Shown: positions 1 to 64,000 of the stretch, one piece after another | Layout of the letters: every line of letters begins with the position of its first letter | Numbering within the stretch: the first letter of the stretch is position 1 | Source of the DNA: Clostridia bacterium | Lineage (GTDB): Bacteria > Bacillota > Clostridia > Christensenellales > Aristaeellaceae | Reading direction: 5' to 3' | Assembly (NCBI GenBank): GCA_017410455.1 | Contig: JAFQQT010000072.1 | Span: forward strand, 1 to 64,000 | DNA: 64,000 nucleotides | The notes under the pieces: generated by a model | Told to the model about the DNA's origin: nothing | The model's input: only the letters and a program-made list of their open reading frames with translations | Database searches by the model: none | Made by a program: the position numbers and the translations under genes

Positions 1-731
1 CAGCTCCTCTGGTGGGCAAGCTGTCCAGCTGCACCGGTCGCCGCGCTGTGGACAACGAGCTGTTCATCGTGGAGGGCGACTCCGCCGGCGGCTCTGCCAC
101 GCAAGGCCGTGACCGCAAATTCCAGGCGATCCTGCCTTTGCGGGGCAAGCCGCTGAATGCCGAAAAGAAGCGCCTGGATCAGGTGCTGTCCAACGAGGAG
201 TTCCGCAGCCTCATCACCGCCCTTGGCACCTCCATCGACGAGGGCTTCAACCTCCAGAACCTCAAGTACCACAAGGTCATCATCCTCTCCGATGCCGACC
301 AGGACGGCGCTCACATCCGCGCGATCCTGCTGACCTTCTTCTTCCGCTACATGAAGGAGCTGGTCATGAACGGCCACGTCTACATCGGCATGCCGCCGCT
401 GTACAAGGTGCAGAAGGGCAGCAAGATCTGGTACGCCTACGACGACAAGGAGCTGGCCAAGTGCATCAAGGCCGCCGGCAAGGGCTACACCCTGCAGCGC
501 TACAAGGGCCTTGGCGAAATGAACCCCGAGCAGCTCTGGGAGACCACCATGGACCCCGAGCAGCGCAAGCTGATGCAGGTGACCATTGAGGACGCCGCCT
601 TGGCCGACCGCCGCATTACCATTCTCATGGGCGACAAGGTGGAGCCGCGGCGCGACTACATCACCGAGCATGCGGACTTCAACAAGCCCGACAACTTTGA
701 AGCGCCGACCCAGCAGGAAGGGGGCAAGTAA
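1..731 (+). CDS. parE: Type II DNA topoisomerase subunit B (ParE/GyrB), C-terminal part
   Basis: This is the ATP-driven B subunit of a type II topoisomerase, which works with the A subunit encoded right after it. The frame is open to the left edge (first complete codon at base 3), so only about 242 C-terminal codons are seen and the ATPase half is missing. Visible are the TOPRIM signature [17 protein letters not shown], the metal-binding DADQDGAHI, and the closing [10 protein letters not shown] and MGDKVEPRR blocks. GyrB and ParE share these. The degenerate GyrA box of the partner and the [11 protein letters not shown] stretch lean towards topoisomerase IV, but gyrase B is not excluded. The stop lies 3 bp before the next ATG, so the two genes form an operon. 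Confidence 0.93.
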
Positions 732-734
732 GGC

Positions 735-3212
735 ATGGCAAAGAAAAAGACGAGCGATAACCGCCCCATCCCCAAGGACGACCCTTCCCGCATCCTGCAG
801 ACCTCCGTTGAGGACGTGATGCACGCCTCGATGATCCCCTATGCCGAGCATGTCATTCTGGAGCGCGCCCTGCCCCGCGTGGAGGACGGCCTCAAGCCCG
901 TGCAGCGCCGCATCCTCTACACCATGATGGAGCTGGGCACCACGCCGGACAAGCCCCACCGCAAGTGCGCCCGCATCGTGGGCGACTGCCTGGGCAAGTA
1001 CCACCCCCACGGCGACTCCTCCGTGTACGACGCGATGGTGCGCATGGCGCAGGACTTCTCCATGCGCGCAACGATGGTGGACGGCCACGGCAACTTCGGC
1101 TCCATCGACGGCGACAGCGCCGCCGCCATGCGTTATACCGAGGCCCGCATGACCCCGCTGGCGATGCTGATGCTGCGGGACATCGAGAAGGACACCGTGC
1201 CCTTCCGCCTCAACTTCGACGACACCCTCAAGGAGCCCGACATGCTGCCCGCCCGCTTCCCCAACCTGCTGGTGAACGGCGCGACGGGCATCGCCGTGGG
1301 TCTTGCGACCAACATCCCGCCCCACAACCTGGGCGAGGCCATCCGCGCCGTCATCGCGCAGATCGAGAAGCCGAACATCACCCTGGACGAGCTGATGCAG
1401 ATCCTCCCCGGCCCGGACTTCCCCACCGGCGGCATCCTGGTGGACAACGAGGAGATCCGCAAGGGCTACGAGACCGGCCGCAGCAAGCTGTCCGTCCGCG
1501 CCCGCGTGGAGATCGAGGACGGCAACGCAGGCCGCAAGCTGATCGTCATCCATGAGATCCCCTACACGGTCAACAAGGCCGCGATGCTGGAAAAGATCCT
1601 GAAGCTCTCCGAGGAGAAGAAGGCCCAGCTGGGCTGCATCTACGACATCCGCGACGAGTCCGACCGCGGCGGCATGCGCGCCGTCATCGAGTTGAAGAAG
1701 GACGCGGATGTGGACAAGGTCCTGGCCTACCTGTACAAGTACAGCGACCTGCAGGTCACCTTCGGCGTCAACATGGTGGCCATCGCCGAGGGCAAGCCCG
1801 TGCAGATGGGCCTCAAAACCATGATCGGCCACTTCATCCGCCATCAGAAGGACGTGGTAACCCGCCGCACGGAGTACGAGCTGAAGCACGCCCGCGCCCG
1901 CGCCCACATCCTGCAGGGCCTGATGATCGCCGTGGACAACCTGGACGAGGTCATCGCGCTCATCCGCGGTTCGAAGAACCCCAAGGAAGCCAAGGAAAAG
2001 CTGATGTTCCACTTCGACCTGACGGAGATCCAGGCCCAGGCCATCCTGGACATGCGTCTGCAGCGCCTGACCAACCTGGAGCTCCTCGCCCTGCGCAAGG
2101 AGTACGAGGACATCCTCAAGCTCATCGACAGGCTGGAGGGGATCCTGGGCAGCGAGAGGAAGCTGATGAACGTCATCAAGAAGGAGCTGCAGGAGATCGA
2201 GGGCGAATACGCCGACGAGCGCCGCACCTCCATCGAGAAGGCGCAGGAGACCCCGGCAGAAGCCTTCCGCGAGGTCGCCGCACCGGAGGAGGTCATCGTG
2301 GCCTACACCCACTCGGGCTTCCTCAAGCGCATGCGGCCGGATGTGTACCGCAAGAATCCCCTGCCCTCCCGCGAGGAAAGCGAAGCCGACAGCGCGGAGT
2401 TCCTCTTCATGACCGCCACCAACGAGACGCTGCTGATCTTCACCGACCATGGTAACTGCTACCCGTTGTCCGTCGGCGGCCTGAACGAGTGCAAGCCGAA
2501 GGATCGCGGTCAGCTGCTGACCGGCGTGCTGGCCGGGCTGGAGGACGGCGAGAAGCCCCTGTGGATCTCCTGCCTGCGCATGGTGGACGCCGGGCATCTG
2601 CCGGACTTCCTCTTCGTGACGAAGCAGGGCATGGTCAAGCGCACCACCGCGGTGGATTACGACGTGCGCAGCAAGAAATTCGCCGCCGTCACCCTCAAGA
2701 AGGGCGATTCGCTCCTGGCCGTCATGCCCGCCGCCACCCGCGATGACATCCTCATGCTCACCCGCGCCGGCATGTGCATCCGCTTCGCGCTCAACACCGT
2801 GCCCACCCAGGGGCGCATCTCTGCGGGCGTGAAGTGCATGCAGGTGGACGATACGGACGAGCTGATCTGGGTGGGCCAGATCGCAGACACCGAGCAGATG
2901 GTGCTCATGACCGACCGCGGCTACGCCAAGCGCCTGCTGGCCCTTGACTTCGAGCGCCAGAACCGCAACGGCAAGGGCCTCAAGTCCTTCTACTTCAACA
3001 AGAACGGCTCCAACGGCCGCTGCATCGCAGGCATTGTCAAGGTGGGCAAGGAGCCCTGCGACCTCGTCATCACCCAGGCCAGATCCGCCCCCACCCGCCT
3101 GCCCAAGGACTCCATCCTCCTGCAGGGCAAGCAGGATCGCGGCAACCCCTGCGTCATGGCCATCCTGGACGACGTGGTCACAGGCCTGACCGCCCTGGAA
3201 CCGGCGGAGTAA
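735..3212 (+). CDS. parC: Type II DNA topoisomerase subunit A (ParC/GyrA-like)
   Basis: This 825-residue DNA-breaking and rejoining subunit is complete. The N-terminal half carries the winged-helix core [19 protein letters not shown] and the active-site tyrosine in AAMRYTEAR (Tyr134). The quinolone-determining positions are the usual susceptible-type Ser95 and Asp99. A coiled-coil region follows (about 440-500), then the C-terminal beta-pinwheel (about 520-825). The gyrase-specific GyrA box is present only as QNRNGKG (742-748), two changes from QRRGGKG, so the protein is either topoisomerase IV A or a gyrase A with a weakened box. The ribosome site GAAGGGGG lies in the end of the upstream B-subunit gene. 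Family certain; ParC versus GyrA is an inference. Confidence 0.93.
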
Positions 3213-3214
3213 CA

Positions 3215-3440
3215 GTTCAAGGCGACGCAGGTCACACTTCTCCAAAAGGCTCCCCCTTGGGGGGAGCTGTCAGCAAAGCTGACTGAGAGGGGCCTCCCCG
3301 AGGGAGCTGGCAGCGGGCTTGCCCGCTGACTGAGGGAGTTCATTCAAGGCGACCCAAGTCGCCCTCCTCACAAAGGCTCCCTCCCCGAGGGAGCTGGCAG
3401 CGGGCTTGCCCGCTGACTGAGGGAGTTCAGCTGACCGAAG
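3215..3440. repeat. Tandem palindromic intergenic repeat (REP-like)
   Basis: The 287-bp gap after the topoisomerase genes holds repeated GC-rich palindromes. A unit of roughly GGCTCCCTCCCCGAGGGAGC, a TGGCAGCGGGCTTGCCCGCTG hairpin half-split by that loop, and a closing ACTGAGGGAGTTCA occurs twice nearly identically (about 3292-3342 and 3376-3427). A more diverged copy lies at 3247-3290. The copies are preceded by TTCAAGGCGAC at 3217 and 3344, so a longer segment seems to have been duplicated. Each unit can fold into two hairpins. No reading frame is supported here; similar elements are scattered in many Clostridia genomes (general knowledge). Confidence 0.75.
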
Positions 3441-3449
3441 GAGTTCCCC

Positions 3450-3478
3450 TTGCATCCCCGCGCAAAACATGCTATCAT
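3450..3478 (+). promoter_or_regulatory. Sigma-A-type promoter for the DUF4097 gene
   Basis: TTGCAT at 3450-3455 and TATCAT at 3473-3478 are separated by exactly 17 bp and sit just upstream of the GGAGGTG ribosome site of the gene at 3500. This gives a short leader of about 15 nt. Confidence 0.65.
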
Positions 3479-3499
3479 ATTCCCATCGGAGGTGACCAG

Positions 3500-4246
3500 A
3501 TGAACCGCAACGAGTTTTTCGATTCACTGCCGCTCACGCGCATCGTGCTCAGGCTCACCAGCGCCACGATGGATATCTGCACCGATGACATCGATGAGAT
3601 CGGCGTCGTGGTTTCCGGCGCCGATGGGGACGTGAAGGCTCTGCGCGTCGCCGTCAGCGGCAATCAGCTGCTGGTGGAGCAGCCCGCGCTGTCCCTGCAG
3701 AAGAATCCCATCGAAACCAGCTGGCTGCAGGTGACCATCTGCATTCCGCTGGATTGGAAGGGGCGCATCGAAGGCCGCACGGTGTCCGGCTGGATCAACG
3801 CCCGGGGCCTGAGCGGCTCGGACCTGACGCTGGACACGGTGTCCGGGCTGATCAACGCCAATGCCGTTTTCTTTGGCGACATCACCCTGCGCAGCGTCAC
3901 GGGCGATATCCGCGTGACAGATCTGACCTGCACGCGCGGCAGCTTCATCACCACTTCCGGCGCCATCAGCGTGCAGCAGGCCAGCATCGACCAGTGCTCG
4001 CTGCTGAGCATCACCGGCGGCATGACGCTGGGCTTCCGCTCGCCCTTTGGCAGCATCACGGCCAACAGCGTCGTGGGCGACCTGAGCATCGACGCGCCCG
4101 TTTCGCAATGCGCGGCGACCCACCGCAGCGTTGCCGGCCGCATCAGCAGCGACAATGTTTCCATCATCGGGGAGGCCGGGCCCTCCGTGCTCTTCAGCAG
4201 TGTGTCCGGCAACCTTGACATATCCCGGACTGATCCCGTACAGTGA
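3500..4246 (+). CDS. DUF4097-type beta-repeat (putative adhesin) protein
   Basis: This 248-residue protein is made of short, regularly spaced beta-strand repeats such as VSGLINANAVFFGDITLRSV and VTGDIRVTDLTCTRGSFITT, the pattern of DUF4097 right-handed beta-solenoids. Such domains are usually attached to membrane or regulatory modules. Here there is no signal peptide and no membrane segment, so it is probably cytoplasmic, and its role is unknown. The first ~65 residues are less repetitive. The start is fixed by a good GGAGGTG site 7 bp upstream. It has its own promoter and is followed 39 bp later by ybaB, which has its own promoter inside the 3' end of this gene. Confidence 0.7.
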   Translation: MNRNEFFDSLPLTRIVLRLTSATMDICTDDIDEIGVVVSGADGDVKALRVAVSGNQLLVEQPALSLQKNPIETSWLQVTICIPLDWKGRIEGRTVSGWINARGLSGSDLTLDTVSGLINANAVFFGDITLRSVTGDIRVTDLTCTRGSFITTSGAISVQQASIDQCSLLSITGGMTLGFRSPFGSITANSVVGDLSIDAPVSQCAATHRSVAGRISSDNVSIIGEAGPSVLFSSVSGNLDISRTDPVQ

Positions 4247-4256
4247 GTTATCCACA
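4215..4256 (+). promoter_or_regulatory. ybaB-recR promoter with a consensus DnaA box at the start site
   Basis: TTGACA (4215-4220) and TACAGT (4239-4244) with an 18-bp spacer lie inside the end of the DUF4097 gene. A perfect nine-base DnaA box, TTATCCACA, occupies 4248-4256, at the expected transcription start. DnaA could therefore influence ybaB-recR expression. The box is single and could be chance. Confidence 0.5.
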
Positions 4257-4285
4257 ACTTTTCAATACTCAAGGAGGTTTTTCCC

Positions 4286-4633
4286 ATGGCAAGACAGAAT
4301 TTCGGCGGTTTCGGCGGCGGCGCCAACATGCAGCAGCTCATGCGCCAGGCCCAGAAGATGCAGCAGCAGATGACCGATGCCCAGGAGAAGCTGGACGCGG
4401 CGGAGTACGAGGCCTCTGCCGGCGGCGGCGTGGTGACCGTGAAGGTCAGCGGCAAGCGCGAAGTGCTGGACATCACCATCGACCCCAAGGTGGTGGATCC
4501 CGACGACGTGGAGATGCTGCAGGACCTGGTGATGGCCGCGGTGAACGAGGCGCTGCGCAAGGGCGAGGAGACCCGTGAGGCCACCATGAGCAGAATGGCG
4601 CCCGGCATGGGCGGCCTGGGCGGCCTGTTCTGA
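4286..4633 (+). CDS. ybaB: YbaB/EbfC nucleoid-associated protein
   Basis: This 115-residue DNA-binding protein of the YbaB/EbfC family forms dimers and is encoded next to recR in most bacteria. It shows the family layout: a Gly/Phe-rich start, the helix MQQLMRQAQKMQQQMTDAQE, the strands GGGVVTVKVSGKREVLDITI, and the acidic DPDDVEMLQDLVMAAVNEA helix. The ribosome site AAGGAGG lies 9 bp before the ATG. Its TGA shares one base with the recR ATG, so the two are translationally coupled. The usual dnaX neighbour is not upstream here. Confidence 0.95.
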   Translation: MARQNFGGFGGGANMQQLMRQAQKMQQQMTDAQEKLDAAEYEASAGGGVVTVKVSGKREVLDITIDPKVVDPDDVEMLQDLVMAAVNEALRKGEETREATMSRMAPGMGGLGGLF

Positions 4634-5232
4634 TGGCCGGCCAGATCGAACCGATCGCCCGGATGGTGTCCGAACTGGCACGCCTGCCAGGCATCGGCCA
4701 GAAGACGGCCCAGCGCCTGGCCTACCACATCGTGGGCCTGCCGCTGGAGGAAGTGCACGCCCTGGCCGCGGCCCTGTGGCAGGGGCGCAAGGCCATCCGC
4801 TACTGCGAGCGCTGCGGCAACTTTTCCGCCGCAGAGCTGTGCAGCGTGTGCAGCAACGCCGAGCGCAACAACGGGCTGATCTGCGTCGTGCGCGACCCCC
4901 GCGACGTGGCCGCCATGGAGCGCATGCAGGACTACCACGGCCTGTACCATGTGCTGCACGGCACCCTCTCCCCCATGGACGGCGTGGGGCCGGATGACAT
5001 CCGCATCAAGGAGCTGATCGCCCGCCTGGGCACCGAGCCGGTGGAGGAGGTCATCCTCGCCACCAACCCGGACATCGAGGGCGAGGCCACCGCCACCTAC
5101 ATCGCCCGGATGCTCAAGCCCATGGGCGTGAAGTGCAGCCGCATCGCCCACGGCGTGCCCGTCGGCTCCGACCTGGAGTATGCCGACGAGGTCACGCTCT
5201 CCAAGGCCATGGAGGGCAGGCGGGCGTACTGA
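4633..5232 (+). CDS. recR: Recombination protein RecR
   Basis: This 199-residue protein is the usual RecR length. With RecF/RecO it loads RecA at gaps and forms a DNA-clamping ring. An N-terminal helix-hairpin-helix (RLPGIGQKTAQRLAYHI) is followed by a C4 zinc finger (CERCGNF ... CSVC, residues about 57-75). The TOPRIM domain has the VVRDPRDV and ATNPDIEGEATA motifs, and the closing Walker-like VPVGSDLEYADEVTL is intact. The start overlaps the ybaB stop. Confidence 0.96.
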   Translation: MAGQIEPIARMVSELARLPGIGQKTAQRLAYHIVGLPLEEVHALAAALWQGRKAIRYCERCGNFSAAELCSVCSNAERNNGLICVVRDPRDVAAMERMQDYHGLYHVLHGTLSPMDGVGPDDIRIKELIARLGTEPVEEVILATNPDIEGEATATYIARMLKPMGVKCSRIAHGVPVGSDLEYADEVTLSKAMEGRRAY

Positions 5233-5279
5233 TTCAGGCACACCCCCGGGTGTGCTTCTTTGCTATGCAGGAGAATCGC

Positions 5280-6599
5280 ATGGAGTATCTGATTCTGATC
5301 GTTATCGCGCTCCTGACAGCGGTGCTGGTGATGCAGATCATCCTCCTGAGCCGCCAGCGCGAAGTCAGCGACCGTCAGGATGCGCAGAACCGGCAGTTCG
5401 CCAACTACCTGAACCGCTTCGGGGAGGATGTGTTCGCCGAGCTGGCAGCTGAGTGGGATGAGAACGCGCGGCAGTTCCAGGCCATCGGCGACCGCCTCTC
5501 CGCCACGCAGGGACAGGCCCTGCAGACGCAGAGCACCCTGCTGGAGAGCATGCAGCGCCAGCTCCTGCTCTCCACCCGCAACCAGGAGGAGCGCATCGGG
5601 CACCTCAACGGCAGCATCGGCGACGCCATGACGCAGTTGGACGCCCGCATGGAGCAGGTGCGCCAGGCCACCAGCGCAGGCATCGAGGCCCTGCGCCAGG
5701 AGAATGCCCGGCAACTGGCCGAGATGCGCCGCAGCGTGGACGAGCGGCTGACCCAGTCGCTGGACAAGCGCCTGACGGAGTCCTTCGCGCTGGTCAGCCA
5801 GCGGCTGGAGCAGGTGCACAGGAGCCTGGGCGAGATGCAGACGCTGGCCGCCGGCGTGGGCGACCTCAAGCGCGTGCTGACCAATGTCAAGACCCGGGGC
5901 ATCTGGGGGGAGATGCAGCTGTCGAACCTGCTGGCCTCCGTGCTGACCCCGGAGCAGTACGAGGAGAACGTGGCCGTGGTTCCCGGCAGCAGCGAGCGCG
6001 TGGAGTTCGCCGTCCGCCTGCCCGGCAGGGACGCGGACGTGCTCTGGCTGCCCATCGACAGCAAATTCCCCATGGAGGACTATGCCCGGCTGCAGGACGC
6101 CCTCCAGCAGGCCGACGCCGCCGCTGCCGCCGCTGCCCGCAAGGCCCTGATGGCCGCCATCCGCACCGAGGCCCGGCGCATCGCCACCAAGTATGTCGCC
6201 CCGCCCCACACCACCGATTTCGCCGTCATGTTCCTCCCCGTGGAGGGGCTGTACGCCGAGGTGGTGCAGCAGATCGACCTGGTGGACGCCATCCAGCGCG
6301 AGCAGCGCATCGTCATCGCCGGGCCGGGCACCTTCGCAGCGCTCCTGAACGCGCTGCAGATGGGCTTCCGCACCCTGGCCATCGAGAAACGCTCGGGCGA
6401 AGTGTGGAAGCTGCTGGGCACGGTGAAGGCGGACTTCGGCGCCTTTGGCGACTCGCTGGAGAAGACCCAGCTGCGCCTGCGCCAGGCCAGCGAGACCATC
6501 GACGCAGCCTTCGCACGCACCCGCACCATCCAGCGCCACCTGGGCGCAGTGGAATCCGCCGGGCTGGAGGGCGCGCTGCCCCCCGCCACTGAAGAATGA
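5280..6599 (+). CDS. rmuC: DNA recombination protein RmuC
   Basis: This 439-residue membrane-anchored RmuC-family protein is thought to limit DNA inversions and recombination at repeats. A single N-terminal membrane helix (EYLILIVIALLTAVLVMQII) is followed by a long coiled coil (about 40-190). The nuclease-like core follows, with VKTRGIWGEMQLSNLL, LPIDSKFPMEDYARL and MFLPVEGLYAEV typical of the family. The ATG at 5280 is preferred over an upstream in-frame ATG at 5265 because AGGAG lies 6 bp before it and the membrane helix then starts at once. It lies 47 bp after recR and probably continues that operon. Confidence 0.93.
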   Translation: MEYLILIVIALLTAVLVMQIILLSRQREVSDRQDAQNRQFANYLNRFGEDVFAELAAEWDENARQFQAIGDRLSATQGQALQTQSTLLESMQRQLLLSTRNQEERIGHLNGSIGDAMTQLDARMEQVRQATSAGIEALRQENARQLAEMRRSVDERLTQSLDKRLTESFALVSQRLEQVHRSLGEMQTLAAGVGDLKRVLTNVKTRGIWGEMQLSNLLASVLTPEQYEENVAVVPGSSERVEFAVRLPGRDADVLWLPIDSKFPMEDYARLQDALQQADAAAAAAARKALMAAIRTEARRIATKYVAPPHTTDFAVMFLPVEGLYAEVVQQIDLVDAIQREQRIVIAGPGTFAALLNALQMGFRTLAIEKRSGEVWKLLGTVKADFGAFGDSLEKTQLRLRQASETIDAAFARTRTIQRHLGAVESAGLEGALPPATEE

Positions 6600-6632
6600 A
6601 TCGCCCCGCCCGCCGGGGATCAGGAGACGCCT

Positions 6633-7436
6633 ATGAAAGTCTGGACCCTCATGGAAAACACGACCTGCCGCGACGACCTCGCCTGCGAACACGGCCTGAG
6701 CCTGTACATCGAGGCCGGCGGCCTGCGCATCCTCTTTGACGCCGGGCAGAGCGCCGCCTTCGCCGATAACGCGGAGAAGATGGGCATTGATCTGTCCGCC
6801 GTTGACCTCTGCGTGCTCTCCCACGGGCATTACGACCACGGCGGCGGCCTCACCCGCTTCCTGGAGATCAACGACCACGCGCCCGTCTACGTCAGCCGCC
6901 ATGCCTTTGGCGAATTCCACAACGCCAGCGGCAAGTACATCGGCCTGGACAGCGCGTTGCTGATGGAGGACCGCATCGTCTTTGCGGGCGACAACCGGCA
7001 GCTGAGCGAAGCCGTCAGCCTGCACAGCTGCCCCGGCTTCCCCGAGCCCTGCCCCAGCTACTCCGGCGACCTGACCGTGCAGCGGCTGGGCCGCAGCATC
7101 CCTGATGACTTCCGCCACGAGCAGTACCTCCTTGTCCGCGAGGGCGAGAAGCGCATCCTCGTCAGTGGCTGCAGCCACCGGGGCGTGATGAACATCAAGA
7201 CCTGGTTCGCGCCGGACGTGTTCATCGGCGGCTTCCACTTCATGAACCTGGATCCCGAGGCGGACCGCGTCAAGCTCCGCGCCGCCGCCAGCTTCCTGCT
7301 GCAGAAGGACACCGTCTACCACACCGGCCACTGCACGGGCGAAAAGCAGTATGCGCTGCTGAAGGAATCCATGGGCGAAAGGCTGCAGCGCCTGTCCACC
7401 GGCTCCTTCCTGGATACAGCCGCGTCTGGCTGCTGA
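6633..7436 (+). CDS. MBL-fold metallohydrolase (dihydropterin synthase-like subgroup)
   Basis: This 267-residue metallo-beta-lactamase-fold enzyme has the two-metal motif SHGHYDHGGG (about 64-73), the later VSGCSHRGVMNI, and a third histidine region HTGHCTGEKQ near the C terminus. This spacing matches the branch often annotated as 7,8-dihydropterin-6-methyl-4-(beta-D-ribofuranosyl)-aminobenzene phosphate synthase-like. Substrate specificity cannot be read from the motifs. Cytoplasmic, no signal peptide. The CAGGAG ribosome site is well placed. It lies 33 bp after rmuC on the same strand. Confidence 0.85.
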   Translation: MKVWTLMENTTCRDDLACEHGLSLYIEAGGLRILFDAGQSAAFADNAEKMGIDLSAVDLCVLSHGHYDHGGGLTRFLEINDHAPVYVSRHAFGEFHNASGKYIGLDSALLMEDRIVFAGDNRQLSEAVSLHSCPGFPEPCPSYSGDLTVQRLGRSIPDDFRHEQYLLVREGEKRILVSGCSHRGVMNIKTWFAPDVFIGGFHFMNLDPEADRVKLRAAASFLLQKDTVYHTGHCTGEKQYALLKESMGERLQRLSTGSFLDTAASGC

Positions 7437-7449
7437 AGCGCGGCGCGTT

Positions 7450-7478
7450 TTGACAAGCCATTCCCGATATGCTATACT
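7450..7478 (+). promoter_or_regulatory. Strong sigma-A-type promoter
   Basis: A perfect TTGACA (7450-7455) and TATACT (7473-7478) are 17 bp apart, with TGC just before the -10 element. It drives the alcohol dehydrogenase-DUF218-radC-DUF218-rsmG series that follows. Confidence 0.8.
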
Positions 7479-7498
7479 GACGAAAAGGAGGCGGTCGA

Positions 7499-8626
7499 AT
7501 GGCACAGCATGTGGTGCGCGGGCAGGGCAGCCTGAACGGCGCGAACATTCTGGCGCTGCTGGAGGCGCTGAGCGTGCAGAGGCCGCTGCTGGTGTGCGGC
7601 GGCCGCATGGCGGAAGTTTTCCGCAGCCGCACGGGGCTGGCGCTGCCCGTCTTCAGCGGCTATCACCCCAACCCCGACCTGGCCGACAGCGAGGCTGGCG
7701 CAGCCATGTACCGCGCGGAGGGCTGCGACGGGCTGATCTCCCTGGGCGGCGGCTCGGCCATGGACACCGCCAAGGCCATCAAGGCCCTGCTGCTCACGGG
7801 GGACATGGCCCGCGTGAAGGCTAGCGACCTGCCCCAGGACGTGTGGCTCCCCCACATCGCCATTCCTGGCACGGCGGGCACGGGCTCTGAGGCCACGCCC
7901 TTCGCCGTGGTTTATGTGGACGGGCAGAAGCTCTCGCTGGATCACCCGCAGCTGCTGCCCGAGGCGGTGGTGCTGGACAGCACGCTCCTGGCGACGCTGC
8001 CGGAATACCACCGCAAGGCCTGCGCGATGGACGCGCTGGCCCAGGGCATCGAGTCCTTCTGGGCCAGAGCCGCCACGGCAGAGAGCCGCATCCACGCGGA
8101 GCGGGCCATCCGCGGCGTGGTGTTCAACATGAGCGCATATCTGGCGGACGATCCTGCCGCCCGGGACGCTCTGCTGGAGGCCGCCTATGAATCCGGCCTT
8201 GCCATCGCCACCAGCCGCACCACGGCCGCCCACGCCATGAGCTACCAGATCACCAGGCTCCTGGGCCCGGCCCACGGCCACGCCTGCATGCTGACGCTGC
8301 CCCACCTGTGGGCGCACCTGTACGAAAGCGGCACGCAGCCGGAGCCGCTGGAAAAAATGGCGGAGATCCTGGGGCTGCCCAACGGTTTCTACGGCTCGGT
8401 GCTGCTGCAGGGGCTGCTGCTGGAGATGGGGCTGGACATCCGGGAACGCCCGGACGAGGCGACGCTGGACGCGCTGACGGCCTCGGTCAATGCCCAGCGC
8501 CTGGGCAACCACCCGGAGCCGCTGACGACAGCGGAGCTGCGCCGCATCTACGAGGACGCCCTGACGCCCATGGACTGGGGGACAAAAGAAGCCGCGCAGG
8601 CTCTCTGGAGGCAGTATGGCGGATAA
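7499..8626 (+). CDS. Iron-containing alcohol dehydrogenase (phosphonoacetaldehyde-reductase-like)
   Basis: This 375-residue NAD(P)H-dependent, Fe2+/Zn2+-type alcohol dehydrogenase has the nucleotide-binding GGGSAMDTAKAIKA (about 82-95), the family signature PGTAGTGSEATPFAVV, and the metal ligands Asp and His in MDALAQGIESFW and AHAMSYQ...AHGHACML. The VDGQKLSLDHPQLLPEAVVL stretch resembles phosphonoacetaldehyde/1-hydroxypropylphosphonate reductases more than butanol dehydrogenases. No other phosphonate gene is nearby, so the substrate stays open. The AAGGAGGCGG ribosome site fixes the start. Its end overlaps the next start by 11 bp. Confidence 0.85.
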   Translation: MAQHVVRGQGSLNGANILALLEALSVQRPLLVCGGRMAEVFRSRTGLALPVFSGYHPNPDLADSEAGAAMYRAEGCDGLISLGGGSAMDTAKAIKALLLTGDMARVKASDLPQDVWLPHIAIPGTAGTGSEATPFAVVYVDGQKLSLDHPQLLPEAVVLDSTLLATLPEYHRKACAMDALAQGIESFWARAATAESRIHAERAIRGVVFNMSAYLADDPAARDALLEAAYESGLAIATSRTTAAHAMSYQITRLLGPAHGHACMLTLPHLWAHLYESGTQPEPLEKMAEILGLPNGFYGSVLLQGLLLEMGLDIRERPDEATLDALTASVNAQRLGNHPEPLTTAELRRIYEDALTPMDWGTKEAAQALWRQYGG

Positions 8627-9254
8627 GCATTCGGCGGGCACGGAGCGCTTCCTCCGCGCGGTGACGGACTTCATTTTCGTGGAGGATGCACCGGAAGCAG
8701 CGGATATCATCCTCATCCCCGGCTCGCGCAAGATCGAGCATGCCCAGCGGGCGGCGGAGCTCTACCGGGCGGGTTACGCGCCCTGCGTGCTGCCCTCGGG
8801 GCGATACGCCACCACCTACGGCTGCTTCCGCGGGGTTCCGGAGCGCTATCAGGCAGATTACCCGGAGACCTACGAGAGCGAGTGGGCCTTCCTCAAGGCG
8901 GTGCTGATGCGCCACGGCGTGCCGGAGGAGGCCATCCTCCGGGAGGATCAGGCCACCTACACCTGGGAGAACGCGCTGCGCTCCCGGGAGGTTATCGCAT
9001 CCGCAGGGCTGCAAGTCCGAACGGCCATCCTCTGCTGCCACGCCTTCCATGCCCGGCGGGCGCTCCTGTACTATCAGGCCGCCATGCCGGGGGTACGCAT
9101 GATCGTCTGTCCCGCGCAGACGCCCGGCGTGACCCGCCAGGACTGGTTCCGCACCGAAAAGGGCCGCGACCGCGTGATGGGCGAAGTGGCGCGGCTGGGC
9201 AGCCAGGTCCGCGAAGTTTTCGAGGCGATGCTGGAAGAATCCGCCGCCCCATAA
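8616..9254 (+). CDS. DUF218 (YdcF/ElyC-like) family protein, cytoplasmic
   Basis: This 212-residue protein of the DUF218 fold has the nucleotide-binding-like PGSRKIEHAQRAAELYRAG, a TWENALRSREVI motif (family T.EN.), and CCHAFHARRALLYYQ (family S..H..R). Family members are implicated in envelope or vancomycin-sensitivity phenotypes, but the reaction is unclear. There is no membrane segment, unlike the second DUF218 protein at 10072. It overlaps the alcohol dehydrogenase gene by 11 bp, so it is translationally coupled to it. Confidence 0.8.
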   Translation: MADKHSAGTERFLRAVTDFIFVEDAPEAADIILIPGSRKIEHAQRAAELYRAGYAPCVLPSGRYATTYGCFRGVPERYQADYPETYESEWAFLKAVLMRHGVPEEAILREDQATYTWENALRSREVIASAGLQVRTAILCCHAFHARRALLYYQAAMPGVRMIVCPAQTPGVTRQDWFRTEKGRDRVMGEVARLGSQVREVFEAMLEESAAP

Positions 9255-9310
9255 CGTCTATATCACAGGAGAGAGCCGAGCGCTCCCTCCGACAGAAAGC
9301 AGGATTCCAC

Positions 9311-10075
9311 ATGACGATGCACAACGGACACCGCCAGCGCATGCGCGAGCGCTTCCGCAAGGAGGGCCTGGAGGGTTTCGCGCCCCACGAGGTGCTGGAG
9401 CTGCTGCTCTACTACGCCCGCGCCCGGGGCGACGTCAACCCGCTGGCGCACCAGCTGCTGGACACCTTCGGCTCACTGAAGGGGGTGCTGGAGGCCGGGC
9501 AGGAACAGCTCCTGCGCGTCAAGGGCGTGGGCGAGGAAACCGCCGCCCTGCTGGGGCTGATGCTGCCCCTCTTCCGGCGCTATCAGGAGGAGCTGTGCTC
9601 CCAGCGAACCAGCCTGCGCAACTGCGCCGCCGCCGAGCAGTACTGCAAGGCGCTGATGGCCGGCCTGCGCCACGAGCGGCTGTATCTGCTGAGCATCTCC
9701 ACCTCGCGCATGCTGGTGGGCACCCGCGCCATCGGCGAGGGCGTGCTCAACGAGGTTCCGGCATACCCCCGCCGTGTTGTGGAAGCCGCGCTGAATCACA
9801 ATGCCTATGGTATCATCCTGTGCCATAACCATCCCGGCGGCTACGCAGAGCCTTCCAGCGCTGATCTGGCCATGACCGAGCAGATCGAAGCCCTGATGAG
9901 CCACCTGGGCATGCGCCTGGTGGATCACATCATCGTTTCCGGCAACACCACCTACAGCATGAGCCAGCACGGCCATCTAAAGAACACCGGTGTGTGCAAA
10001 ACGAAGGACGGCGTCGTCTGCCGCGAGGATGAACAGGAGTACATCTGGCTGGACGAAGGAGAATCTGACCGATGA
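9311..10075 (+). CDS. radC: RadC-family JAB1/MPN-domain protein
   Basis: This 254-residue RadC protein has an N-terminal helix-hairpin-helix (LLRVKGVGEETAALLGL, about 57-73) and a C-terminal JAB/MPN domain with the zinc motif CHNHPGGYAEPSSADLA (H-x-H...S..D), so the metal centre looks intact. RadC is a widely conserved accessory DNA protein of unsettled role. The start at 9311 has AGGA 6 bp upstream; a longer in-frame extension runs back through the upstream gene and is not used. The C-terminal tail (about 225-254) is acidic and extra. The TGA overlaps the next ATG (ATGA). Confidence 0.9.
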   Translation: MTMHNGHRQRMRERFRKEGLEGFAPHEVLELLLYYARARGDVNPLAHQLLDTFGSLKGVLEAGQEQLLRVKGVGEETAALLGLMLPLFRRYQEELCSQRTSLRNCAAAEQYCKALMAGLRHERLYLLSISTSRMLVGTRAIGEGVLNEVPAYPRRVVEAALNHNAYGIILCHNHPGGYAEPSSADLAMTEQIEALMSHLGMRLVDHIIVSGNTTYSMSQHGHLKNTGVCKTKDGVVCREDEQEYIWLDEGESDR

Positions 10076-10692
10076 AGAAGCTGTTGGGAGGACTGCGGCG
10101 CATGCTGTGCGTACTGCTGGTGCTGATGCTCCTGGGCGCCGCGTTCTATCTGGGCGTGGTGGCCATGGTCTGCTACCGGGAGACCCATCTGCCGCCGGTG
10201 GAGGATTATGACGCGCTGATCGTGCTGGGCGCACAGGTGAAGCCGGACGGCACGCTGTCGCTGCAGCTGCAGTGGCGGCTGGACGCAGCGGTGGAGGCCT
10301 GGCAGGCTCACCCCTGCTGGGTCGTGACCTGCGGCGCGCGCGGCAGCAACGAGCCCATCGAGGAAGCCTACGCCATGCGGGATTACCTCATCGCCCAGGG
10401 CGTCCCCGCCGAGTGGATCCTGACCGATCCCGCCTCCTACAACACGCGGCAGAACATCGCCAACGCCATCGACCTGCTGGCGGACAAGGACGTGCAGCGG
10501 GTGGCCGTGGTCACCAGCGACTATCACGTCCCCCGGGCGATGGCCATCGCGGAGGACGCCGGACTGGAAGCCTGCGGCATCCCCGCGCCGACGAAGCTGG
10601 GCATGCGCTTCTGGCTGAAGAATCACGGCCGGGAGGGCCTGGCCTGGATCAAATACTGGGCGCAGAAATATCTGCATTTGCCCCTGGAGTGA
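10072..10692 (+). CDS. DUF218 (SanA/ElyC-like) family membrane protein
   Basis: This 206-residue DUF218 protein has one N-terminal membrane helix (about 10-32, LCVLLVLMLLGAAFYLGVVA) that places the domain outside the membrane. Family motifs are IVLGAQVKPDG, TCGARGSNEPIEEA, YNTRQNIANAI and VTSDYHVPRAMAIAEDAG. Relatives such as SanA/ElyC act in peptidoglycan or envelope integrity; the activity is unknown. It is coupled to radC by a 4-bp overlap and followed 5 bp later by rsmG. It is the second DUF218 gene in this operon. Confidence 0.85.
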   Translation: MKKLLGGLRRMLCVLLVLMLLGAAFYLGVVAMVCYRETHLPPVEDYDALIVLGAQVKPDGTLSLQLQWRLDAAVEAWQAHPCWVVTCGARGSNEPIEEAYAMRDYLIAQGVPAEWILTDPASYNTRQNIANAIDLLADKDVQRVAVVTSDYHVPRAMAIAEDAGLEACGIPAPTKLGMRFWLKNHGREGLAWIKYWAQKYLHLPLE

Positions 10693-10697
10693 CCGAT

Positions 10698-11432
10698 ATG
10701 ACAGAGATGGAACTTTCCGCCTGGCTGACGGCCTGCGGTATCCCCCACGATGCGTCCCTGCCCGGCAAGCTGCTGCGCTACCACGCCATGCTCCTTGACT
10801 GGAACACCCGCATGGACCTCACCGCCGTGACCGACGAGGCGGAGATGATCGACAAGCACTATGTGGACAGCCTGATTGCCCTGAGCGTGCCGGGGCTGAT
10901 CCCCGCCAGCGGGCGGCTGATCGACGTGGGCACCGGCGCAGGCTTTCCGGGCCTGCCCCTGGCGCTGGCCTGCCCCCAGCTGCAGGTGACGCTGATGGAC
11001 GCGCAGCAGAAGCGCCTGAACTTCCTGCAGGCCGTGATCGACGACCTGGGCGTGCGCAATGTGACGCTGGTGCACGCCCGCGCGGAGGACGGCGCGCAGT
11101 TCCCCCAGCACAGGGAGAAGTACGATGTGGCCGTGGCCCGCGCCGTGGCCTCCCTGGCGGTGCTGGCGGAGTATCTGCTGCCCTATGTGCGCGTGGGCGG
11201 CAAAGCCGTGTGCTGGAAGGGTCCCGCCCTGGCTGACGAGCTTCAGCAGGGTCGCCGCGCTGCACATCTGCTGGGCGGCCGCGTGGAAACGCCCATCAGC
11301 GTCGCCATCCCCGGCCGCGACTGGCAGCACACCCTCCTGCCGGTGAGCAAGATGGCAAAAACCGCTCGACAGTATCCCCGCAAAGCCGGCACGCCCGGCA
11401 AGTCCCCCCTGGGCCAAACCGCCAAAGGCTGA
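10698..11432 (+). CDS. rsmG: 16S rRNA (guanine527-N7)-methyltransferase RsmG
   Basis: This 244-residue SAM-dependent enzyme methylates G527 of 16S rRNA. The SAM-binding loop is DVGTGAGFPGLPLALA (about 76-91), with LMDAQQKRLNFL and VVARAVASLAVLAEYLLP typical of the GidB/RsmG family and the NTRMDLTAVTDEAEM segment near the start. The ATG at 10698 follows CTGGAG; the longer in-frame extension is only the shadow of the upstream gene. Downstream lies a ParB/Noc-like gene, an arrangement also known near the replication origin of Bacillus (gidB-noc). Confidence 0.95.
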   Translation: MTEMELSAWLTACGIPHDASLPGKLLRYHAMLLDWNTRMDLTAVTDEAEMIDKHYVDSLIALSVPGLIPASGRLIDVGTGAGFPGLPLALACPQLQVTLMDAQQKRLNFLQAVIDDLGVRNVTLVHARAEDGAQFPQHREKYDVAVARAVASLAVLAEYLLPYVRVGGKAVCWKGPALADELQQGRRAAHLLGGRVETPISVAIPGRDWQHTLLPVSKMAKTARQYPRKAGTPGKSPLGQTAKG

Positions 11433-11455
11433 CCAATTCCCGCCATAACCGCAAA

Positions 11456-11520
11456 AATCCCCCCCGCAAGCCGGGCAGATTCTGTCGAACGAATCTGCTT
11501 GCAGCTGGCGGGGGTTTTCT
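11456..11520 (+). terminator. Intrinsic terminator after rsmG
   Basis: A two-level hairpin is followed by TTTTCT. The outer arms CCCCCGC (11461-11467) and GCGGGGG enclose an inner stem GCAGATTC/GAATCTGC. Confidence 0.8.
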
Positions 11521-11527
11521 GTATATT
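11499..11527 (+). promoter_or_regulatory. Promoter of the ParB-like gene, nested in the rsmG terminator
   Basis: TTGCAG (11499-11504) and TATATT (11522-11527) with 17-bp spacing overlap the descending arm and T-run of the terminator. The leader to the start at 11576 is about 42 nt. Confidence 0.55.
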
Positions 11528-11575
11528 GGAAGCAGCGGGCGCGATGATGCTCTGCCCTGCAAAGGAGAATCAGCC

Positions 11576-12487
11576 ATGAGGTACTCGGAATCGCCAACCG
11601 TCCCCGCGCAGCCCCTGGGGGAAACGCTGCCGCTGGATCGCATCCGCCCCCGACCGACCCTGCGCAGCACGCAGGACTCCGCCACGCTGACCACCCTCGC
11701 GGAGTCCATCCGCCGCTTCGGGCTCCTGCGCCCCATCACGGTGCGGCGGCTCTGCCACGGGCGATATGTCGTCATCAGCGGCAACAGGCGGCTGATGGCC
11801 TGCCGGATGCTTGGCTGGGGATGCATCCCCGCCCACGTCCTGCGGGAGGACACGGCCTGGCAGCCGGCGGACAGCCTGCTGGATGCGTTGCGGCAGAAGC
11901 GGCTGCACTACCTGGAAGAGGCGGGAATTCTCAGCGCCCTGCACAGCCAGCACCGGATGCCCTGGGCGGATCTGGCGCAGCAGCTGCAGACAGACGCGCG
12001 GCAGCTGCAGACGCAGGCCGGTCTCGCCGCCCTGGAGGACGACGTGAAGGCGATGCTGCTGGAGGAAGGCGCGCCGATGCATGTGGCGCTGCCGCTCCTG
12101 CGCCTCCCGGCAGGCGAAAGCCGCACCCGCATCGCGCTGGCCATCGTCCGGCAAAGGCTCTCCGCACGGGACGCTGCGCTGCTGATCGCCGCCGAGCTGC
12201 GCAGCCCGGAACCTCACAAGGGTACATTTCAGGAGCGCAAAACCGAGGTATATAAATCGGATATTCCAGCCGCCGGCGAGGACGACCTCCCGCCCGCAAC
12301 CCGCAGGGTGATCCGCCTGATCCGCGACCACCGGCTGTACCTCAACGCCATCCGGGACATCGCCGGGCAGATGCAGCAGGCCGGATTCGCCGCAACCGTG
12401 GCCGAACGGCAGGTGCGCGGGCAGGTGGAGATGGTCATCCGCGTGCCCGCCCGGAAGCGGCGGATGGACCGCTATCAATCCATGTAG
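11576..12487 (+). CDS. ParB/Noc-like protein
   Basis: This 303-residue protein has a ParB N-terminal domain: DRIRPRP (the RPNP-type element), LAESIRRFGLLRPITVRR, and YVVISGNRRLMACRMLGW. A helical, helix-turn-helix-like middle follows (about 120-210), then a basic tail ending RKRRMDRYQSM. ParB and Noc are CTP-dependent DNA clamps, and the position directly after rsmG matches noc in Bacillus. The second CTP motif, normally GERRxRA, reads SGNRRLMA, so CTP binding may be altered. No parA partner is in the window. It ends convergently with the next gene, overlapping 13 bp. Called ParB-like rather than Noc because specificity is not visible. Confidence 0.75.
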   Translation: MRYSESPTVPAQPLGETLPLDRIRPRPTLRSTQDSATLTTLAESIRRFGLLRPITVRRLCHGRYVVISGNRRLMACRMLGWGCIPAHVLREDTAWQPADSLLDALRQKRLHYLEEAGILSALHSQHRMPWADLAQQLQTDARQLQTQAGLAALEDDVKAMLLEEGAPMHVALPLLRLPAGESRTRIALAIVRQRLSARDAALLIAAELRSPEPHKGTFQERKTEVYKSDIPAAGEDDLPPATRRVIRLIRDHRLYLNAIRDIAGQMQQAGFAATVAERQVRGQVEMVIRVPARKRRMDRYQSM

Positions 12488-13329
12488 CAGCGCAGCGTGG
12501 GCTCGATCCAGTAGTGATACGCAGGCCCGGGCGTTTCCAGGGCCTTCATGCGGCGATAGAGCGGCAGGCCATCGGCCACATCGTGCCACAGGTCGGTGAA
12601 GACCGTGTCATAGCCCTCTCCGGGCGCAACATCCGCCGCGTATTTGAAGGCATCAGCTTCAACAATGCGCAGATCCTGCTGCCGCGGGAAGTGCGGCAGG
12701 ATCAGCTCCCGGAACACACTGATCACCTGCGCGTTCTTTTCCACCACCGTGACGCTGCTGACCTCCGGCCGCAGCAGGCAATGGAAGGCGTAATACCCCA
12801 GCCCCAGGCCATAGGTGAGCACCTTCCCGCGGCTCTGGCGGACGACAGGCTGGATGGTGTTGATCTCATTGGGCGTGACGGTCATCCACACGCGCTCATC
12901 CTCGCGGATCGCCGGGAAGGAGAATTCGCCCATAAACCACCCCAGTTTCGGAAAGATGCGCCCTTCTCCGTCCTCGCGGAAATCATCCGTAACAAAGAGC
13001 TCCATGGGCTGCAGCGTTTCGCGCACCAGATCGATGCTGCCGCACCGCCCCTCCGCGGGCTGCACACGGCGCATATATTCATCAGCAAGGTATTTTTCGG
13101 GATTCTCCATGCGCACCATCTGCGGGAACCACTCTCGATAGAGCCGGGCGTCCTCCGCCAGGGCAGTATCCAGGCCGCAATGGGCGGCCAGCAGTGCCAT
13201 GTAGGCGTCGTTCAGGCCGATGCCGCACTCAGCTGCAAGGATCGTCACGTCCTCGTGGCCGATCGCCGTGGGCATGAAACACAGGTATTCGCTGATCATC
13301 CTCAGCACGCGCTCATTGGATTCATGCAT
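12475..13329 (-). CDS. Class I SAM-dependent methyltransferase-like protein
   Basis: This 284-residue protein has a predicted helical N-terminal ~150 residues and then a Rossmann methyltransferase core: VLTYGLGLGYYAFHCL (SAM loop), VTVVEKNAQVISVFRE (acidic post-strand residue), EADAFKYA and YDTVFTDLWHD. The core resembles spermidine-synthase-like methyltransferases. The substrate is unknown. ATG at 13329 is preferred (AGGTG 6 bp upstream) over an in-frame ATG at 13335 with no spacing. It lies 60 bp downstream of tRNA-Leu on the same strand with no clear terminator between, so it may be read from the tRNA promoter. Confidence 0.7.
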   Translation of the reverse strand: MHESNERVLRMISEYLCFMPTAIGHEDVTILAAECGIGLNDAYMALLAAHCGLDTALAEDARLYREWFPQMVRMENPEKYLADEYMRRVQPAEGRCGSIDLVRETLQPMELFVTDDFREDGEGRIFPKLGWFMGEFSFPAIREDERVWMTVTPNEINTIQPVVRQSRGKVLTYGLGLGYYAFHCLLRPEVSSVTVVEKNAQVISVFRELILPHFPRQQDLRIVEADAFKYAADVAPGEGYDTVFTDLWHDVADGLPLYRRMKALETPGPAYHYWIEPTLRCYMD

Positions 13330-13389
13330 GCTCATCACCTCAAATAAAAACAGGGTATTTATCGGGATTCCCGTATCATACCCTGACAT

Positions 13390-13467
13390 GCTGGTGGCGG
13401 GACTCGAACCCGCACGCCGGAGCAGGGGATTTTAAGTCCCCGGTGTCTGCCATTCCACCACACCAGC
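13390..13467 (-). tRNA. tRNA-Leu (anticodon UAA)
   Basis: The reverse strand folds as a tRNA. The 7-bp acceptor is GCTGGTG/CACCAGC, the anticodon arm GGGGA-CTTAAAA-TCCCC carries TAA, and the T arm is GCGGG-TTCGAGT-CCCGC. The variable region is only about 11 nt (TGCTCCGGCGT), short for a class II tRNA-Leu, giving 78 nt in total. The CCA end is not encoded. Confidence 0.93.
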
Positions 13468-13476
13468 GCGAAACAC

Positions 13477-13505
13477 ATTATACCACAATCAGCCGGATAC
13501 GTCAA
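13477..13505 (-). promoter_or_regulatory. Promoter of tRNA-Leu
   Basis: On the minus strand TTGACG (13505-13500) and a perfect TATAAT (13482-13477) are separated by 17 bp and end about 10 bp before the mature tRNA. Confidence 0.85.
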
Positions 13506-13536
13506 TGAGCACCATATCCTTCTCCCCTGCCCACGC

Positions 13537-13566
13537 AAAAGGCGGCATGACCGGAGCCATGCCGCC
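13537..13566 (-). terminator. Intrinsic terminator after serA
   Basis: A nine-bp stem GGCGGCATG/CATGCCGCC with a short loop is followed on the minus strand by TTTT, 18 bp past the serA stop. Confidence 0.85.
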
Positions 13567-13583
13567 TCATCAGGCGCGGGATA

Positions 13584-14753
13584 TCAACCGAAGGTGCGCA
13601 CGCGGAACACGCCGGGCAGACGGCGGATGTTGGCGATGGCCTGGGCACTGGGGAGCTCGGGCACGTCAACGACCGTCACGGCCATGTTCTTGCGGGACTT
13701 GTTGGTCAGGTTCACGATGTTCACGCCCTCAGCGGAGATGCAGGCGGTGATGGGTGCGATGGTGTTGGGCACGTTCTCGTGGATCACGAGGATACGCGCG
13801 CCCTCGGGCGGCGCCATGAGCACCTCGGGCAGATTCACGGAGTTGCGGATGGAGCCGAACTCCAGGTAATCGCGGATCTGCGCGGCAGCCATGGAGGCGC
13901 AGTTCTCTTCGGACTCGGGGGTGGAAGCGCCCAGATGCGGGATGGCGATGACCTTCTCCACGCCCAGCAGGTCGTCGGAGGGGAAGTCCACCACATAGGC
14001 GCTCAGCTGGCCGGACGCCAGCGCAGCCTTCACGGCCTCGTTGTCCACCAGCTCGTTGCGGCTGAAGTTCAGCAGCACCGCGCCAGGCTTCATCTTGGCG
14101 ATCACGTCCGCGTTGATCATGCCGCGGGTCTTGTCGTTGAGCGGCACGTGGATGGTCAGGTAGTCCGCCTGGGCATAGACCTCGGCATCGCTGCCCGCGT
14201 GCACGACCTTGTGGGACAGCGCCCACGCGTTATCCACGGAGATGTAGGGGTCATGGCCGACGACCTTCATGCCCAGGCCGTTGCAGGCGGCGTTGGCCAC
14301 GATGCGGCCGATGGCGCCCAGGCCCACCACGCCCAGGGTCTTGCCACGGATCTCCGGGCCCACGAACTGGCCCTTGCCCTTCTCCACCAGCTTGGGGACA
14401 TTGGCGCCCTCGCCCTTGAGGGTCTGCGCCCACTGCATGGCACCGTAGACGTTGCGGCTGCCCAGCAGCAGGCCGCAGATGACCAGCTCCGCCACGGCGT
14501 TGGCGTTGGCGCCGGGGGTGTTGAAGACGCAGATACCCTGCTGGGAGCAGCGGTCGATCGGGATGTTGTTCACGCCAGCGCCAGCGCGGGCGATGGCCAG
14601 CAGGTTCTCGCCAAACTCCATCTCATGCATGGCGGCGGAGCGCACCAGAATGCCATCCGGCACGGGCTCATCCTTGGCGACGGTGTAGGTCTCCGTGGGC
14701 AGCTGGGTATAGATGATATCGGAAATCGCATTGAGCGTCTGAATCTTGAACAT
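13584..14753 (-). CDS. serA: D-3-phosphoglycerate dehydrogenase
   Basis: This 389-residue NAD-dependent enzyme catalyses the first step of serine synthesis. The NAD-binding GLGAIGRIVANAAC motif, the substrate-binding and catalytic segments (LNFSRNELVDNEAVKAAL, HLGASTPESEENCA) and a C-terminal ACT domain (about 315-389, RILVIHENVPNTIAPIT) are present. It is the short form, without the intervening domain of long SerA. The ACT domain implies amino-acid feedback. The GGAGGG ribosome site is clear. It is cotranscribed after serC with a 78-bp gap and ends at a terminator. Confidence 0.95.
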   Translation of the reverse strand: MFKIQTLNAISDIIYTQLPTETYTVAKDEPVPDGILVRSAAMHEMEFGENLLAIARAGAGVNNIPIDRCSQQGICVFNTPGANANAVAELVICGLLLGSRNVYGAMQWAQTLKGEGANVPKLVEKGKGQFVGPEIRGKTLGVVGLGAIGRIVANAACNGLGMKVVGHDPYISVDNAWALSHKVVHAGSDAEVYAQADYLTIHVPLNDKTRGMINADVIAKMKPGAVLLNFSRNELVDNEAVKAALASGQLSAYVVDFPSDDLLGVEKVIAIPHLGASTPESEENCASMAAAQIRDYLEFGSIRNSVNLPEVLMAPPEGARILVIHENVPNTIAPITACISAEGVNIVNLTNKSRKNMAVTVVDVPELPSAQAIANIRRLPGVFRVRTFG

Positions 14754-14831
14754 GGCGTTTCCCTCCGTTATGTGGGTATAATCATCCGGCGGAGCAGGGC
14801 TCGCCTCCTCCGCCGGGGGATGAACGGGTGA

Positions 14832-15908
14832 TCAGGCGTTGTCAGCCTCAAACTGCTTCATGAAGGCCACCAGCTTCTTCACGCCTTCCTCGGGCATGGC
14901 GTTGTAGATGCTGGCGCGCATGCCGCCCACCGTGCGGTGGCCCTTCAGGTTCACCAGGCCCTGGGCAGCCGCCGCCTTGACGAAGGCCGCGTCCATATCC
15001 GCATCGCCGGTGACGAAGGTGACGTTCATCAGGCTCCGGAACTCCGCCTGCGCGGTGCCCTTGAAGAGCTTCGACTCGTCCAGGAAATCGTAGAGCAGCG
15101 CAGCCTTGCGCTTGTTGACCTCGTGGATGGCCTCGATGCCGCCGATGGACAGCAGCCACTCGAAGGTCAGGCCCGCCAGGTAGATGCCCCAGGTGTTGGG
15201 GGTGTTGTACATGCTGCCCTTGTCAGCCTGCACAGTCCAGTTCATCAGCTTGGGGCAGATCTTGCTGGCATTGCCCAGCAGGGACTTCTTCACGATCAGC
15301 ACGCACAGGCCGGAGGGGCCAATGTTCTTCTGCGCGCCGGCGTAGATCACGCCATACTTGCTCACGTCCATGGGCTCGGAGAGGATCATAGAGGACGCGT
15401 CGCAGACGATGGGGGCCTCCACCTCGGGCAGGGCGGTGTAGCGCGTGCCGTAGATGGTGTTGTTCTGGCAGATGTGGACATAGTCCGCACCGGGGGTGAA
15501 GGTCGCCTTGGACAGGTCCGGGATGTAGGTGTAGTTGTCCGGGCGGCTGGTGGCGACGATGTTGACCGTGCCGTAGCGCTTGGCTTCCTCGGCGGACAGG
15601 TGGGCGAAGTTGCCGGAGTCCACATAATCAGCCACGCCATTGACCATCAGGTTCAGCGGGATGGCGGAGAACTGCTCCGTCGCGCCACCCTGCAGGAACA
15701 GCACCTCATAATCATCGGGGATCTGCATCACCTTGCGCAGATTGGCCACCGTCTGGTCGAAGATATCGGTGTACATCTTGCTGCGGTGGGACATTTCCAT
15801 CACGGACATACCCGTGGTGCCGTAGCAGATCAGGTCGCGCTGCGCCTTTTCCAGCACAGGCTGCGCCAGCATGGAGGGACCGGGAGAGAAGTTGAATACG
15901 CGTTCCAT
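14832..15908 (-). CDS. serC: Phosphoserine aminotransferase
   Basis: This 358-residue PLP enzyme converts 3-phosphohydroxypyruvate to phosphoserine. Family landmarks are the start ERVFNFSPGPSMLAQPVLEK, the FLQGGATEQFSAIPLNLM phosphate-binding segment, the PLP-lysine region VIYAGAQKNIGPSGL, and the closing HRTVGGMRASIYNAMPEEGV. The ATG at 15908 has GGAGG 8 bp upstream, so the longer N-terminal frame is not used. It is the first gene of serC-serA. No serB-type phosphatase is adjacent. Confidence 0.95.
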   Translation of the reverse strand: MERVFNFSPGPSMLAQPVLEKAQRDLICYGTTGMSVMEMSHRSKMYTDIFDQTVANLRKVMQIPDDYEVLFLQGGATEQFSAIPLNLMVNGVADYVDSGNFAHLSAEEAKRYGTVNIVATSRPDNYTYIPDLSKATFTPGADYVHICQNNTIYGTRYTALPEVEAPIVCDASSMILSEPMDVSKYGVIYAGAQKNIGPSGLCVLIVKKSLLGNASKICPKLMNWTVQADKGSMYNTPNTWGIYLAGLTFEWLLSIGGIEAIHEVNKRKAALLYDFLDESKLFKGTAQAEFRSLMNVTFVTGDADMDAAFVKAAAAQGLVNLKGHRTVGGMRASIYNAMPEEGVKKLVAFMKQFEADNA

Positions 15909-16002
15909 CTGATAATCCTCCTTGATGATCCTGTTTGCAGGATGGTCATGCACACATGTGGGACACTTTTTGCCCGGCGGTCAATTTCTGTACCGCATCT
16001 AT

Positions 16003-16031
16003 AGTATGCACCATATCCGCAAAAATTGCAA
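16003..16031 (-). promoter_or_regulatory. Probable serC-serA promoter
   Basis: TTGCAA (16031-16026) and CATACT (16008-16003) are 17 bp apart on the minus strand. The ~90-nt leader has a small hairpin, ATCCTG-CAAA-CAGGAT, just before the ribosome site. No T-box or recognisable riboswitch was seen. The rest of 15909-16124 holds nothing I can assign. Confidence 0.45.
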
Positions 16032-16124
16032 GCGAAATACACAGGAAATACACGATCGGCGTCGAATCCTTCATTGCGTTCCATAAGCACGCAATCTGCA
16101 TTCGCTTTTCCCGCGAGCGCAACA

Positions 16125-16155
16125 AAAAACACCCCGCAGCGAACTGCAGGGGTGT
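16125..16155 (-). terminator. Intrinsic terminator after the zinc-ribbon gene
   Basis: ACACCCC-GCAG/CTGC-AGGGGTGT forms a strong hairpin with a CGAA-type loop; the minus-strand side ends in a run of six T. Confidence 0.85.
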
Positions 16156-16193
16156 GGATTGCTTGTCAGCGCATGTACACGCGTGCGTTACGC

Positions 16194-16487
16194 TCAGTAA
16201 CGGGCGGGACGGCGGGACTGGAAGCAGGTGGGGCAGTAGACGGGCTTGGAGCCGTTGGGCTGGAAGCGCAGCTGGAAGGAAGCGCCGCACTCGTCACACA
16301 CAGCGTCGAACAGGGGACGGTCATCACCGCTCTGGGCGCGCTTGCGGGCATTGCGGCAATCGCGGCAGCGGGCGGGCTTGTTGGTGAAGCCCTTCTCGGC
16401 GTAGAAAGCCTGCTCAGAGGCGGAGAACACGAACTCCTGGCCGCACTCACGGCAAGTAAGGGTCTCGTCCTGGTAATTCTCGTACAT
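16194..16487 (-). CDS. Small zinc-ribbon protein (zf-trcl type)
   Basis: This 97-residue protein has paired CxxC motifs: TCRECGQEF...CRDCRNARK in the first half and CDECGASF...YCPTCFQSRR in the second. It looks like two zinc ribbons, matching the probable-zinc-ribbon family common in Firmicutes. The EFVFSASEQAFYAEKGFTNK segment is the hallmark of this family. The function is unknown; a nucleic-acid or stress role is often assumed. GGAGG lies before the ATG. It is monocistronic, with its own extended -10 promoter and a terminator. Confidence 0.85.
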   Translation of the reverse strand: MYENYQDETLTCRECGQEFVFSASEQAFYAEKGFTNKPARCRDCRNARKRAQSGDDRPLFDAVCDECGASFQLRFQPNGSKPVYCPTCFQSRRPARY

Positions 16488-16620
16488 GATGGGGATCCTC
16501 CTCGAAAATGTGTCATCCCTACCGAAACCTGTGGGGTCAATGCTTCCAGCGGGGGTCTTGAGACACCTGAGGACGATTTTCCCTGTGATACTTGGTTGGG
16601 CTGCAGGAAAGATTATAGCA
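16488..16620 (-). promoter_or_regulatory. Promoter and ~118-nt leader of the zinc-ribbon gene
   Basis: A perfect TATAAT (16617-16612) with TG one base upstream forms an extended -10; the -35 is poor. The transcript would carry a long leader to 16488 containing several short complementary runs (for example GGAGGA near the ribosome site and CCTC upstream). I could not match it to a known riboswitch. From here to 16813 no gene is supported. Confidence 0.5.
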
Positions 16621-16813
16621 CGGATTCACGGAAAAGTACAGTACTTTCTGAAATTTATTTTTCGTCCCCAATCCTGCACATAGCAGGTGCAGCTTGTTCG
16701 CAGATTTTTTTGATAATAATTCCTATAGTCACCATCACCTCTTTTGCGCTGTGTATTTTTCGCAACAAATCAAGTACAATATTTATATCAACCAATATTC
16801 ACAGGAGGCTCAC

Positions 16814-17137
16814 ATGTACACGATTGATTACAAGGATCTCGGCAAGCGCGTGCGCGAGCTTCGCCGCACCCTCTCTCTGACGCAGGAAGAGCTCGCTGAA
16901 AAGTGCGGCATCTCCGCGTCCTTCCTCGGCCACATCGAGCGTGGCACCCGCGTGGCCAGCATCGAGACCCTCGTTTGCCTGTGCAACACGCTCAATGTCA
17001 ACCCCCAGTACCTCCTCAGCGCCAGCCTGAATACCTTCGATAACCACCTCCCCGAAGGCATCAGTGCTGAGACCCGTACGCGCCTGAGCGAGTTCCTCCG
17101 CCTGGCCCAGGATACCCTTTCCAATTGGAACGACTGA
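16814..17137 (+). CDS. XRE-family helix-turn-helix regulator
   Basis: This 107-residue DNA-binding protein has the HTH_3 pattern LGKRVRELRRTLSLTQEELAEKCGIS ASFLGHIERGTR (about 8-45, shown with a break). A short dimerisation-like tail rich in leucine follows. The start at 16814 is set by AGGAGG 8 bp upstream; 40 further in-frame codons upstream are AT-rich and lack a ribosome site. Targets are unknown. The nearest candidate is the 79-residue peptide gene that follows 115 bp later, or its own promoter. Confidence 0.85.
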   Translation: MYTIDYKDLGKRVRELRRTLSLTQEELAEKCGISASFLGHIERGTRVASIETLVCLCNTLNVNPQYLLSASLNTFDNHLPEGISAETRTRLSEFLRLAQDTLSNWND

Positions 17138-17170
17138 TCCATCAGGTGAAGTTTGTGTGAAAAGCACCGG

Positions 17171-17196
17171 TCAGGGCTTGCATCAGCCCTGATTTT
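17171..17196 (+). terminator. Intrinsic terminator after the XRE gene
   Basis: TCAGGGCT/AGCCCTGA is an eight-bp stem with a six-base loop, followed by TTTT. Confidence 0.75.
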
Positions 17197-17206
17197 GGTG
17201 TATCAT
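17178..17206 (+). promoter_or_regulatory. Promoter of the 79-residue peptide gene, inside the XRE terminator
   Basis: TTGCAT (17178-17183) and TATCAT (17201-17206) are separated by 17 bp. The -35 element lies in the terminator loop, so the two signals overlap. Confidence 0.6.
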
Positions 17207-17252
17207 GAAGGAAAAGCCAGTCAACTGGCGTGAATTGCAAGGAGGGCATACC

Positions 17253-17492
17253 ATGGATATCCAGAAGATCATCAATGACGTGCTGGCCAAGCTGAAGGGC
17301 GACGACAACCTGCTGGCCAAGTTCAAGGCTGAACCCACCAAGACCCTGGAGGGGATCATCGGCATTGACCTCCCCGACGAGCAGATCGACGCGGTCGTCA
17401 AGGGCGTTCTGGCCAAGATCAACCTCGACGAGGTGGCTGAGAAGGCCGGCGGTATTTTCGGCGCGATCAAGGGCCTCTTCGGCAAGAAGTAA
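17253..17492 (+). CDS. Small helical protein of unknown function, 79 residues
   Basis: This is a small, highly charged, helical protein. The body is built of FKAEPTKTLEGIIGIDLPDE and a second helix DAVVKGVLAKINLDEVAEKA. It ends in a glycine-broken amphipathic cationic tail, GGIFGAIKGLFGKK. The middle is reminiscent of Nif11-type leader peptides (x-F-x-x-P...LEG), while the tail looks like a membrane-active helix after a Gly-Gly. No modification or export gene is adjacent, so a peptide-toxin role is speculative. The ATG at 17253 has AAGGAGG 9 bp upstream. It has its own promoter and a very strong terminator, suggesting high expression. Confidence 0.75.
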   Translation: MDIQKIINDVLAKLKGDDNLLAKFKAEPTKTLEGIIGIDLPDEQIDAVVKGVLAKINLDEVAEKAGGIFGAIKGLFGKK

Positions 17493-17510
17493 TCCAACTG
17501 CATCACACAC

Positions 17511-17537
17511 GGGCTGCCTTCGGGGCAGCCTTTTTTT
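17511..17537 (+). terminator. Strong intrinsic terminator
   Basis: GGCTGCC-TTCG-GGGCAGCC followed by seven T is a tetraloop hairpin right after the 79-residue peptide gene. Confidence 0.93.
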
Positions 17538-17615
17538 GTACCAAAAGAACATATCGCCCTCCCAGCCCGTACTGTTCCTCAGGGAACATTCCGCGCCGGA
17601 AGGGCTCTATCCGGT

Positions 17616-17807
17616 TCAGTCCTCGTCATCCCGCAAGGGGTCAAAGATGCATGCTGCCACGCATTTGCCGCAGCGGGTGCAGCCCTCGTCTGCCACAGGC
17701 ACATCAAACCCCAGCGGACTCCGCGTCAGCTGCAAATGCTCACATCCGAGGCAAGCTCCGCAGCCCACGCACACGCCCGCATCCACAATCCGTGTGATAT
17801 TCTGCAT
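17616..17807 (-). CDS. Small 2[4Fe-4S]-type ferredoxin
   Basis: This 63-residue iron-sulfur protein has eight cysteines in two clusters: C13-x2-C16-x2-C19-x2-C22 and C43-x2-C46-x2-C49-x3-C53. It would carry electrons in anaerobic metabolism. The prolines usually ending each cluster motif are absent in the first half, so it is a divergent member. The ATG at 17807 is chosen because GGAGGTG lies 5 bp upstream; a longer frame would run into the preceding gene. It lies 40 bp after the GH43-like gene. Confidence 0.8.
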   Translation of the reverse strand: MQNITRIVDAGVCVGCGACLGCEHLQLTRSPLGFDVPVADEGCTRCGKCVAACIFDPLRDDED

Positions 17808-17847
17808 CAGCACACCTCCGTCCGCCATCTCAATTCCGAATTCCCCG

Positions 17848-18804
17848 TCACCGCTTGTCCGGCACATCATTCCAGTCATGGGCCTTCATGCGGTCGAACT
17901 CCTCCTCGGTGATGGTCAGGAGGGTGCCGTGCTTGAAGCCGTAGGGGAAGGAGAACGCCGCGTCGCTGCGGACGAAATCGCCGCTCTTCATGCTGGGCGC
18001 AATGAAGGGCACATAGCCCTGCCCGGCGCCCTTCACGCCGTAGTAGTCGATGAACAGGCACCAGCGGCCGTCATCCAGGCGGACAGCGGTGGGCGCCTCG
18101 TACAGGCCGGCCTGAACCGCCTCCATGGACTTGTCGAAGGCCTCCACCCGCGTCCACGGGCCGGTCACATGGTCGCCGACCAGCTCAATCATCCGGTGCG
18201 GGTTGCCCTCGGACTTGACGAACAAGTAGTACTTCCCGTCCTCCTCGTACATGGCCGAGTCGATGCAGCCGCTGTCCTCCTTCCGGTAGAGCAGCGCCGG
18301 CTTCGTCCAGCTGGCGAAGTCCTTCGTGCGGCTGTAGTAGATGGCCATGGGGCCGTAATTGTTGTCCGCGTGGCAGTAGCTCCAGTGCAGGACGTAGTCC
18401 TCGTGCTCGGGGTCAAAGATGATGTCCGGCGCCCAGATGCAGCCGCAGCCCTCGTCGCCGAAGGTGATCATCTCCTGCTCGGACCAGTGCACCAGGTCGT
18501 CGGACCACCAGTGGGCCAGGTCGCGTGAGCCATGGAGGTTGATGTTGCGCCAGGAGTGGTTGTACTTGCCGCGCATGCCATAGCTGAGGCTGAGGTCCGT
18601 GGCGAAGATGTGGAAGCGGCCCGTCGCCCTGTCGCGGCAGATGGTCATGTCGCGCACGCCGTGATCGCCATAGTAGGCCCAGAGGATGGGCTCGCCGTTG
18701 TTCAGCGACTCCCAGTGGAAGCCGTCACGGCTGATGGCGAAGTACACCTGCTCGCCATCGGGGCTGGTCTTCTCGCGGAAGTGGACGAAAAGGTAATTCT
18801 GCAC
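17848..18804 (-). CDS. GH43-like five-bladed beta-propeller glycoside hydrolase
   Basis: This 318-residue cytoplasmic protein (no signal peptide) has the GH43/GH32 beta-propeller pattern: YFAISRDGFHWE, WAPDIIFDPEHEDYVLHWS, CIDSAMYEEDGKYYLFVKSE, and YEAPTAVRLDDGRWCLFIDY. Each is a blade with acidic residues at expected active-site positions. Relatives act on arabinan or xylan side chains; the exact substrate cannot be told. GGAGG precedes the ATG. An inverted repeat CAGCGT-N6-ACGCTG lies about 34 bp upstream. It precedes the ferredoxin gene on the same strand. Confidence 0.8.
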   Translation of the reverse strand: MQNYLFVHFREKTSPDGEQVYFAISRDGFHWESLNNGEPILWAYYGDHGVRDMTICRDRATGRFHIFATDLSLSYGMRGKYNHSWRNINLHGSRDLAHWWSDDLVHWSEQEMITFGDEGCGCIWAPDIIFDPEHEDYVLHWSYCHADNNYGPMAIYYSRTKDFASWTKPALLYRKEDSGCIDSAMYEEDGKYYLFVKSEGNPHRMIELVGDHVTGPWTRVEAFDKSMEAVQAGLYEAPTAVRLDDGRWCLFIDYYGVKGAGQGYVPFIAPSMKSGDFVRSDAAFSFPYGFKHGTLLTITEEEFDRMKAHDWNDVPDKR

Positions 18805-18837
18805 AGGGAATGACCTCCTTCATGAAACTCGGTATTT

Positions 18838-18855
18838 CAGCGTGGGTGGACGCTG
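18838..18855 (-). promoter_or_regulatory. Operator-like inverted repeat upstream of the GH43-like gene
   Basis: CAGCGT and ACGCTG flank a six-base spacer, 34 bp before the start codon. A second, looser palindrome TGAAA-N7-TTTCA occupies 18823-18839. Either could bind a sugar-responsive repressor; no regulator gene is adjacent. Confidence 0.4.
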
Positions 18856-18871
18856 CGCAATGCTGTGTATC

Positions 18872-18901
18872 GAAAAGGGCTTCCATTTGACCGGAAGCCC
18901 T
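18872..18901 (-). terminator. Intrinsic terminator after hpf
   Basis: GGGCTTCC/GGAAGCCC with an eight-base loop ends in TTTT on the minus strand, 85 bp past the hpf stop. Confidence 0.8.
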
Positions 18902-18986
18902 GTTATTATTCCATTTTTCTATTCAGTTTTCCTGCAGGACATGCAACTTTTCAGGTCGGGCGGTTCATCCCGCCCACAATGGCCGG

Positions 18987-19535
18987 TTATGCTTCCGGCT
19001 CCAGCAGACCCAGTCCGCCGTCCTTGCGCTGGTAGAGGATGTTGATACGCTCTGTGTCCACGTTGACGAATGCGAAGAAGCTGTGGCCCAGCATTTCCAT
19101 CTGAATGGCTGCGTCCTCCACGGACATGGGGCGCACAGGGAATGTCTTGCGGCGGACGATCTCGGGCGCGCCCTCCTCCGGGGCCGCCTCGTCCTCGATA
19201 TACTCGGGCTCCATCTGGGCGAAGGCGTCCTCGCGGATGCGCTTACCCAGCTTGGTGCGGTGGCGGTGAATCTGCCGCTCAATCTTGGCCAGCGCCTGAT
19301 CAATGGCCAGGAACAGATTCTCGCTCTCGCTGGCCTCGGCGCGCAGGATCACGTTGTTGCCCATCGGTACAGTGATTTCAACCACCCGGCGGCCACGCTT
19401 GTCTTCCTTGCTCAGGCGGATCTGCATTTCTGTATCCGGCAGCAGGTAGCGGCTCATGCGCTCGGTCTTCTTCTCGATGCGGCGCGTGATGTTGGGGGAT
19501 ACCGTCATATTCTTCGCATAAATCGTCAACTTCAT
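18987..19535 (-). CDS. hpf: Ribosome hibernation-promoting factor, long form
   Basis: This 182-residue long-form HPF/RaiA protein pairs ribosomes into inactive 100S dimers in slow growth. The N-terminal domain (1-100) has KLTIYAKNMTVSPNITRRIE and KIERQIHRHRTKLGKRIRED. An acidic linker (about 108-128) joins the C-terminal dimerisation domain with KTFPVRPMSVEDAAIQMEML and a closing LYQRKDGGLGLLEPEA. Ribosome site GGAGC is close. The upstream 19536-19902 may carry its regulatory region. Confidence 0.95.
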   Translation of the reverse strand: MKLTIYAKNMTVSPNITRRIEKKTERMSRYLLPDTEMQIRLSKEDKRGRRVVEITVPMGNNVILRAEASESENLFLAIDQALAKIERQIHRHRTKLGKRIREDAFAQMEPEYIEDEAAPEEGAPEIVRRKTFPVRPMSVEDAAIQMEMLGHSFFAFVNVDTERINILYQRKDGGLGLLEPEA

Positions 19536-19902
19536 AAGGTGTGCTCCTTTCGCAGCTATAAGATTTTCTGCGGAGGCGAGCAGCCGTCGGGTCAGTCCCT
19601 CCGCTCCTCCATATGCGCCACTGGCATCACAACCTTTCCTGTTTGTCCGTCTCTGACAGGTTCCTGGTAACCGCCTCTTTCCTCCGGGTCGGTTCCTGTC
19701 CCCTTGTCCTGTGATGATATAATTCGCCGTTCACCTTCGGATTCCTGCTGCAAAATAAGAAAAAAGGCAAGAAAATTTGCCGTTTTGGACAAAGACGAAC
19801 ATTGTGTTGCCGAAAACATTTTCGCTCGCCCGATTTGCCGCAACTGCCCTCCCCGGCTGCCTCTCCCCGGCGGATCGTTCGGATTCCCACCGGGCGCATA
19901 GG
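19536..19902. other. Intergenic region, 367 bp
   Basis: The region contains the hpf ribosome site next to 19535, an AT-rich stretch near 19715-19800 that probably holds the hpf promoter (no confident -35/-10 pair found), and no supported gene or RNA. No clear terminator for the methyltransferase gene ending at 19903 was found. Confidence 0.4.
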
Positions 19903-20688
19903 TTATACCCCGCTGATTTCGTAGCCGAAGATCCGGTAGAAGCTCTTGCCGAAGCGCCCCATGAAGCGGAAGCGCCACCGGTCGACGCCCCTGAGCCGCT
20001 CCACCGCTGCCGGGGTGATGATGTCCGCATCCATGCACACGCGCATGCCCTGCGTGCCGGTCAGCAGCGTCTGCGGATCATCCATGGCGAAGTCGATCTT
20101 CGCATCGACGGCGTTGATGGGGTTCTTGAGCGCGGAGAGCCGTGCCGCAGACCTGCTGTAAGCGTCGAAGACGAAGGTCGTATTGCGGAAGTGCGCCTGG
20201 AACGCCGCCATCAGCGCACGCATGTCCGGTTCGGAGAGGTACATGCTCAGGCCCTCAGCCAGCACCAGGGCATGTTCCGCGCGGGGCAGAGCCTGCAGCC
20301 AGTCCGCCGGAAGGGCAGGCGCGGCGATCAGATGATAGCGTTCGTCCTCCGGGAAATACGTCCTGCGCAAGGCAGTCACCTCGGGGAAATCAAGGTCGTA
20401 CCAGGGATTGCCGCAGGGCACGCGCTTCACGCGGCTGTCCAGCCCCACGCCCAGCTGCAGGATCAGCCCGTCGGGGTGCTCCGCCGCAAAATCGCGGGCA
20501 TATCCGTCGTAGAGCGCAGCCCGCATGGCCATATAAATCGCCAGCTTACGGGACCGGTCGACCTTCGTAAAGTCGAAATCCACCGTGGAAACGATCTCCT
20601 CGGCCGTCGGGTCGGGCAGGAAGCCCTCACGGGACATCATCGCCTTGCCATACAGGGGGATGAACAGGGTCAGAGACTCATTCTTCAT
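19903..20688 (-). CDS. LCMT/TcmP-type class I methyltransferase
   Basis: This 261-residue methyltransferase resembles the leucine-carboxyl-methyltransferase fold found in polyketide O-methyltransferases and many uncharacterised bacterial enzymes. Motifs are a start of 31 residues with IPLYGKAMMSREGFLPDP, the SAM loop ILQLGVGLDSRVKRV, the following acidic WYDLDFPEV, and LVLAEGLSMYLSEPDMRALM. The substrate is unknown. The ATG at 20688 has AAGGAT upstream and a consensus promoter directly before it, so it is a single-gene unit. Confidence 0.8.
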   Translation of the reverse strand: MKNESLTLFIPLYGKAMMSREGFLPDPTAEEIVSTVDFDFTKVDRSRKLAIYMAMRAALYDGYARDFAAEHPDGLILQLGVGLDSRVKRVPCGNPWYDLDFPEVTALRRTYFPEDERYHLIAAPALPADWLQALPRAEHALVLAEGLSMYLSEPDMRALMAAFQAHFRNTTFVFDAYSRSAARLSALKNPINAVDAKIDFAMDDPQTLLTGTQGMRVCMDADIITPAAVERLRGVDRWRFRFMGRFGKSFYRIFGYEISGV

Positions 20689-20710
20689 GCAGATCACATC
20701 CTTCCCTGCC

Positions 20711-20739
20711 ATTATAGCACGCCATGCGCCCGGGCGCAA
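20711..20739 (-). promoter_or_regulatory. Promoter of the LCMT-like gene
   Basis: TTGCGC (20739-20734), a 17-bp spacer ending in TGC, and a perfect TATAAT (20716-20711) lie just before the gene. The same TTGCGC-17-TATAAT layout drives the cellobiose phosphorylase gene. Confidence 0.8.
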
Positions 20740-20743
20740 CATG

Positions 20744-20780
20744 AAGGGAGCTGCGACAGCATGAACTGCAGCAGCTCCCC
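20744..20780 (-). terminator. Hairpin after the GH3 gene
   Basis: GGGAGCTGC/GCAGCTCCC is a nine-bp stem six bases beyond the GH3 stop. The T-run is weak (CTTC), so termination may be partial. Confidence 0.5.
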
Positions 20781-20785
20781 GTTTA

Positions 20786-23773
20786 TTATGCCTTTTTCGC
20801 GGCCGCCTTCAGCCGCTTGTAGTTCTGGTACTCGTCGGTCTTCTTCCACTTCGCCTTGCCGATGATCCACATCACCAGGCATGCCGCGAAGAGGACGCCG
20901 GACACGATGCTCACGATGCGCAGCGCCTTGAGGATAGCCAGCTCATGCAGGACGATGGTGGTCTCAGGGCCCACGCCGTTCATGCCGGAGGAGTTGGCCA
21001 GCGCGTACAGGTTGCGGTGCATGGCCTGGCGCATGGCGGAGACGATCACCGGGTCGTCCTTGTACTCCGGCAGCTGGTTGACCACGTTGGGCAGCATCGC
21101 ATCAAAGGTGGAAACGCCCGCCAGGATGCCGTCCACGCCGTTGGTGTAGGTGGTGAGGACGTTATCGGTGATGGACATGCGGTCGCTCCCCCACTCGCCG
21201 CGCAGCAGGCCGGTCATCAGCGGATAGTAGCCGCCGGACCACTGGGTGCCCCAGCGGGTGTAGGCGGTCATGACGCCGCCGGCATTGCCGTACTCAAAGG
21301 GGCGCTGGAAGGCCTTGAGGTAGATCTCGCGAGCCGCCTGCTCGTTGATCCACGCTGCCTGGCCGATGCGGTCCTGCTCGGAATCGTTCAGCGCGAAGTG
21401 CTTGATGACCACGTCGACGCCCTTATCCTGGATGCCGCGGATCTCTGCCGCGCCAATCATGCCCGCCAGGAAGCCGTCCTCGGAATAGTACTCGAAGTTG
21501 CGGCCGCCATAGGGCGTGCGATGAGTGTTGGAGCCGGGGCCGTAGAGGCAGACCACATCCGCCATGAGGCAGTTGTTGCCGATCATGTTGCCCACGTCGT
21601 ACATCAGGTCCACATTGAAGGTGGCCGCCATCACGTCCTCGGAGGTGAAGGCGGTGGCCTTGATCTCCACCGCGCCCTCGCCGAAGAGGGAGGCCGTCAG
21701 GCCCTGGGGGCCGTTCTCATCGCGGGTGCCGGGAGCCTCCACGGACTTGACCGGCATGCGCCAGTGGAAGGAGTCGCCGATGCCGCTGACCATCTCCTCG
21801 AAGGTCAGCTGATCCAGCAGCAGCTCCCACTTGGGATCGTCATAGGCCAGGCCGATCATGTCGTAGAGCTTCAGGCCATTGTCCGCGCCCAGGGTCGGCA
21901 TGGCGACGGCCTCATAATCCGTCGGATCGTACTGCACGTCCTGCAGGTCGGCGATCATCGCTTCCGTCAGGGTCAGCTGCACGGGCGCGGTAGGCAGGGT
22001 GCCTGTCCAGTCCTGGCGGGTCAGCCACACGACGCTGTTGTCGCCGCGGCCCTCGTAGAGGTTGATGTTGGCAGAGTCAAAGAGGTTGGTGATGGCCGTG
22101 CCGTTCAGGGTGGTGGCGTAGGTGGTGTTGTCGAAGGTCTCCTGCGTCCAGGGGAAGACCATCGCCGCGTCGCCATCCGCATCCATGCGGCCGGAGGTGT
22201 TCTCCACCGTGTAGCCCTTGGCAGCCAGCACGTTGTTCACGGCGTTGTGGGCGTCGGTGGCCACGGTCAGGTAGTACTGGCCGTCTTCGAGGATGTAGGT
22301 CTTTGCCAGGGTGTAATCATAGGAAGCGATGTCGCGCTTGTCCACGTACACGGTGACGCTTGCGCTCTCGCCGGGCATCAGGACATCCGTCTTGGCGAAG
22401 CCCACCAGCTGCACCGCGGCCTTCTCCACCGCGTTCTGGCGGTCATAGTCGGTGTAGGGGCTCTGGCTGTAGACCTGCACGGTCTCCTTGCCGGCCATGC
22501 TGCCGTTGTTGGTCACCGTCAGGGTGATCTCGAACTGATCGGTTTCGGCGTTATACGCGCCCTGCACGCCGCTGTAGGTGAACTCCGTGTAGCTCAGGCC
22601 GAAGCCGAAGGGGAAGGCCACGTCGTCGCCATAGGCATATTCACCCGCGTGGCCCGTGCCCATGACATAGTCCTCGTAGCGGGTCTCATAGTACTTGTAG
22701 CCGACGTAGATGCCCTCCTGATACACCATGTAGGTGCTGGCGTTGGCAGGAATGACGCCCTCCTCGTAGCCCGCGTAGGTGGTGGCCACGAAGTTCGTCA
22801 TCGCCGGGGAGGACAGGTTGTCCTTCAGGTAGGTGTCCACGAGGGAGCCAGAGGGGTTCACGTTGCCCGCGAGGATCCCCGCCACGGCGTTGATGCCGGT
22901 GATGCCCACGCCGCCGATCCACAGGCACGCGTCAATGGCGTATTCCGGCACGTCCAGGAAGTCCACCTGCAGCGGATTGGAGGAGTTGATCAGCACGATG
23001 ACACGGCTGACCTTGCCCTCGGCCTTGAGCTGCGCCACGCCGGAAAGCAGGTCGCGCTCGTTCTGATCCAGGGCGAGGTAGTTCGTCTCCTGGAATTCCA
23101 TATCAGAGCCTTCGCCGCCGATGCGGGAGAACACCACGATGGCCGCGTCGCCATACTGTGCGACGGTGTCCAGCACGTCCGCCGTGTAGACGCTCCAGGG
23201 CGCCTCGGAGATCTCCGCCGCCGGGGGCAGCACGCCGGAGCCGCCCTTGCGCAGGTAGGGCTGGCCCGCGCCGGTGAGGTAGAAATCCCACAGCGCAGGG
23301 TTCACCATGACGCCCGCCTGCTCCAGGGCGCTGCGCAGGTTGTCGGCGGTGGAGGCGTCGATGTTGCCCGAGCCCGTGCCGCCATACACCAGGTTGACGC
23401 TGGAGGTGGAGAAGCAGCTGACCTTGCTGCCCTCGGGCAGGGGCAGCGCGCCATTGTTGGTCAGCAGCACTGCGCCCTCCGCCTCCACCTGATAGCAGAG
23501 TTCCTCGCCGCGCACGGTCATCTCCTCCGCCGTGGCGAAGTCCGCCGTGTAGTACTGCGCGGAGGGGTCCTCATTCTCCAGCTCCCAGAAGGTGCCGCCG
23601 ACAAAGGCCGCCACCGTGTTGTCGAACATCCCCAGCACCGCATTCAGCGCCACGGACAGCACCAGCACGATCGCCGATACGATCGCCAGTACCTTCCACA
23701 GCGCCACATGTCTGCGCTTCATGCGCTTGCAGGCCTTCTTTGCCTGCTTCAGCTGAACCTTGCTTTCACTCAT
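20786..23773 (-). CDS. Membrane-anchored GH3 beta-glucosidase with inverted domain order
   Basis: This 995-residue protein has a predicted cytoplasmic basic start, a membrane helix (about 22-45), a large outer part, a second membrane helix near the C terminus (about 950-970) and a lysine-rich tail. The outer part has GH3 domains in reversed order. The alpha/beta sandwich comes first (VEAEGAVLLTNNGALPLPEG, about 97 on), then a fibronectin-III-like domain (about 450-560). The TIM-barrel part is last (ENGPQGLT, VVIKHFALNDSE, MTAYTRWG, and SITDNV with Asp870 as likely nucleophile). Reversed GH3 enzymes are known in rumen bacteria. It would cleave beta-glucosides at the cell surface. The start at 23773 follows GAGGAAG. 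Next to cellobiose phosphorylase. Confidence 0.85.
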   Translation of the reverse strand: MSESKVQLKQAKKACKRMKRRHVALWKVLAIVSAIVLVLSVALNAVLGMFDNTVAAFVGGTFWELENEDPSAQYYTADFATAEEMTVRGEELCYQVEAEGAVLLTNNGALPLPEGSKVSCFSTSSVNLVYGGTGSGNIDASTADNLRSALEQAGVMVNPALWDFYLTGAGQPYLRKGGSGVLPPAAEISEAPWSVYTADVLDTVAQYGDAAIVVFSRIGGEGSDMEFQETNYLALDQNERDLLSGVAQLKAEGKVSRVIVLINSSNPLQVDFLDVPEYAIDACLWIGGVGITGINAVAGILAGNVNPSGSLVDTYLKDNLSSPAMTNFVATTYAGYEEGVIPANASTYMVYQEGIYVGYKYYETRYEDYVMGTGHAGEYAYGDDVAFPFGFGLSYTEFTYSGVQGAYNAETDQFEITLTVTNNGSMAGKETVQVYSQSPYTDYDRQNAVEKAAVQLVGFAKTDVLMPGESASVTVYVDKRDIASYDYTLAKTYILEDGQYYLTVATDAHNAVNNVLAAKGYTVENTSGRMDADGDAAMVFPWTQETFDNTTYATTLNGTAITNLFDSANINLYEGRGDNSVVWLTRQDWTGTLPTAPVQLTLTEAMIADLQDVQYDPTDYEAVAMPTLGADNGLKLYDMIGLAYDDPKWELLLDQLTFEEMVSGIGDSFHWRMPVKSVEAPGTRDENGPQGLTASLFGEGAVEIKATAFTSEDVMAATFNVDLMYDVGNMIGNNCLMADVVCLYGPGSNTHRTPYGGRNFEYYSEDGFLAGMIGAAEIRGIQDKGVDVVIKHFALNDSEQDRIGQAAWINEQAAREIYLKAFQRPFEYGNAGGVMTAYTRWGTQWSGGYYPLMTGLLRGEWGSDRMSITDNVLTTYTNGVDGILAGVSTFDAMLPNVVNQLPEYKDDPVIVSAMRQAMHRNLYALANSSGMNGVGPETTIVLHELAILKALRIVSIVSGVLFAACLVMWIIGKAKWKKTDEYQNYKRLKAAAKKA

Positions 23774-23886
23774 GCAACTTCCTCTTTCCCTGCATTCTTC
23801 ACGCGTATTATGCGCGCCCTCGGTCCGCCACATGCAGCAGCCACCATGCCAGCGACAGCCACAGCGCACATTCCGCTTTCCATTTT

Positions 23887-23934
23887 ATCACATTGTCAGC
23901 AGATCACAATGTCAAAACCGGTATTTGTGACAAT
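23887..23934 (-). promoter_or_regulatory. GH3 promoter with operator-like repeats
   Basis: A perfect TTGACA (23915-23910) and TGTGAT (23892-23887) are 17 bp apart on the minus strand. An inverted repeat CATTGT-N9-ACAATG (23891-23911) spans the spacer, and a further TTGTGACAAT half-palindrome sits at 23925-23934. This placement fits repression by a sugar-responsive regulator. Confidence 0.55.
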
Positions 23935-23983
23935 ATCAGGCAGGCGCAGCGTATCGTACCAGGATGGGATGACGTAATCACAC

Positions 23984-24028
23984 CAAAAACAATCAGCAGC
24001 CTCTGCACATCGCCATGCAGAGGCTGCT
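23984..24028 (-). terminator. Intrinsic terminator after cellobiose phosphorylase
   Basis: AGCAGCCTCTGCA/TGCAGAGGCTGCT is a 13-bp perfect stem with an eight-base loop. The minus strand then reads GATTGTTTTT. Confidence 0.92.
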
Positions 24029-24039
24029 TCATAATTCTG

Positions 24040-26484
24040 TTAGCCCAGCGTCACCACGACCTGATGCACCGCGCCGTCGGCGAACACCGGCAGCACATTG
24101 CCCTCGATGGCGGCGCCGTCCACGGTGACGGACTTCACGCCACGGCAGACCTTGTCGGGGTTGTTGATGACGATGTTATAGGTCGCGCCGCGGAAACGGC
24201 GGGAGACGGTGTAGGTGTCCCAGTCGTGGGGGATGCAGGGATCGATCCTGAGGCCGAACCAGTCGGGCTTGACGCCCAGGATGTAGTTGCTGATGACGTA
24301 GAAGTTCCAGGCGGCGGTGCCCGTCAGCCAGGAATTCTTGGCCTGGCCGAAGTTCTTCGCGTCCTTGCCGGCGATCATCTGGCTGTAGACGTAGGGCTCC
24401 ATCTTGTGCTTGTCGGAGATCTCCTCGCGGTAGGCGGGGGCGATCTTCGAGTACAGCTGGAAGGCACGGTCGCCGTGGCCCACCACGGTCTCCGCCGCGA
24501 TGATCCAGGGGTTGTTGTGGCAGAAGATGCCCGCGTTCTCCTTGTATCCCGGAGGATAGGAGGACACTTCGCCCAGTTCGAGGTGGTACTGGCTGTAAGC
24601 GGGCTGCAGCAGCACGATGCCGTGCTCGGTCTCCAGCCATTCGGCCACGGACTTCAGCGCCTTTTCGGCCTTGCCGTCCTCAACGCCCACGCCGCCCATG
24701 ATGCAGTAGCCCTGGGATTCGATGAAAATCTTGCCGTCCTCGCACTCGTGGGAGCCGATCTTCCTGCCGAAGGCGTCGTAGGCGCGGACGAACCATTCGC
24801 CGTCCCAGCCGGCGGTCAGGATGACCTCGCGCATGGCGTCGATGTGCTGCTGCGCTTCGTCAGCCTTGTCGTTCATGCCCTTGATGCGCAGGATACTGAC
24901 CAACTCGGGGCCGATGGCCACGAACATACCGGCAATCAGCACGGATTCGGCCACGCGGTCGTCGGGGGCGTTGGGGTTGGAGAAGGTCTGGAAGGACTCG
25001 CCGGGCGCGTCGGAGAAGCAGTTGAGGTTCAGGCAGTCGTTCCAGTCGGCGCGGCCGATAAGGGGCAGGCCGTGCGGGCCGCGGTTATTGACCACATGGT
25101 AGAAGCTGGCCTCCAGGTGCTCCAGGAGCGTGCCGCAGTCGGCGGGGTTGCAGTCATAGGGCGTGGCCTCGTCCAGGATGCCGAAGTCACCGGTCTCCTT
25201 GATGTAGGCCGCGGTACCGGCGATCAGCCACAGGGGATCGTCATTGAAGCCGCCGCCGATGTCATTGTTGCCCTTCTTGGTCAGGGGCTGGTACTGATGG
25301 TAGCAGCCGCCGTCGCGGAACTGGGTGGCGGCGATGTCCAGGATGCGCTCGCGGGCGCGCTCGGGGATCTGATGCACGAAGCCCAGCAGATCCTGGGAGG
25401 AATCGCGGAAGCCCATGCCGCGGCCCACGCCGCTCTCGAACATGGACGTGGAGCGGGACATATTGAAGGTCACCATGCACTGGTAGGGGTTCCAGATGTT
25501 GACCATGCGGCCCAGCTTCTCGTCGGGGGTGGTGAGGGTGTAGGCGGAGAGCAGGTTGTCCCAGTGGGCCTTCAGGGCGTCAAAGGCGGCCTGGATCTGC
25601 TCGTCGGTGGTGAGAGCAGCGATCATTTCCTTGGCGGGAGCCTTGTTGATCACGCCGGGGGCCACGAACTTCTGCTCGACGGGCACCTCCACATAGCCCA
25701 GGACGAAGTTGTACTTCCTGCTCTCGCCGGGCTGCAGGGTGACCTTCACCTGGTGAGCGGCCATGGGCTGCCAGCCGGAGGCGACGGAGTTGCCCATCTC
25801 GCCGGTCATGACGGCCTGGGGCGCGTCAAAGCCGTTGTACAGGCCCAGGAACGTCTCCATATCGGTGTCAAAGCCGGAGATGGGGGCGTTGACGGTGTAG
25901 AAGGCATAGTGATTGCGGCGCTCGCGGTACTCGGTCTTGTGGTAGATGACGCCGTCCTCGACTTCCACTTCGCCGGTGGAGAAGTTGCGCTGGAAGTTCA
26001 GCATATCGTCGGAGGCGTCCCACAGGCAGAACTCAACAAAGGAGGTCAGGGTCACGTCCTTGGCCGCGTCGGACTCGTTGGTCAGGGTGATCTGGTGCAC
26101 CTCGGCGTTCACGCCCATGGGCACGAAGCTCAGCTGGCTGGCGACGAGGCCGTTCTTCTTGCCGGTGATGACGGTGTAGCCCATGCCGTGGCGGCAGGAG
26201 TAACTGTCCAGCTCGGTCTTCACGGGCTTCCAGCCGGGATTCCACACGGTGCCGTTATCATTGATGTAGAAGTAGCGGCCGCCGTTGTCCACGGGCATGT
26301 TGTTGTAGCGGTAGCGGGTCACGCGGCGAAGGCGCGCATCGCGGTAGAAGCAGTAGCCGCCGGCAGTGTTGCTGATGATGCCGAAAAACTGCTCACAGCC
26401 AAGGTAGTTGATCCACGGATAGGGCGTGCGCGGCGTGTCGATGACATACTCACGGGCTTTGTCGTCAAAATGGCCGTACTTCAT
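24040..26484 (-). CDS. Cellobiose phosphorylase (GH94)
   Basis: This 814-residue cytoplasmic enzyme phosphorolyses cellobiose to glucose 1-phosphate and glucose. The N-terminal [14 protein letters not shown] and [20 protein letters not shown], the [10 protein letters not shown] motif holding the catalytic acid (Asp483), the [16 protein letters not shown] segment and the C-terminal [20 protein letters not shown] are all characteristic. Length equals known GH94 cellobiose phosphorylases. The ATG at 26484 has GGAGGGAT upstream. Its promoter overlaps a cre-like sequence, and a perfect cre consensus lies further upstream, so catabolite control is likely. Works with the surface GH3 enzyme next door. 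No sugar transporter is in the window. Confidence 0.95.
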
Positions 26485-26535
26485 TTTTATCCCTCCTGCC
26501 GCAGCCGGGGCCGCGGTCATTATTCTCACGCCTCC

Positions 26536-26573
26536 ATTATAGCATATGTTATCCCACAGCGCAAACGGTTTCG
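26536..26573 (-). promoter_or_regulatory. Cellobiose phosphorylase promoter with overlapping cre-like element
   Basis: TTGCGC (26564-26559), 17 bp, and a perfect TATAAT (26541-26536) preceded by TGC. The minus-strand CGAAACCGTTTGCG at 26573-26560 matches the cre/LacI-family consensus TGWAANCGNTNWCA with three mismatches and covers the -35 element. Confidence 0.7.
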
Positions 26574-26670
26574 TAAACTTTCGCAACTTTTCCCGCCAAC
26601 AATCTGTGACGACTTTCTCCCATCGGTGACAAAGCCACCGGAAATGTTTCCATACCATGCCAAACAGGGT

Positions 26671-26684
26671 TGTAAGCGCTCTCA
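26671..26684. promoter_or_regulatory. Perfect cre (CcpA-type) consensus site
   Basis: TGTAAGCGCTCTCA fits every defined position of TGWAANCGNTNWCA. It lies 187 bp before cellobiose phosphorylase (minus) and 125 bp before the MBL gene (plus). Confidence 0.65.
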
Positions 26685-26750
26685 GCATCGCCTCTCTTCC
26701 GACCCTGCGGACGAAAATATTTTCGCAAACCGCTCTTTCCCAATTTCAGC

Positions 26751-26779
26751 TGGACAATCGCCGGCAAAACAGGTATCAT
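26751..26779 (+). promoter_or_regulatory. Promoter of the MBL-holA-phosphatase operon
   Basis: TGGACA (26751-26756) and TATCAT (26774-26779) are separated by 17 bp, 30 bp before the start codon. Confidence 0.65.
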
Positions 26780-26808
26780 AAAAGCAACAATGCTGTGGAG
26801 GAATTCCG

Positions 26809-27534
26809 ATGAAGCTGACCATCCTGGGCATGAATGGCCCCTTCCCCGCCCCCGGCGGTGCGACCTCCGGCTACCTCGTCACCTGCGGGAGCGCCGCCAT
26901 CGCCCTCGACCTGGGCAGCGGCTGCCTGGCGCAGCTGACCGCCCGCACCGCGCCGGAAAGCCTGAACGCCCTGCTGCTGACCCACTGGCACTACGACCAC
27001 TGCGCCGACGTGCTGCCCCTGATCTACCGCCTGGAAGCCTGCGCGCAGCAGCCCCTGCACCTCTATGCCCCCGTGGACGAGGCCTCCCCCGTCCGCCAGG
27101 CCGTGCAGCAGTGCACGAAGATCATCCTGCACAACGTGGAGGCGCACACCGAATTTCGCATTGCGAATTCCGAATTCCGGATCACCCCCTCCCCCGCCCG
27201 TCACCCCGTGCCCGCCGTGATGTACCGCATCACCGACGGCACGAAGACCCTGTGCTATACCGGCGACACCAACACGGTGGATGGCCTGACCGACTTTGCC
27301 CGGGACGCCGATCTGCTGCTGGCGGACGGCCTGTTCCCCACCGCCGCATGGGCCGAAGGCAAGCCCCATCTTTCCGCCGCCCATTGCGCACAGCTCTCGC
27401 TGGACGCGGGCGCAAAGAAGCTCGTCATCACCCACCTGAACCCGCTGTTCGACACGGAAACGCTGCTCAGGGAAGCCCGCGCCATCCGCATCGACAGCCG
27501 CATCGCCCGCATCGGCGACCAGTACGACATCTGA
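26809..27534 (+). CDS. MBL-fold metallohydrolase (RNase Z-like subgroup)
   Basis: This 241-residue metallo-beta-lactamase-fold protein has LLLTHWHYDHCADVLPL (metal motif), YTGDTNTVDGL and VITHLNPLFD in the order of RNase Z-like hydrolases. It lacks the RNase Z exosite, so the substrate is unknown. Residues about 114-128 (EFRIANSEFRI) come from an AT-rich, internally repeated DNA stretch unlike the surrounding GC-rich coding sequence and look like a small in-frame insertion. GGAGG precedes the ATG. It is the first gene of an operon with holA (16-bp gap). Confidence 0.82.
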   Translation: MKLTILGMNGPFPAPGGATSGYLVTCGSAAIALDLGSGCLAQLTARTAPESLNALLLTHWHYDHCADVLPLIYRLEACAQQPLHLYAPVDEASPVRQAVQQCTKIILHNVEAHTEFRIANSEFRITPSPARHPVPAVMYRITDGTKTLCYTGDTNTVDGLTDFARDADLLLADGLFPTAAWAEGKPHLSAAHCAQLSLDAGAKKLVITHLNPLFDTETLLREARAIRIDSRIARIGDQYDI

Positions 27535-27550
27535 GCGGAGCACACAGCCT

Positions 27551-28603
27551 ATGGAAAAGAAGCAAACCAGCCGGTCGCGCCGAAAGGACGAAAACGCCCT
27601 GGGCCGCCGGGAATTCCACCAGTTGATCCAGAGCGGCCAGGTCAGCGGCGCCTACCTGTTCCAGGGGCCGGAGGAGAACCTCAAGGCCGCCGCCCTGAAC
27701 GCCCTGCGCAAGGCCCTCCTCCCCGAGGGGCTGGAGGAGCTGAACGAATCCACCCTGGACAATCCCGCCGCCGACGCGGTCATCGCCGCCTGCGAAACGC
27801 TGCCCTTCATGGCCGATAAGCGGCTGGTCATCCTGCGGGACCTGGCGGGCCTTACCGGCCGGGCGGAAGCCGAAGAGAAGCTCGTCAGCTACCTGCCGCA
27901 GGTGCCGGACAGCTGCGTGCTGATCCTCCTGGCCCGCGGAACCCCCGACGGCCGCAAGAAGATCCCCGCCGCGATGAAGAAGCTCGAACGCGTGGTCACC
28001 TTCTCCCCCATGACCGCCGAAGAGTTGGATCAGTGGATCATCCGCGCCTTCCAGCAGCTGGGCAAGGGCTGTGCGCCGCAGGTGGCTTCGCTCCTCTCCT
28101 TCACCGCCGGGACGGACACGGCCCTGCTGCACACGGAGATCGAGAAGCTGGCCGCCCTCGCCGGCGACCGGGGCGAAATCCTGGAAAGCGACGTGCAAGC
28201 TGTGGCCACCCGCTCCACGGAGTACAACGTGTTCCAGATGGTGGACGCGGTCGTCGCCGGGCAGGAAAGCCGGGCCTTTGCCCTCCTGCGGGACATGCTC
28301 ACCGGCGGCGAGGAACGCCTGGGCATCCTCGCCATGCTCCTGCGCCAGTTCCGCCTGATGCAGCATGTGCTCATCATGCGCTACGAGAAGGTGCCGAATG
28401 CGGAGATCCAGAAGCGGCTGGGCCTGTCCCCCTACGCCGCGGAGCAGATGATCCGCAAGGCCGCCAGCTACTCCGGCGGCGCCATCAAGCAGGCCGTGGA
28501 TATCTGCCTCACCACCGAGTACAAAGTCAAGTCCGGCCAGATGAATCAGGAGGGCTCGCTGGAGGCGGCGATGCTGCAAATCTTCGCGCTGAGGAGGCGG
28601 TGA
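27551..28603 (+). CDS. holA: DNA polymerase III delta subunit
   Basis: This 350-residue clamp-loader subunit has YLFQGPEENLKAAALNALRK, CETLPFMADKRLVILRD, LARGTPDGRKKIPAAMKKLE and the C-terminal helical collar with AEQMIRKAASYSGGAIKQAV. It opens the beta sliding clamp together with DnaX and HolB. The length is typical. The start codon at 27551 has GCGGAG upstream. The next gene follows 4 bp later. Confidence 0.92.
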   Translation: MEKKQTSRSRRKDENALGRREFHQLIQSGQVSGAYLFQGPEENLKAAALNALRKALLPEGLEELNESTLDNPAADAVIAACETLPFMADKRLVILRDLAGLTGRAEAEEKLVSYLPQVPDSCVLILLARGTPDGRKKIPAAMKKLERVVTFSPMTAEELDQWIIRAFQQLGKGCAPQVASLLSFTAGTDTALLHTEIEKLAALAGDRGEILESDVQAVATRSTEYNVFQMVDAVVAGQESRAFALLRDMLTGGEERLGILAMLLRQFRLMQHVLIMRYEKVPNAEIQKRLGLSPYAAEQMIRKAASYSGGAIKQAVDICLTTEYKVKSGQMNQEGSLEAAMLQIFALRRR

Positions 28604-28607
28604 GGCC

Positions 28608-29165
28608 ATGAAAATCATCTTCATCCGCCATGGCGAACCGGACAAAGCCCCTGTCGACGCCCGCGGCTTCATCGGGCAGGGACGCGACCTCGCCCCGCTG
28701 ACCGACCTCGGCCGTCAGCAGGCCGCACAGGCCGCCGCCGACCCGCGCCTGAAGGGCTGCCAGCTGATCGTTGCCTCGCCCTACACCCGCGCACTTCAAA
28801 CCGCCGCCATTATTTCCCGCAAGACCGGGCTGGACATCCGGGTGGAGACCGACCTGCACGAATTCGTCCCCGACAAAACCTTTCAGGTGCGGGGCGAGGC
28901 GGAGGACCGCCTCCTACACAAGGACTTCCTGCGCTGCCGGGGCGCGTATCCGCCGGGAGAAACCCGCCGCTGGGAGACCATCGCCGAGATCATCGCCCGC
29001 ACCAAGCCCGTGCTGGACAAATATGCCGACCTCGGGTATGAGAAGATCGCCGTCGTCGCCCATGGCGGGGTCATCCGCCGCTACACGGGCCTCCCCGTCA
29101 TCTCTCACGGCGAGGTCTGCGAGGTGGCGTACACGAAGGATTTCGTCCCCTTCGGATGGGTGTGA
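28608..29165 (+). CDS. Histidine phosphatase family protein
   Basis: This 185-residue phosphoglycerate-mutase-fold phosphatase has the catalytic FIRHGEPD (His8), SPYTRALQTAAII with the second arginine, an acid-donor region, and the second histidine in VVAHGGVIRRYTGL. The FRCRGAYPPGE-like segment between is lineage-specific. The substrate is not determinable. It ends the MBL-holA operon and is followed by a bidirectional terminator. Confidence 0.88.
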   Translation: MKIIFIRHGEPDKAPVDARGFIGQGRDLAPLTDLGRQQAAQAAADPRLKGCQLIVASPYTRALQTAAIISRKTGLDIRVETDLHEFVPDKTFQVRGEAEDRLLHKDFLRCRGAYPPGETRRWETIAEIIARTKPVLDKYADLGYEKIAVVAHGGVIRRYTGLPVISHGEVCEVAYTKDFVPFGWV

Positions 29166-29175
29166 CGCAACGTGA

Positions 29176-29212
29176 ACGCGCCGGAACCGCAATGGCTCCG
29201 GCGCGTTTCGTT
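29176..29212 (+). terminator. Terminator between convergent genes
   Basis: ACGCGCCGGA/TCCGGCGCGT is a ten-bp stem with an 11-base loop and TTTCGTT after it. It also overlaps the stop of the minus-strand hydrolase and may act for both strands. Confidence 0.75.
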
Positions 29213-30020
29213 ATGGATGCGCATCCGCAAAGGCAACGATGCGCGATTGGAAGTCCTTCGCCTCCTCGTAGGCGGCGTGGCCGTACTCCGGCCAGATGTG
29301 CACTTCGCTCCCGGGAATCTGCGCGGCGATCTCCCCTGCCGCTGCCGGGCCGACGATCATGTCCTGCCCGCCGCCCATAACGAGGGTCGGACAGGCGATG
29401 CGCGGCAGCTCCGCGTAAGCATCGTGGGTCAGGCAGGACCGCGCCTGGATGAGGAACCGCTGCGGCTCCTTCGGGCGCGACATCCACGCCGCCAGCGGCA
29501 GCATCCACCGCATGCGCCGCAAATACGCCGGGGAGTAGGACTTTTCTGCCGTGTCGATGAACATCTGCCGGAAATCGCCCGCCTCCGCCATGCTGATCCA
29601 GCGGCTCACGACGCTTTGCACCGTCGCGTTCTGCCGCGCCAGCGTCACGCAGATGATCAGCCGCTTCACCTTCTCCGGGTGGCGCAGCGTCAGGTGCTGC
29701 GCGATCATCCCGCCCTGGGACACGCCCAGCACCGTCGCACCGGTGATCCCCAGCGCATCCATCGCCCGGGCGAGATCGTCGGCGTAATCCCGGGTGGTGC
29801 TGCCCTCCGCCAACTCGTTTTTCCGGCTGAAGCAATACACGCGGAACCTCTCTGCCAGCGCACCATATTGCAGGGAAAATCCCAGCGCCATGCCCCGCAC
29901 CGTGCGCAGGCCATCCCCCAGGCCAGGGATCATCACCAGCGGCTCCGTGCCGCAGCCAAAGGCGATATAGTCGAGGGTTGTGCCATCCATGGGCAGGGTG
30001 CCGTTCTTCGCTTGCAGCAT
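29211..30020 (-). CDS. Alpha/beta hydrolase
   Basis: This 269-residue serine hydrolase shows the oxyanion region LVMIPGLGDGLRTVRGMAL, the nucleophile elbow GVSQGGMIAQH (Ser about 105), the acid in GGGQDMIVGPAA, and the histidine in YGHAAYEEAKDF. A helical cap covers about 130-190. Esterase-like; the substrate is unknown. No signal peptide. The CGGAGG ribosome site fixes the ATG. Its promoter overlaps the end of the upstream secreted-protein gene. Confidence 0.88.
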   Translation of the reverse strand: MLQAKNGTLPMDGTTLDYIAFGCGTEPLVMIPGLGDGLRTVRGMALGFSLQYGALAERFRVYCFSRKNELAEGSTTRDYADDLARAMDALGITGATVLGVSQGGMIAQHLTLRHPEKVKRLIICVTLARQNATVQSVVSRWISMAEAGDFRQMFIDTAEKSYSPAYLRRMRWMLPLAAWMSRPKEPQRFLIQARSCLTHDAYAELPRIACPTLVMGGGQDMIVGPAAAGEIAAQIPGSEVHIWPEYGHAAYEEAKDFQSRIVAFADAHP

Positions 30021-30049
30021 ATCTGCGCCTCCGAGTGATTCATAGCACC

Positions 30050-30079
30050 ATTGTACCAGCCCGGTGCGGTGTGCGTCAA
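30050..30079 (-). promoter_or_regulatory. Promoter of the alpha/beta hydrolase gene
   Basis: TTGACG (30079-30074), an 18-bp spacer, and TACAAT (30055-30050) on the minus strand. Confidence 0.65.
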
Positions 30080-30082
30080 CCG

Positions 30083-31477
30083 TTACTCCTCCCCCGGCAC
30101 ATAGGTGTCCCAGTCATCGCCGTATTCTGCTTCCTCCGCCTCCCATTCGGCCTCCCACTGGGCGTAGATCTCAAACCAGCACGGGCCCACATCGATGAAG
30201 CCATCCGCCCGGCCTTCGATCACGAAATCCTCGTTGACCAGCACCAGCCAGCCGCCGTCAGGCGTCTGGGCAACGAGCAGCAGCATCCACAGCTCATCCC
30301 CCTGCAGCGCTTCGGTAACGCCGGGCATGGCTTGCTCCGCGTCCCAGTCGTCTGCAACGTCGAAGGAGGGGAAGCCACAGTGCAGCTCGTTGACCGCGTT
30401 GCCGAAGGCCAGGTCATCCGCGCGGAACCACAGCTTCGCGCCGCGCTGCGCATCGCCGACGAGCAGCTGCACCCAGCCGTCCTCTTCGCTGACCACGGTG
30501 CCCACCAGGCGCGCATAGGCGCTGCCCAGGATGTTGCCGCCGGGCGCATCGTACACGGGCACGCCATCGGATTTCGTGCAGGCATAGCCGGTGGCGTCCA
30601 GCAGGGCGGCAGCGTCCGACAAGCCGGAGGGCACGTCAGAGAAATCAAGGCCGTCCAGCAGCACTGGGAAGGTCGGCGTGCCGTAGCGATAGCCGTCGTT
30701 GTGCTGATCCGTGTCAAACCCGCAGTAGTAGTCATATTCCAGCAGGCAGTCATGCCCGATGACATAGCTGAGGTCGTCGTCGCTGAACACAATGCCCACC
30801 TGCCACGGGGCATCCTCCGCATCCGTGGACGGAAAAACCCAGAGCTGTTGATTCTCCGTGTACAGCTCGATGCCCTCACTGTGGGAGTGATACTCGTTCA
30901 CGCTCACAATCCCGCTCATGGCCGTGGCGGTCACGCGGCTGTACTGCATCCCGTCCCAGTGGGCAATGCGCAGGCCCATCTGACCCGCCTCGTTCTCCAC
31001 CGTGGCCACCAGGATATCGGTGTACACCAGCAGATCCGCAAGATGCTCGCCCTCCTTCAGCAGGAATTCCGCGCATCCGGGCAGGGCCGCTTCAGGCACA
31101 TACAGGCTGTAGAAGGTGTCGAACTCCGCCGGATCCATGGCTGCGATGCGCTCCGCCGCCTCCGCCGTCACGGGGACGGGCGGGTAGTCCGTCACATCCC
31201 ACGGCACGGGATCACCGACCTCAACGGCGTTCATGATGACATGCAGCGTGCGGAAGCGCAGCTCGCCGCCTTCCACCTGCATCAGGATCACCTCGCAGTG
31301 GTGGGCCAGCTCGCCCTCCCACTTGCCGCTGCCGTAGGTGCTTTCGCCCACCAGACGCCAGCCGGGGAAGTCCGCCTCCACCCCCGCGGTGATGAGGTCG
31401 CCCTTCTGCGCCACCTCCGCACGGGCCGCGCCGAAGCACAGCACCAACGCCAGCAACAGTACCAGATACTTCTTCAT
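30083..31477 (-). CDS. Exported protein with an SH3-like domain, unknown function
   Basis: This 464-residue protein has a clear signal peptide (KKYLVLLLALVLCFGAARA, cleavage about residue 21). The body has no recognised enzyme motif. Residues about 325-385 (GVPVYDAPGGNILGSAYARL, then EEDGWVQLLVGD) look like a bacterial SH3 cell-wall-binding domain. The last 40 residues are extremely acidic and tryptophan-rich. The start at 31477 is set by AAGGAGG; upstream codons belong to the leader. It probably stays at the cell surface. It resembles in style the exported proteins at 34215 and 36565. Confidence 0.7.
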   Translation of the reverse strand: MKKYLVLLLALVLCFGAARAEVAQKGDLITAGVEADFPGWRLVGESTYGSGKWEGELAHHCEVILMQVEGGELRFRTLHVIMNAVEVGDPVPWDVTDYPPVPVTAEAAERIAAMDPAEFDTFYSLYVPEAALPGCAEFLLKEGEHLADLLVYTDILVATVENEAGQMGLRIAHWDGMQYSRVTATAMSGIVSVNEYHSHSEGIELYTENQQLWVFPSTDAEDAPWQVGIVFSDDDLSYVIGHDCLLEYDYYCGFDTDQHNDGYRYGTPTFPVLLDGLDFSDVPSGLSDAAALLDATGYACTKSDGVPVYDAPGGNILGSAYARLVGTVVSEEDGWVQLLVGDAQRGAKLWFRADDLAFGNAVNELHCGFPSFDVADDWDAEQAMPGVTEALQGDELWMLLLVAQTPDGGWLVLVNEDFVIEGRADGFIDVGPCWFEIYAQWEAEWEAEEAEYGDDWDTYVPGEE

Positions 31478-31565
31478 AAGCCATCCTCCTTGGAAAGTCC
31501 TGTATCTATAATAACGCACAACGCCCGCCTTTTGTTTCATCTTTGTTCCAGAAATCCTCCGCCCC

Positions 31566-31594
31566 TTGCAACTTCGCTGAAAACGTGGCATAAT
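31566..31594 (+). promoter_or_regulatory. Promoter and structured leader of the 98-residue protein gene
   Basis: TTGCAA (31566-31571) and CATAAT (31589-31594) are 17 bp apart. The ~110-nt leader that follows contains GTCAGGC-TGTT-GGCCTGAC just before the ribosome site; no known riboswitch was recognised. Confidence 0.6.
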
Positions 31595-31713
31595 AGATTC
31601 GGCCCGTCTCACGGCACAAGGCCGCGCGCCGGGCTTCGCGGCTGCGGTACAGTAGTGTCCTCGCCGCTCGTCAGGCTGTTGGCCTGACCTTCATCACACC
31701 AAGGAGGATCCCT

Positions 31714-32010
31714 ATGGCCACAGCCCTCTGGCTGCGCACCATCCGCCACCAAAGGATGGACAAGCAGCACGTCGAGCCCTGCACCCGCGACAACCCCCAA
31801 TCCGCCCTGGAGGAGGCCTGCCGCAAGCTGGACATTGCCCGCCCCATCTGGCTGGACAAACACGCCCGCGAGTGGGAGGAGTTCGGCCAGACCCGCTTTT
31901 TGCCCGATGATTTCATCGAATCCGTCGACTTCCAGCGCCTGGAGATCGAGTTCATCGACCCCGACGCAAAGAAGAAGAAGTCCCGGGATTACCGCAACGC
32001 CTTCGACTGA
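31714..32010 (+). CDS. Conserved small protein of unknown function, 98 residues
   Basis: This cytoplasmic acidic/basic protein has no signal peptide. The central LEEACRKLDIARPIWLDKHA and FLPDDFIESVDFQRLEIEFI read like a conserved Firmicutes family I cannot name. The tail is lysine-rich (DAKKKKSRDYRNAFD). AAGGAGG lies 9 bp before the ATG. It has its own promoter and a structured leader. It is followed by a palindromic repeat block rather than a simple terminator. Confidence 0.65.
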   Translation: MATALWLRTIRHQRMDKQHVEPCTRDNPQSALEEACRKLDIARPIWLDKHAREWEEFGQTRFLPDDFIESVDFQRLEIEFIDPDAKKKKSRDYRNAFD

Positions 32011-32029
32011 CGCGCGGGGCCTCCGGCGG

Positions 32030-32095
32030 CCAAGGGCTCTGCCCTTGGATCCTGCGAAGGGCCATTCGGCCCTTTCGAAACCCATTCTTTTGGGT
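32030..32095. repeat. Dispersed GC-hairpin repeat, copy 1
   Basis: Three hairpins in a row: CCAAGGGC-TCT-GCCCTTGG, CGAAGGGCC-ATTC-GGCCCTTTCG, and AACCCATTCTTTTGGGTG with T-run. The first 25 bases are identical to 61944-61968. The rest of the gap to 32233 holds short AT-rich TTCATAATTC direct repeats (about 32188-32210) and the pepV ribosome site. Confidence 0.75.
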
Positions 32096-32233
32096 GTTTA
32101 TTACGTGGCTTCCTTGCAGGGGTCACGGCGCACGGAGGGTGCGCCGCGACGCAGTGCAGCTGCAAAGAGTGCCACACCAACCAAATTCATAATTCCTCAT
32201 TCATAATTCTACATTCACCAACAGGAGGTTCCC

Positions 32234-33601
32234 ATGGACAAGAAGCTCTACGACCTGATCGATTCCTACTACGAGGACTTTGCCGCCAAGCTGACCCGCT
32301 GGATTCAGGTGCCCTCTGTCAAGGACGAGCCCGCCCCCGGCGCGCCCTTTGGCGTCGAGTGCCGCCGCATGTACGACATGGCCCTGGAAGACTGCAAGGC
32401 CGAGGGCTTCGTCGTGCGCGACTTTGACGGCTACGCCCTGGACGCGACCCTGCCCGGCGAAAGCGACGAGGCCATTGCCGTGCTGGGCCACCTCGATGTC
32501 GTGCCCGCCGGCGACGCGTGGCCCTGCGATCCCTTCGCCGCCGTCCGTGAGGGCGACAAGATCTACGGCCGCGGCACCAGCGACGACAAGGGCCCCATGC
32601 TCTGCGCGCTGTACGCCATGCGCGCCATCAAGGAGGCCGGCGTGCCTCTGAAGAAGTCCATCCGCATGATCCTGGGCTGCGACGAGGAGTCCGGCTGGGA
32701 GGACATGGACTACTACGCCAGGCACGCCGACATGCCCGAGGTGGGCTTCAGCCCCGATGCGTCCTTCCCGCTGATCAACACCGAGAAGGCCATGCTGCAC
32801 CTGATCATGACCGCGCCCGTGGCGGAAGACGGCCTGCAGGTGAAGCAGCTCTTCACCGGCGAGCGCATGAACGTCATCCCCGGTGAGTCGAAGGCCCTGC
32901 TGGCCGGCGGTCAGGAGATCGCCGACGCTGTGGCCGCCTACGCCGAGAAGACCGGCCTGCCCTACACGGCCGAAGTCACCACTGACGGCGTGTGGGTCAC
33001 TGCCGATGGCATCCCCGGCCACTCCGCCTACCCCGAAGGCCGCCGCAACGCCATCGGCATGATGCTCTACCTGCTCAAGGCGCTGGGCGTGAAGGGCGCC
33101 TTCGCCACCCTGGCCGACGCCGTGGGCATGGCCCATGACGGCGCGAACCTGGGCTGCGCCTACAGCGACGACGTTTCCGGTGCGCTGACCTGCAACATGG
33201 GCATCCTTCACCTGGTGGACGGAACCATCACCTGCACGCTGGACATGCGCGTGCCCATCACCGCCGACCTGGACGTGCTGGAGAAGAATGCCCTGGCCGC
33301 CCTGCCCGGCTTCACCGCGACGCTGATCGAGAAGAAGGCCCCCCACCATGTCCCCGCCGAGTCCGAGCTGGTGACCGCCCTGCTGGCCGCCTACACCGAG
33401 GAGACCGGCACCCCTGCCCAGCCCCAGTACACCGGCGGCGGCACCTATGCCAAGGTGCTCAGGCAGGGCGTGGCCTTCGGCGCGTCCTTCCCGGATGACG
33501 AGGACCTGGCCCACCAGGCCGGCGAGTACGTCCTCATCTCCAAGATGCTGCTGGCCACCAAGATCTACGCCAACGCCCTGGTGCGCCTGGCCGCAAAATA
33601 A
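32234..33601 (+). CDS. pepV: Dipeptidase PepV (M20 family)
   Basis: This 455-residue zinc dipeptidase cleaves a broad range of dipeptides. The metal-binding motifs are GHLDVVPAGDAWPCDPF, YGRGTSDDKGPMLCALYAM, the catalytic LGCDEESGWEDMDYY, and a late YTGGGTYAKV with the third ligand region around HQAGEYV. Length matches PepV/Sapep. Cytoplasmic. The ribosome site AGGAGG is ideal. It probably supplies amino acids from imported peptides; no transporter is adjacent. Confidence 0.94.
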   Translation: MDKKLYDLIDSYYEDFAAKLTRWIQVPSVKDEPAPGAPFGVECRRMYDMALEDCKAEGFVVRDFDGYALDATLPGESDEAIAVLGHLDVVPAGDAWPCDPFAAVREGDKIYGRGTSDDKGPMLCALYAMRAIKEAGVPLKKSIRMILGCDEESGWEDMDYYARHADMPEVGFSPDASFPLINTEKAMLHLIMTAPVAEDGLQVKQLFTGERMNVIPGESKALLAGGQEIADAVAAYAEKTGLPYTAEVTTDGVWVTADGIPGHSAYPEGRRNAIGMMLYLLKALGVKGAFATLADAVGMAHDGANLGCAYSDDVSGALTCNMGILHLVDGTITCTLDMRVPITADLDVLEKNALAALPGFTATLIEKKAPHHVPAESELVTALLAAYTEETGTPAQPQYTGGGTYAKVLRQGVAFGASFPDDEDLAHQAGEYVLISKMLLATKIYANALVRLAAK

Positions 33602-33711
33602 TCCACAAAATTTTCACGTCTGCGGGAAACCACCCTGCGGCAACCGTTGAGCAAGGTGAACGCAGCACAGGAGGCTGCACACTTCCATCAACATAACAGG
33701 AGGATATCATC

Positions 33712-34074
33712 ATGTTCCGCACTCTCATCGCCATTCTTCTGATCCTCGTGGGCATCGTGGGCATTGCCGGCGGCATCTGGGGCTTCTCCCTGCAGATCGG
33801 CAGCGACGTGGACCCCAATGTCCTCAACGCCGCCAAGACCGCTCTGGAGTACGCCGACAGTGCCGTGAACACCGCCGATGACTGGCTCTCCGAAGTGACG
33901 GGTGGCAAGTTCACCCTCACCGGCGTGCTGAACGACGCTGTGGGCGACGGCATCGACCTGACCAACGAGCTGAGCGTGAAGACCTTCGCTTACTTCCACG
34001 CGCTGGAGATCCTCCTGTGCGGCATCATCGGCGTTGAGACCGGCCTGCTGATGTTCAAGTCCCGCCGCCGCTGA
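33712..34074 (+). CDS. Small two-helix membrane protein, unknown function
   Basis: This 120-residue protein has a hydrophobic N-terminal helix (about 5-28, IAILLILVGIVGIAGGIWGF), a mainly polar middle (about 30-95), and a second membrane helix (about 96-114) ending FKSRRR. This predicts an exported central domain between two anchors. No known domain. AGGAGG lies 8 bp before the ATG. It ends at a clear terminator. Confidence 0.7.
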   Translation: MFRTLIAILLILVGIVGIAGGIWGFSLQIGSDVDPNVLNAAKTALEYADSAVNTADDWLSEVTGGKFTLTGVLNDAVGDGIDLTNELSVKTFAYFHALEILLCGIIGVETGLLMFKSRRR

Positions 34075-34092
34075 GCCTCCCATAACCACGCC

Positions 34093-34122
34093 GACCAGCC
34101 TCCCACGGGGCTGGTCTTTTTC
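34093..34122 (+). terminator. Intrinsic terminator
   Basis: GACCAGCC/GGCTGGTC stem with a short loop followed by TTTTTC. Confidence 0.9.
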
Positions 34123-34149
34123 ACAGGATGTAAAACTTCCCCACACCCC

Positions 34150-34178
34150 TTGACGCTGCCGCAGACTGCGTCCATAAT
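34150..34178 (+). promoter_or_regulatory. Promoter of the exported propeller gene
   Basis: TTGACG (34150-34155) and CATAAT (34173-34178) with a 17-bp spacer. Confidence 0.75.
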
Positions 34179-34214
34179 GGAATCACCAGACCAACCCGAT
34201 AAGGAGGATTCGCC

Positions 34215-36458
34215 ATGAAACGCATGCTCGTCCTGCTGACGCTGATGCTGCTGCTGGCCGTTCCCGCGCTGGCGGAGCAGCAGCCGCATCTGACCCCCAC
34301 GCCCATACCGGAACCCGTCCGGACGGCTGACGAAGCTGAGGCCCTCTCCGCCGTGGATTACTTCTTCTGGTTGTGGAAGCTGGGCAACACGCAGTCCATG
34401 CTCGAGGCGACCGCCCCCTCCTGGCGCGCTGCTCAGCAGGACCCCCTGGCCGCGCTGATCGCCATCTGCGACGGCTACACCCCCACCGGATTCCCGGAGC
34501 TCTATGCCGCCAGCGATCCTTCGGATGTTCCCATCCGCACGATCGGCGCGAAGGTCAGCATGCGCATCGACGGCAGCAGCGCTGAGCAGCCGTACGTCTT
34601 CACGGTCATCGTGATGAAGGAGGACGGCGAGTGGTACGTCGACCCCCAGTCCGTGGCCATCACAAAACCGAGCGCCACGCCCACCCCGGCGCCGGAACCC
34701 GTTGACGTCTACGTGGATGGCGTGCTCACCGAAGGCTACCAGCGCGAAGAGCCCATCGACATGCCCGCCGGCGAGGATTACACCGCCGCAGACTCCGCCG
34801 TGAGCACCTGGCGCGGCGATAACTACCGCACCAACGCCGCTGCGAGCTCCATGGCGGAAGCACCCGCCCAGCTGCAGCAGGTCTGGTCCCTCGCCCTGAA
34901 CGCATCCGACATGCTCTTTTCGGAGGATATGCAGCCCACCATCGTAAAATGGCCCAGGGAGATACGCGAGGTGCTGCTGATCAACCAAAGCGCCAGGGAC
35001 ACCATCGCCCTGAAGGAGGTCTACATCCCCACGCTGGACGGGCGCATCCTCTGCCTGCGCCTGAGCGACGGCGCCAGCACCCGCTCCGCCATCCGCGTCG
35101 GCTACCCCATCACCGGCAGCGTGACGGTACACCCGGTGAGCTACCCGATGCTCATCGCCGGGCAGGCCTCTGGCAAGCGCGCCTACGGCCTGGGGCACAT
35201 GGGGCTGCGCTACATCTCCGCCATCGACGGCGTGACCGACCGCTTCGTGGCGGATCAGGTCTCCTCCTCCTTCACCACCTCCGCGCTGATCGACAAGAAC
35301 ACCAACACCGCCGTCTTCCTGTCCAGCTCCGGCTGGCTCTTCACCGAAAAGCTGAACGCCTGGCTGACGGCGGACAGCACGGGCGCCTTTGACAGTTTCC
35401 GCTTCTACACGCCCCAGAGCGTCTCGGCCCGGGTGTCCGAGGCGACCGTCACCGCCGCGCCGGTGATGTCCGACTCCCTCCTGTGGCTGGGCAATAACGC
35501 CGGGCAGGTCATCTGCGTGGACACCACCACCATGCAGCCCCTGTGGACGGCGGAGGGCCTGCACTTCGTTTCCTCCCTGGCCATGCGCGAAACGGAGGAT
35601 GGCCAGCAGCTGCTGGCCGTCACCGGACTGGGCGCGGCGCACCTGTACGTCCTCGACCCTGATACCGGCAGCGTCGCCGCTGATATCCCCCTGACCCTGA
35701 GCACCCCCGGCCCCTGCACCGCCTCCGCGCCCGTGGTGGGCCAGGAGGGGCTGGACGGCCTCGTCTTCGTGAACCTCACCGGCACCAGCGACAACACTTC
35801 CGGCCTGGCCGAGCTCTGCGCCATCGACATGGAGACCGGCATGATCTCCTGGCGTGTGGGCTACCCTGACAGCGCCGCCCTGTCCGCCCCCGTGGCCGTT
35901 TACGATGACGCGGGCAATGGCTTCCTCGTCACCGCCATGGAGGGCGAGGAAGACGCCACGCTGCTCCTGCTGGAGGGCCGGACGGGCGTGATCATCGCCA
36001 CGCTGACCCTGGAGGGCAACGCCCCCTGCAGCCCCGCGGTTTACGGGAGCATGCTGGTCATCACCACCAACACGGAGGATGGCGGCAAGGTCTACGGCGT
36101 GCGCCTGGCTCCGGGAAACCCCGCCAGCCCCCATCCGGACAACAAGGAGGCCCTGGTCGAAGCCTTCATGACCGCCTGGGCCGATGCGGACATCGGAGCC
36201 ATGCAGGCCCTGTGCGCCCCTACGTGGGTCGCCGCGCAGGAGAACGCCTCCGTCATGCTGTTCATGTACTGCGCCAACCGCACGCCCACCGGCTGGGAGT
36301 ACGCTCCATCCGCCGACGGCGACAGCCTGCAGGTCTGCCTGGACAGGCACGACGGCCGCACCCCTGAGTGGTACGCCGGCGCCATCACCATCACCGAAGA
36401 GGACGGGCAGCTGTGGATCGACCCGCAATTCATCTTCGGCCTTGCCACCGAGCAGTAA
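34215..36458 (+). CDS. Exported beta-propeller protein with duplicated flanking domain
   Basis: This 747-residue protein has a signal peptide (about 1-20, ending LAVPALA). Its central part (about 215-640) has PQQ/WD-like propeller strands such as YIPTLDGRILCLRL, WLGNNAGQVICVDTTTMQPL and GLAELCAIDMETGMISWRVG. On both sides lies the same ~100-residue domain. The N copy has MLEATAPSWRAAQQDPLAAL, PTGFPELY and DGEWYVDPQSVAI. The C copy has MQALCAPTWVAAQENASVML, PTGWEYA and DGQLWIDPQFIF. This is NTF2-like in pattern. A surface binding or assembly role is likely; no enzyme motif. AAGGAGG and a consensus promoter precede it. Confidence 0.75.
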   Translation: MKRMLVLLTLMLLLAVPALAEQQPHLTPTPIPEPVRTADEAEALSAVDYFFWLWKLGNTQSMLEATAPSWRAAQQDPLAALIAICDGYTPTGFPELYAASDPSDVPIRTIGAKVSMRIDGSSAEQPYVFTVIVMKEDGEWYVDPQSVAITKPSATPTPAPEPVDVYVDGVLTEGYQREEPIDMPAGEDYTAADSAVSTWRGDNYRTNAAASSMAEAPAQLQQVWSLALNASDMLFSEDMQPTIVKWPREIREVLLINQSARDTIALKEVYIPTLDGRILCLRLSDGASTRSAIRVGYPITGSVTVHPVSYPMLIAGQASGKRAYGLGHMGLRYISAIDGVTDRFVADQVSSSFTTSALIDKNTNTAVFLSSSGWLFTEKLNAWLTADSTGAFDSFRFYTPQSVSARVSEATVTAAPVMSDSLLWLGNNAGQVICVDTTTMQPLWTAEGLHFVSSLAMRETEDGQQLLAVTGLGAAHLYVLDPDTGSVAADIPLTLSTPGPCTASAPVVGQEGLDGLVFVNLTGTSDNTSGLAELCAIDMETGMISWRVGYPDSAALSAPVAVYDDAGNGFLVTAMEGEEDATLLLLEGRTGVIIATLTLEGNAPCSPAVYGSMLVITTNTEDGGKVYGVRLAPGNPASPHPDNKEALVEAFMTAWADADIGAMQALCAPTWVAAQENASVMLFMYCANRTPTGWEYAPSADGDSLQVCLDRHDGRTPEWYAGAITITEEDGQLWIDPQFIFGLATEQ

Positions 36459-36464
36459 AACCCC

Positions 36465-36494
36465 GCCGCAGCCCGCAATGGCTGCGGTTTTTTT
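36465..36494 (+). terminator. Intrinsic terminator
   Basis: CCGCAGCC/GGCTGCGG with a six-base loop followed by seven T. Confidence 0.93.
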
Positions 36495-36564
36495 GCGCCA
36501 TGCCGGAAAAAACGGCCCGCTTCCTCCGTCTGTATAGGCAAGGAAACCCAAGGAGGCGAAACCC

Positions 36565-38127
36565 ATGCTGAAGAAGCTGCTCCCCATCCTGCTGGCGCTG
36601 CTCGTGTGTGCCGCCGCTGCCGCCGAAGACCTGCCAGCCCTCGTCATCACCGGCGATATGGAATTCTACTCCGGCCCCGGCACGCAGTACACCCAGGGCG
36701 CCTACCACAACACGCCGCCCCAGCCCGGCGAGGAGGCGACCGTGCTGGGCCGCGTCACTGGCGCAGACGGGCAGGACTGGCTCTTCGTGCGCTTCACGGG
36801 GCACTGGTTCAGCCAGGAGCACCCGGCGCAGTACTATCTGCCCGCATCCAGCGCACCGGAGTACGCCGATGCGCCCCTGCTGACCTTTCTCGCCGAGCCC
36901 AATGCGCTGGCTGCGGAGACCTGCCGCGTCTACGCCGACCCCGAGGGCACGAATTACGATGCCTGGATCAGCCCCAACGACGCAGGCCTGACCGTGCTGG
37001 ATGTGCAGGGCGATATGGCGTACATCGAGGCCATCAACCCCTACGGCCACCCGATTCGCGGCTATGTCAGCGTCCGCGACCTGGCGCAGCAGCCGGGCGT
37101 TGCATCCCTGCCCGACGCGCCCGCAGGAACGGCCGCCCTGGCCGCCTCCCGGGCGATTCCGCTGACGCACGCCCCCGCGAACAACGCCGTCCAGGCGCTG
37201 TCGCTGGCGGATGGCACGCTGGTGCTCCGCTATGGCACGATCCCGGCGGATGCGCCCTGGGGCGAGGCCCTGGCTGTCATCGCACCCGACGGGCAGCTGC
37301 AGGCCAACGCCATCTACCGCACCCACGACGGCATGGAGGAAACCACCGTCGAATTCCTGCTGGCCAGCCCTGAGGGCTTCAGGGTCTGCCGCTACGAAGG
37401 CGACGACCGCACCCCCATCCGCGAGGATCACTACACCCCCGACGGCGCCGCCGTGCGCACCGATGTGCGCCGCTACGCCGGGAGCGAGCCGCGCCCCAGC
37501 ATGGGCACGGCGCACTTCACCCTGTCCCTGGGCCGCGCGGACGACGCTGATCATACCGGCATCGCGACCATCCCCCTGCGGGTCACAGCCAGTGACGGCG
37601 CGTCGATCCAGCTGAACATCAGCCAGAACGCTGCCATCCCCGCGATTGCCGAGTGCGCGGGCGTGCTGATCGTCCCCGTCGCGGCGGAGGATGGGCAGCA
37701 GCTGCTCGTCTTCAGCCAGGATGCTTCGCTGCTGCAGCAGATCCGCATGCCCGGGCAGCTGTTCCTCTACGACATGCAGGCCGCGCCGGCCGCCGATGGC
37801 CGCATCGCCCTGCTGGCCCAGGATGGCGCGGAGAACTGGCAATGCTGGCTGCTGGACGTGTCCGGCGGAACCCTCACCCCCGGCCCGGCCTTCACCGCCC
37901 CCGGAAACCGCCGCGTGACCCTGCTGGCCGCAGATGATGCGCAGCTCCTGGTAGCCCTGAGCGGCGTGGACACGCAGATCCTCCTCGCAGGCGCGCAGGG
38001 GCAGCAGCTGGCCGCCACCCTCCCCGGCACGGTCCTGTACGGCCAGAGCGACGGCAGCTCCACCCGCCTGCTGATGGCGGAGGACGGCGCGCTGCGGCTG
38101 GAAACCTGGGCCATTGCCCTCCCGTGA
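36565..38127 (+). CDS. Exported protein with SH3-like N-terminal domains, unknown function
   Basis: This 520-residue protein starts with a signal peptide (KKLLPILLALLVCAAAAAED). Residues about 25-100 (GDMEFYSGPGTQYTQGAYHN, then GADGQDWLFVRF) are a bacterial SH3-like fold, and a second copy lies about 115-185. The C-terminal ~300 residues are beta-rich and look propeller-like (LLQQIRMPGQLFLYDMQAA, WQCWLLDVSGGTLTPG), without a known family. It is the third exported protein of this kind within 8 kb. AAGGAGG is 9 bp upstream. Confidence 0.7.
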   Translation: MLKKLLPILLALLVCAAAAAEDLPALVITGDMEFYSGPGTQYTQGAYHNTPPQPGEEATVLGRVTGADGQDWLFVRFTGHWFSQEHPAQYYLPASSAPEYADAPLLTFLAEPNALAAETCRVYADPEGTNYDAWISPNDAGLTVLDVQGDMAYIEAINPYGHPIRGYVSVRDLAQQPGVASLPDAPAGTAALAASRAIPLTHAPANNAVQALSLADGTLVLRYGTIPADAPWGEALAVIAPDGQLQANAIYRTHDGMEETTVEFLLASPEGFRVCRYEGDDRTPIREDHYTPDGAAVRTDVRRYAGSEPRPSMGTAHFTLSLGRADDADHTGIATIPLRVTASDGASIQLNISQNAAIPAIAECAGVLIVPVAAEDGQQLLVFSQDASLLQQIRMPGQLFLYDMQAAPAADGRIALLAQDGAENWQCWLLDVSGGTLTPGPAFTAPGNRRVTLLAADDAQLLVALSGVDTQILLAGAQGQQLAATLPGTVLYGQSDGSSTRLLMAEDGALRLETWAIALP

Positions 38128-38139
38128 TGCATGCATAGC

Positions 38140-38182
38140 AAAACCTCCTGCTGCAGTTCTCCGCTGCAACAGGAGGTTGTCT
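38140..38182. terminator. Bidirectional terminator between convergent units
   Basis: AACCTCCTG/CAGGAGGTT with an inner CTGCAG/CTGCA pairing. T-rich sequence flanks it on both strands. It ends the exported-protein gene and, from the other side, the Ter operon. Confidence 0.85.
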
Positions 38183-38184
38183 GT

Positions 38185-38949
38185 TTATCCGATCGCGCCG
38201 CACACGCGCAGCACTTCACCCAGCACATCGCAGGCGAAGTCCTCGCCCGTGCAGAGGCACGCGCTGCCCTCGGGAAGGCCCAGCCCGGCAGAGGCCGGCG
38301 CAATGGCCGTGTCCGCCTGCAGGAGCATCGGTACGTCGATGGCGCTGTCCCCCGCGCAAACCATGTGGTCCGGGGCGATCAGCTGCCGCAGCCGCGCCAC
38401 AGCCGCGCCCTTGTCCAGCCCTTCGGGGAAGAAATACACCTTCTTGGCCGAGCGCACGCAACGGATCCCCGGCAGATCGCGGTGCTCCGCCTCCACGGCA
38501 ATGGCCTGCTCACGCCCGCGGCAGTACACGAAAGCGTACATCCCGTCCACCATGCGGCAGCGCAGGAAGTCGCCCGTGGCATGCATCCGCTCCGTCAGGG
38601 CCTCCAGCTGCGCCCGCACCGGCGCAACGATCGCCTCCGTTCCGGCCAGCCAGTCCTCACGGGAGGCACCCTCCTGGAGGAACACCGCGCCGTTGGTGGT
38701 CACCGCGCAGCCCGGCTGCAGCCCTTCCGGCCACTGGATGCGGCGGTACTGGGCGATGGAGCGCGTCGTGACGGGGATGACCTCGGCATGCTCGCGCACG
38801 CGCCGCAGCAGCTCCACCGCCGCAGCGGACATGTAGCCCCACTCGCCCCCGTCGATCCACTCCACGCACACGTCGCCCTCGCGCCTGTGCCGCAGGGAGT
38901 GGATGAGCGTGTTGTCCAGGTCGGTGGCAAAGAGAATCCTTCTGCTCAT
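38185..38949 (-). CDS. HAD-superfamily hydrolase of the Ter biosynthetic module
   Basis: This 254-residue HAD phosphatase has the nucleophile motif FATDLDNTLIHS (Asp10), VTTRSIAQYRR for motif II, a Cof-like cap, KGAAVARLRQLI, and motif IV CAGDSAIDVPMLLQAD. It is the last gene of the Ter operon, joined to the StiP-like gene by an ATGA overlap. A HAD phosphatase is a standard member of the TerD-linked gene set and is predicted to remove a phosphate from the module's sugar- or nucleoside-like product. Substrate not known. Confidence 0.85.
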   Translation of the reverse strand: MSRRILFATDLDNTLIHSLRHRREGDVCVEWIDGGEWGYMSAAAVELLRRVREHAEVIPVTTRSIAQYRRIQWPEGLQPGCAVTTNGAVFLQEGASREDWLAGTEAIVAPVRAQLEALTERMHATGDFLRCRMVDGMYAFVYCRGREQAIAVEAEHRDLPGIRCVRSAKKVYFFPEGLDKGAAVARLRQLIAPDHMVCAGDSAIDVPMLLQADTAIAPASAGLGLPEGSACLCTGEDFACDVLGEVLRVCGAIG

Positions 38950-39998
38950 TGATCCGCCATGGTCTGAATCAGCCCGCAGGCCCGGTAGCGCCTGAGCGGG
39001 TATTCGACCAGCTCCACCCCTCTTTCCTTCGCAAGCTGATAGATGTGCGCCAGGTGCTCATCGTCGTCCATGCTCCGCACCAGCACCTTCCAGGGCACGC
39101 GGCGCAGCAGCACACGGGTCGTTTCGCCGATGCCCGGCTTGACCAGGTTCACATCCGCCACGCGGAAGGCGCGGGCGATCTCCTGCGCCTCCTGAAGGCC
39201 GTCGCCGGCCATGGCGGGCGCGTCGCCTCCCAGCTGCACATCCTTGCGGAAGTGCCGCTCCACCGTCTCGATGAACTCGTACGTCCGGTCCTGCGGGAGC
39301 AGCTCCCGGTAGAAGGCCGAGCCGTGGAAGTCCTCCGGGCCGATGATGTCGCTGCGGAGGAACGTGCGGCTCATCAGGCCCGACACCGTGGCGTTCAGGC
39401 AGGAGCTGGCGATGAGGAAGTCCTCGGGCGTGCCCGTCTTCTCTGCCAGGCCCGCCGGATCGGACAGCACCGCCAGCCCCGGGCTGACCCCGGGGAAATC
39501 CTTCATGGCCGCCTCCAGCTCGCGCCCGATGGCCCCCTTGCCGATCCAGCCATCGATGAACTGGATGCTCTGCGGGCTGTGACGCTGAAGGATGTGCCGC
39601 ATGGCGTTGCCGTCGATGCCCCGTCCGCGGATGATGGAGATGGTGTAGTGCTGAACGTCCGCGCCGTACTTCCACCGCAGGTAGCGGCGGATCAGCACGC
39701 CGATGGACGTGCCCGCCCGGGCCAGGGACACCAGCGTCGCCTCCGGGCCCTTCTGCGCCCAGATCTGCTCCGCCACGCTGGCCACCGCATCCGCCGTCAG
39801 CTGGGCATAGAGCGCCAGCGCCTGGTCGTAGAGGCGGATGTAGTCCGCCGTCGGCTCATACTCGATGGGCAGCATCTCGCAGTAGTGCGTGCCGCTCTGG
39901 ATGCGCTTCTCCCGCTCCTTTGTGCCCAGGGGCTCCACCAGTCCGGTGATGTCCCTGAGGAGGATCGTCACGTCCTCCTCGCGATAGGTACTGAACAT
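38946..39998 (-). CDS. StiP-family / phosphoribosyltransferase-PELOTA protein of the Ter module
   Basis: This 350-residue protein of the family annotated cysteine protease StiP is reclassified as a phosphoribosyltransferase-like domain (ATLVSLARAGTSIGVLIRRY, then IDGWIGKGAIGRELE). It has a C-terminal PELOTA-type RNA-binding segment (about 290-345, RVPWKVLVRSMDDDEHLAHI). Both parts occur together in TerD-linked operons. In the predicted pathway it would handle a ribosyl-phosphate substrate. It starts 1 bp after the preceding PRTase stop and overlaps the HAD gene by 4 bp. The enzymatic activity is unproven. Confidence 0.82.
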   Translation of the reverse strand: MFSTYREEDVTILLRDITGLVEPLGTKEREKRIQSGTHYCEMLPIEYEPTADYIRLYDQALALYAQLTADAVASVAEQIWAQKGPEATLVSLARAGTSIGVLIRRYLRWKYGADVQHYTISIIRGRGIDGNAMRHILQRHSPQSIQFIDGWIGKGAIGRELEAAMKDFPGVSPGLAVLSDPAGLAEKTGTPEDFLIASSCLNATVSGLMSRTFLRSDIIGPEDFHGSAFYRELLPQDRTYEFIETVERHFRKDVQLGGDAPAMAGDGLQEAQEIARAFRVADVNLVKPGIGETTRVLLRRVPWKVLVRSMDDDEHLAHIYQLAKERGVELVEYPLRRYRACGLIQTMADQ

Positions 39999-39999
39999 C

Positions 40000-41130
40000 T
40001 CAGCAACACCTCACATCATACATCGGGCACGCGCCATGGCGGCTCAGGGCCGCGTTCAGCACCCCCGCCGCATCGGTCGCCTCCGGCGCAGCGTCGGTCA
40101 CGATGACGACCGCGTCATACCCCGCCAGGTTGTACAGGAAGGTGACGCGCTCCATCTCGTAGAAGCTGCGCAGGCGGACGCCATTGCGGACGGGGTAATC
40201 CGCCGCATCCCGCACGCCGATGGGGCTGCGGGTGGTGGCGTGGCAGCATACGCGCCCGTCCACCAGCTTCTCCAGCTCAGCACCCACCACCAGTGCGGGG
40301 TACATGCACTCCTCCGTGCCCAGCACCAGCAGGCGCATGCCGGGCCTGACGCTCGCTTCCAGCTGCTGCGCCACGGCCTCCGCCACGCGCTGGCAATGCG
40401 CCTGATAGGCCGCGAAGTCCACGCCCAGGCGGGGGTTGGGGTATCCGCCGGGGATGGCCAGGCGCGTCACGGGCATGTCGCCACCGCACTCCGGCATGAC
40501 CTCGGCCGCCGCCACCTGCCAGGGCTCCACCTGCACGGTGTAGTCCTCCTCCGGCAGCTTCACCAGATACTCGCACGCGATGCCCGCTTCCAGCAGCAGG
40601 CGCTCGTTCTCCTCCGACAGCCGGTTGATCACCGAAGCCGCCACCATCCGCACGCCCGCCGCCTCCGCGCTCACGCCGCGCAGCTGCTTGAGCATGTTCA
40701 GCAGCGTCCGACCGGTGGAGATCTCATCCTCCACGAAGATGACCGTCCCCCCAGGCTGCAGCCCCTCAAGGAAGCCGCCCCGGTGCAGCCGCTGCTCCAT
40801 GGCGTGGCTGTGCTCCTCCAGGAAGAGGATCCAGTCCTGCGCCTGCGCGAGCGTTTCCCGCGTGGTGTGCATGTAACGGCATCCCGCCCCGAAGCAGGAG
40901 GCGACCGCCGCGCCGATGGCCGTGGCCGTTTCCGCAAAGCCCACGACCAGCCCCGTTTCCGGGTACTTCTCCGCCAGCTGCGTGCCCAGGGTGCGCATCA
41001 TCTCCAGTGCCCGGCTGGGCTGCACGGGCATGTGCTTGGCCTGCAGGGGGTTCACCAGCAGGTAGGTCCGTTTGGGGTTGCCCACGCGTTTTGCCACGCG
41101 CAGCACATCGCCCACAGCATATTTGCTCAT
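40000..41130 (-). CDS. PRTase-TRSP phosphoribosyltransferase of the Ter module
   Basis: This 376-residue protein has an orotate-PRTase-like N-terminal domain with GFAETATAIGAAVASCFGAG and the PRPP-binding loop VIFVEDEISTGRTLLNML (about 123-140). A C-terminal TRSP-type domain follows (about 230-376, with VLGTEECMYPALVVG, CHATTRSPIGVR and FYEMERVTFLYNL). This pairing is specific to Ter-linked operons. It is predicted to form or use a ribosyl-phosphate linkage. The ATG at 41130 with AAAGGA upstream is chosen; the longer frame runs into the ATP-grasp gene. Confidence 0.87.
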   Translation of the reverse strand: MSKYAVGDVLRVAKRVGNPKRTYLLVNPLQAKHMPVQPSRALEMMRTLGTQLAEKYPETGLVVGFAETATAIGAAVASCFGAGCRYMHTTRETLAQAQDWILFLEEHSHAMEQRLHRGGFLEGLQPGGTVIFVEDEISTGRTLLNMLKQLRGVSAEAAGVRMVAASVINRLSEENERLLLEAGIACEYLVKLPEEDYTVQVEPWQVAAAEVMPECGGDMPVTRLAIPGGYPNPRLGVDFAAYQAHCQRVAEAVAQQLEASVRPGMRLLVLGTEECMYPALVVGAELEKLVDGRVCCHATTRSPIGVRDAADYPVRNGVRLRSFYEMERVTFLYNLAGYDAVVIVTDAAPEATDAAGVLNAALSRHGACPMYDVRCC

Positions 41131-41149
41131 CGTCTTTTCCTTTCCGCCG

Positions 41150-42163
41150 TCACACCAGCCGCACGGGCTTTTCCACATGGGCCACGCGGCTGACGCCCTC
41201 AGGCTGCTGCCAGGGGGTCGCATGCCCCAGCAGCTGATTCAGCGCGATGGCCGGCAGGTTGATGCCAGTCGCCTCGCAGGAGAGCTGCACGCCGCCGGAC
41301 ATGCGCGGGTTGATCTCCAGCAGATACAGCTGCCCCCCATGCATGCGGAACTGGATGTTGACCGGCAGATCCGCGCCAACAGCGTCCATCAGCCGGGCGG
41401 AAAGCGCCAGCACATCCTCGTCAAAGCGGATCTCGGAATAGCGCCCCGCCATCTTGTAGCGGGGGATGATCAGCTTCCTGTCCGGGCACTGCATGCAGTC
41501 CACGCTGATCTCCGGCCCCTCCAGATAGGGCATGAGCAGCACCGGGATGGAGAAGTCGTACTGGGCCAGCACGGTCCGCGCCTGCTCGAGCGTCAGCTTG
41601 AAGCCGGGCTTTTCGTACAGCGCCCGGGGCTGCAGCACGCGGTCATCCACCACGCGGAAGCTCCTGGCGCCCTCGTCCACGCCCAGCTTGTAGCACACGC
41701 GGCTGCCGTCGGCGGTCAGCTCCTGACAGGCCGCTTCAAACTCCGCCAGCGAGTTGGCCACCCGGCAGACGGGAATGCACTCCGGCACGGACTGGCGCAG
41801 CAGCTCGTAGGCCGCGATCTTGTCATCCAGGCGGCGCACCATTTCGCCCTGCACGCCCACCAGCAGCTTCACGCCGGCAGCCTCGAAGCGCTCCGCCTGC
41901 GCGGCGATCTCCGTCAGGCCGCGCCGGGGCACGAACACGTCGATCCGGTGCTCGCGGCAGAAGTCCAGGCAGTAGTCCACATAGGCCGCGTCATCTATTT
42001 TATCGGGCTCCACATACCACTCGTCGCACTGGCACTTATAGACCGTGGACTCCCGACGGTTGGAGCCGATGACCTCCAGCTCCTCCGCGCAGCCTTCGCG
42101 CATCATGCGGATGATCTGATACACCGCGCTGAACCAGTGATTGAACCAGATTCTGACCTTCAT
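41150..42163 (-). CDS. ATP-grasp ligase of the Ter module
   Basis: This 337-residue ATP-grasp protein has a preATP domain starting KVRIWFNHWFSAVYQIIRMM, DDKIAAYELLRQ before the ATP domain, LMPYLEGPEISVDCMQC, and the metal-binding end LYLLEINPRMSGGVQL. It would couple an acid and an amine or thiol with ATP. Part of the conserved TerD-associated biosynthetic set. The ATG at 42163 overlaps the aldolase stop (ATGA) and has GGAGG 5 bp upstream. Confidence 0.87.
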   Translation of the reverse strand: MKVRIWFNHWFSAVYQIIRMMREGCAEELEVIGSNRRESTVYKCQCDEWYVEPDKIDDAAYVDYCLDFCREHRIDVFVPRRGLTEIAAQAERFEAAGVKLLVGVQGEMVRRLDDKIAAYELLRQSVPECIPVCRVANSLAEFEAACQELTADGSRVCYKLGVDEGARSFRVVDDRVLQPRALYEKPGFKLTLEQARTVLAQYDFSIPVLLMPYLEGPEISVDCMQCPDRKLIIPRYKMAGRYSEIRFDEDVLALSARLMDAVGADLPVNIQFRMHGGQLYLLEINPRMSGGVQLSCEATGINLPAIALNQLLGHATPWQQPEGVSRVAHVEKPVRLV

Positions 42164-43134
42164 GCGTCCTCCTTCAGCCCGTAGACGATCTTGCGGGCCA
42201 CGATTCCCTTCGCCCAGCGGGCGTGGCACTTGACCTCGTTCATGCGGCCATTTGCGCCGCGGTTGACCCCCAGGCCGCCGCCGTCCCAGTCGAGAATGCG
42301 CAGCGCGTCCTCATAATCCGCGCGGCTGACCTGCAGGCCCCGATTGATCACCGGCAGCTGCGAGGGGTGGATGGCCGTCTTGCCCACGAAGCCGTTGAGC
42401 AGGTCCAACTCCAGCTCCCGCTGCAGACCGGTTGCCCATGCGCCCACTTCATCGGCCCCGAAGTACTCCCACACCGGGCCGGACACCACATACTCCCGCG
42501 CGAACACGTTCAGGATATCCACCAGGATGTCCCGCACGGGCCCCACATCGTAGATCGTATGATGCACAGCGCGGCGCAGGCCGAAGAGGTTGCAGAAGTC
42601 GTTGCCGCCCACGCGGATGTTGATGACCCAGGGGCGGATGGGTTCGAGCGCCTCCCGGATGGCCTGCAGCTGCGCCACGCGCCCGCCGGCGTCTGCCACC
42701 ATGCTGCTCTCCAGCGTGGGCATGATGCACCAGGGCCGCTCCGCGCCCGCGTTGATCCGCTGCAGGACAGAGATGTACCCCTGCGCGTTGCTCAGGTCAA
42801 ACTTGGGCAGCACATAGCCTGTCAGCAATCCGGCGGAGGCCCCCAGCATGGCATGGATGCGGGCCATGTGCTCCGGCGTGCGGATGCGCACGAAGAGCAG
42901 CGGCCGCTGGGCTCCCGTCGTTTCCCGGGCGATCTCATCAAGCGTCGCGCACAGCTGCGCCTCAGCTTCCTCCAGCGCAGCATCTGCAATGGAGTCCTCC
43001 AGACACAGCGCCATCGACGTCAGGCCGGGATACGCATTTGTCTTCAGCTTTTGCGCAACGCCCTTGGTCAATGCCGGCGTATACATCAGCGCTCCCACCC
43101 GGTAGGGCAGAACGACCGTATCATCCAGAAGCAT
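42160..43134 (-). CDS. CitE/HpcH-HpaI-type lyase of the Ter module
   Basis: This 324-residue TIM-barrel C-C lyase has LMYTPALTKGVAQKL, the acidic CLEDSIADAALEEAE, LFVRIRTPEHM, the metal-binding CIMPTLESSMVA, and FVGKTAIHPSQLPVIN near the end, as in CitE-like enzymes. In Ter operons it is predicted to feed the ATP-grasp/PRTase pathway. The start at 43134 follows AAAGG; an in-frame ATG at 43155 is possible. A hairpin precedes it after telA, so expression may be tuned separately from the upstream ter genes. Confidence 0.87.
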   Translation of the reverse strand: MLLDDTVVLPYRVGALMYTPALTKGVAQKLKTNAYPGLTSMALCLEDSIADAALEEAEAQLCATLDEIARETTGAQRPLLFVRIRTPEHMARIHAMLGASAGLLTGYVLPKFDLSNAQGYISVLQRINAGAERPWCIMPTLESSMVADAGGRVAQLQAIREALEPIRPWVINIRVGGNDFCNLFGLRRAVHHTIYDVGPVRDILVDILNVFAREYVVSGPVWEYFGADEVGAWATGLQRELELDLLNGFVGKTAIHPSQLPVINRGLQVSRADYEDALRILDWDGGGLGVNRGANGRMNEVKCHARWAKGIVARKIVYGLKEDA

Positions 43135-43171
43135 TCTCTTGCCTTTCCTTTCCATGAACAAACGCAGAAAG

Positions 43172-43218
43172 CCGGGAAGGAAGCTTTCCTCCCTGAGGGA
43201 GGGTGCATTCCTTCCCGA
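43172..43218 (-). terminator. Internal hairpin between telA and the biosynthetic genes
   Basis: The outer stem CGGGAAGGA/TCCTTCCCG encloses CCTCCC-TCA-GGGAGG; on the minus strand it is followed by GCTTTCTG. It looks like a partial terminator or RNA-processing site inside the Ter operon. Confidence 0.6.
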
Positions 43219-43238
43219 CTTCACTTGCGTATATCTGA

Positions 43239-44381
43239 TTACTGATTGGCCTTGGGCATGCTGAACTTCTCGTGGAAGGACTCCTTGATGCGGGCCAGGC
43301 GCACCTGATCCTCCTCGCGCTGACGGCGGGCGTCCTCCTGAATCTTGCGGGTCTCGTCGATGCCGTCCATGATGGTCTTCCAGGAAGCCTCCAGGGTCTC
43401 GATCTTCACGGAGCTGGTGGAAGCCAGGCGGGTGATGTCCGCAGAGGTACGGGCGGAATCCTGCGCGTTACGCAGCAGCAGCTCGTTGGTGCGCTGATCC
43501 AGCGCAGACATGGCGTCCGCCTGGATGCGCTGACGCTTGAGCATGATGGCCTGAGCCAGCGCCTGCTTGAAGACGGGCAGCGTGATGACGAAGGCCGTGT
43601 TGATCTTGCGGATCAGGCTGTAGTTGCTGAACTGCATCGTCTTGATCATGGGGATGGACTGCATGGCCACATTTTCGGCGATGCGCAGGTCCTGGGTGCG
43701 CTGCTCCAGCGCGGCCAGCGCCTGCTCCAGGCTCTGCAGCTCGAAGGTGATGGACCGGTCGCCCGTGCGCTCCATCTCCTGGCGGCGCTCGGCGATGTAG
43801 GCCGTGATCTCGCGGCAGCCCTGCTCACCAGCCAGGATGTACTTCACCAGCTCGTGGTAGTAGCTCACGCAGGCGTCGAACATGGTCTGCAGCTTCTTGT
43901 TGCTCTCGCGGATCTCCGCCTCATACTGCTTGAGCTGCACGTAGATCTTCTCCACGTCCTCGCCCATGGTGTGGTACTTGGCCAGGATCTTCTCCAGCTG
44001 CTTCTTCATGCCGCCGAAGATCTTGGCGAAGAAGCCGGGCTCCTCGCGGATCTCATCGATGTCGAAGTGATCCATGATCTTGCCCAGCGCGGTCATCATC
44101 ACGCCGGTGTTGTCCAGCTGAGCCAGGCTCATGCTGTTGAGCACCATGTCCGCCGCGCGGGAGATCTCCTCCGTCGCGTGCGCGCCGAAGCTGACGATGG
44201 TGTCCATATCGCCCACGTCGATCTGGCTGGCCAGTGCATCCACTTCTGCGGAGTTCGTCAGCGTGCGGTTCATTTCCTCGCGGTCCGCTACGATGTCATA
44301 CTTCTCCACGCCATCGGGCTCAGCAGTGGGGGCGGCGGTAGGGGCGCTGTTCGCCCTGATCTTAGAAAAATCCATAGCCAT
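43239..44381 (-). CDS. telA: TelA/KlaA-family toxic anion resistance protein
   Basis: This 380-residue helical cytoplasmic protein of the TelA family (B. subtilis YceH) has KYDIVADREEMNRTLTNSAE, GFFAKIFGGMKKQLEKILAK, and the coiled-coil AEIRESNKKLQTMFDACVSY. FSNYSLIRKINTAFVITLPV and QRIQADAMSALDQRTNELLL in the second half are family hallmarks. It is linked to tellurite and other envelope stresses. It follows YceG with a 5-bp gap, as in Bacillus yceGH. The GAGGGAG ribosome site is clear. Confidence 0.92.
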   Translation of the reverse strand: MAMDFSKIRANSAPTAAPTAEPDGVEKYDIVADREEMNRTLTNSAEVDALASQIDVGDMDTIVSFGAHATEEISRAADMVLNSMSLAQLDNTGVMMTALGKIMDHFDIDEIREEPGFFAKIFGGMKKQLEKILAKYHTMGEDVEKIYVQLKQYEAEIRESNKKLQTMFDACVSYYHELVKYILAGEQGCREITAYIAERRQEMERTGDRSITFELQSLEQALAALEQRTQDLRIAENVAMQSIPMIKTMQFSNYSLIRKINTAFVITLPVFKQALAQAIMLKRQRIQADAMSALDQRTNELLLRNAQDSARTSADITRLASTSSVKIETLEASWKTIMDGIDETRKIQEDARRQREEDQVRLARIKESFHEKFSMPKANQ

Positions 44382-44386
44382 AGTCT

Positions 44387-46888
44387 TTAACTCCCTCTCT
44401 TGAACATGTTGAGGAACGCATTTGTTACAGGTTTTGCCGTGCTCAGATCCGGCACGGTGAGATCATAGAGGAAATCACCCTGCTGATGGGTGATGAACAT
44501 CGGTTTGGTGTACCACTGGGAAACCCACTGATAACCCGTGGGAACGAAGCCCACGATATCAAAGCCGATCAGATGCAGGAACGCCAGGAGAATGGCGTCC
44601 TCGCGGCTCGGCGGCTGCTCCACCGTGTGGATGCAGATCACCTTGGGGCTCTTCCTGGCGAAGTCGAACTGCTGAATGCGGCGGCCCCATTCGCGGCCCA
44701 TCCCCAGGATGGTGGATACGATGCGGTACTCCATGCCATTCTCGTTGGTGCCGCGGATGATCCGCTCGTCGATCATCAGCTGGAGCTTGTCCAGGATGTG
44801 CTCCTGCTTTTCGGTGCTCATGAAGCCGAAGGGGTAATGGGGGTGCTCCTGGATCTTGCGGCGCTGGAGCTTGCCGTTGCGCAGGAAGTCCGTCGCGGGG
44901 CCACAGGCCGCCGCATCCTTATCCGGCGTGTAGTAGGGCGCGCTCCTGAACACCACCGTATCCGGGGTGACCATCTTTTTGATGCCCGCCCAGTAGTCCT
45001 TCAGCTTGCCGTTGCGCACGCCGTTGACCTGCGCAAAGAGCACCGGCAGCATCACCGTGCTGGCCGTGGTGCTGAAGGCGGGGCGGTACTTCAGGTCCAG
45101 ATCCCAGTACATGGACAGCTCGTCGCAGGTGGATTCCAGCAGGACGGACTGCGCATGGGCGAACTGCTGCGAGTGGTAAAGGCCCGCGTCGCCCGTCTCC
45201 TGGCGGATCTGCTTCTCCGCTTCGGAGGAAAGGGTCCTCACGCGCATCGCGCCTTCCTTGGGGAAGCGGTCCAGACGCATGCTCTCGGGCAGCTCCTGCA
45301 CCAGCATCAGCGGGTCGGTCAGCTTCGCCTTCACCTCCAGGTCAGGGCAGAGCATCAGCAGGTCCATCGGCAGGCGGGACAGGAAGCGCAGGAACAGCGC
45401 CTCGCGGTTATCCCGCGCCACGCCCAGGTAGATCATGCACCCCAGCGCCGGATACTTCCAGCCGGAGAACACGCTGGCGTAGATCCGCTTAAACCAGCAC
45501 AGGAGGTACACCGCCGTCTGCACAACCTGCTGGACATTCGCCTTCGTACGGCCAGCTTCCTCAGCCAGCACCTCCATGAAGGCGTACACCAGCGTGTTCT
45601 GCAGGTCCAGAGCCGTACCCTGGCGCAGGTTCTTCGACAGGTCCATGATGGCCTCATTGACCGTGCGGTAATCATGGCGGCGCACCTGCCCGATCTCGTC
45701 GGTGGTGGGGGGCGCGAAGCCCTCGTCCACGACCATCACCAGCCGCCCGGCTTCCTTCAGCTTCTGATGCAGCCGGAGCAGCTCTTCCTGGTAGGTCTGG
45801 CGCTCCCGCACGCCTTCCCGGCGCACGAAGCAGGTGTAGATGTAGCGGTCCTCATCGCCACGGCGTACGCCCGGCACGAGGATGCTCTCCATCACATCCG
45901 CCTGCATCCAGATGTTGGGGCAGATGGTGTAATCCCGCTCCGGATAGCGCAGGGGCTGCTCCACCGGCGGCCGCTGCGGATGGGTCGGCGGCACAGGCGG
46001 ACGGGGCGTGGGCTTGGGCTGCGGGCGGGGCGTGGATGCCGGCTGCGGACGGGTCTGCTGCTGCGGCACAGGGGGACGCTGTGCGGGCACAGGCTGCGAG
46101 CGCTGCGCAGGCGTCGGCTGCGGGCGCGGGGCAGGCACGGGCTGCGGACGCGGCGCAGGTGTCGGCTGCGGACGCGGCGTGGGCACGGGCTGCGGACGGG
46201 CCGTTACCCGCTGCTGGCGCTCCTGCTCCATGCGCGCGCGGTAGATCGCCTTGAGGCTGAAGTCCGCCGGGAAAGCGCCCGCGCCATCGATGATCACCGG
46301 GTCAGAATGCTCATTGCGGGGATCCAGCTTCTGGTACTCCGCATCGCCCTGGCACTGCAGGAGCACGATATCGCACCCTGCCTGGCAGAGGATGGAGAGG
46401 AAGCTCAGCTCCAGCGCGGAAAGCGAGCTCTGCAGGAAGACCACCGGGAAGCGGCCCTTGCCCAGCTGCACCGCCACGCGCTCGAAGCGGAAATACAGCC
46501 AGCACATGATGCGCATGTAACCGTTGCGGATGATGCTCTCGCTCTTGCCCTTGCGCTGCATGTCCAGCAGCACGTCGGTCACCGCAGTGGCCATCAGCTG
46601 GCGCTGCATGGGGCTCAGGCGCGGCATCCACCTGGTCAGCGCCTCGGCAATGAATTCCTTTTCCAGGCGGAAGTCCTGCCCGACCATCTGAACAAGGTAG
46701 TTGATATTCTCGGTCGTCGGGTTGGGAATCTTCCCTTCCATGACGACGCCGCACTGCTGCGCCATCTCATGGATGTCCAGCAGCGTCTTCTCCATCCCGG
46801 GCTTGTAACCGCTGATTCTCAGAAACAGCGGCTGCGCACGGCCCGGTGTAAAAAGCGTCTCCAGACGCTGTGTGACTGCGCGCTTCAC
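44387..46888 (-). CDS. YceG-family Ter-operon protein with proline-rich insert
   Basis: This 833-residue protein of the YceG family (B. subtilis yceG next to yceH/telA). The N-terminal part (about 1-225) has FLRISGYKPGMEKTLLDIHE and VVMEGKIPNPTTENINYLVQ. The C-terminal part (about 318-833) has YTICPNIWMQADVMESIL and AVYLLCWFKRIYASVFSGWK. Between them residues about 230-315 are a low-complexity Pro/Arg/Gln repeat (PAPRPQPVPAPRPQPTP-type). That makes it far longer than I recall for the Bacillus protein. Its biochemical role is unknown. It starts with GTG, overlapping the rhomboid stop by 4 bp, with GGGAGGAG upstream. Confidence 0.82.
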   Translation of the reverse strand: MKRAVTQRLETLFTPGRAQPLFLRISGYKPGMEKTLLDIHEMAQQCGVVMEGKIPNPTTENINYLVQMVGQDFRLEKEFIAEALTRWMPRLSPMQRQLMATAVTDVLLDMQRKGKSESIIRNGYMRIMCWLYFRFERVAVQLGKGRFPVVFLQSSLSALELSFLSILCQAGCDIVLLQCQGDAEYQKLDPRNEHSDPVIIDGAGAFPADFSLKAIYRARMEQERQQRVTARPQPVPTPRPQPTPAPRPQPVPAPRPQPTPAQRSQPVPAQRPPVPQQQTRPQPASTPRPQPKPTPRPPVPPTHPQRPPVEQPLRYPERDYTICPNIWMQADVMESILVPGVRRGDEDRYIYTCFVRREGVRERQTYQEELLRLHQKLKEAGRLVMVVDEGFAPPTTDEIGQVRRHDYRTVNEAIMDLSKNLRQGTALDLQNTLVYAFMEVLAEEAGRTKANVQQVVQTAVYLLCWFKRIYASVFSGWKYPALGCMIYLGVARDNREALFLRFLSRLPMDLLMLCPDLEVKAKLTDPLMLVQELPESMRLDRFPKEGAMRVRTLSSEAEKQIRQETGDAGLYHSQQFAHAQSVLLESTCDELSMYWDLDLKYRPAFSTTASTVMLPVLFAQVNGVRNGKLKDYWAGIKKMVTPDTVVFRSAPYYTPDKDAAACGPATDFLRNGKLQRRKIQEHPHYPFGFMSTEKQEHILDKLQLMIDERIIRGTNENGMEYRIVSTILGMGREWGRRIQQFDFARKSPKVICIHTVEQPPSREDAILLAFLHLIGFDIVGFVPTGYQWVSQWYTKPMFITHQQGDFLYDLTVPDLSTAKPVTNAFLNMFKRGS
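45944..46201 (-). repeat. Coding tandem repeat for the proline-rich segment
   Basis: Imperfect short units encoding R-P-Q-P-x-P recur about ten times within the YceG gene. The DNA is extremely GC-rich and repetitive, a likely site of slippage and length variation. Confidence 0.75.
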
Positions 46889-47490
46889 GCCACTCCTCCC
46901 TTCTTCCAGCGGATCATCCTCCAGCGGTTCATCAGGTAACCCAGACCGGCGCCGATCAGGCCACCGACGATGTGCGCCATGTAGGAAATGTTGCCCTGCG
47001 TGGTGAACATGGAGTACACCTGCTCACCGATGTAGAGCGCTGCCACCAGAATGAACGTGATGGGGATGCTGCCCTGGCGCACGCTGGTGATGGAGGCCAG
47101 CAGGATCAGCGCGAACACGACGCCGCTGGCGCCCAGCAGGGATGCGCCGGGGAAGAAGATCATCTGAATCAGGCCCGTGACCAGCGCCGTGGTCAGCATC
47201 AGGAACCACATGTTGGACGTGCCATACTTCTCCTCGGCCAGGGGGCCGACGATCAGCAGGGTCATCATGTTGCCCAGCAGGTGGTTCCAGTCCGCATGAC
47301 CCAGCACATGGCCAAACAGGCGCACATAGGTCAGAGGATCCAGGAGCGAAGAACGCCGCACGCTGAAAAACAGCTGCGTCACCTTGCCGGCGAACAGCTC
47401 ATCCAGCGCCATCACAATCACGCATATCAGCGTAAAGGTCAGCACCGCAGGCGCATTCCAATGCAGCCGGATGCCCTTCTTCTGTTCCAT
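46885..47490 (-). CDS. Rhomboid-family intramembrane serine protease
   Basis: This 201-residue, six-helix membrane protein has the rhomboid HADWNHLLGNM motif, the catalytic GASG (Ser122 in SLLGASGVVFAL) and the helix-6 histidine (His173 in MAHIVGG), so it should be active. It would cut membrane proteins within the bilayer. Its place between the TerD genes and yceG, with a 4-bp overlap to yceG, makes it part of the Ter operon rather than a bystander. The ATG at 47490 is preferred over a GTG at 47505 because of the GGGGGAT spacing. Confidence 0.88.
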   Translation of the reverse strand: MEQKKGIRLHWNAPAVLTFTLICVIVMALDELFAGKVTQLFFSVRRSSLLDPLTYVRLFGHVLGHADWNHLLGNMMTLLIVGPLAEEKYGTSNMWFLMLTTALVTGLIQMIFFPGASLLGASGVVFALILLASITSVRQGSIPITFILVAALYIGEQVYSMFTTQGNISYMAHIVGGLIGAGLGYLMNRWRMIRWKKGGVA

Positions 47491-47530
47491 GTTGTCATCC
47501 CCCACCCTGTTGTGTCTTTCTGTGTTCGAA

Positions 47531-47621
47531 TGATGCTGGGAAAACGTCGCCGCTTCCCCAGCATCATGCCTTTATCCGGTTCCCTGAGCAGATGCGCCCG
47601 CCCGGAGACGGACGCATCTGT
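47531..47621 (-). other. Two hairpins between terD and the rhomboid gene
   Basis: TGATGCTGGG/CCCAGCATCA (47531-47566) and CAGATGCG/CGCATCTG (47590-47621) can form stable stems. Neither is followed by a T-run on the minus strand, so RNA stability or processing is more likely than termination. Confidence 0.5.
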
Positions 47622-47669
47622 CCATGGCAAACCGCTTCCGGGACGGGTCAGCCGTCCGCTCGGATCTGC

Positions 47670-48257
47670 TTAGCCGACGTTCACGCCGTAGGCGCGGCAG
47701 AGGGCCTCCAGGCCGCCGCTGTAGCCAGCGCCAACCGCGTTGAACTTCCAGGTGCTGCCGAAGCGGTAGATCTCGCAAACCACCAGCGCGGTCTCGATGG
47801 AGAACTCCTCCATCAGGTCGAAGCGCAGCTCCTCGGTGCCCACGAAGTCGTCGGGACCGGACATGCGGGCCACGCGCACGTAGGCGTTGGACACCTGGCC
47901 GAAGTTCTGGTGACGCTCGGGCGCCTCGTAGATGGTGACGGTGATGGCGATCTTCTGCACATCAGAGGGCACCTTGGTCAGGTCGATGGTGATGACCTCG
48001 TCATCGCCGTCGCCGTCGCCGGTACGGTTGTCGCCGGTGTGGCGGACAGCGCCGCAGCTGCTCTTGAGGTTGCCGTAGAAGATGAAGTCCTCATCCTTGC
48101 GCACGCGGCCGTCCGCGCCCAGCATGAAAGCGGAGGCGTCCAGGTCGAAATCGGCGTTGCCGTCGTACTTGTTGGTATCCCAGCCCAGGCCGATCAGGCA
48201 CATGGTCATGCCCTTATCCAGCGATACGCGCTGGCCCTTGGAAAGATTCACACCCAT
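47670..48257 (-). CDS. TerD-family protein (calcium-binding type)
   Basis: This 195-residue TerD-domain protein has [40 protein letters not shown], and the acidic [14 protein letters not shown] loop that binds Ca2+ in characterised TerD proteins. The residue pattern is complete. TerD proteins act in envelope, phage and tellurite stress. The ATG at 48257 has AAGGAGG 8 bp upstream. It is the fourth of four family members in the operon. Confidence 0.93.
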
Positions 48258-48291
48258 TTTCGTATCCTCCTTGAAAATTATCTCGTGTTCC

Positions 48292-48876
48292 TCAGCGGAA
48301 CCTTGCAACCAGTGCAGTCAGGTTGTCATCGGTGGTGCCCTGGCCAACCGCGTTGAACTTCCACACGTCGCCGACGTGGTTCAGCTCGCCGAAGATCATC
48401 GCGGTCATGCCGTTGTAGTCCTCCGTCAGGTTGTAGCGGCACAGCTCCTGCTTGGTGTCCGCGTCCACAATGCGGATGAACGCATTCTGGATCAGGCCGA
48501 AGTGCTGGTTCCTCTGCTTCGCCTGGTAGATATTGACCACGAACACGATGCGGTCGTACTGTGCAGGAACGCTGACCAGATCCACAACGATCTGCTCGTC
48601 GTCGCCGTCGCCCGCGCCGGTCAGGTTGTCGCCCAGGTGGCGCACAGCTTTGCTGGCGTGGGTCAGGTTGCCGAAGTACACCACGTCGGCGTTCTTCTCC
48701 AGGTGGCCGTTGGCGCAGAGCAGGGCAGAAGCGTCACAGTCGATGGCCTGGGGGCGGAAGAGGAAGCCGCCGCGCTTGACCTCATCCCAGCCCAGACCGA
48801 CGATGACCTTGCGCAGCGTGCCGCCGGTGCTCTTGCGGAGTTCGATCCGCTGACCCTTGACAAGATTCACTGCCAT
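48292..48876 (-). CDS. TerD-family protein, divergent
   Basis: This 194-residue TerD-domain protein starts [17 protein letters not shown]. It keeps the [19 protein letters not shown] and [14 protein letters not shown] loops, but the first calcium segment reads [20 protein letters not shown] instead of the D-x-N-x-Y-D-G-x-x-D-F-D-L-D pattern. Calcium binding may therefore be partial, pointing to a specialised partner role in a TerD assembly. It lies 34 bp upstream of the next terD. AAGGAG precedes the ATG. Confidence 0.88.
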
Positions 48877-48903
48877 GTCCGAATTCTCCTTGTCCGGTTA
48901 TTC

Positions 48904-49491
48904 TTACTTGGAGCCGGCAACCCAGCGCAGACCCCAGCCGAAGGCGCGGTCCATCTCGCTGTGGCCGTTGAAGAAGCTGACTTCCTTGGAGACGGTGAAG
49001 CCGCCGTTGCCGTCGCTCTCCAGCAGGCACAGGGCGCACATGCGCTTGGTGGTGCTGTACTCGTCCATGTGAACGATCACGTCGTCGTTGCCGGGGCACT
49101 TGATGGTCACGCGGGCGTTGGTGCCCTTCCACTCGGCGGTGCCTTCGTAGATGAAGGTGAAAACCAGCATGCGCTCGATCTCGGAGAACTTCGCGGCGTT
49201 GACGCGGATGGTCTCGCCGGAAGCCTTGGTGCCGCTGCGGTCATCGCCGTCCAGGCGGATGTAGGGCTCGCCGTTCACGCTGCCGAAAGCATTGCCCAGC
49301 GCCTGCACAACGCCCTTGCGGCCGTTCTTGAGCTCAAACAGGCAGCCCAGGTCCAGGTCCACAGCCACCTGCGTGGTCATGAACAGGATCTTCTTGGTGA
49401 TCATGTCCCAGTTCAGGTTGAAGCTCATCTCACCCACGGGCACGCTCTTCTTCAGAGAGATTTTCTGACCCTTCTTCAGTTCAACAGCCAT
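48904..49491 (-). CDS. TerA-like TerD-superfamily protein
   Basis: This 195-residue protein, with VDLDLGCLFELKNGRKGVVQ, ALGNAFGSVNGEPYIRLDGD and DRSGTKASGETIRVNAAKF, reads as the TerA-type branch of the superfamily (tellurium resistance TerA). It has a C-terminal extension ending DRAFGWGLRWVAGSK. The classical GDGDGDDE calcium loop is replaced by LDGDDRSG. It stands between canonical and divergent TerD genes. AGGAGG-type ribosome site before the ATG. Confidence 0.83.
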   Translation of the reverse strand: MAVELKKGQKISLKKSVPVGEMSFNLNWDMITKKILFMTTQVAVDLDLGCLFELKNGRKGVVQALGNAFGSVNGEPYIRLDGDDRSGTKASGETIRVNAAKFSEIERMLVFTFIYEGTAEWKGTNARVTIKCPGNDDVIVHMDEYSTTKRMCALCLLESDGNGGFTVSKEVSFFNGHSEMDRAFGWGLRWVAGSK

Positions 49492-49558
49492 TGTCGTATC
49501 CTCCCAAGATTCATCTTTATTTTACGCCCGGCGCAGTCCGGCCGGGAGCATTTCATTG

Positions 49559-50137
49559 TTACGCGTCCAGGCCGTAGTTCTGGCACAGTGCCGCCAGGCC
49601 GCCCTGGAAGCCGCTGCCGATGGCGTTGAACTTCCACTCGCCATTGTAGCGGTACAGCTCGCCCACGATGACGGAGGCCTCGATGGAGAAGTCCTCGCCC
49701 AGGTCGTAGCGGACCAGCTCGGTATCGGTGGCTTCGTCCACGATGCGGATGTAGGAGTTCTCCACCTGACCGAAGTTCTGGTGGCGGACGTCAGCGTCGT
49801 AGATGCTCACGGCGAAGGCGATGCGCTCGATGCCGGCGGGCACCTGGGACAGGGAAACCTTGATGACCTCGTCATCGCCGTCGCCCTCGCCGGTGCGGTT
49901 GTCGCCCATGCTCTGCACGGAGCCGGAGGCATGGCGCTGGTTGCCGTAGAAGATGAAGTCAGCGTCGCTGGCAGCCTTGCCATCCGCGCCCAGCATGAAC
50001 ACCACAGCGTCCAGGTCAAAATCGTCGGAGCCGTCGTAGCGGTTGGTGTCCCAGCCCAGGCCCACATGCAGCTTGTCCAGACCGGGGTTGGTCTTGGTCA
50101 GGTCGATCTTCTGACCCTTACGGAGATTGATAGGCAT
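49559..50137 (-). CDS. terD: TerD-family protein (calcium-binding type)
   Basis: This 192-residue TerD protein is canonical: [54 protein letters not shown] and [20 protein letters not shown]. It should bind Ca2+ at two sites. It is the first ter gene after the P-type ATPase. GAGGAGG lies 8 bp before the ATG. A 9-bp hairpin in the 90-bp gap upstream may adjust its level relative to the ATPase. Confidence 0.94.
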
Positions 50138-50177
50138 GGAAACGTCCTCCTCAATATGGATTTGATCGCGGGAAGGC

Positions 50178-50211
50178 GCTTCCGGACGCGCACGCAGGCG
50201 GATCCGGAAGC
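50178..50211 (-). other. Hairpin between the P-ATPase and terD
   Basis: GCTTCCGGA/TCCGGAAGC is a perfect nine-bp inverted repeat with a 16-base loop; no T-run on the minus strand. Confidence 0.5.
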
Positions 50212-50227
50212 ACGCTTCAGTACGGAC

Positions 50228-52870
50228 TTACTTGGTGCCCATGGCCTTCATGACCGCCTTGCAGATCATGACGACGGGGATGATCAGCACGGCCATGATC
50301 ACGCAGGTGATCCAGGTGGCAACGGACAGGGGGGTCACAGCCAGGGCCGCGCCGCCGATGGAGACGAACACGAACTGCACCAGCAGCAGGCTGAACATGA
50401 CGATCAGGAAGTTTCGGTTGCGGCCGATGCCCTCGAAGGGGTTGATGTGATCGGTGCGGGCGTTGAAGCCGTTGAATGTGATGGCCATCATGAAGGTGGC
50501 GAACACCGCGGACTTCAGGTAGGTGCCCACAGCAGCGTCAGACAGACCCAGGGCAGGCGTGGCGCCGGGCTTCACCAGGTTGACGATGAAGGGGATGAAC
50601 AGGGTGCCCAGGCAGATGACGGTGATGTACAGCGCGCCCAGGATGACCTGGATGAGCATCTTCTTGGTGACGATGCTCTCGTCGCGCGGGATGGGCTTGT
50701 CCTTCATGTACTCCTTCAGCGCGGGCTCGCTGCCAAAGGCGATGGCGGCCAGGGAGTCCATGGCCAGGTTGACCAGCAGCAGCTGCACAACGGTCAGCAC
50801 CACGTCATGACCCAGCATCGGGCCGATGAAGCAGGTCAGCACCGCAGCGACGTTGACGGTCAGCTGGAAGATCAGGAACTTGCGGATGGACTTGAACATC
50901 GTGCGGCCGTACAGGATGGCCTTGGCGATGGAGGTGAAGTTGTCATCCAGGATGGTGATGTCGCCGGCTTCCTTGGCGACCTCGGTGCCGGAGCCCATGG
51001 CGAAGCCGACGTCGGCCTTCTTCAGGGCGGGAGAGTCGTTCACGCCGTCGCCGGTCATGCCGACAACCAGGTTCAGCTCCTGGGCCAGGCGGACCAGGCG
51101 GGACTTATCGGTGGGCAGGGCGCGGGACACGACGCGCAGGCGGGGCAGCAGCTCCTTGACCTCCTCGTCGCTCTTGGCGGCCAGCTCAGCGCTGGTCAGA
51201 GCCACGTCGTCATCGTTGCGCAGCAGGCCAGCCTCGCGGGCGATGGCCACGGCGGTCTCCTTGCGGTCGCCGGTAACCATGACGACCTGAATGCCGGCAT
51301 TCTGCACCTCGACGATGGCATCGGCGGCTTCCTTGCGGACATTGTCGCGGATGGACAGCACGCACACCAGCGTCAGCGCGCAGGTGCCGTCGTCCTCGCC
51401 CTCGACCTTGGCAACGGCCAGCAGACGCATGGAGCGGCCCGCCTGACCGTCGATGTAGGACACGAGGTAGTTCTTCTCGGTCAGCTCGCAGACATTGCCC
51501 TTCTCATCCACATAGTGGGTGCAGCGCTCGATGATCTTCTCGGGCGCGCCCTTGAGGTAGGTCACGGTGCGGCCGTTGCTGTTGATGGTGACGGAGGAGG
51601 ACTTCTTCGTGGAGTTGAACGCGTCAAAGGCCTTCACGTCAGCCTTGGCGATCTCGCTGTCCACCTTGCAGTCCACCAGGAAGGACATCAGGGCGCGGTC
51701 GGTGCTGTTGCCGCCGATGATGCTGCCGTTGGAAGCAGAGGCGCTGTTGTTCACGCCCACGCCGGTGATGACGTCCATGCGCAGGGCGTCGGGCATCGCG
51801 GCGAGGCTGTCGAACTTGGTGACGTTGCCGGTGGCCAGTTCCACAACGGACAGGCGGCCCTCGGTGATGGTGCCGGTCTTATCGCTGAAGAGGATGGACA
51901 GGGAGCCGGCGGTCTCCAGGCCGTTGATCTTGCGGACCAGAACGTTATCCTTGGCCATGCGCAGGCTCTGGTAGGACAGCAGGATGCTGGTGAGCATCGG
52001 CAGGCCCTCGGGCACCGCGCAGACGATGATGGTGACGGCCACGGTGATGGCGTCGATAAACATGGTGATCCAGTCGCCCACGCCATAACCAGCCACGTCG
52101 CCGGTAATGATGTGGCGGGCCACCAGGCCGATGACGATGGCCACGGCGCCAATGTAGCCGAAGGTGGAGATCTGCTGGGCCAGCTTGCCCAGCTTCACCT
52201 GCAGGGGCGTCTCACGGGTATCCTCCTGCACCTCCAGGGCCAGCTCGCCAAAGAGGGTCCTGTCGCCCACGACCTTGACTTCCATGTAGCCCTCGCCGCC
52301 GCAGACCACGGTGCCGCGGTAGGCGTAGTGCTTGTTCAGCAGGTCCTTGATGTCGTAGTCGGCCTCGCCCTCCACGGGCTTCTTGGTGGCTTCCTCGGTC
52401 TCGCCGTTCAGGGCGGCCTGGTCCACCTTCAGCACGCCGTCAACGATCTCGCCGTCAGCGGGCAGCTTGTCGCCGGCCTGCAGGTACACGATGTCGCCCA
52501 CGACGACCTCGCTCACATGGATCTCCTGCAGCACGCCGTCGCGCACGACCTTGGTCATTTCCTTGGCTTCTTCCTCAGCCTTGAGCGCGGAGGCCTTGCC
52601 CTCCTGCTTGCTCTCGGACACGGAGGCGACGCCGTTGGCGATCATGATGGCGACCAGCACGCACAGGGGCTCGTACCACTCGCCCTTGCCCATCAGCCAC
52701 AGCACCACCTGGATCACCAGCGCGACGCAGAGGATCATGATCATCGGGTCCTTGAACCCCTCGAGGATCTTCTTCCACAGCGGATCCGGGGGGATCTGGG
52801 TCAGCGTGTTGGCGCCGTGCTGCGCGCGGCTCTGCTCAACCTGCTGCTTCGTCAGTCCGTTCAGCTTCAT
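50228..52870 (-). CDS. Calcium-type P-ATPase (P2)
   Basis: This 880-residue cation pump has the N-terminal cation-ATPase domain (1-70), the actuator TGES-equivalent ALNGETEEA, PEGLP in helix 4 (287-291, calcium-pump type), the phosphorylation site FSDKTGTITEG (Asp330), KGAPEKIIERC for ATP binding, and MTGDGVNDSPALKKADVGFA. Six C-terminal hydrophobic segments follow. It most resembles plasma-membrane-type Ca2+ ATPases and would export Ca2+. It is the first gene of the Ter operon, whose TerD proteins bind Ca2+. No TerC is present, so this pump may fill the membrane role. Confidence 0.93.
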   Translation of the reverse strand: MKLNGLTKQQVEQSRAQHGANTLTQIPPDPLWKKILEGFKDPMIMILCVALVIQVVLWLMGKGEWYEPLCVLVAIMIANGVASVSESKQEGKASALKAEEEAKEMTKVVRDGVLQEIHVSEVVVGDIVYLQAGDKLPADGEIVDGVLKVDQAALNGETEEATKKPVEGEADYDIKDLLNKHYAYRGTVVCGGEGYMEVKVVGDRTLFGELALEVQEDTRETPLQVKLGKLAQQISTFGYIGAVAIVIGLVARHIITGDVAGYGVGDWITMFIDAITVAVTIIVCAVPEGLPMLTSILLSYQSLRMAKDNVLVRKINGLETAGSLSILFSDKTGTITEGRLSVVELATGNVTKFDSLAAMPDALRMDVITGVGVNNSASASNGSIIGGNSTDRALMSFLVDCKVDSEIAKADVKAFDAFNSTKKSSSVTINSNGRTVTYLKGAPEKIIERCTHYVDEKGNVCELTEKNYLVSYIDGQAGRSMRLLAVAKVEGEDDGTCALTLVCVLSIRDNVRKEAADAIVEVQNAGIQVVMVTGDRKETAVAIAREAGLLRNDDDVALTSAELAAKSDEEVKELLPRLRVVSRALPTDKSRLVRLAQELNLVVGMTGDGVNDSPALKKADVGFAMGSGTEVAKEAGDITILDDNFTSIAKAILYGRTMFKSIRKFLIFQLTVNVAAVLTCFIGPMLGHDVVLTVVQLLLVNLAMDSLAAIAFGSEPALKEYMKDKPIPRDESIVTKKMLIQVILGALYITVICLGTLFIPFIVNLVKPGATPALGLSDAAVGTYLKSAVFATFMMAITFNGFNARTDHINPFEGIGRNRNFLIVMFSLLLVQFVFVSIGGAALAVTPLSVATWITCVIMAVLIIPVVMICKAVMKAMGTK

Positions 52871-53007
52871 GTTCAGTCCACTTCCTTTTCTTTTTAGTCA
52901 TCCTCCTGCGCAGACCGGAAGAGTGCGTGCAACATGCAGAAGCACTCCTGCAACAGGTGTGTTTCCGCGAAGGCATGCTGAATTTTCGTGCAGCGCAGAC
53001 CAATGTC

Positions 53008-53047
53008 TATACTAAGTCAGTATACCACAATCTGCATGCTGTGTCTA
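53008..53047 (-). promoter_or_regulatory. Ter-operon promoter with palindromic operator
   Basis: On the minus strand TAGACA (53047-53042), 17 bp, and TATACT (53024-53019). The -10 is the left arm of a perfect palindrome TATACT-N5-AGTATA (53008-53024) that reaches past the start site. This is a classic repressor-operator position. The leader to 52870 is about 140 nt without a recognised riboswitch. Confidence 0.7.
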
Positions 53048-53111
53048 CCCTTCCGCACCGATTTTTGTCGGCCTTCGTACCCGTGCAGGGCACCGTTCGT
53101 CCGCATCCACG

Positions 53112-53150
53112 CAAAAGATCGGGAACACATCCTTCAATGCATTCCCGACC
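53112..53150 (-). terminator. Intrinsic terminator after the DUF4367 gene
   Basis: TCGGGAA/TTCCCGA stem with a ~16-base loop; the minus strand continues TCTTTTGC. The remaining sequence to 53197 has nothing else recognisable. Confidence 0.75.
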
Positions 53151-53197
53151 GCGTTTTCTCAGTTGTCACAAGCAATTTCTGACGATTTTTCCGCAGG

Positions 53198-54061
53198 TCA
53201 CTGCCCCATGGTCATTTCGACGATCTGCCGCAGCTCTGCCTCGGTGAACTTGCCAAAGAGGCTGTACTCGGCATATTCGCTGATCCAGGAGGCGGTCATG
53301 GTGGCGTTGTCGGAGTTCACGTAGAAGTTCAGGCGGCACCCGGCAATGTACAGCTCGCTGGCGTCCTCCTCGGTCTTTTCATACAGGTGGGAGGTGGTCT
53401 GCGCCTCGTCGATGTGGATGAGCACGCGGAAGATGCAGGTATCCGAACCGGCGAGGTACACATGGGTCACGATGGCGGTCAGGTCGTCGCTGAAGGCAGA
53501 GCCCTGCAGGTAGACCATCCCCTCCGGCAGCCCCCCGGGCAGCACCGGATAGCCATAGAGCACCTTGTCCGCCTCGTCCTCGCTCATGTACTTGCGGGTT
53601 TCGCCCGACTTCAGCTCATCGGCGTAGAGCGATGCTTCCTCCGGCTGCTGCGTCTGCGGCTCATCGCCGTTGTACAGCACGAACGTTTCCGCCAGGGGGC
53701 GCATCAGCTGCAGCAGGAAGCGCCAGTTGAAGGCCTCCGCCGTCTTGTAGGTCAGGAACGTGAGGCCCAGGATGATCAGCAGCGTCACCATCACCCGCGT
53801 GGCGATCTTCATCGCCTTCGGCATCCTGCCGCGCTCGACGAGCTGCCCGGTGATGCGCTCCAGCGCTTCCGCCTCTTCCCTGCGCGTCGCGCCCTCCTCC
53901 AGGGTCAGCAGCAGCTCCTCCACCAGCTTCACATCCATATGCCCGTCATCCTTGGCGAGCTCCTCCTCCAGCATCCGCCGCAGGTCTTCCTCCGTCAGGT
54001 CCGGCTCCATCTCCTCGCACAGCCGCTGCACGATCTTTTTCTTTTCATCCTCGCTCAGCAC
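53198..54061 (-). CDS. DUF4367-type single-pass membrane protein
   Basis: This 287-residue protein has a cytoplasmic acidic/helical N-terminal part (1-85), one membrane helix (about 88-108, VMVTLLIILGLTFLTYKTAE), and an outer domain. The outer domain has YPVLPGGLPEGMVYLQGSAF and GCRLNFYVNSDNATMTASWI, resembling DUF4367 domains found in anti-sigma or sporulation-type membrane proteins. No sigma factor gene is adjacent. It starts with GTG (GGAGGAGGG upstream) from its own promoter. Confidence 0.7.
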   Translation of the reverse strand: MLSEDEKKKIVQRLCEEMEPDLTEEDLRRMLEEELAKDDGHMDVKLVEELLLTLEEGATRREEAEALERITGQLVERGRMPKAMKIATRVMVTLLIILGLTFLTYKTAEAFNWRFLLQLMRPLAETFVLYNGDEPQTQQPEEASLYADELKSGETRKYMSEDEADKVLYGYPVLPGGLPEGMVYLQGSAFSDDLTAIVTHVYLAGSDTCIFRVLIHIDEAQTTSHLYEKTEEDASELYIAGCRLNFYVNSDNATMTASWISEYAEYSLFGKFTEAELRQIVEMTMGQ

Positions 54062-54110
54062 CGGTGATCCCTCCTCCTGCCCCGCACTTCGGGCAAAGCT
54101 TCAGGCATCC

Positions 54111-54139
54111 ATATTATCACAGGCGCTGCGGCATTTCAA
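54111..54139 (-). promoter_or_regulatory. Promoter of the DUF4367 gene
   Basis: TTGAAA (54139-54134) and TAATAT (54116-54111) with 17-bp spacing on the minus strand. Confidence 0.65.
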
Positions 54140-54187
54140 GGTTTGTGGCGAATGTTGTGGACAATTTCCGTGCCGGGGCAGCAGAAG

Positions 54188-54215
54188 CCCCCGGAATCAG
54201 CAGCGATTCCGGGGG
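54188..54215 (-). terminator. Terminator-like hairpin
   Basis: CCCCCGGAATC/GATTCCGGGGG is an 11-bp stem immediately after the small NrdD-tail-like gene; a short T-rich CTTCT follows on the minus strand. Confidence 0.65.
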
Positions 54216-54222
54216 ATGGGTT

Positions 54223-54495
54223 TCACACCGGCAGCGAATGCTTGACGCGGTCGCGCTCCTCGGCACGCTTGCCGTTGTTGAAGCGTTCCAGCGTACCCAC
54301 CAGGTAACCGGTGATGCGGCGGATGCGCTGGAAGGGCGTGGCGCCGAAGTCGTAGGACAATTCCACGTAGTCGCCATCCACCAGGATGTCGATGCTGCGG
54401 GGTTCGCGGCCGTATTTCTCCCGCGCGCGGGTGATGTAGGCGTCAATCTCCTGCTGCGGCAGCTCGCCGCCCGTAACCCTGATCTCACAGGCCAT
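54223..54495 (-). CDS. Small protein resembling the C-terminal tail of anaerobic ribonucleotide reductase
   Basis: This 90-residue protein has as its second half FQRIRRITGYLVGTLERFNN and GKRAEERDRVKH, which resembles the end of class III ribonucleotide reductase NrdD. There is no glycyl-radical site and no cysteine pair. The first half (CEIRVTGGELPQQEIDAYIT) is unrelated to the NrdD core. Small stand-alone proteins of this type are often annotated as NrdD but cannot be reductases. The ATG at 54495 has GGAGGAG upstream. Confidence 0.6.
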   Translation of the reverse strand: MACEIRVTGGELPQQEIDAYITRAREKYGREPRSIDILVDGDYVELSYDFGATPFQRIRRITGYLVGTLERFNNGKRAEERDRVKHSLPV

Positions 54496-54644
54496 GTGCC
54501 TCTCCTCCGTTTCCTTTTGTTCCGGGGATGCTCCCCTGCAGAAAGGATACCAGCTTTGCGCCCGGCTGAAACCGGCCAGCAGGAATTTCCGCCTCCGGAA
54601 GCGAATGATAGCGCCGAAAGAAATCCGACCGGAGCGTGAACGCC

Positions 54645-55841
54645 ATGACCCACCGCCTGTATTACGACGCCCCTTACCAGACAAGCTTTACCGCGCAGGT
54701 GCTCGCCTGCCGGCCCAACGGCAGCGCCTTCGACGTGCTGCTGGACCAGACCGCCTTCTACCCCACCTCCGGCGGCCAGCCCTTTGACACCGGCACCCTG
54801 GGCAGCGCCCGCGTCACCGACGTGAACGTCCAGGGGGATGACGTGTGGCACACCGTGACAGAAGCCCTCGCCCCCGGGCAGACCGTGCAGGGGCAGATCG
54901 ACTGGCCCCGCCGCTTCGACCACATGCAGCAGCACGCCGCGGATCACATGATCGCCAGCGCCCTGCACCGCCTGATGGGCGGGGTGACCATCGGCCTGCA
55001 CATCAGCGCCGACGTATCCACCATCGACGTGGCCATGCCCGAGGGGAAGACCCGCATCACCCCGGAGGACATTCGCCGCATCGAGCAGGACGTGAACGAG
55101 CGCATCTGGCAGGACGTGCCCATCCGCTGCTGGTTCCCCGGGCCTGAGGAGCTGGCCGCCCTGCCCCTGCGCAAGCCCCCCACGGTGGAGGAGCACGTGC
55201 GCATCGTGGCCATCGGTTCAGACGAGATGGTGGCCTGCGGCGGCACCCACCCCGCCACCGCCGGGCAGCTGGGGCTGGTCAGGATCCTCTCCGTCACCCC
55301 CGCCCGGGGCAAGATGCGCGTCGCCTTCCTCGCCGGGCAGCGCGCCCTGGCGGATTATCAGCGCTGCCATCAGGCCGCCCATGAGGCCGCCAGCCTCCTC
55401 TCCACAGGCGTTGCGCAGCTGTGCGGCAGCGTCGCCGCCCTGCAGGAGAAGCTCCGCCAGGCCGAATACGCCCTCACGCAGCTCCGGCGCGAACAGCTGC
55501 TGTCCCGGGCAGAGCAGATGCTGGCCGAGGCCGAGCCCCTGCCCGACGGCACACGCCTGATCGCCCGCTTCGTGGAGGCCGACGCGGAACTCCTGCGGGA
55601 CCTGGCCTCCCGGCTGATCACCGCACCGGGGGTGATCGCCCTGCTGGGCGCGGACAACGGCGGACAGGCTGCCTTCGTGTTCGGGCGATCCGGGGACGTC
55701 CGGCAGGACATGGGCGCCCTGCTGCGCGACAGTGCCCGACCTCTGGGCGGCAAGGGCGGCGGACGGCCCGACTTCGCCCAGGGCGGCGGCCCGGCCGGGG
55801 TGCTCCACGCCGCCTGCCAGGCTCTGCGCAGCATGCCCTGA
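54645..55841 (+). CDS. alaX: Alanyl-tRNA editing protein (AlaX long form) with DHHA1 domain
   Basis: This 398-residue trans-editing enzyme removes Ser or Gly mischarged on tRNA-Ala. The N-terminal threonyl/alanyl editing domain has YPTSGGQPFDTG, the zinc motif DHMQQHAADHMI and CGGTHPATAGQLGLVRI. The C-terminal DHHA1 domain (about 290-398) has LLGADNGGQAAFVF and a closing GGKGGGRPDFAQGGG. This is the stand-alone long AlaX architecture, not full AlaRS. ATG at 54645 preferred over GTG at 54636 for ribosome-site spacing. Confidence 0.93.
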   Translation: MTHRLYYDAPYQTSFTAQVLACRPNGSAFDVLLDQTAFYPTSGGQPFDTGTLGSARVTDVNVQGDDVWHTVTEALAPGQTVQGQIDWPRRFDHMQQHAADHMIASALHRLMGGVTIGLHISADVSTIDVAMPEGKTRITPEDIRRIEQDVNERIWQDVPIRCWFPGPEELAALPLRKPPTVEEHVRIVAIGSDEMVACGGTHPATAGQLGLVRILSVTPARGKMRVAFLAGQRALADYQRCHQAAHEAASLLSTGVAQLCGSVAALQEKLRQAEYALTQLRREQLLSRAEQMLAEAEPLPDGTRLIARFVEADAELLRDLASRLITAPGVIALLGADNGGQAAFVFGRSGDVRQDMGALLRDSARPLGGKGGGRPDFAQGGGPAGVLHAACQALRSMP

Positions 55842-55856
55842 CAACGCCATACACCG

Positions 55857-55892
55857 CACCGGACGCGCCGCCCATGGCCGTCCGGCGTTTTG
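55857..55892 (+). terminator. Terminator after alaX
   Basis: CCGGACG/CGTCCGG hairpin followed by CGTTTTG, 16 bp past the alaX stop and 7 bp from the end of the convergent cotJC gene. Confidence 0.75.
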
Positions 55893-55898
55893 TTGCGC

Positions 55899-56321
55899 TT
55901 ACGCCGCCGCAGCATCTGCTGCAAGGTTCTCGTGCAGGTCGGTGATGGGGTCGCCCTTGGACTGCATGCCGGCGGCATGATAGGGCATCCCGGCGGCCGA
56001 GGTCGGATACACGCCCGCGCCATGGTCGACAAAGTAGGCGTCAAAGCCGCCCTTGGTCAGGTCGTCGCAGGAAAGGTTGCGGGTCAGCTGATGGATCATC
56101 GCGCCCACGATCTCGAGGTGGCCCAGCTCCTCCACGCCGATGTCCGTCAGCAGGCCCTTGAGCTTGCCGCAGGGCATCGAGTAGCGCTGGCTGAGATACC
56201 GCAGCGACGCGCCCAGCTCGCCATCCGGGCCGCCGTACTGGCTGATGATGCGCGCCGCCATCGCCGGATCGGGGCGGGTGATGCGCACGGGGTACTGAAG
56301 CTTCTTTTCATACACAAACAC
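55899..56321 (-). CDS. cotJC: CotJC-like manganese-catalase-family spore coat protein, C-terminally short
   Basis: This 140-residue protein starts FVYEKKLQYPVRITRPDPAM and has YGGPDGELGASLRYLSQRY, VEELGHLEIVGAMIHQLT, and YPTSAAGMPYHAAGMQSKGD, which closely track CotJC. CotJC and Mn catalases normally continue about 50 residues further, with a ligand Glu in an AAEEKAR-like helix and a ligand His later. Here the frame ends DLHENLAADAAAA, so three of five expected metal ligands remain and two are gone. It is 23 bp after the CotJA/JB fusion gene. It starts GTG with GGAGGTAAG upstream. Probably structural rather than catalytic. Confidence 0.82.
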   Translation of the reverse strand: MFVYEKKLQYPVRITRPDPAMAARIISQYGGPDGELGASLRYLSQRYSMPCGKLKGLLTDIGVEELGHLEIVGAMIHQLTRNLSCDDLTKGGFDAYFVDHGAGVYPTSAAGMPYHAAGMQSKGDPITDLHENLAADAAAA

Positions 56322-56344
56322 AGCTGCTTACCTCCCTGTTCCCG

Positions 56345-57286
56345 TCACTCGCCGCAGGGGCGGCACTCCCAGGGCCAAGGGCCCTCCGTCCACGTCCAGC
56401 CGGCGTCACAGCCATCCTCCAGGAAGGTGGTGGCATAGCTGGGTTCATCGGCCTCCGCCCGCAGGCGGCGGAACAGCGCGAGGGCTTCCCTGTCGTTGGG
56501 ATGGGTGTTCAGGTACAGGCGCAGATCCCACGCTGCAAAGGCCGCCTGCTGATCGCAGGTGGAGCAGTTGCTGCAGGCGGGGCAGCGGCCATTGAGCGGC
56601 TTGTGCAGCTCCGGGAAGAGCGTGCCCGTGCGCAGGGCACTCTCGGACTCGAACACATCCGTCAGCTCCTGCTTCACCGCGTGCACGATGCCCACGCGGG
56701 CATTGCGCTTCCGGGTCTGGCCTTCGTCGCCGCAGCCGCAGTCGCTATTGACGGTGCGGGTCTGGTACGCAGCCTCGCCGCAGTCGCTCTTGCTGGCGCG
56801 GGTCTGATACGCGGCCTCGCCGGTGCAGCCGCAGTCGCTCTTGCTGGCGCGGGTCTGGTACGCAGCCTCGCCGGTGCAGCCGCAGTCGCTCTTGCTAGCG
56901 CGGGTCTGGTACGCAGCCTCGCCGGTGCAGCCGCAGTCGCTCTTGCTGGCGCGGGTCTGGTACGCAGCCCCGCCGGTGCAGCCGCAGTCGCTGTCGCGGC
57001 GGATGCGGGTGTTATCCGGGCAGCACTGCACGCTGTGGCCGGTGGGGAAGCTGGCGGGGCAGTCGTCGCAGGCCTTGCTGCGGCTGCTGGCCGTCTCGCA
57101 GGGGCAGGCCGCGCGGGTGCTCTGCGTCTGCGTCCGCACCACGCCGCCCTGGCAGCCAGCGCGGTTCCAGCCGCAGCCGTGGCATACGTCGCAGCCGTTG
57201 TTGGCGCAGCCGCAGCGCGGGCAGTTCCAGCCGCCGCTGAGGACGACATAGCCCGCCTCATCACAGGAATGGTATCTATTCTGCAT
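56345..57286 (-). CDS. Fused Cys-rich repeat / CotJA / CotJB-like spore coat protein
   Basis: This 313-residue protein has 1-98 rich in CxxC pairs (CPRCGCANNGCDVCHGCGW); 99-195 tandem 17-residue units SDCGCTGEAAYQTRASK; about 205-232 CotJA-like, ALRTGTLFPELHKP; and 245-310 CotJB-like, AAWDLRLYLNTHPNDREALA ending WTWTEGPWPWE. CotJA and CotJB are separate small proteins in Bacillus. Here one frame carries both signatures behind a cysteine repeat, directly before CotJC. Expected in the spore coat, where cysteines could crosslink or bind metal. The ribosome site AAAGGAG lies inside a long inverted repeat. Confidence 0.78.
   Translation of the reverse strand: MQNRYHSCDEAGYVVLSGGWNCPRCGCANNGCDVCHGCGWNRAGCQGGVVRTQTQSTRAACPCETASSRSKACDDCPASFPTGHSVQCCPDNTRIRRDSDCGCTGGAAYQTRASKSDCGCTGEAAYQTRASKSDCGCTGEAAYQTRASKSDCGCTGEAAYQTRASKSDCGEAAYQTRTVNSDCGCGDEGQTRKRNARVGIVHAVKQELTDVFESESALRTGTLFPELHKPLNGRCPACSNCSTCDQQAAFAAWDLRLYLNTHPNDREALALFRRLRAEADEPSYATTFLEDGCDAGWTWTEGPWPWECRPCGE
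56702..56992 (-). repeat. 51-bp coding tandem repeat in the cotJ fusion gene
   Basis: Four nearly identical 51-bp units (residues 99-166), a fifth shortened by 9 bp, and a diverged sixth. The first four units differ by only a few bases, indicating recent expansion. Confidence 0.9.
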
Positions 57287-57289
57287 GCG

Positions 57290-57364
57290 AAAAGCGCTCC
57301 TTTATCACAGTCATTCGGGGAGGATTTCCTCCGCCGCTTCAGACTATGATCAGGGAGCGCTTTT
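57290..57364 (-). terminator. Long stacked hairpin: HAD-operon terminator overlapping the cotJ ribosome site
   Basis: AAAAGCGCTCC/GGAGCGCTTTT (57290-57300 and 57354-57364) encloses ATCACAGTC/GACTATGAT (one wobble) and an inner GGAGGA-TT-TCCTCC. On the minus strand it ends in TTTT and so can terminate the rarA operon. The same arm carries AAAGGAG, the ribosome site of the cotJ fusion gene, which would be paired in read-through RNA. Confidence 0.75.
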
Positions 57365-57383
57365 GTGCGGGGACTTCCCGCCG

Positions 57384-58055
57384 TCAGTTCAGCTGATCCA
57401 GGATCGCCAGGGGCGAATCCGCCGCCGGGAACGCCGTCAGCCGCCCCACCGGCTGGATGGGGTCGTCCGTCAGATACCACGCCGCCTGCACCGCCCGCAT
57501 GCCCAGCGCCTGCGCAGCCTCCAGCTCATGGCTGCCGCCGTCGCCCACGTAGAGGCACTCCCGCGGCGACATTCTCAGCTGCTCCAAACACAGGCGGAAG
57601 ATGGCCGGGTCGGGCTTCATCACGCCCGCCTCGCAGGAGAGGACAGGCACGTCAAAATGCGGCCAGAGGATGCTCTCGCGGATGGCCTCCGCCTCCTCCG
57701 ACTGGCAGTTGGTGATCAGGCCGACCTTCACGCCGCGGTCGTGCAGCGCCGTCAGCATGGGCAGGATTTCGCCGTGCAGCCGTTCCGGGCGGATCTCCCG
57801 CGAGGCGCGGCGCAGGTCGATGATGCGCCCGAAGGCCGCCTCCGTGAAGCAGCCAGAGCGCTCCATGGCCTGCCGCACCGCCGCTTCAAAGGTCATATGG
57901 CCCAGCATGCGCGCGTCCTCGGTGGCTCGCCAGGCAGCGCGGAAGCGCTCCGTATCCGCCCCGGCGATGGCCGCCATGTCCCGGCTGAAGCAGCGCGGGC
58001 CGGTCATGAGCGTCACCAGCGTCTCGTACATGTCGAAGATGACCGCGCGGATCAT
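57384..58055 (-). CDS. HAD-superfamily hydrolase (type IA)
   Basis: This 223-residue protein has VIFDMYETLVTLMTG with nucleophile Asp8 and general acid position Asp-to-Tyr shift (D-M-Y rather than D-x-D). Motif II is VGLITNCQSEEAEAI; motif III lysine is in VMKPDPAIFRLCLEQL; motif IV is YVGDGGSHELEAAQALGM. The second aspartate of the classical DxD motif is replaced by tyrosine, so phosphatase activity may be altered or lost; dehalogenase-like members have D-x-Y. It is the last gene of the rarA operon (ATGA overlap with the glycosyltransferase). Confidence 0.85.
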   Translation of the reverse strand: MIRAVIFDMYETLVTLMTGPRCFSRDMAAIAGADTERFRAAWRATEDARMLGHMTFEAAVRQAMERSGCFTEAAFGRIIDLRRASREIRPERLHGEILPMLTALHDRGVKVGLITNCQSEEAEAIRESILWPHFDVPVLSCEAGVMKPDPAIFRLCLEQLRMSPRECLYVGDGGSHELEAAQALGMRAVQAAWYLTDDPIQPVGRLTAFPAADSPLAILDQLN

Positions 58056-59176
58056 GCCTGCACGACCCCCTCAATGCGGCGGACGAGCCCCGCCATGTCC
58101 TGCTGGCGCATCAGGCTCTCCCGCAGCGCCGCCACGCGGGCCCGCATTTCGCCGTCCTGCGCCACGGCCTCCACCGCCGCGCAGAGCCTCTTCCCGATCA
58201 GGAAGTACGGGCTGACCCGCCGCCCTGCGCCCAGCTCCACCAGTCGCGCCGCATTGCCCGGCTGGTCGCTCATCACCGGCAGGCACACCATCGGCACGCC
58301 AGCGGAGAGCGCCTCATTGACGCTGTTCATGCCGCAGTGGGTGGCGAACACGTCCGCATGGGCCAGCACCTGCATCTGCGGCACGAAGGCGTACGCGCGG
58401 ACATTCTCCGGCAGATTGCCCAGCGACGCGGGGTTAACCTTGCCGGTGTTCAGGATCACGGTCATGTCCTTCCCGCCCAGCCCCTTCACGACCTGTCTGC
58501 AGAAGCCCCGGTCGCTCATGATGGAGCCCATCGACACATACACAATGGGGCGCGGCAGGTCATCCCAGGGCAGGAAGTCCGCCTGATGATGCGCCTCCGC
58601 CGGCGGCGGCAGGAAGACCCAGTCCTCCCCGAAGTCCGCCCGGCCATCCTGCATCTCCTCGGGCAGGTACACGATGTTCATAGCAGGCCTGTCGTTCAGA
58701 TTCGCGCCGGAGAGGCTGCGCTCGCCCTGCCCCATGCGCTGGCGGTCGGCAGGGGACATGATCTGCTGATCCAGCAGGTGCGCCGCCATGCGGAAGCGGA
58801 AGGGCTTGTTCAGCCACGTTTCCACGCTCCAGGCGGGCTGCGACCACTGGCGCACGCAGGGCACGCCCAGCTTCTGCGCCAGCGTGAAGCCGGGATAGAA
58901 GAACATCTCGTAGATCAGCAGGTCAAATGACCCTTTCAGCGCCATCGCCGTGTCCCAGCAGGCGCGGAAGCTGCGCTTCTTCTTCTCGTCCTCCGTGGGA
59001 TCGGCCGGGAAGTCCCGGAAGGGGACGAAGGCTGCGCCGGTCCTTTCGATGCGCTCCCGCATGCATTCCGCATTGACATACGTCACCTCGTGACCCGCCG
59101 TCACCAGCGCGGAGGCCAGCGGCAGGGTCGGGTTCGTGTGCCCGGCGAAGGGCAGGTTCACCATGAGGATGCGCAT
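58052..59176 (-). CDS. MGT-family (GT1) glycosyltransferase
   Basis: This 374-residue UDP-sugar-dependent GT-B enzyme has the N-terminal ILMVNLPFAGHTNPTLPLAS acceptor-side motif and the C-terminal donor signature ATHCGMNSVNEALSAGVPMV...PVMSDQPGNAARL. It resembles macrolide/flavonoid glycosyltransferases of Bacillus (YjiC-like). It could glycosylate and inactivate a small molecule; the acceptor is unknown. Start ambiguous between ATG 59176 and GTG 59179. It overlaps its neighbours on both sides. Confidence 0.88.
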   Translation of the reverse strand: MRILMVNLPFAGHTNPTLPLASALVTAGHEVTYVNAECMRERIERTGAAFVPFRDFPADPTEDEKKKRSFRACWDTAMALKGSFDLLIYEMFFYPGFTLAQKLGVPCVRQWSQPAWSVETWLNKPFRFRMAAHLLDQQIMSPADRQRMGQGERSLSGANLNDRPAMNIVYLPEEMQDGRADFGEDWVFLPPPAEAHHQADFLPWDDLPRPIVYVSMGSIMSDRGFCRQVVKGLGGKDMTVILNTGKVNPASLGNLPENVRAYAFVPQMQVLAHADVFATHCGMNSVNEALSAGVPMVCLPVMSDQPGNAARLVELGAGRRVSPYFLIGKRLCAAVEAVAQDGEMRARVAALRESLMRQQDMAGLVRRIEGVVQA

Positions 59177-59760
59177 CACTGATCCGTCCTTTCGTAGCCG
59201 AAGTGGTCGGCGATCATCGCCGCGACCTCCTCCGGGCTGAGGTGTTCGTTCTCAATGCGCAGGTAGCGCTCCGGGGCGACGCCCAGCTTTTCGCAGATCT
59301 CCCCCGGCTCGCTCACGCAGCGGTAGCGCTCCTCCGCACTCAGGAACCGCGCCTCGGACAGCTCGACATCCCGCTTGCTGGCCTTGTGCGTCAGGCGGTT
59401 CTCCGTGCGGTTGCGGATGAGGCGCACGTCCTGCGGGGCGATCAGCTCCACATAATCCACCTGCGCGCCCGCCTCCCGGTACATCTCCGACAGGTGGCGG
59501 ACATACTCGAAGTCATAGGGCACGTCAAAGGCCCAGATGAAGGTGAAGATGAGGCCGTAGTTATCCGTCTTCACGAACTCCTCGAACACCACCTGCCGCA
59601 GCCGCTCGGTCACCGCGCCATTATACGCGCCGAAGAGCTCGATCACCGGCTCGATGGTCATGTGGTTGTGGAACAGCTTCATGGGCGTGATGCGGCTGAC
59701 TGCCTGGCCGACGGTCATCTTCCCGGCGGCGTGGGCGCCGAAGATAAAGAGCAATTTCAT
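59176..59760 (-). CDS. P-loop kinase-like protein
   Basis: This 194-residue P-loop NTPase has LFIFGAHAAGKMTVGQAVS (Walker A GAHAAGKMT), the DNYGLIFTFIWAFD strand and a lid-like RLIRNRTENRLTHKASKRD. It is of the AAA_33/shikimate-kinase-like small kinase type. Substrate unknown. The ATG overlaps the sugar-isomerase stop (ATGA) and its stop touches the glycosyltransferase start, so the three are translated together. Confidence 0.8.
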   Translation of the reverse strand: MKLLFIFGAHAAGKMTVGQAVSRITPMKLFHNHMTIEPVIELFGAYNGAVTERLRQVVFEEFVKTDNYGLIFTFIWAFDVPYDFEYVRHLSEMYREAGAQVDYVELIAPQDVRLIRNRTENRLTHKASKRDVELSEARFLSAEERYRCVSEPGEICEKLGVAPERYLRIENEHLSPEEVAAMIADHFGYERTDQ

Positions 59761-60563
59761 CCTGCGGTCTCCTTTCTGATGCGGTCGAGGCTCGCATTCA
59801 TTTCGTCAAAGCGGACGCTTCCGTCCGCGTTCAGCGCCGTGGCCTCGCAGGTGAAGTCCCCCGCGTAGCCCATGCCCCTGACGAAGGCGAAGAAGCGGCC
59901 GAAGTCGATGTGCCCCTTTCCGAGGGCCTTCGCGCTCATGTTGGCCCAGTCGATGTGGCCGCCGGCGTAGACGTTGACGTGGAAGTGGGCGATGCGGGGC
60001 AGCAGCCACGCGTTTTCCGGCGCGTAGAGGGCATCCAGCTGCGTGTGGAAGGCCGCCATCTTCGTATCGAAGGTGAAGAGGATGTCCGGGTACCTTTCCG
60101 CCAGCGCCTTCATGTGCGTCATGGGGTCGACGGTGTTGCACAGCACGTTCTCCACCGTCAGCGTCAGGCCGTATTCCTCCGCGATGGCCCGAACGGCAGG
60201 GTAGGCGGCGATGTTGCGGTCGATGTGCTGATCGCTGGCCTGCCCCGACCACAGGTGCAGCACCAGCATTCCCGCGCCCACAGCCTTCGCCAGCGCGCAG
60301 TCCGCCCGGAACATGGCCAGCGCGTCAGGCAGATTGCCCTCGCTGATCCACTGGCCGATCTGCTTGGTCATGTGGAACACCGGCACATCCCAGGGCGCAA
60401 GGGCCTCGATCAGCCCCGTCTCGTGGCCGTCATGCCAGCTCTGGTACATCATGAACTCCAGCCCGTCGCAGCGCAGCCCCTCCATGATACCCGCCAGCAG
60501 CGTGTAGTCGCGGTTGTTGGCCTTTGCAATGATCGCTCCGGTGGAGCAGAGGATGCGTCCCAT
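59757..60563 (-). CDS. Sugar phosphate isomerase/epimerase (xylose isomerase-like TIM barrel)
   Basis: This 268-residue AP_endonuc_2-fold protein has LEFMMYQSWHDGHE, VLHLWSGQASDQHIDRNIAA, LTVENVLCNTVDPMTHMKAL, FTFDTKMAAFHTQ, and HFHVNVYAGGHIDW with HIDFGRFFAFVRG, carrying His/Asp/Glu at metal positions. Exact substrate unknown. The ATG at 60563 with GGGAGGAAGG upstream shares a base with the rarA stop. Confidence 0.83.
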   Translation of the reverse strand: MGRILCSTGAIIAKANNRDYTLLAGIMEGLRCDGLEFMMYQSWHDGHETGLIEALAPWDVPVFHMTKQIGQWISEGNLPDALAMFRADCALAKAVGAGMLVLHLWSGQASDQHIDRNIAAYPAVRAIAEEYGLTLTVENVLCNTVDPMTHMKALAERYPDILFTFDTKMAAFHTQLDALYAPENAWLLPRIAHFHVNVYAGGHIDWANMSAKALGKGHIDFGRFFAFVRGMGYAGDFTCEATALNADGSVRFDEMNASLDRIRKETAG

Positions 60564-61903
60564 CAGTCCTTCCTCCCCTTCCTGCGTGCGTTTGCTTTCC
60601 ATTCGTTGATCTCCGCCAGCCGGTCGGCAAAGCGGCCTTCGAGCCCTTCGCGGGTGGGGCGGTAATACGCGCGGCCCTGCAGGCTCTCCGGCAGGCAGGT
60701 CATGGCGGTCAGCTTCGCCGCCGTGTCGTGGGCGTACTGGTAGCCCTTGCCGTAATCGAGCTGCTTCATGAGGGTGGTAGGCGCGTTGCGGATGTGCAGC
60801 GGCACGGGCTCAGCGATCTGCTCCGCCGCATCCTTCTTCGCCGCCTCATAGGCCACATAAAGCGCGTTCGACTTAGGTGCCAGGGACATGTACACCACCG
60901 CCTGCGTCAGGTGCACGGAGCACTCCGGCATGCCGATGAAGTGGCACGCCTGATACGCCGCCACGGCGATCTCCAGCGCGCGGGGGTCGGCCAGGCCGAT
61001 ATCCTCCGAGGCAAAGCGCGTCACCCGCCGCGCGATGTACAGCGGGTCCTCCCCGCCCTCCAGCATCCGGCACATCCAGTAGATCGCCGCGTCCGGGTCG
61101 GAGTTGCGCATCGATTTATGCAGCGCGGAGATCAGGTCATAGTGCCCGTCGCCCTTCTTGTCGTAGAGCAGCGAGCGCCTGCTGGTGCACTGCGCGACCG
61201 TCTCCTCCGTGATGACGGTGGAGCCGTCCGACTGCACATCGCCATTGAGCACGACCATCTCCAGCGTGGACAGGGCCGTCCGCGCGTCGCCGTTGGAGAA
61301 GACCGCAATGGCCTCCAGCAGTTCATCGGGCATGACAACCTTCTGCCCGCCGAAGCCGCGGCTGTCCGTCAGCGCGCGCTTCAATAACCCCGTCACGTCC
61401 GCCGTCCCCAGAGCCTTGAGCACGAACACCTTGCACCGGGAGAGCAGCGCGCTGTTCACCTCGAAGGAGGGGTTCTCCGTCGTCGCGCCGATGAGCACGA
61501 TGCTCCCCTTCTCCACGAAGGGCAGGAACGCATCCTGCTGCGCCTTGTTGAAGCGGTGGATCTCGTCGACGAAGACGATCGTCCGCTGCCCCAGCTGCCG
61601 CGCGGCCTCCGCCTGCTGCATCACAGCACGTATCTCCTTCACCCCGCTGGTGACGGCGGAAAAGTCCACGAAGGCAGACTTCGTCCGGTTCGCGATGATC
61701 CGCGCCAGCGTGGTCTTCCCCACCCCCGGCGGCCCCCAGAAGATCATCGAGGAAATCACATCCCCCTCGATCAGTCTCCTGAGCACCTTCCCAGGCCCCA
61801 GCAGATGCCCCTGCCCCGCAAACTCCTCCAGCGTCACCGGCCTCAGCCGCGACGCCAGCGGCTGCGGCGCGCTGTCTTCCATAAACATCGTTGTCTGTTC
61901 CAT
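60563..61903 (-). CDS. rarA: Replication-associated recombination protein A (RarA/MgsA)
   Basis: This 446-residue AAA+ ATPase acts at stalled forks. Residues 1-20 include the SSB/PCNA-type tail-binding start; then RLRPVTLEEFAGQGHLLG, Walker A FWGPPGVGKTTLARIIAN, Walker B TIVFVDEIHRFNKAQQDAFL, sensor GATTENPSFEVNSALLSRCK, and the C-terminal FIGMPECSVHLTQAVVYMSL. The ATG at 61903 has GGAGG 6 bp upstream; the longer frame runs through the hairpin repeats and is not real. It heads a five-gene overlapping operon. Confidence 0.95.
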   Translation of the reverse strand: MEQTTMFMEDSAPQPLASRLRPVTLEEFAGQGHLLGPGKVLRRLIEGDVISSMIFWGPPGVGKTTLARIIANRTKSAFVDFSAVTSGVKEIRAVMQQAEAARQLGQRTIVFVDEIHRFNKAQQDAFLPFVEKGSIVLIGATTENPSFEVNSALLSRCKVFVLKALGTADVTGLLKRALTDSRGFGGQKVVMPDELLEAIAVFSNGDARTALSTLEMVVLNGDVQSDGSTVITEETVAQCTSRRSLLYDKKGDGHYDLISALHKSMRNSDPDAAIYWMCRMLEGGEDPLYIARRVTRFASEDIGLADPRALEIAVAAYQACHFIGMPECSVHLTQAVVYMSLAPKSNALYVAYEAAKKDAAEQIAEPVPLHIRNAPTTLMKQLDYGKGYQYAHDTAAKLTAMTCLPESLQGRAYYRPTREGLEGRFADRLAEINEWKANARRKGRKD

Positions 61904-61916
61904 GTGTGCCTCCGGC

Positions 61917-62015
61917 GGGCAGGGACTCTGTCCCTGCGCCCTGCCAAGGGCTCTGCCCTTGGATCCTGGCAGGGGCTCTGCCCCTGCACCCTGCGAAGGG
62001 ATTTCATCCCTTTCG
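61917..62015. repeat. Dispersed GC-hairpin repeat array, copy 2
   Basis: Four consecutive hairpins: GCAGGGAC-TCT-GTCCCTGC, CCAAGGGC-TCT-GCCCTTGG, GCAGGGGC-TCT-GCCCCTGC and CGAAGGGAT-TTC-ATCCCTTTCG. The second and its flank match 32030-32054 exactly over 25 bases. It lies between rarA and the ArAE gene with no coding frame. Confidence 0.8.
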
Positions 62016-62164
62016 AAACCCGTTCTCGCGGTTTTTCTTGATTTGGCCTTTGGTGCTGTGCTCGCGTGGGGGAGTGGCGGAGTTGCGCGTCGCACGGGGC
62101 GCGACAGGCGCCCCGCGCGGGCACGGCTCGCAACGGGCGAGCCGCGCTCATGGTTGTCGCTCAT

Positions 62165-62280
62165 GCGGCTCCAGGGGCTTCGCCCCTTTGACCCCAGCGG
62201 GGGCTTCGCCCCCTGCACCCCCCTCGCGGCTTCGCCGCGTGCCCACCCACCCACCCCTTCTGGGGCTGCCGCCCCAGACC
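62165..62280. repeat. Dispersed GC-hairpin repeat array, copy 3
   Basis: Four more hairpins with TTC or TGCC loops: AGGGGC-TTC-GCCCCT, GGGGGC-TTC-GCCCCC, CGCGGC-TTC-GCCGCG and CTGGGGC-TGCC-GCCCCAG. The ~150 bp between copies 2 and 3 (62016-62164) is GC-rich, with no gene or signal I can support. Confidence 0.75.
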
Positions 62281-62295
62281 CCGCCGGATGTGGGG

Positions 62296-63279
62296 TCACG
62301 GCTTGCTTTGGTGCGAGCGTTCTGCGGCGTAGTCTTCGTGGAACTGTCGCTTGAGCCGGAGGAAGTCCTCCGTGCGCAGCAGCACGTAGTAGAGCACCGC
62401 GCGGCTCTCGAATTCGGCGCGGCTTTCCGGCAGGGGCTGAGTGCGCATGTCCGCCAGCACGTCCTGCACGGCCTGCAGCAGGGCGGATACATCGTTGTCC
62501 CGGCTGTACGCCTCCGCCACGCGGGCCAGCAGGGCGCAGACCGCGCCGTGCTGCGGGGTGCGCGCATCGATATCCGCCAGCGCGTGGGCGATCTGCGCGA
62601 GGATCTTGCGCTGGTTGGCCCGCATCTGCACGTAGCGGATGGGGTAGAGGGGCGCGTCGCCGAAGGTATTGTCCGCGTTGTCAACGGCCAGGCGCTCGGC
62701 CTGCGTCAGCTCGCGGCCCAGTGCCTCCAGCAGCTGCCCGGCATAGGTATATCCTTCCGAGCCCCGGCTCAGGGCGTGCATGGCGGCGCGCATCAGCTCG
62801 TCCACGGTGGCCATGTGGCGGCGCATGGCATCCTCGTCCGCCCGCAGGTGCAGGTTGACGAGCACGCCCACGCCCGTGCCGATCAGGAACAGCAGCGCCT
62901 CGTTGAGCAGCTGCGCCGCGCCCATGCAGCCCTCGGTCATGAAATGGCTCACCAGCACGGACACCAGCGTCACCGCATACCCCCAGCGGCAGGCGTAGCA
63001 CGCCACCGCAAACACGAACAGGTACGCCGTGAACCCCGCCAGCGAGTACCCCAGCAGACTGTAGCTGACGAAGGCGATCCCAAGGCCCATGAGCAGCGCC
63101 ATAAGCCGTCCGGCGGCAATGCGCAGCGTCTCCCGCTTGGTTCCCATCAGGGACAGCACGGTGATGATCCCGGCCGTGGCGGCGTACTCCAGCCCCAGCA
63201 GCATCGCCAGGGCGATGGCCGCCGCTGCGCCCAGGGCCGCCTTCACACCCATGATCACATGCTCCCTGCGGATCCTCAT
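62296..63279 (-). CDS. Aromatic acid exporter (ArAE)/FUSC-like membrane protein
   Basis: This 327-residue protein has about five N-terminal membrane helices (about 10-145, with GVKAALGAAAAIALAMLLGL and LFLIGTGVGVLVNLHLR) and a helical cytoplasmic C-terminal half (150-327) typical of the ArAE_1/ArAE_1_C pair (B. subtilis YqjA type). It probably exports aromatic or other organic acids. GGGAGGTGGGG precedes the ATG. It is followed downstream by the hairpin arrays. Confidence 0.83.
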   Translation of the reverse strand: MRIRREHVIMGVKAALGAAAAIALAMLLGLEYAATAGIITVLSLMGTKRETLRIAAGRLMALLMGLGIAFVSYSLLGYSLAGFTAYLFVFAVACYACRWGYAVTLVSVLVSHFMTEGCMGAAQLLNEALLFLIGTGVGVLVNLHLRADEDAMRRHMATVDELMRAAMHALSRGSEGYTYAGQLLEALGRELTQAERLAVDNADNTFGDAPLYPIRYVQMRANQRKILAQIAHALADIDARTPQHGAVCALLARVAEAYSRDNDVSALLQAVQDVLADMRTQPLPESRAEFESRAVLYYVLLRTEDFLRLKRQFHEDYAAERSHQSKP

Positions 63280-63393
63280 GCCCCCACCTCCCGTGCGGTT
63301 AATGGGTCAACATTCGCCGCCCGCTGCCCGAACTCCTGCCGTGTATACCGGAAAGCGAAAAGCTGCCAGCCCGCCGGACTGACAGCCCTGAAC

Positions 63394-64000
63394 TCATTCG
63401 GTCACAAAGCTCATGTCGCTCAGGCGGCGGATGACCCGCTTGCCCTTCGCGGTGCCGGGGTCCGCCCGGTCCTCCGCCACATGCAGGAAGCTCACGCCGC
63501 CGGCCATGCCGTACAGATCGAGGCCGTTCATCGCCTCCACCGGCAGCCCCAGGAACATCACGTTGAAGATGCTCAGCAGGTCGCCATGGCTGACGAGGAT
63601 GATGTTCTCCGCCTCAGAGTCCATGATCTCCTCAAACAGGGGCGTCAGGCGGTTCCAGGCGTCGCGGCGGGACTCAGCCTCCCGGAATAACCGGTCATCC
63701 ACCGTGCGCTCCTGCATTTCGAGGTTCTCCCGCAGCCACTTCACGGATCTGCCCACCGCCGGGCCGAGGTTGCGCTCCCGCAGCTCCATGCGCAGGATGG
63801 GCTGCACGCCCAGCAGCGTAGCCAGGGGCGCGGCGGTCTCCTGCGCGCGCAGGAGGTCAGAGGAATACAGCGTCCACGTCTTCCCCGCCAGATGGGGCAT
63901 GAGCCGCCGGGCGATGCACTCCGCCTGGGCGCGGCCGTAGTCTGTCAGATGCCAGTCCGTCCACGAGCCGACCATGCCGTTCACATGATGCTCGGACTGG
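63394..64000 (-). CDS. Histidine phosphatase / phosphoglycerate mutase-like, 5' end cut by window
   Basis: The C-terminal ~202 codons of a phosphoglycerate-mutase-fold protein. The frame is open through the right edge and continues upstream of the first internal GTG as QSEHH, matching the RHGxxEx-type start of the family, so the catalytic arginine-histidine lies just outside. Seen here: GSWTDWHLTDYGRAQAE, YSSDLLRAQETAAPLA, LRERNLGPAVGRSV and the second histidine in ILVSHGDLLSIFNVMF. Substrate unknown. Confidence 0.87.
   Translation of the reverse strand, partial: QSEHHVNGMVGSWTDWHLTDYGRAQAECIARRLMPHLAGKTWTLYSSDLLRAQETAAPLATLLGVQPILRMELRERNLGPAVGRSVKWLRENLEMQERTVDDRLFREAESRRDAWNRLTPLFEEIMDSEAENIILVSHGDLLSIFNVMFLGLPVEAMNGLDLYGMAGGVSFLHVAEDRADPGTAKGKRVIRRLSDMSFVTE

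Follow-up and report, generated by a model that had tools for sequence, protein, structure and literature searches.

A proposed calcium-pump form of the Clostridia ter locus with a recurrent rhomboid protease gene

INTRODUCTION

The function of the Ter proteins has been an open question for decades. Ter systems with a biosynthetic module were reportedly described by Anantharaman, Iyer and Aravind in 2012, and comparative genomics is said to have tied TerD proteins to a biosynthetic set predicted to make a nucleoside-like metabolite. In Bacillus subtilis, YceG and YceH/TelA presumably lie beside yceCDE-meeF, whose YceCDE products we take to be TerD proteins, and to our knowledge the cluster has no rhomboid. 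We know of few bacterial rhomboids with a known substrate or context.

Excerpts of one report give the B. subtilis yce operon as yceCDE-meeF and describe the TerC proteins MeeF and MeeY as metalating exoenzymes, FtsH being essential in their absence (PMC10550928). TerC is placed in the Ca2+/Mn2+ transporter superfamily in the retrieved part of another (PMC12096827). The B. subtilis rhomboid YqgP, together with FtsH, controls the Mg2+ transporter MgtE under Mn2+, according to excerpts of PMC7231995, and the genome of Jug phages, as excerpted from PMC12363816, holds both TerD genes and a Ca2+ P-type ATPase, all strongly transcribed. Our literature searches, whose range lay outside Anantharaman 2012 and Darwiche and Goff 2025, returned no paper combining TerD, TelA, rhomboid and ATP-grasp, and none combining TerD, rhomboid, Clostridia and operon; the retrieved portions of papers on TerC, TerD, calcium and P-type ATPases likewise held no pointer to such an operon. 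The pairing of rhomboid with tellurium resistance led to one transporter survey.

Here we analyze a ter locus in a 64,000-nucleotide stretch of DNA (the window), whose source is described as a gut Clostridia bacterium.

RESULTS

A thirteen-gene ter block built from standard families

A first-pass annotation of the window had proposed a block of 13 genes with assigned identities, and Pfam and NCBIfam profile matches bore this out: 13 open frames run along the minus strand from 52870 to 38185 (Table 1). TelA and YceG are both present, as is the complete set of lyase, ATP-grasp, PRTase-TRSP, StiP-PELOTA and HAD proteins (the HAD Hydrolase_3 match scoring 27.2 bits against a cut-off of 20.9), and some of the Pfam descriptions name a Ter link. 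The cytoplasmic Ter components (TerD paralogues, YceG and TelA) and the enzymes for a nucleoside-like metabolite are standard families. Three of the four TerD-family proteins have the Ca2+ motif. The third gene of the block, previously called TerA-like, is indeed a divergent member of the TerD family, but the name TerA as such did not hold, the protein being a weak TerD relative (30.1 bits, cut-off 25.3) in which no GDNxTGxGDGDDE-type motif was found. Read by eye, the listed starts of the lyase, ATP-grasp, PRTase and rhomboid genes look too early, and probably are. None of the 10 window proteins submitted to PADLOC (all but three TerD proteins) matched its models of known anti-phage defence.

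Table 1. Predicted features of the ter block, in window coordinates
Feature	Position	Strand	Basis and remarks
Probable promoter: TAGACA, 17-nt spacer, extended -10, TGGTATACT	53019..53047	-	Promoter scan 10/12; counterpart in sister locus L092
PMCA-type (P2B) Ca2+-transporting P-type ATPase (predicted), 880 aa	50228..52870	-	Pfam, NCBIfam, motifs, PDB relatives
Gap ATPase/first terD, strong hairpin	50138..50227	-	Folding z -3.9
TerD with Ca2+ motif	49559..50137	-	Pfam and motif
Divergent TerD-family protein (TerA-like in the first-pass annotation), without Ca2+ motif	48904..49491	-	Pfam and motif check
Divergent TerD, Ca2+ motif retained	48292..48876	-	Pfam and motif
TerD with Ca2+ motif	47670..48257	-	Pfam and motif
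Gap TerD/rhomboid, two strong hairpins (14 and 17 pairs)	47506..47669	-	Folding; same gap in L092 has a hairpin of different sequence
Rhomboid intramembrane serine protease, H/N, GASG, H complete	46885..47505	-	Pfam and alignment; probable start 47490
YceG_bac protein, 833 aa, GTGA overlap with rhomboid gene	44387..46888	-	Pfam
TelA	43239..44381	-	Pfam
Gap telA/lyase gene, terminator-like hairpin	43150..43240	-	Folding; same gap in L092 has a hairpin of different sequence
CitE-like C-C bond lyase	42160..43224	-	Pfam C-C_Bond_Lyase; true start probably 43152 or 43133
ATP-grasp, Ter type	41150..42229	-	Pfam ATPgrasp_Ter; true start probably 42163 (ATGA overlap)
PRTase_2 and TRSP	40000..41223	-	Pfam; true start probably 41130
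StiP and PELOTA (Pfam PELOTA_1)	38946..39998	-	Pfam
HAD-IIB phosphatase-like protein	38185..38949	-	Pfam HAD Hydrolase_3, NCBIfam
Terminator-like hairpin 3' of last gene, tail TTTTGC	38142..38178	-	By eye; absent from terminator scan list

Among close kin the cluster is patchy. Of 100 genomes sampled from the family, 6 had a StiP match above the cut-off; the window's genome is one of these, but the sample's three other members of its genus are not. Six other StiP loci of the family and order were read, and a rhomboid appears only in L175, from the same genome as L092; L174, L176 and L177 have none, L172 and L173 are short stretches clipped by contig ends, and these five show neither yceG nor telA.

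A PMCA-type ATPase in the place of TerC

The ATPase scored 596 bits with NCBIfam TIGR01517 (PMCA-type; equivalog cut-off 507), and its P2B assignment draws on this match together with the DKTGT, PEGLP and TM6 N..D motifs. Its best relatives in the PDB are plant ATPase 8 (plasma membrane type), PMCA1, PMCA2 and Listeria lmo0841. Wider sampling used TelA loci, of which we kept the best 80 of 104 found with patterns of the window's own TelA, some of them clipped by contig ends; fractions of these loci are not frequencies in nature because of this way of drawing them. A PMCA-type ATPase is present in 55 of the 71 TerD-bearing loci, and in the ATPases of TerD loci that score above 600 bits, PEGLP and DKTGT are conserved in 66/66 and the TM6 N and D in all 65 that have letters there.

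The absence of TerC and TerB noted in the first pass extends beyond the block, since profile searches for TerC, including elsewhere in the genome, and for TerB gave no match in the window's assembly, which is 92% complete. By itself the missing TerC says little, because TerC is uncommon throughout the class (9 of 148 above the cut-off), and the argument is carried by its exclusivity with the ATPase across the phylum. In each of 23 TerD genomes we examined the main ter locus, passing over isolated terD copies, and found the ATPase in 11, TerC in 8, neither in 4 and both in none (P about 0.001, or 0.003 by family, with deeper phylogeny uncorrected). Our own TerC profile was built without 8 of 14 TerC sequences, which had in-frame stops. 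These statistics are weakened by the class-wide rarity of TerC and by shared ancestry, and they combine ATPase counts from ter loci only with a genome-wide TerC search that covered part of the 23 genomes. TerB follows the same division, occurring in 0/11 genomes of the ATPase type, 5/8 of the TerC type and 2/4 of the others (P 0.003). In L074 and L077 the position between terD and the lyase gene is taken by TerC, and in genome G268 TerC is located away from the ter loci. The earlier proposal of a pump in place of TerC thus gains support from 23 main loci that never hold both and from the lack of TerB alongside the pump: the ATPase occupies the position that TerC has in other ter operons across the phylum.

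Recurrent rhomboids with intact active sites in ter loci

The window rhomboid (206 aa, domain 60-192) scored 77.3 bits with Pfam Rhomboid (cut-off 22.6), and its core aligns to GlpG with the catalytic Ser in GxSG and the His in place. The intact active site claimed for it is confirmed; H/N, S (GASG) and H are kept here and in all 53 aligned rows, 35 of which are ter-linked, including L175. The 206 aa leave no room for the cytosolic metal-binding N-terminal and C-terminal TPR domains of the YqgP type. A rhombosortase identity was rejected (TIGR03902, 42.4 bits, cut-off 84).

A rhomboid with a complete active site occurs in 33 of the 80 TelA loci, all 33 with TerD and 32 on the operon strand. 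It directly precedes yceG in 14 of them, as in the window, and the PRTase gene in 17, so that the conserved position expected in relatives was found; in a tree calculated without L175, the linked rhomboids fall into two supported clades that differ in this position. The order TerD-rhomboid-yceG-telA of the window also occurs on MT838549.1, a contig from human faeces. As for the stop-start overlap of rhomboid and yceG emphasized earlier, the GTGA is real in the window and may also exist in L099, but it is not common to relatives, most of which have short gaps. The rhomboid is not essential to the system, because 38 of the 71 TerD-bearing TelA loci, some clipped by contig ends, are without it. 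The locus of L097 has the rhomboid and no ATPase. Close relatives of the window rhomboid were found in 18 other genomes of the class, and the surrounding 4-20 kb that we examined showed no ter genes next to any of them. The recurrence in TelA loci supports the conclusion that the rhomboid belongs in Clostridia ter loci.

Promoter-like sites and hairpins within the block

The promoter-like site at the head of the block is the best on the operon strand, and by eye the sister locus L092 has TAGACA-17-TATAAT before its ATPase gene. A weaker site (9/12) lies at 50322-50295, within the 3' end of the ATPase gene and before the terD genes. Two gaps of the window, TerD/rhomboid and telA/lyase, contain strong hairpins, and so do their counterparts in L092, with differing sequences, the folded gaps having been picked after the hairpins were noticed and compared with one control gap. 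A uniform single transcript, as first proposed, is therefore doubtful, since the hairpins split the block.

DISCUSSION

The locus is a variant in which a PMCA-type ATPase takes the place of the TerC/TerB membrane part and a recurrent rhomboid occupies one of two main positions. Many relatives share the arrangement, which makes it likely that the variant is functional and did not arise by accident. We lean, modestly, towards reading it as a calcium-pump form of the Clostridia Ter system, in which the pump does the job of TerC and the rhomboid acts on a membrane protein when metal handling fails. The pump would export Ca2+, and perhaps Mn2+ as well. In this way it would reset the cytoplasmic Ca2+ level to which the Ca2+-binding TerD proteins are exposed, and it may furnish exported proteins and those of the membrane with metal. 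Entry of the rhomboid into the cluster could have been a single event followed by a move, or could have happened twice. By analogy with YqgP, its probable role is control of a membrane protein; upon failed metal handling the rhomboid might cut or hand over that protein as YqgP does with MgtE and FtsH. The candidates for its substrate are the pump, a different metal transporter and a client stuck in the translocon. The analogy is incomplete as to sensing, because the window rhomboid lacks a cytosolic domain for sensing metal like that of YqgP. The first-pass annotation saw Ca2+ export, Ca2+-binding TerD proteins and the intramembrane protease as one sensing-response circuit, which they might conceivably form. 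The block is probably read as one long message from the promoter at 53047, which the hairpins would tune into ATPase-TerD, rhomboid-YceG-TelA and enzyme segments.

Other explanations deserve weighing against this one. The ATPase might be an added export pump for calcium stress, with TerC simply lost in these lineages, and both the rarity of TerC in the class and the four main loci with neither protein, which imply that a membrane part in the locus is dispensable, agree with this. Such an addition nevertheless looks somewhat unlikely, as no main locus holds both proteins and TerB is confined away from the ATPase genomes, as expected if the membrane parts are alternatives. We are similarly doubtful that the block consists of at least three separate transcription units merely lying side by side. 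The shared hairpin gaps, the weaker site ahead of the terD genes and modules that are reordered and partly inverted in relatives would all fit, but the best promoter-like site stands at the head and is kept in L092, the scan found none in the two hairpin gaps, and the window's hairpins lack long T runs, with terminator-like sites in the block (7) showing no excess over shuffles (7.2).

It is unlikely that the rhomboid is a general housekeeping enzyme co-transcribed with ter genes by chance and without a specific Ter role, even though the linked rhomboid is the sole Pfam rhomboid in the window genome and in 13 of 33 other ter-linked genomes, unlinked relatives exist, and two of them (L053 and L054), with neighbours that by eye are unrelated to ter, fall inside a ter-linked clade. 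Nine of 17 examined ter genomes without a linked rhomboid have no rhomboid whatever, which also favours the chance view. Against it, the two positions correspond to two clades, orientation follows the operon in all but one of the loci, and the gene adjoins core ter genes. A second rhomboid match exists in 20 of the 33 other linked genomes; it is strong in 10 (E no worse than 4e-27) and weak in the other 10, where two matches fall below the cut-off. Chance would place a rhomboid in a 21-kb locus in about 1% of loci, assuming independence and 1.6 rhomboids per genome.

Returning to the calcium-pump reading, if a well-characterized Ca2+ pump can replace TerC, experiments could address which ion Ter systems transport and in which direction, and the TerD Ca2+ sites gain a plausible purpose. 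A rhomboid travelling with a metal pump and TerD proteins also yields a short list of candidate substrates. A broader and more speculative idea, which we think improbable as a whole, is that TerC and the PMCA-type pump are interchangeable membrane parts of Ter, that Ter is a Ca2+ (or Ca2+/Mn2+) response at the secretion membrane, and that gut Clostridia have gained a dedicated rhomboid as the protease branch of this response, directed at the pump or at exported metalloproteins that have jammed. The locus would then be a small bacterial counterpart of Golgi Ca2+/Mn2+ pumps together with quality control of membrane proteins.

Among described systems, the TerC and TerB of the classical ter operon had no counterpart in the window's assembly. 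The B. subtilis yce operon resembles the window in combining TerD and YceG families, both recovered in our B. subtilis control, with one membrane metal protein, but MeeF is a TerC and not a P-type pump, and the control gave no StiP match. YqgP-FtsH-MgtE, as far as the excerpts of PMC7231995 go, shares a rhomboid acting on metal transport, which is proposed for the window, whereas YqgP has metal-binding N-terminal and TPR domains and the window protein, encoded among ter genes, amounts to the rhomboid core alone, some 200 aa. Jug phages likewise have TerD and a Ca2+ ATPase, but the excerpted text draws no connection between the two and reports no single operon or rhomboid (PMC12363816). Ter systems with the biosynthetic module share TerD paralogues, TelA, lyase, ATP-grasp, PRTase-TRSP, StiP-PELOTA and HAD with the window, and the window differs from them in carrying, instead of TerC and TerB, a PMCA-type ATPase and a rhomboid.

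Composition of the ter block

Profile scans recovered the 13 open frames at the coordinates claimed, all on the minus strand, and their family assignments held, 10 of the 13 being scanned also with a second profile set. The product of the first gene is a PMCA-type Ca2+ ATPase, scoring 596 bits on TIGR01517 (cut-off 507); the solved structures that match it best are those of a plant plasma-membrane-type Ca2+ ATPase, PMCA1, PMCA2, and Listeria lmo0841. The third gene, called TerA-like in the first-pass annotation, is a weak TerD relative in which a motif check found no Ca2+ motif; the motif is present in the 3 remaining TerD proteins of the window, the first of which matches the solved TerD structures 2kxt/2kxv and 3ibz. 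Residues 19 to 190 of the rhomboid align to the GlpG core with the active-site residues intact. A 2012 comparative analysis reportedly predicted that the enzyme set yields a nucleoside-like product. Elsewhere in the window, a GH3 glycosidase whose two domains are swapped, the C-terminal one at 134-391 and the N-terminal one at 736-904, adjoins a GH94 phosphorylase-family gene.

Coordinates of signals and genes in the window and compared sequences
Feature	Sequence	Position (strand)	Hairpin z
Best promoter-like site, extended -10	Window	53047-53019 (-)	
Weaker promoter-like site	Window	53009	
Weaker promoter-like site, 3' end of ATPase gene	Window	50322	
Hairpin, ATPase/terD gap	Window		-3.9
Hairpins, terD/rhomboid gap	Window	47506-47669 (-)	-3.4 and -6.2
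Hairpin, telA/lyase gap	Window	43150-43240 (-)	-6.0
Control gap, terD1/next gene			-1.2
Hairpin, terD/rhomboid gap	Sister locus L092	6895-6985	-4.3
Hairpin, telA/lyase gap	Sister locus L092	11122-11214	-5.8
GH3 glycosidase	Window	20786-23869 (-)	
GH94 phosphorylase family	Window	24040-26688	
TerD + TerB frame	Genome G003	C9:81275-82675	
TerD + TerB frame	Genome G155	C3:2435527-2436909	
TerD + TerB frame	Genome G268	C12:55271-56677	

Transcription signals

The best promoter-like site on the block's strand lies at its head, with two weaker ones also present; the scan total was 5 sites on both strands versus 2.3 in shuffles. The sister locus, whose shared proteins are 45 to 82% identical to those of the window, carries TAGACA-17-TATAAT ahead of its ATPase gene. 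Strong hairpins occupy the ATPase/terD, terD/rhomboid, and telA/lyase gaps, and the sister locus has hairpins of different sequence in the latter two; a single gap served as control, and a consensus scan found no excess of terminators (7 versus 7.2 in shuffles). The segments bounded by the hairpins (pump and TerD; rhomboid, YceG, and TelA; enzymes) roughly equal the units reshuffled among relatives. Partial termination or message processing within the block is thus likely.

The pump and TerC do not co-occur in the sampled main ter loci

As claimed, TerC and TerB are missing: neither PF03741 (TerC) nor PF05099 (TerB) had a match in the assembly that contains the window (93 contigs totalling 3.3 Mb, 92% complete). 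TerC is uncommon across the class, with matches in 11 of 148 genomes and scores over the cut-off in 9, and it was found in 0/50 and 0/30 of the genomes behind the 80 TelA loci described below, assemblies of unstated completeness.

Among 398 genomes sampled across the phylum, 23 had TerD at E <= 1e-20, and the main ter locus of each was examined. The ATPase occurred without TerC in 11 (G000, G043, G189, G232, G407, G454, G195, G220, G1027, G1049, G1059), TerC without the ATPase in 8 (G228, G139, G003, G022, G151, G155, G219, G1038), neither in 4 (G268, G334, G105, G1097; G268 has TerC elsewhere in its genome), and both together in 0 of 23. The chance of zero overlap given the margins is 0.001, or 0.003 when collapsed to 14 families, a correction for close kin only. 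TerB was absent from all 11 ATPase genomes (chance 0.003) and matched in 5 of the 8 with TerC and in 2 of the remaining 4. The suggestion that the pump replaces TerC thus survives in part, as mutual exclusivity within the sample accompanied by TerB absence. Outside the 23, G634 of the window's family has a TerB match, with no ATPase seen in its ter stretch, and TerC lies between terD and the lyase gene in loci L074 and L077.

In G003, G155, and G268, TerD and TerB matches fall in open frames of equal length (about 470 to 490 aa), probable TerD-TerB fusions; the candidates in G003 and G155 lie near yceG-telA.

The rhomboid is a recurrent but optional member

Profiles built from the window's proteins were used to annotate the best 80 of 104 TelA-anchored loci, taken from named records; most belong to Clostridia and many are of gut origin. 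YceG occurred in 78 of these best 80, TerD in 71, the ATPase in 56, and the rhomboid in 33. All 33 rhomboid loci contain TerD and 28 also the ATPase; of the remaining five, L099, L132, L139, and L151 are truncated by contig ends, and L097 is a genuine exception. In 14 of the 33, yceG is the next gene annotated; a PRTase gene follows in 17 (16 with the rhomboid after the ATPase, L097 after terD), telA is next in L164, and L118 has the rhomboid on the opposite strand. The overlap between the rhomboid and yceG genes (GTGA), proposed as a coupling feature, is not common to relatives. A second YceG-profile match lies upstream of the rhomboid in L100, L126, L128, L132, L134, L146, and L151.

In a tree of 52 rhomboids, the rows sort by position class into two supported groups, with the unlinked L053 and L054 plus L164 inside the first and L118 inside the second. 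A supported branch has all linked rows and two more unlinked ones on the same side, and the window's own row is long-branched. By this tree, the rhomboid may have entered once and then moved or may have entered twice, both histories being compatible with it. All 53 aligned rows retain the active-site residues. MT838549.1 (5141 bases, human faecal, an unverified record filed as bacteriophage) has TerD, rhomboid, YceG, and TelA arranged as in the window; these genes are of a gut Clostridia type, and the record is probably bacterial rather than phage DNA. A second such record (L211) has a rhomboid close to its end; the 14 kb examined there contained no ter gene.

In the class sample, the rhomboid matched in 24 of 291 genomes (19 strong, the window's included), and no ter genes were found in the 4 to 20 kb stretches examined around the 18 other strong ones. 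StiP scored over the cut-off in 6 genomes of the 100 sampled from the window's family (the window's among them), in none of the 3 other genomes of its genus in that sample, and in 2 of 297 in the order sample. Among six other StiP loci examined in the family and order, the rhomboid is present only in L175, from the genome of the sister locus; it is absent from L174, L176, and L177, and the stretches available for L172 and L173 are short and truncated at contig ends. The ter cluster is thus patchy and the rhomboid optional. Its recurrence, often ahead of yceG, supports its assignment to the cluster. A housekeeping role for the window rhomboid is possible, since no second Pfam rhomboid was found in its genome; of the other 33 linked genomes, 20 have a second match, strong in 10 and weak in 10. 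Among the 17 examined ter genomes without a linked rhomboid, 9 have no rhomboid at all. We found no account of a link between rhomboid and ter genes in the literature searched, which did not cover the 2012 study.

Proposed mechanism and precedents

The first-pass observation is real, and the two boldest inferences drawn from it held up in part when tested. Gene content, TerC/ATPase exclusivity in the sample, recurrence, and intact active sites are supported directly. Mechanistically, the pump would export Ca2+ or Mn2+ and perform the work of TerC, the TerD proteins would bind the ion, and the rhomboid would edit a membrane protein. There are two precedents: exported enzymes are metalated in a TerC-dependent manner, with FtsH becoming essential without TerC (PMC10550928), and under Mn2+ stress YqgP cleaves MgtE, a Mg2+ transporter, which it then passes on to FtsH (PMC7231995). 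TerC is grouped with TMEM165 and other Ca2+/Mn2+ transporters (PMC12096827), and the ter genes of K. pneumoniae respond to Zn2+ and Mn2+ (PMC12054061).
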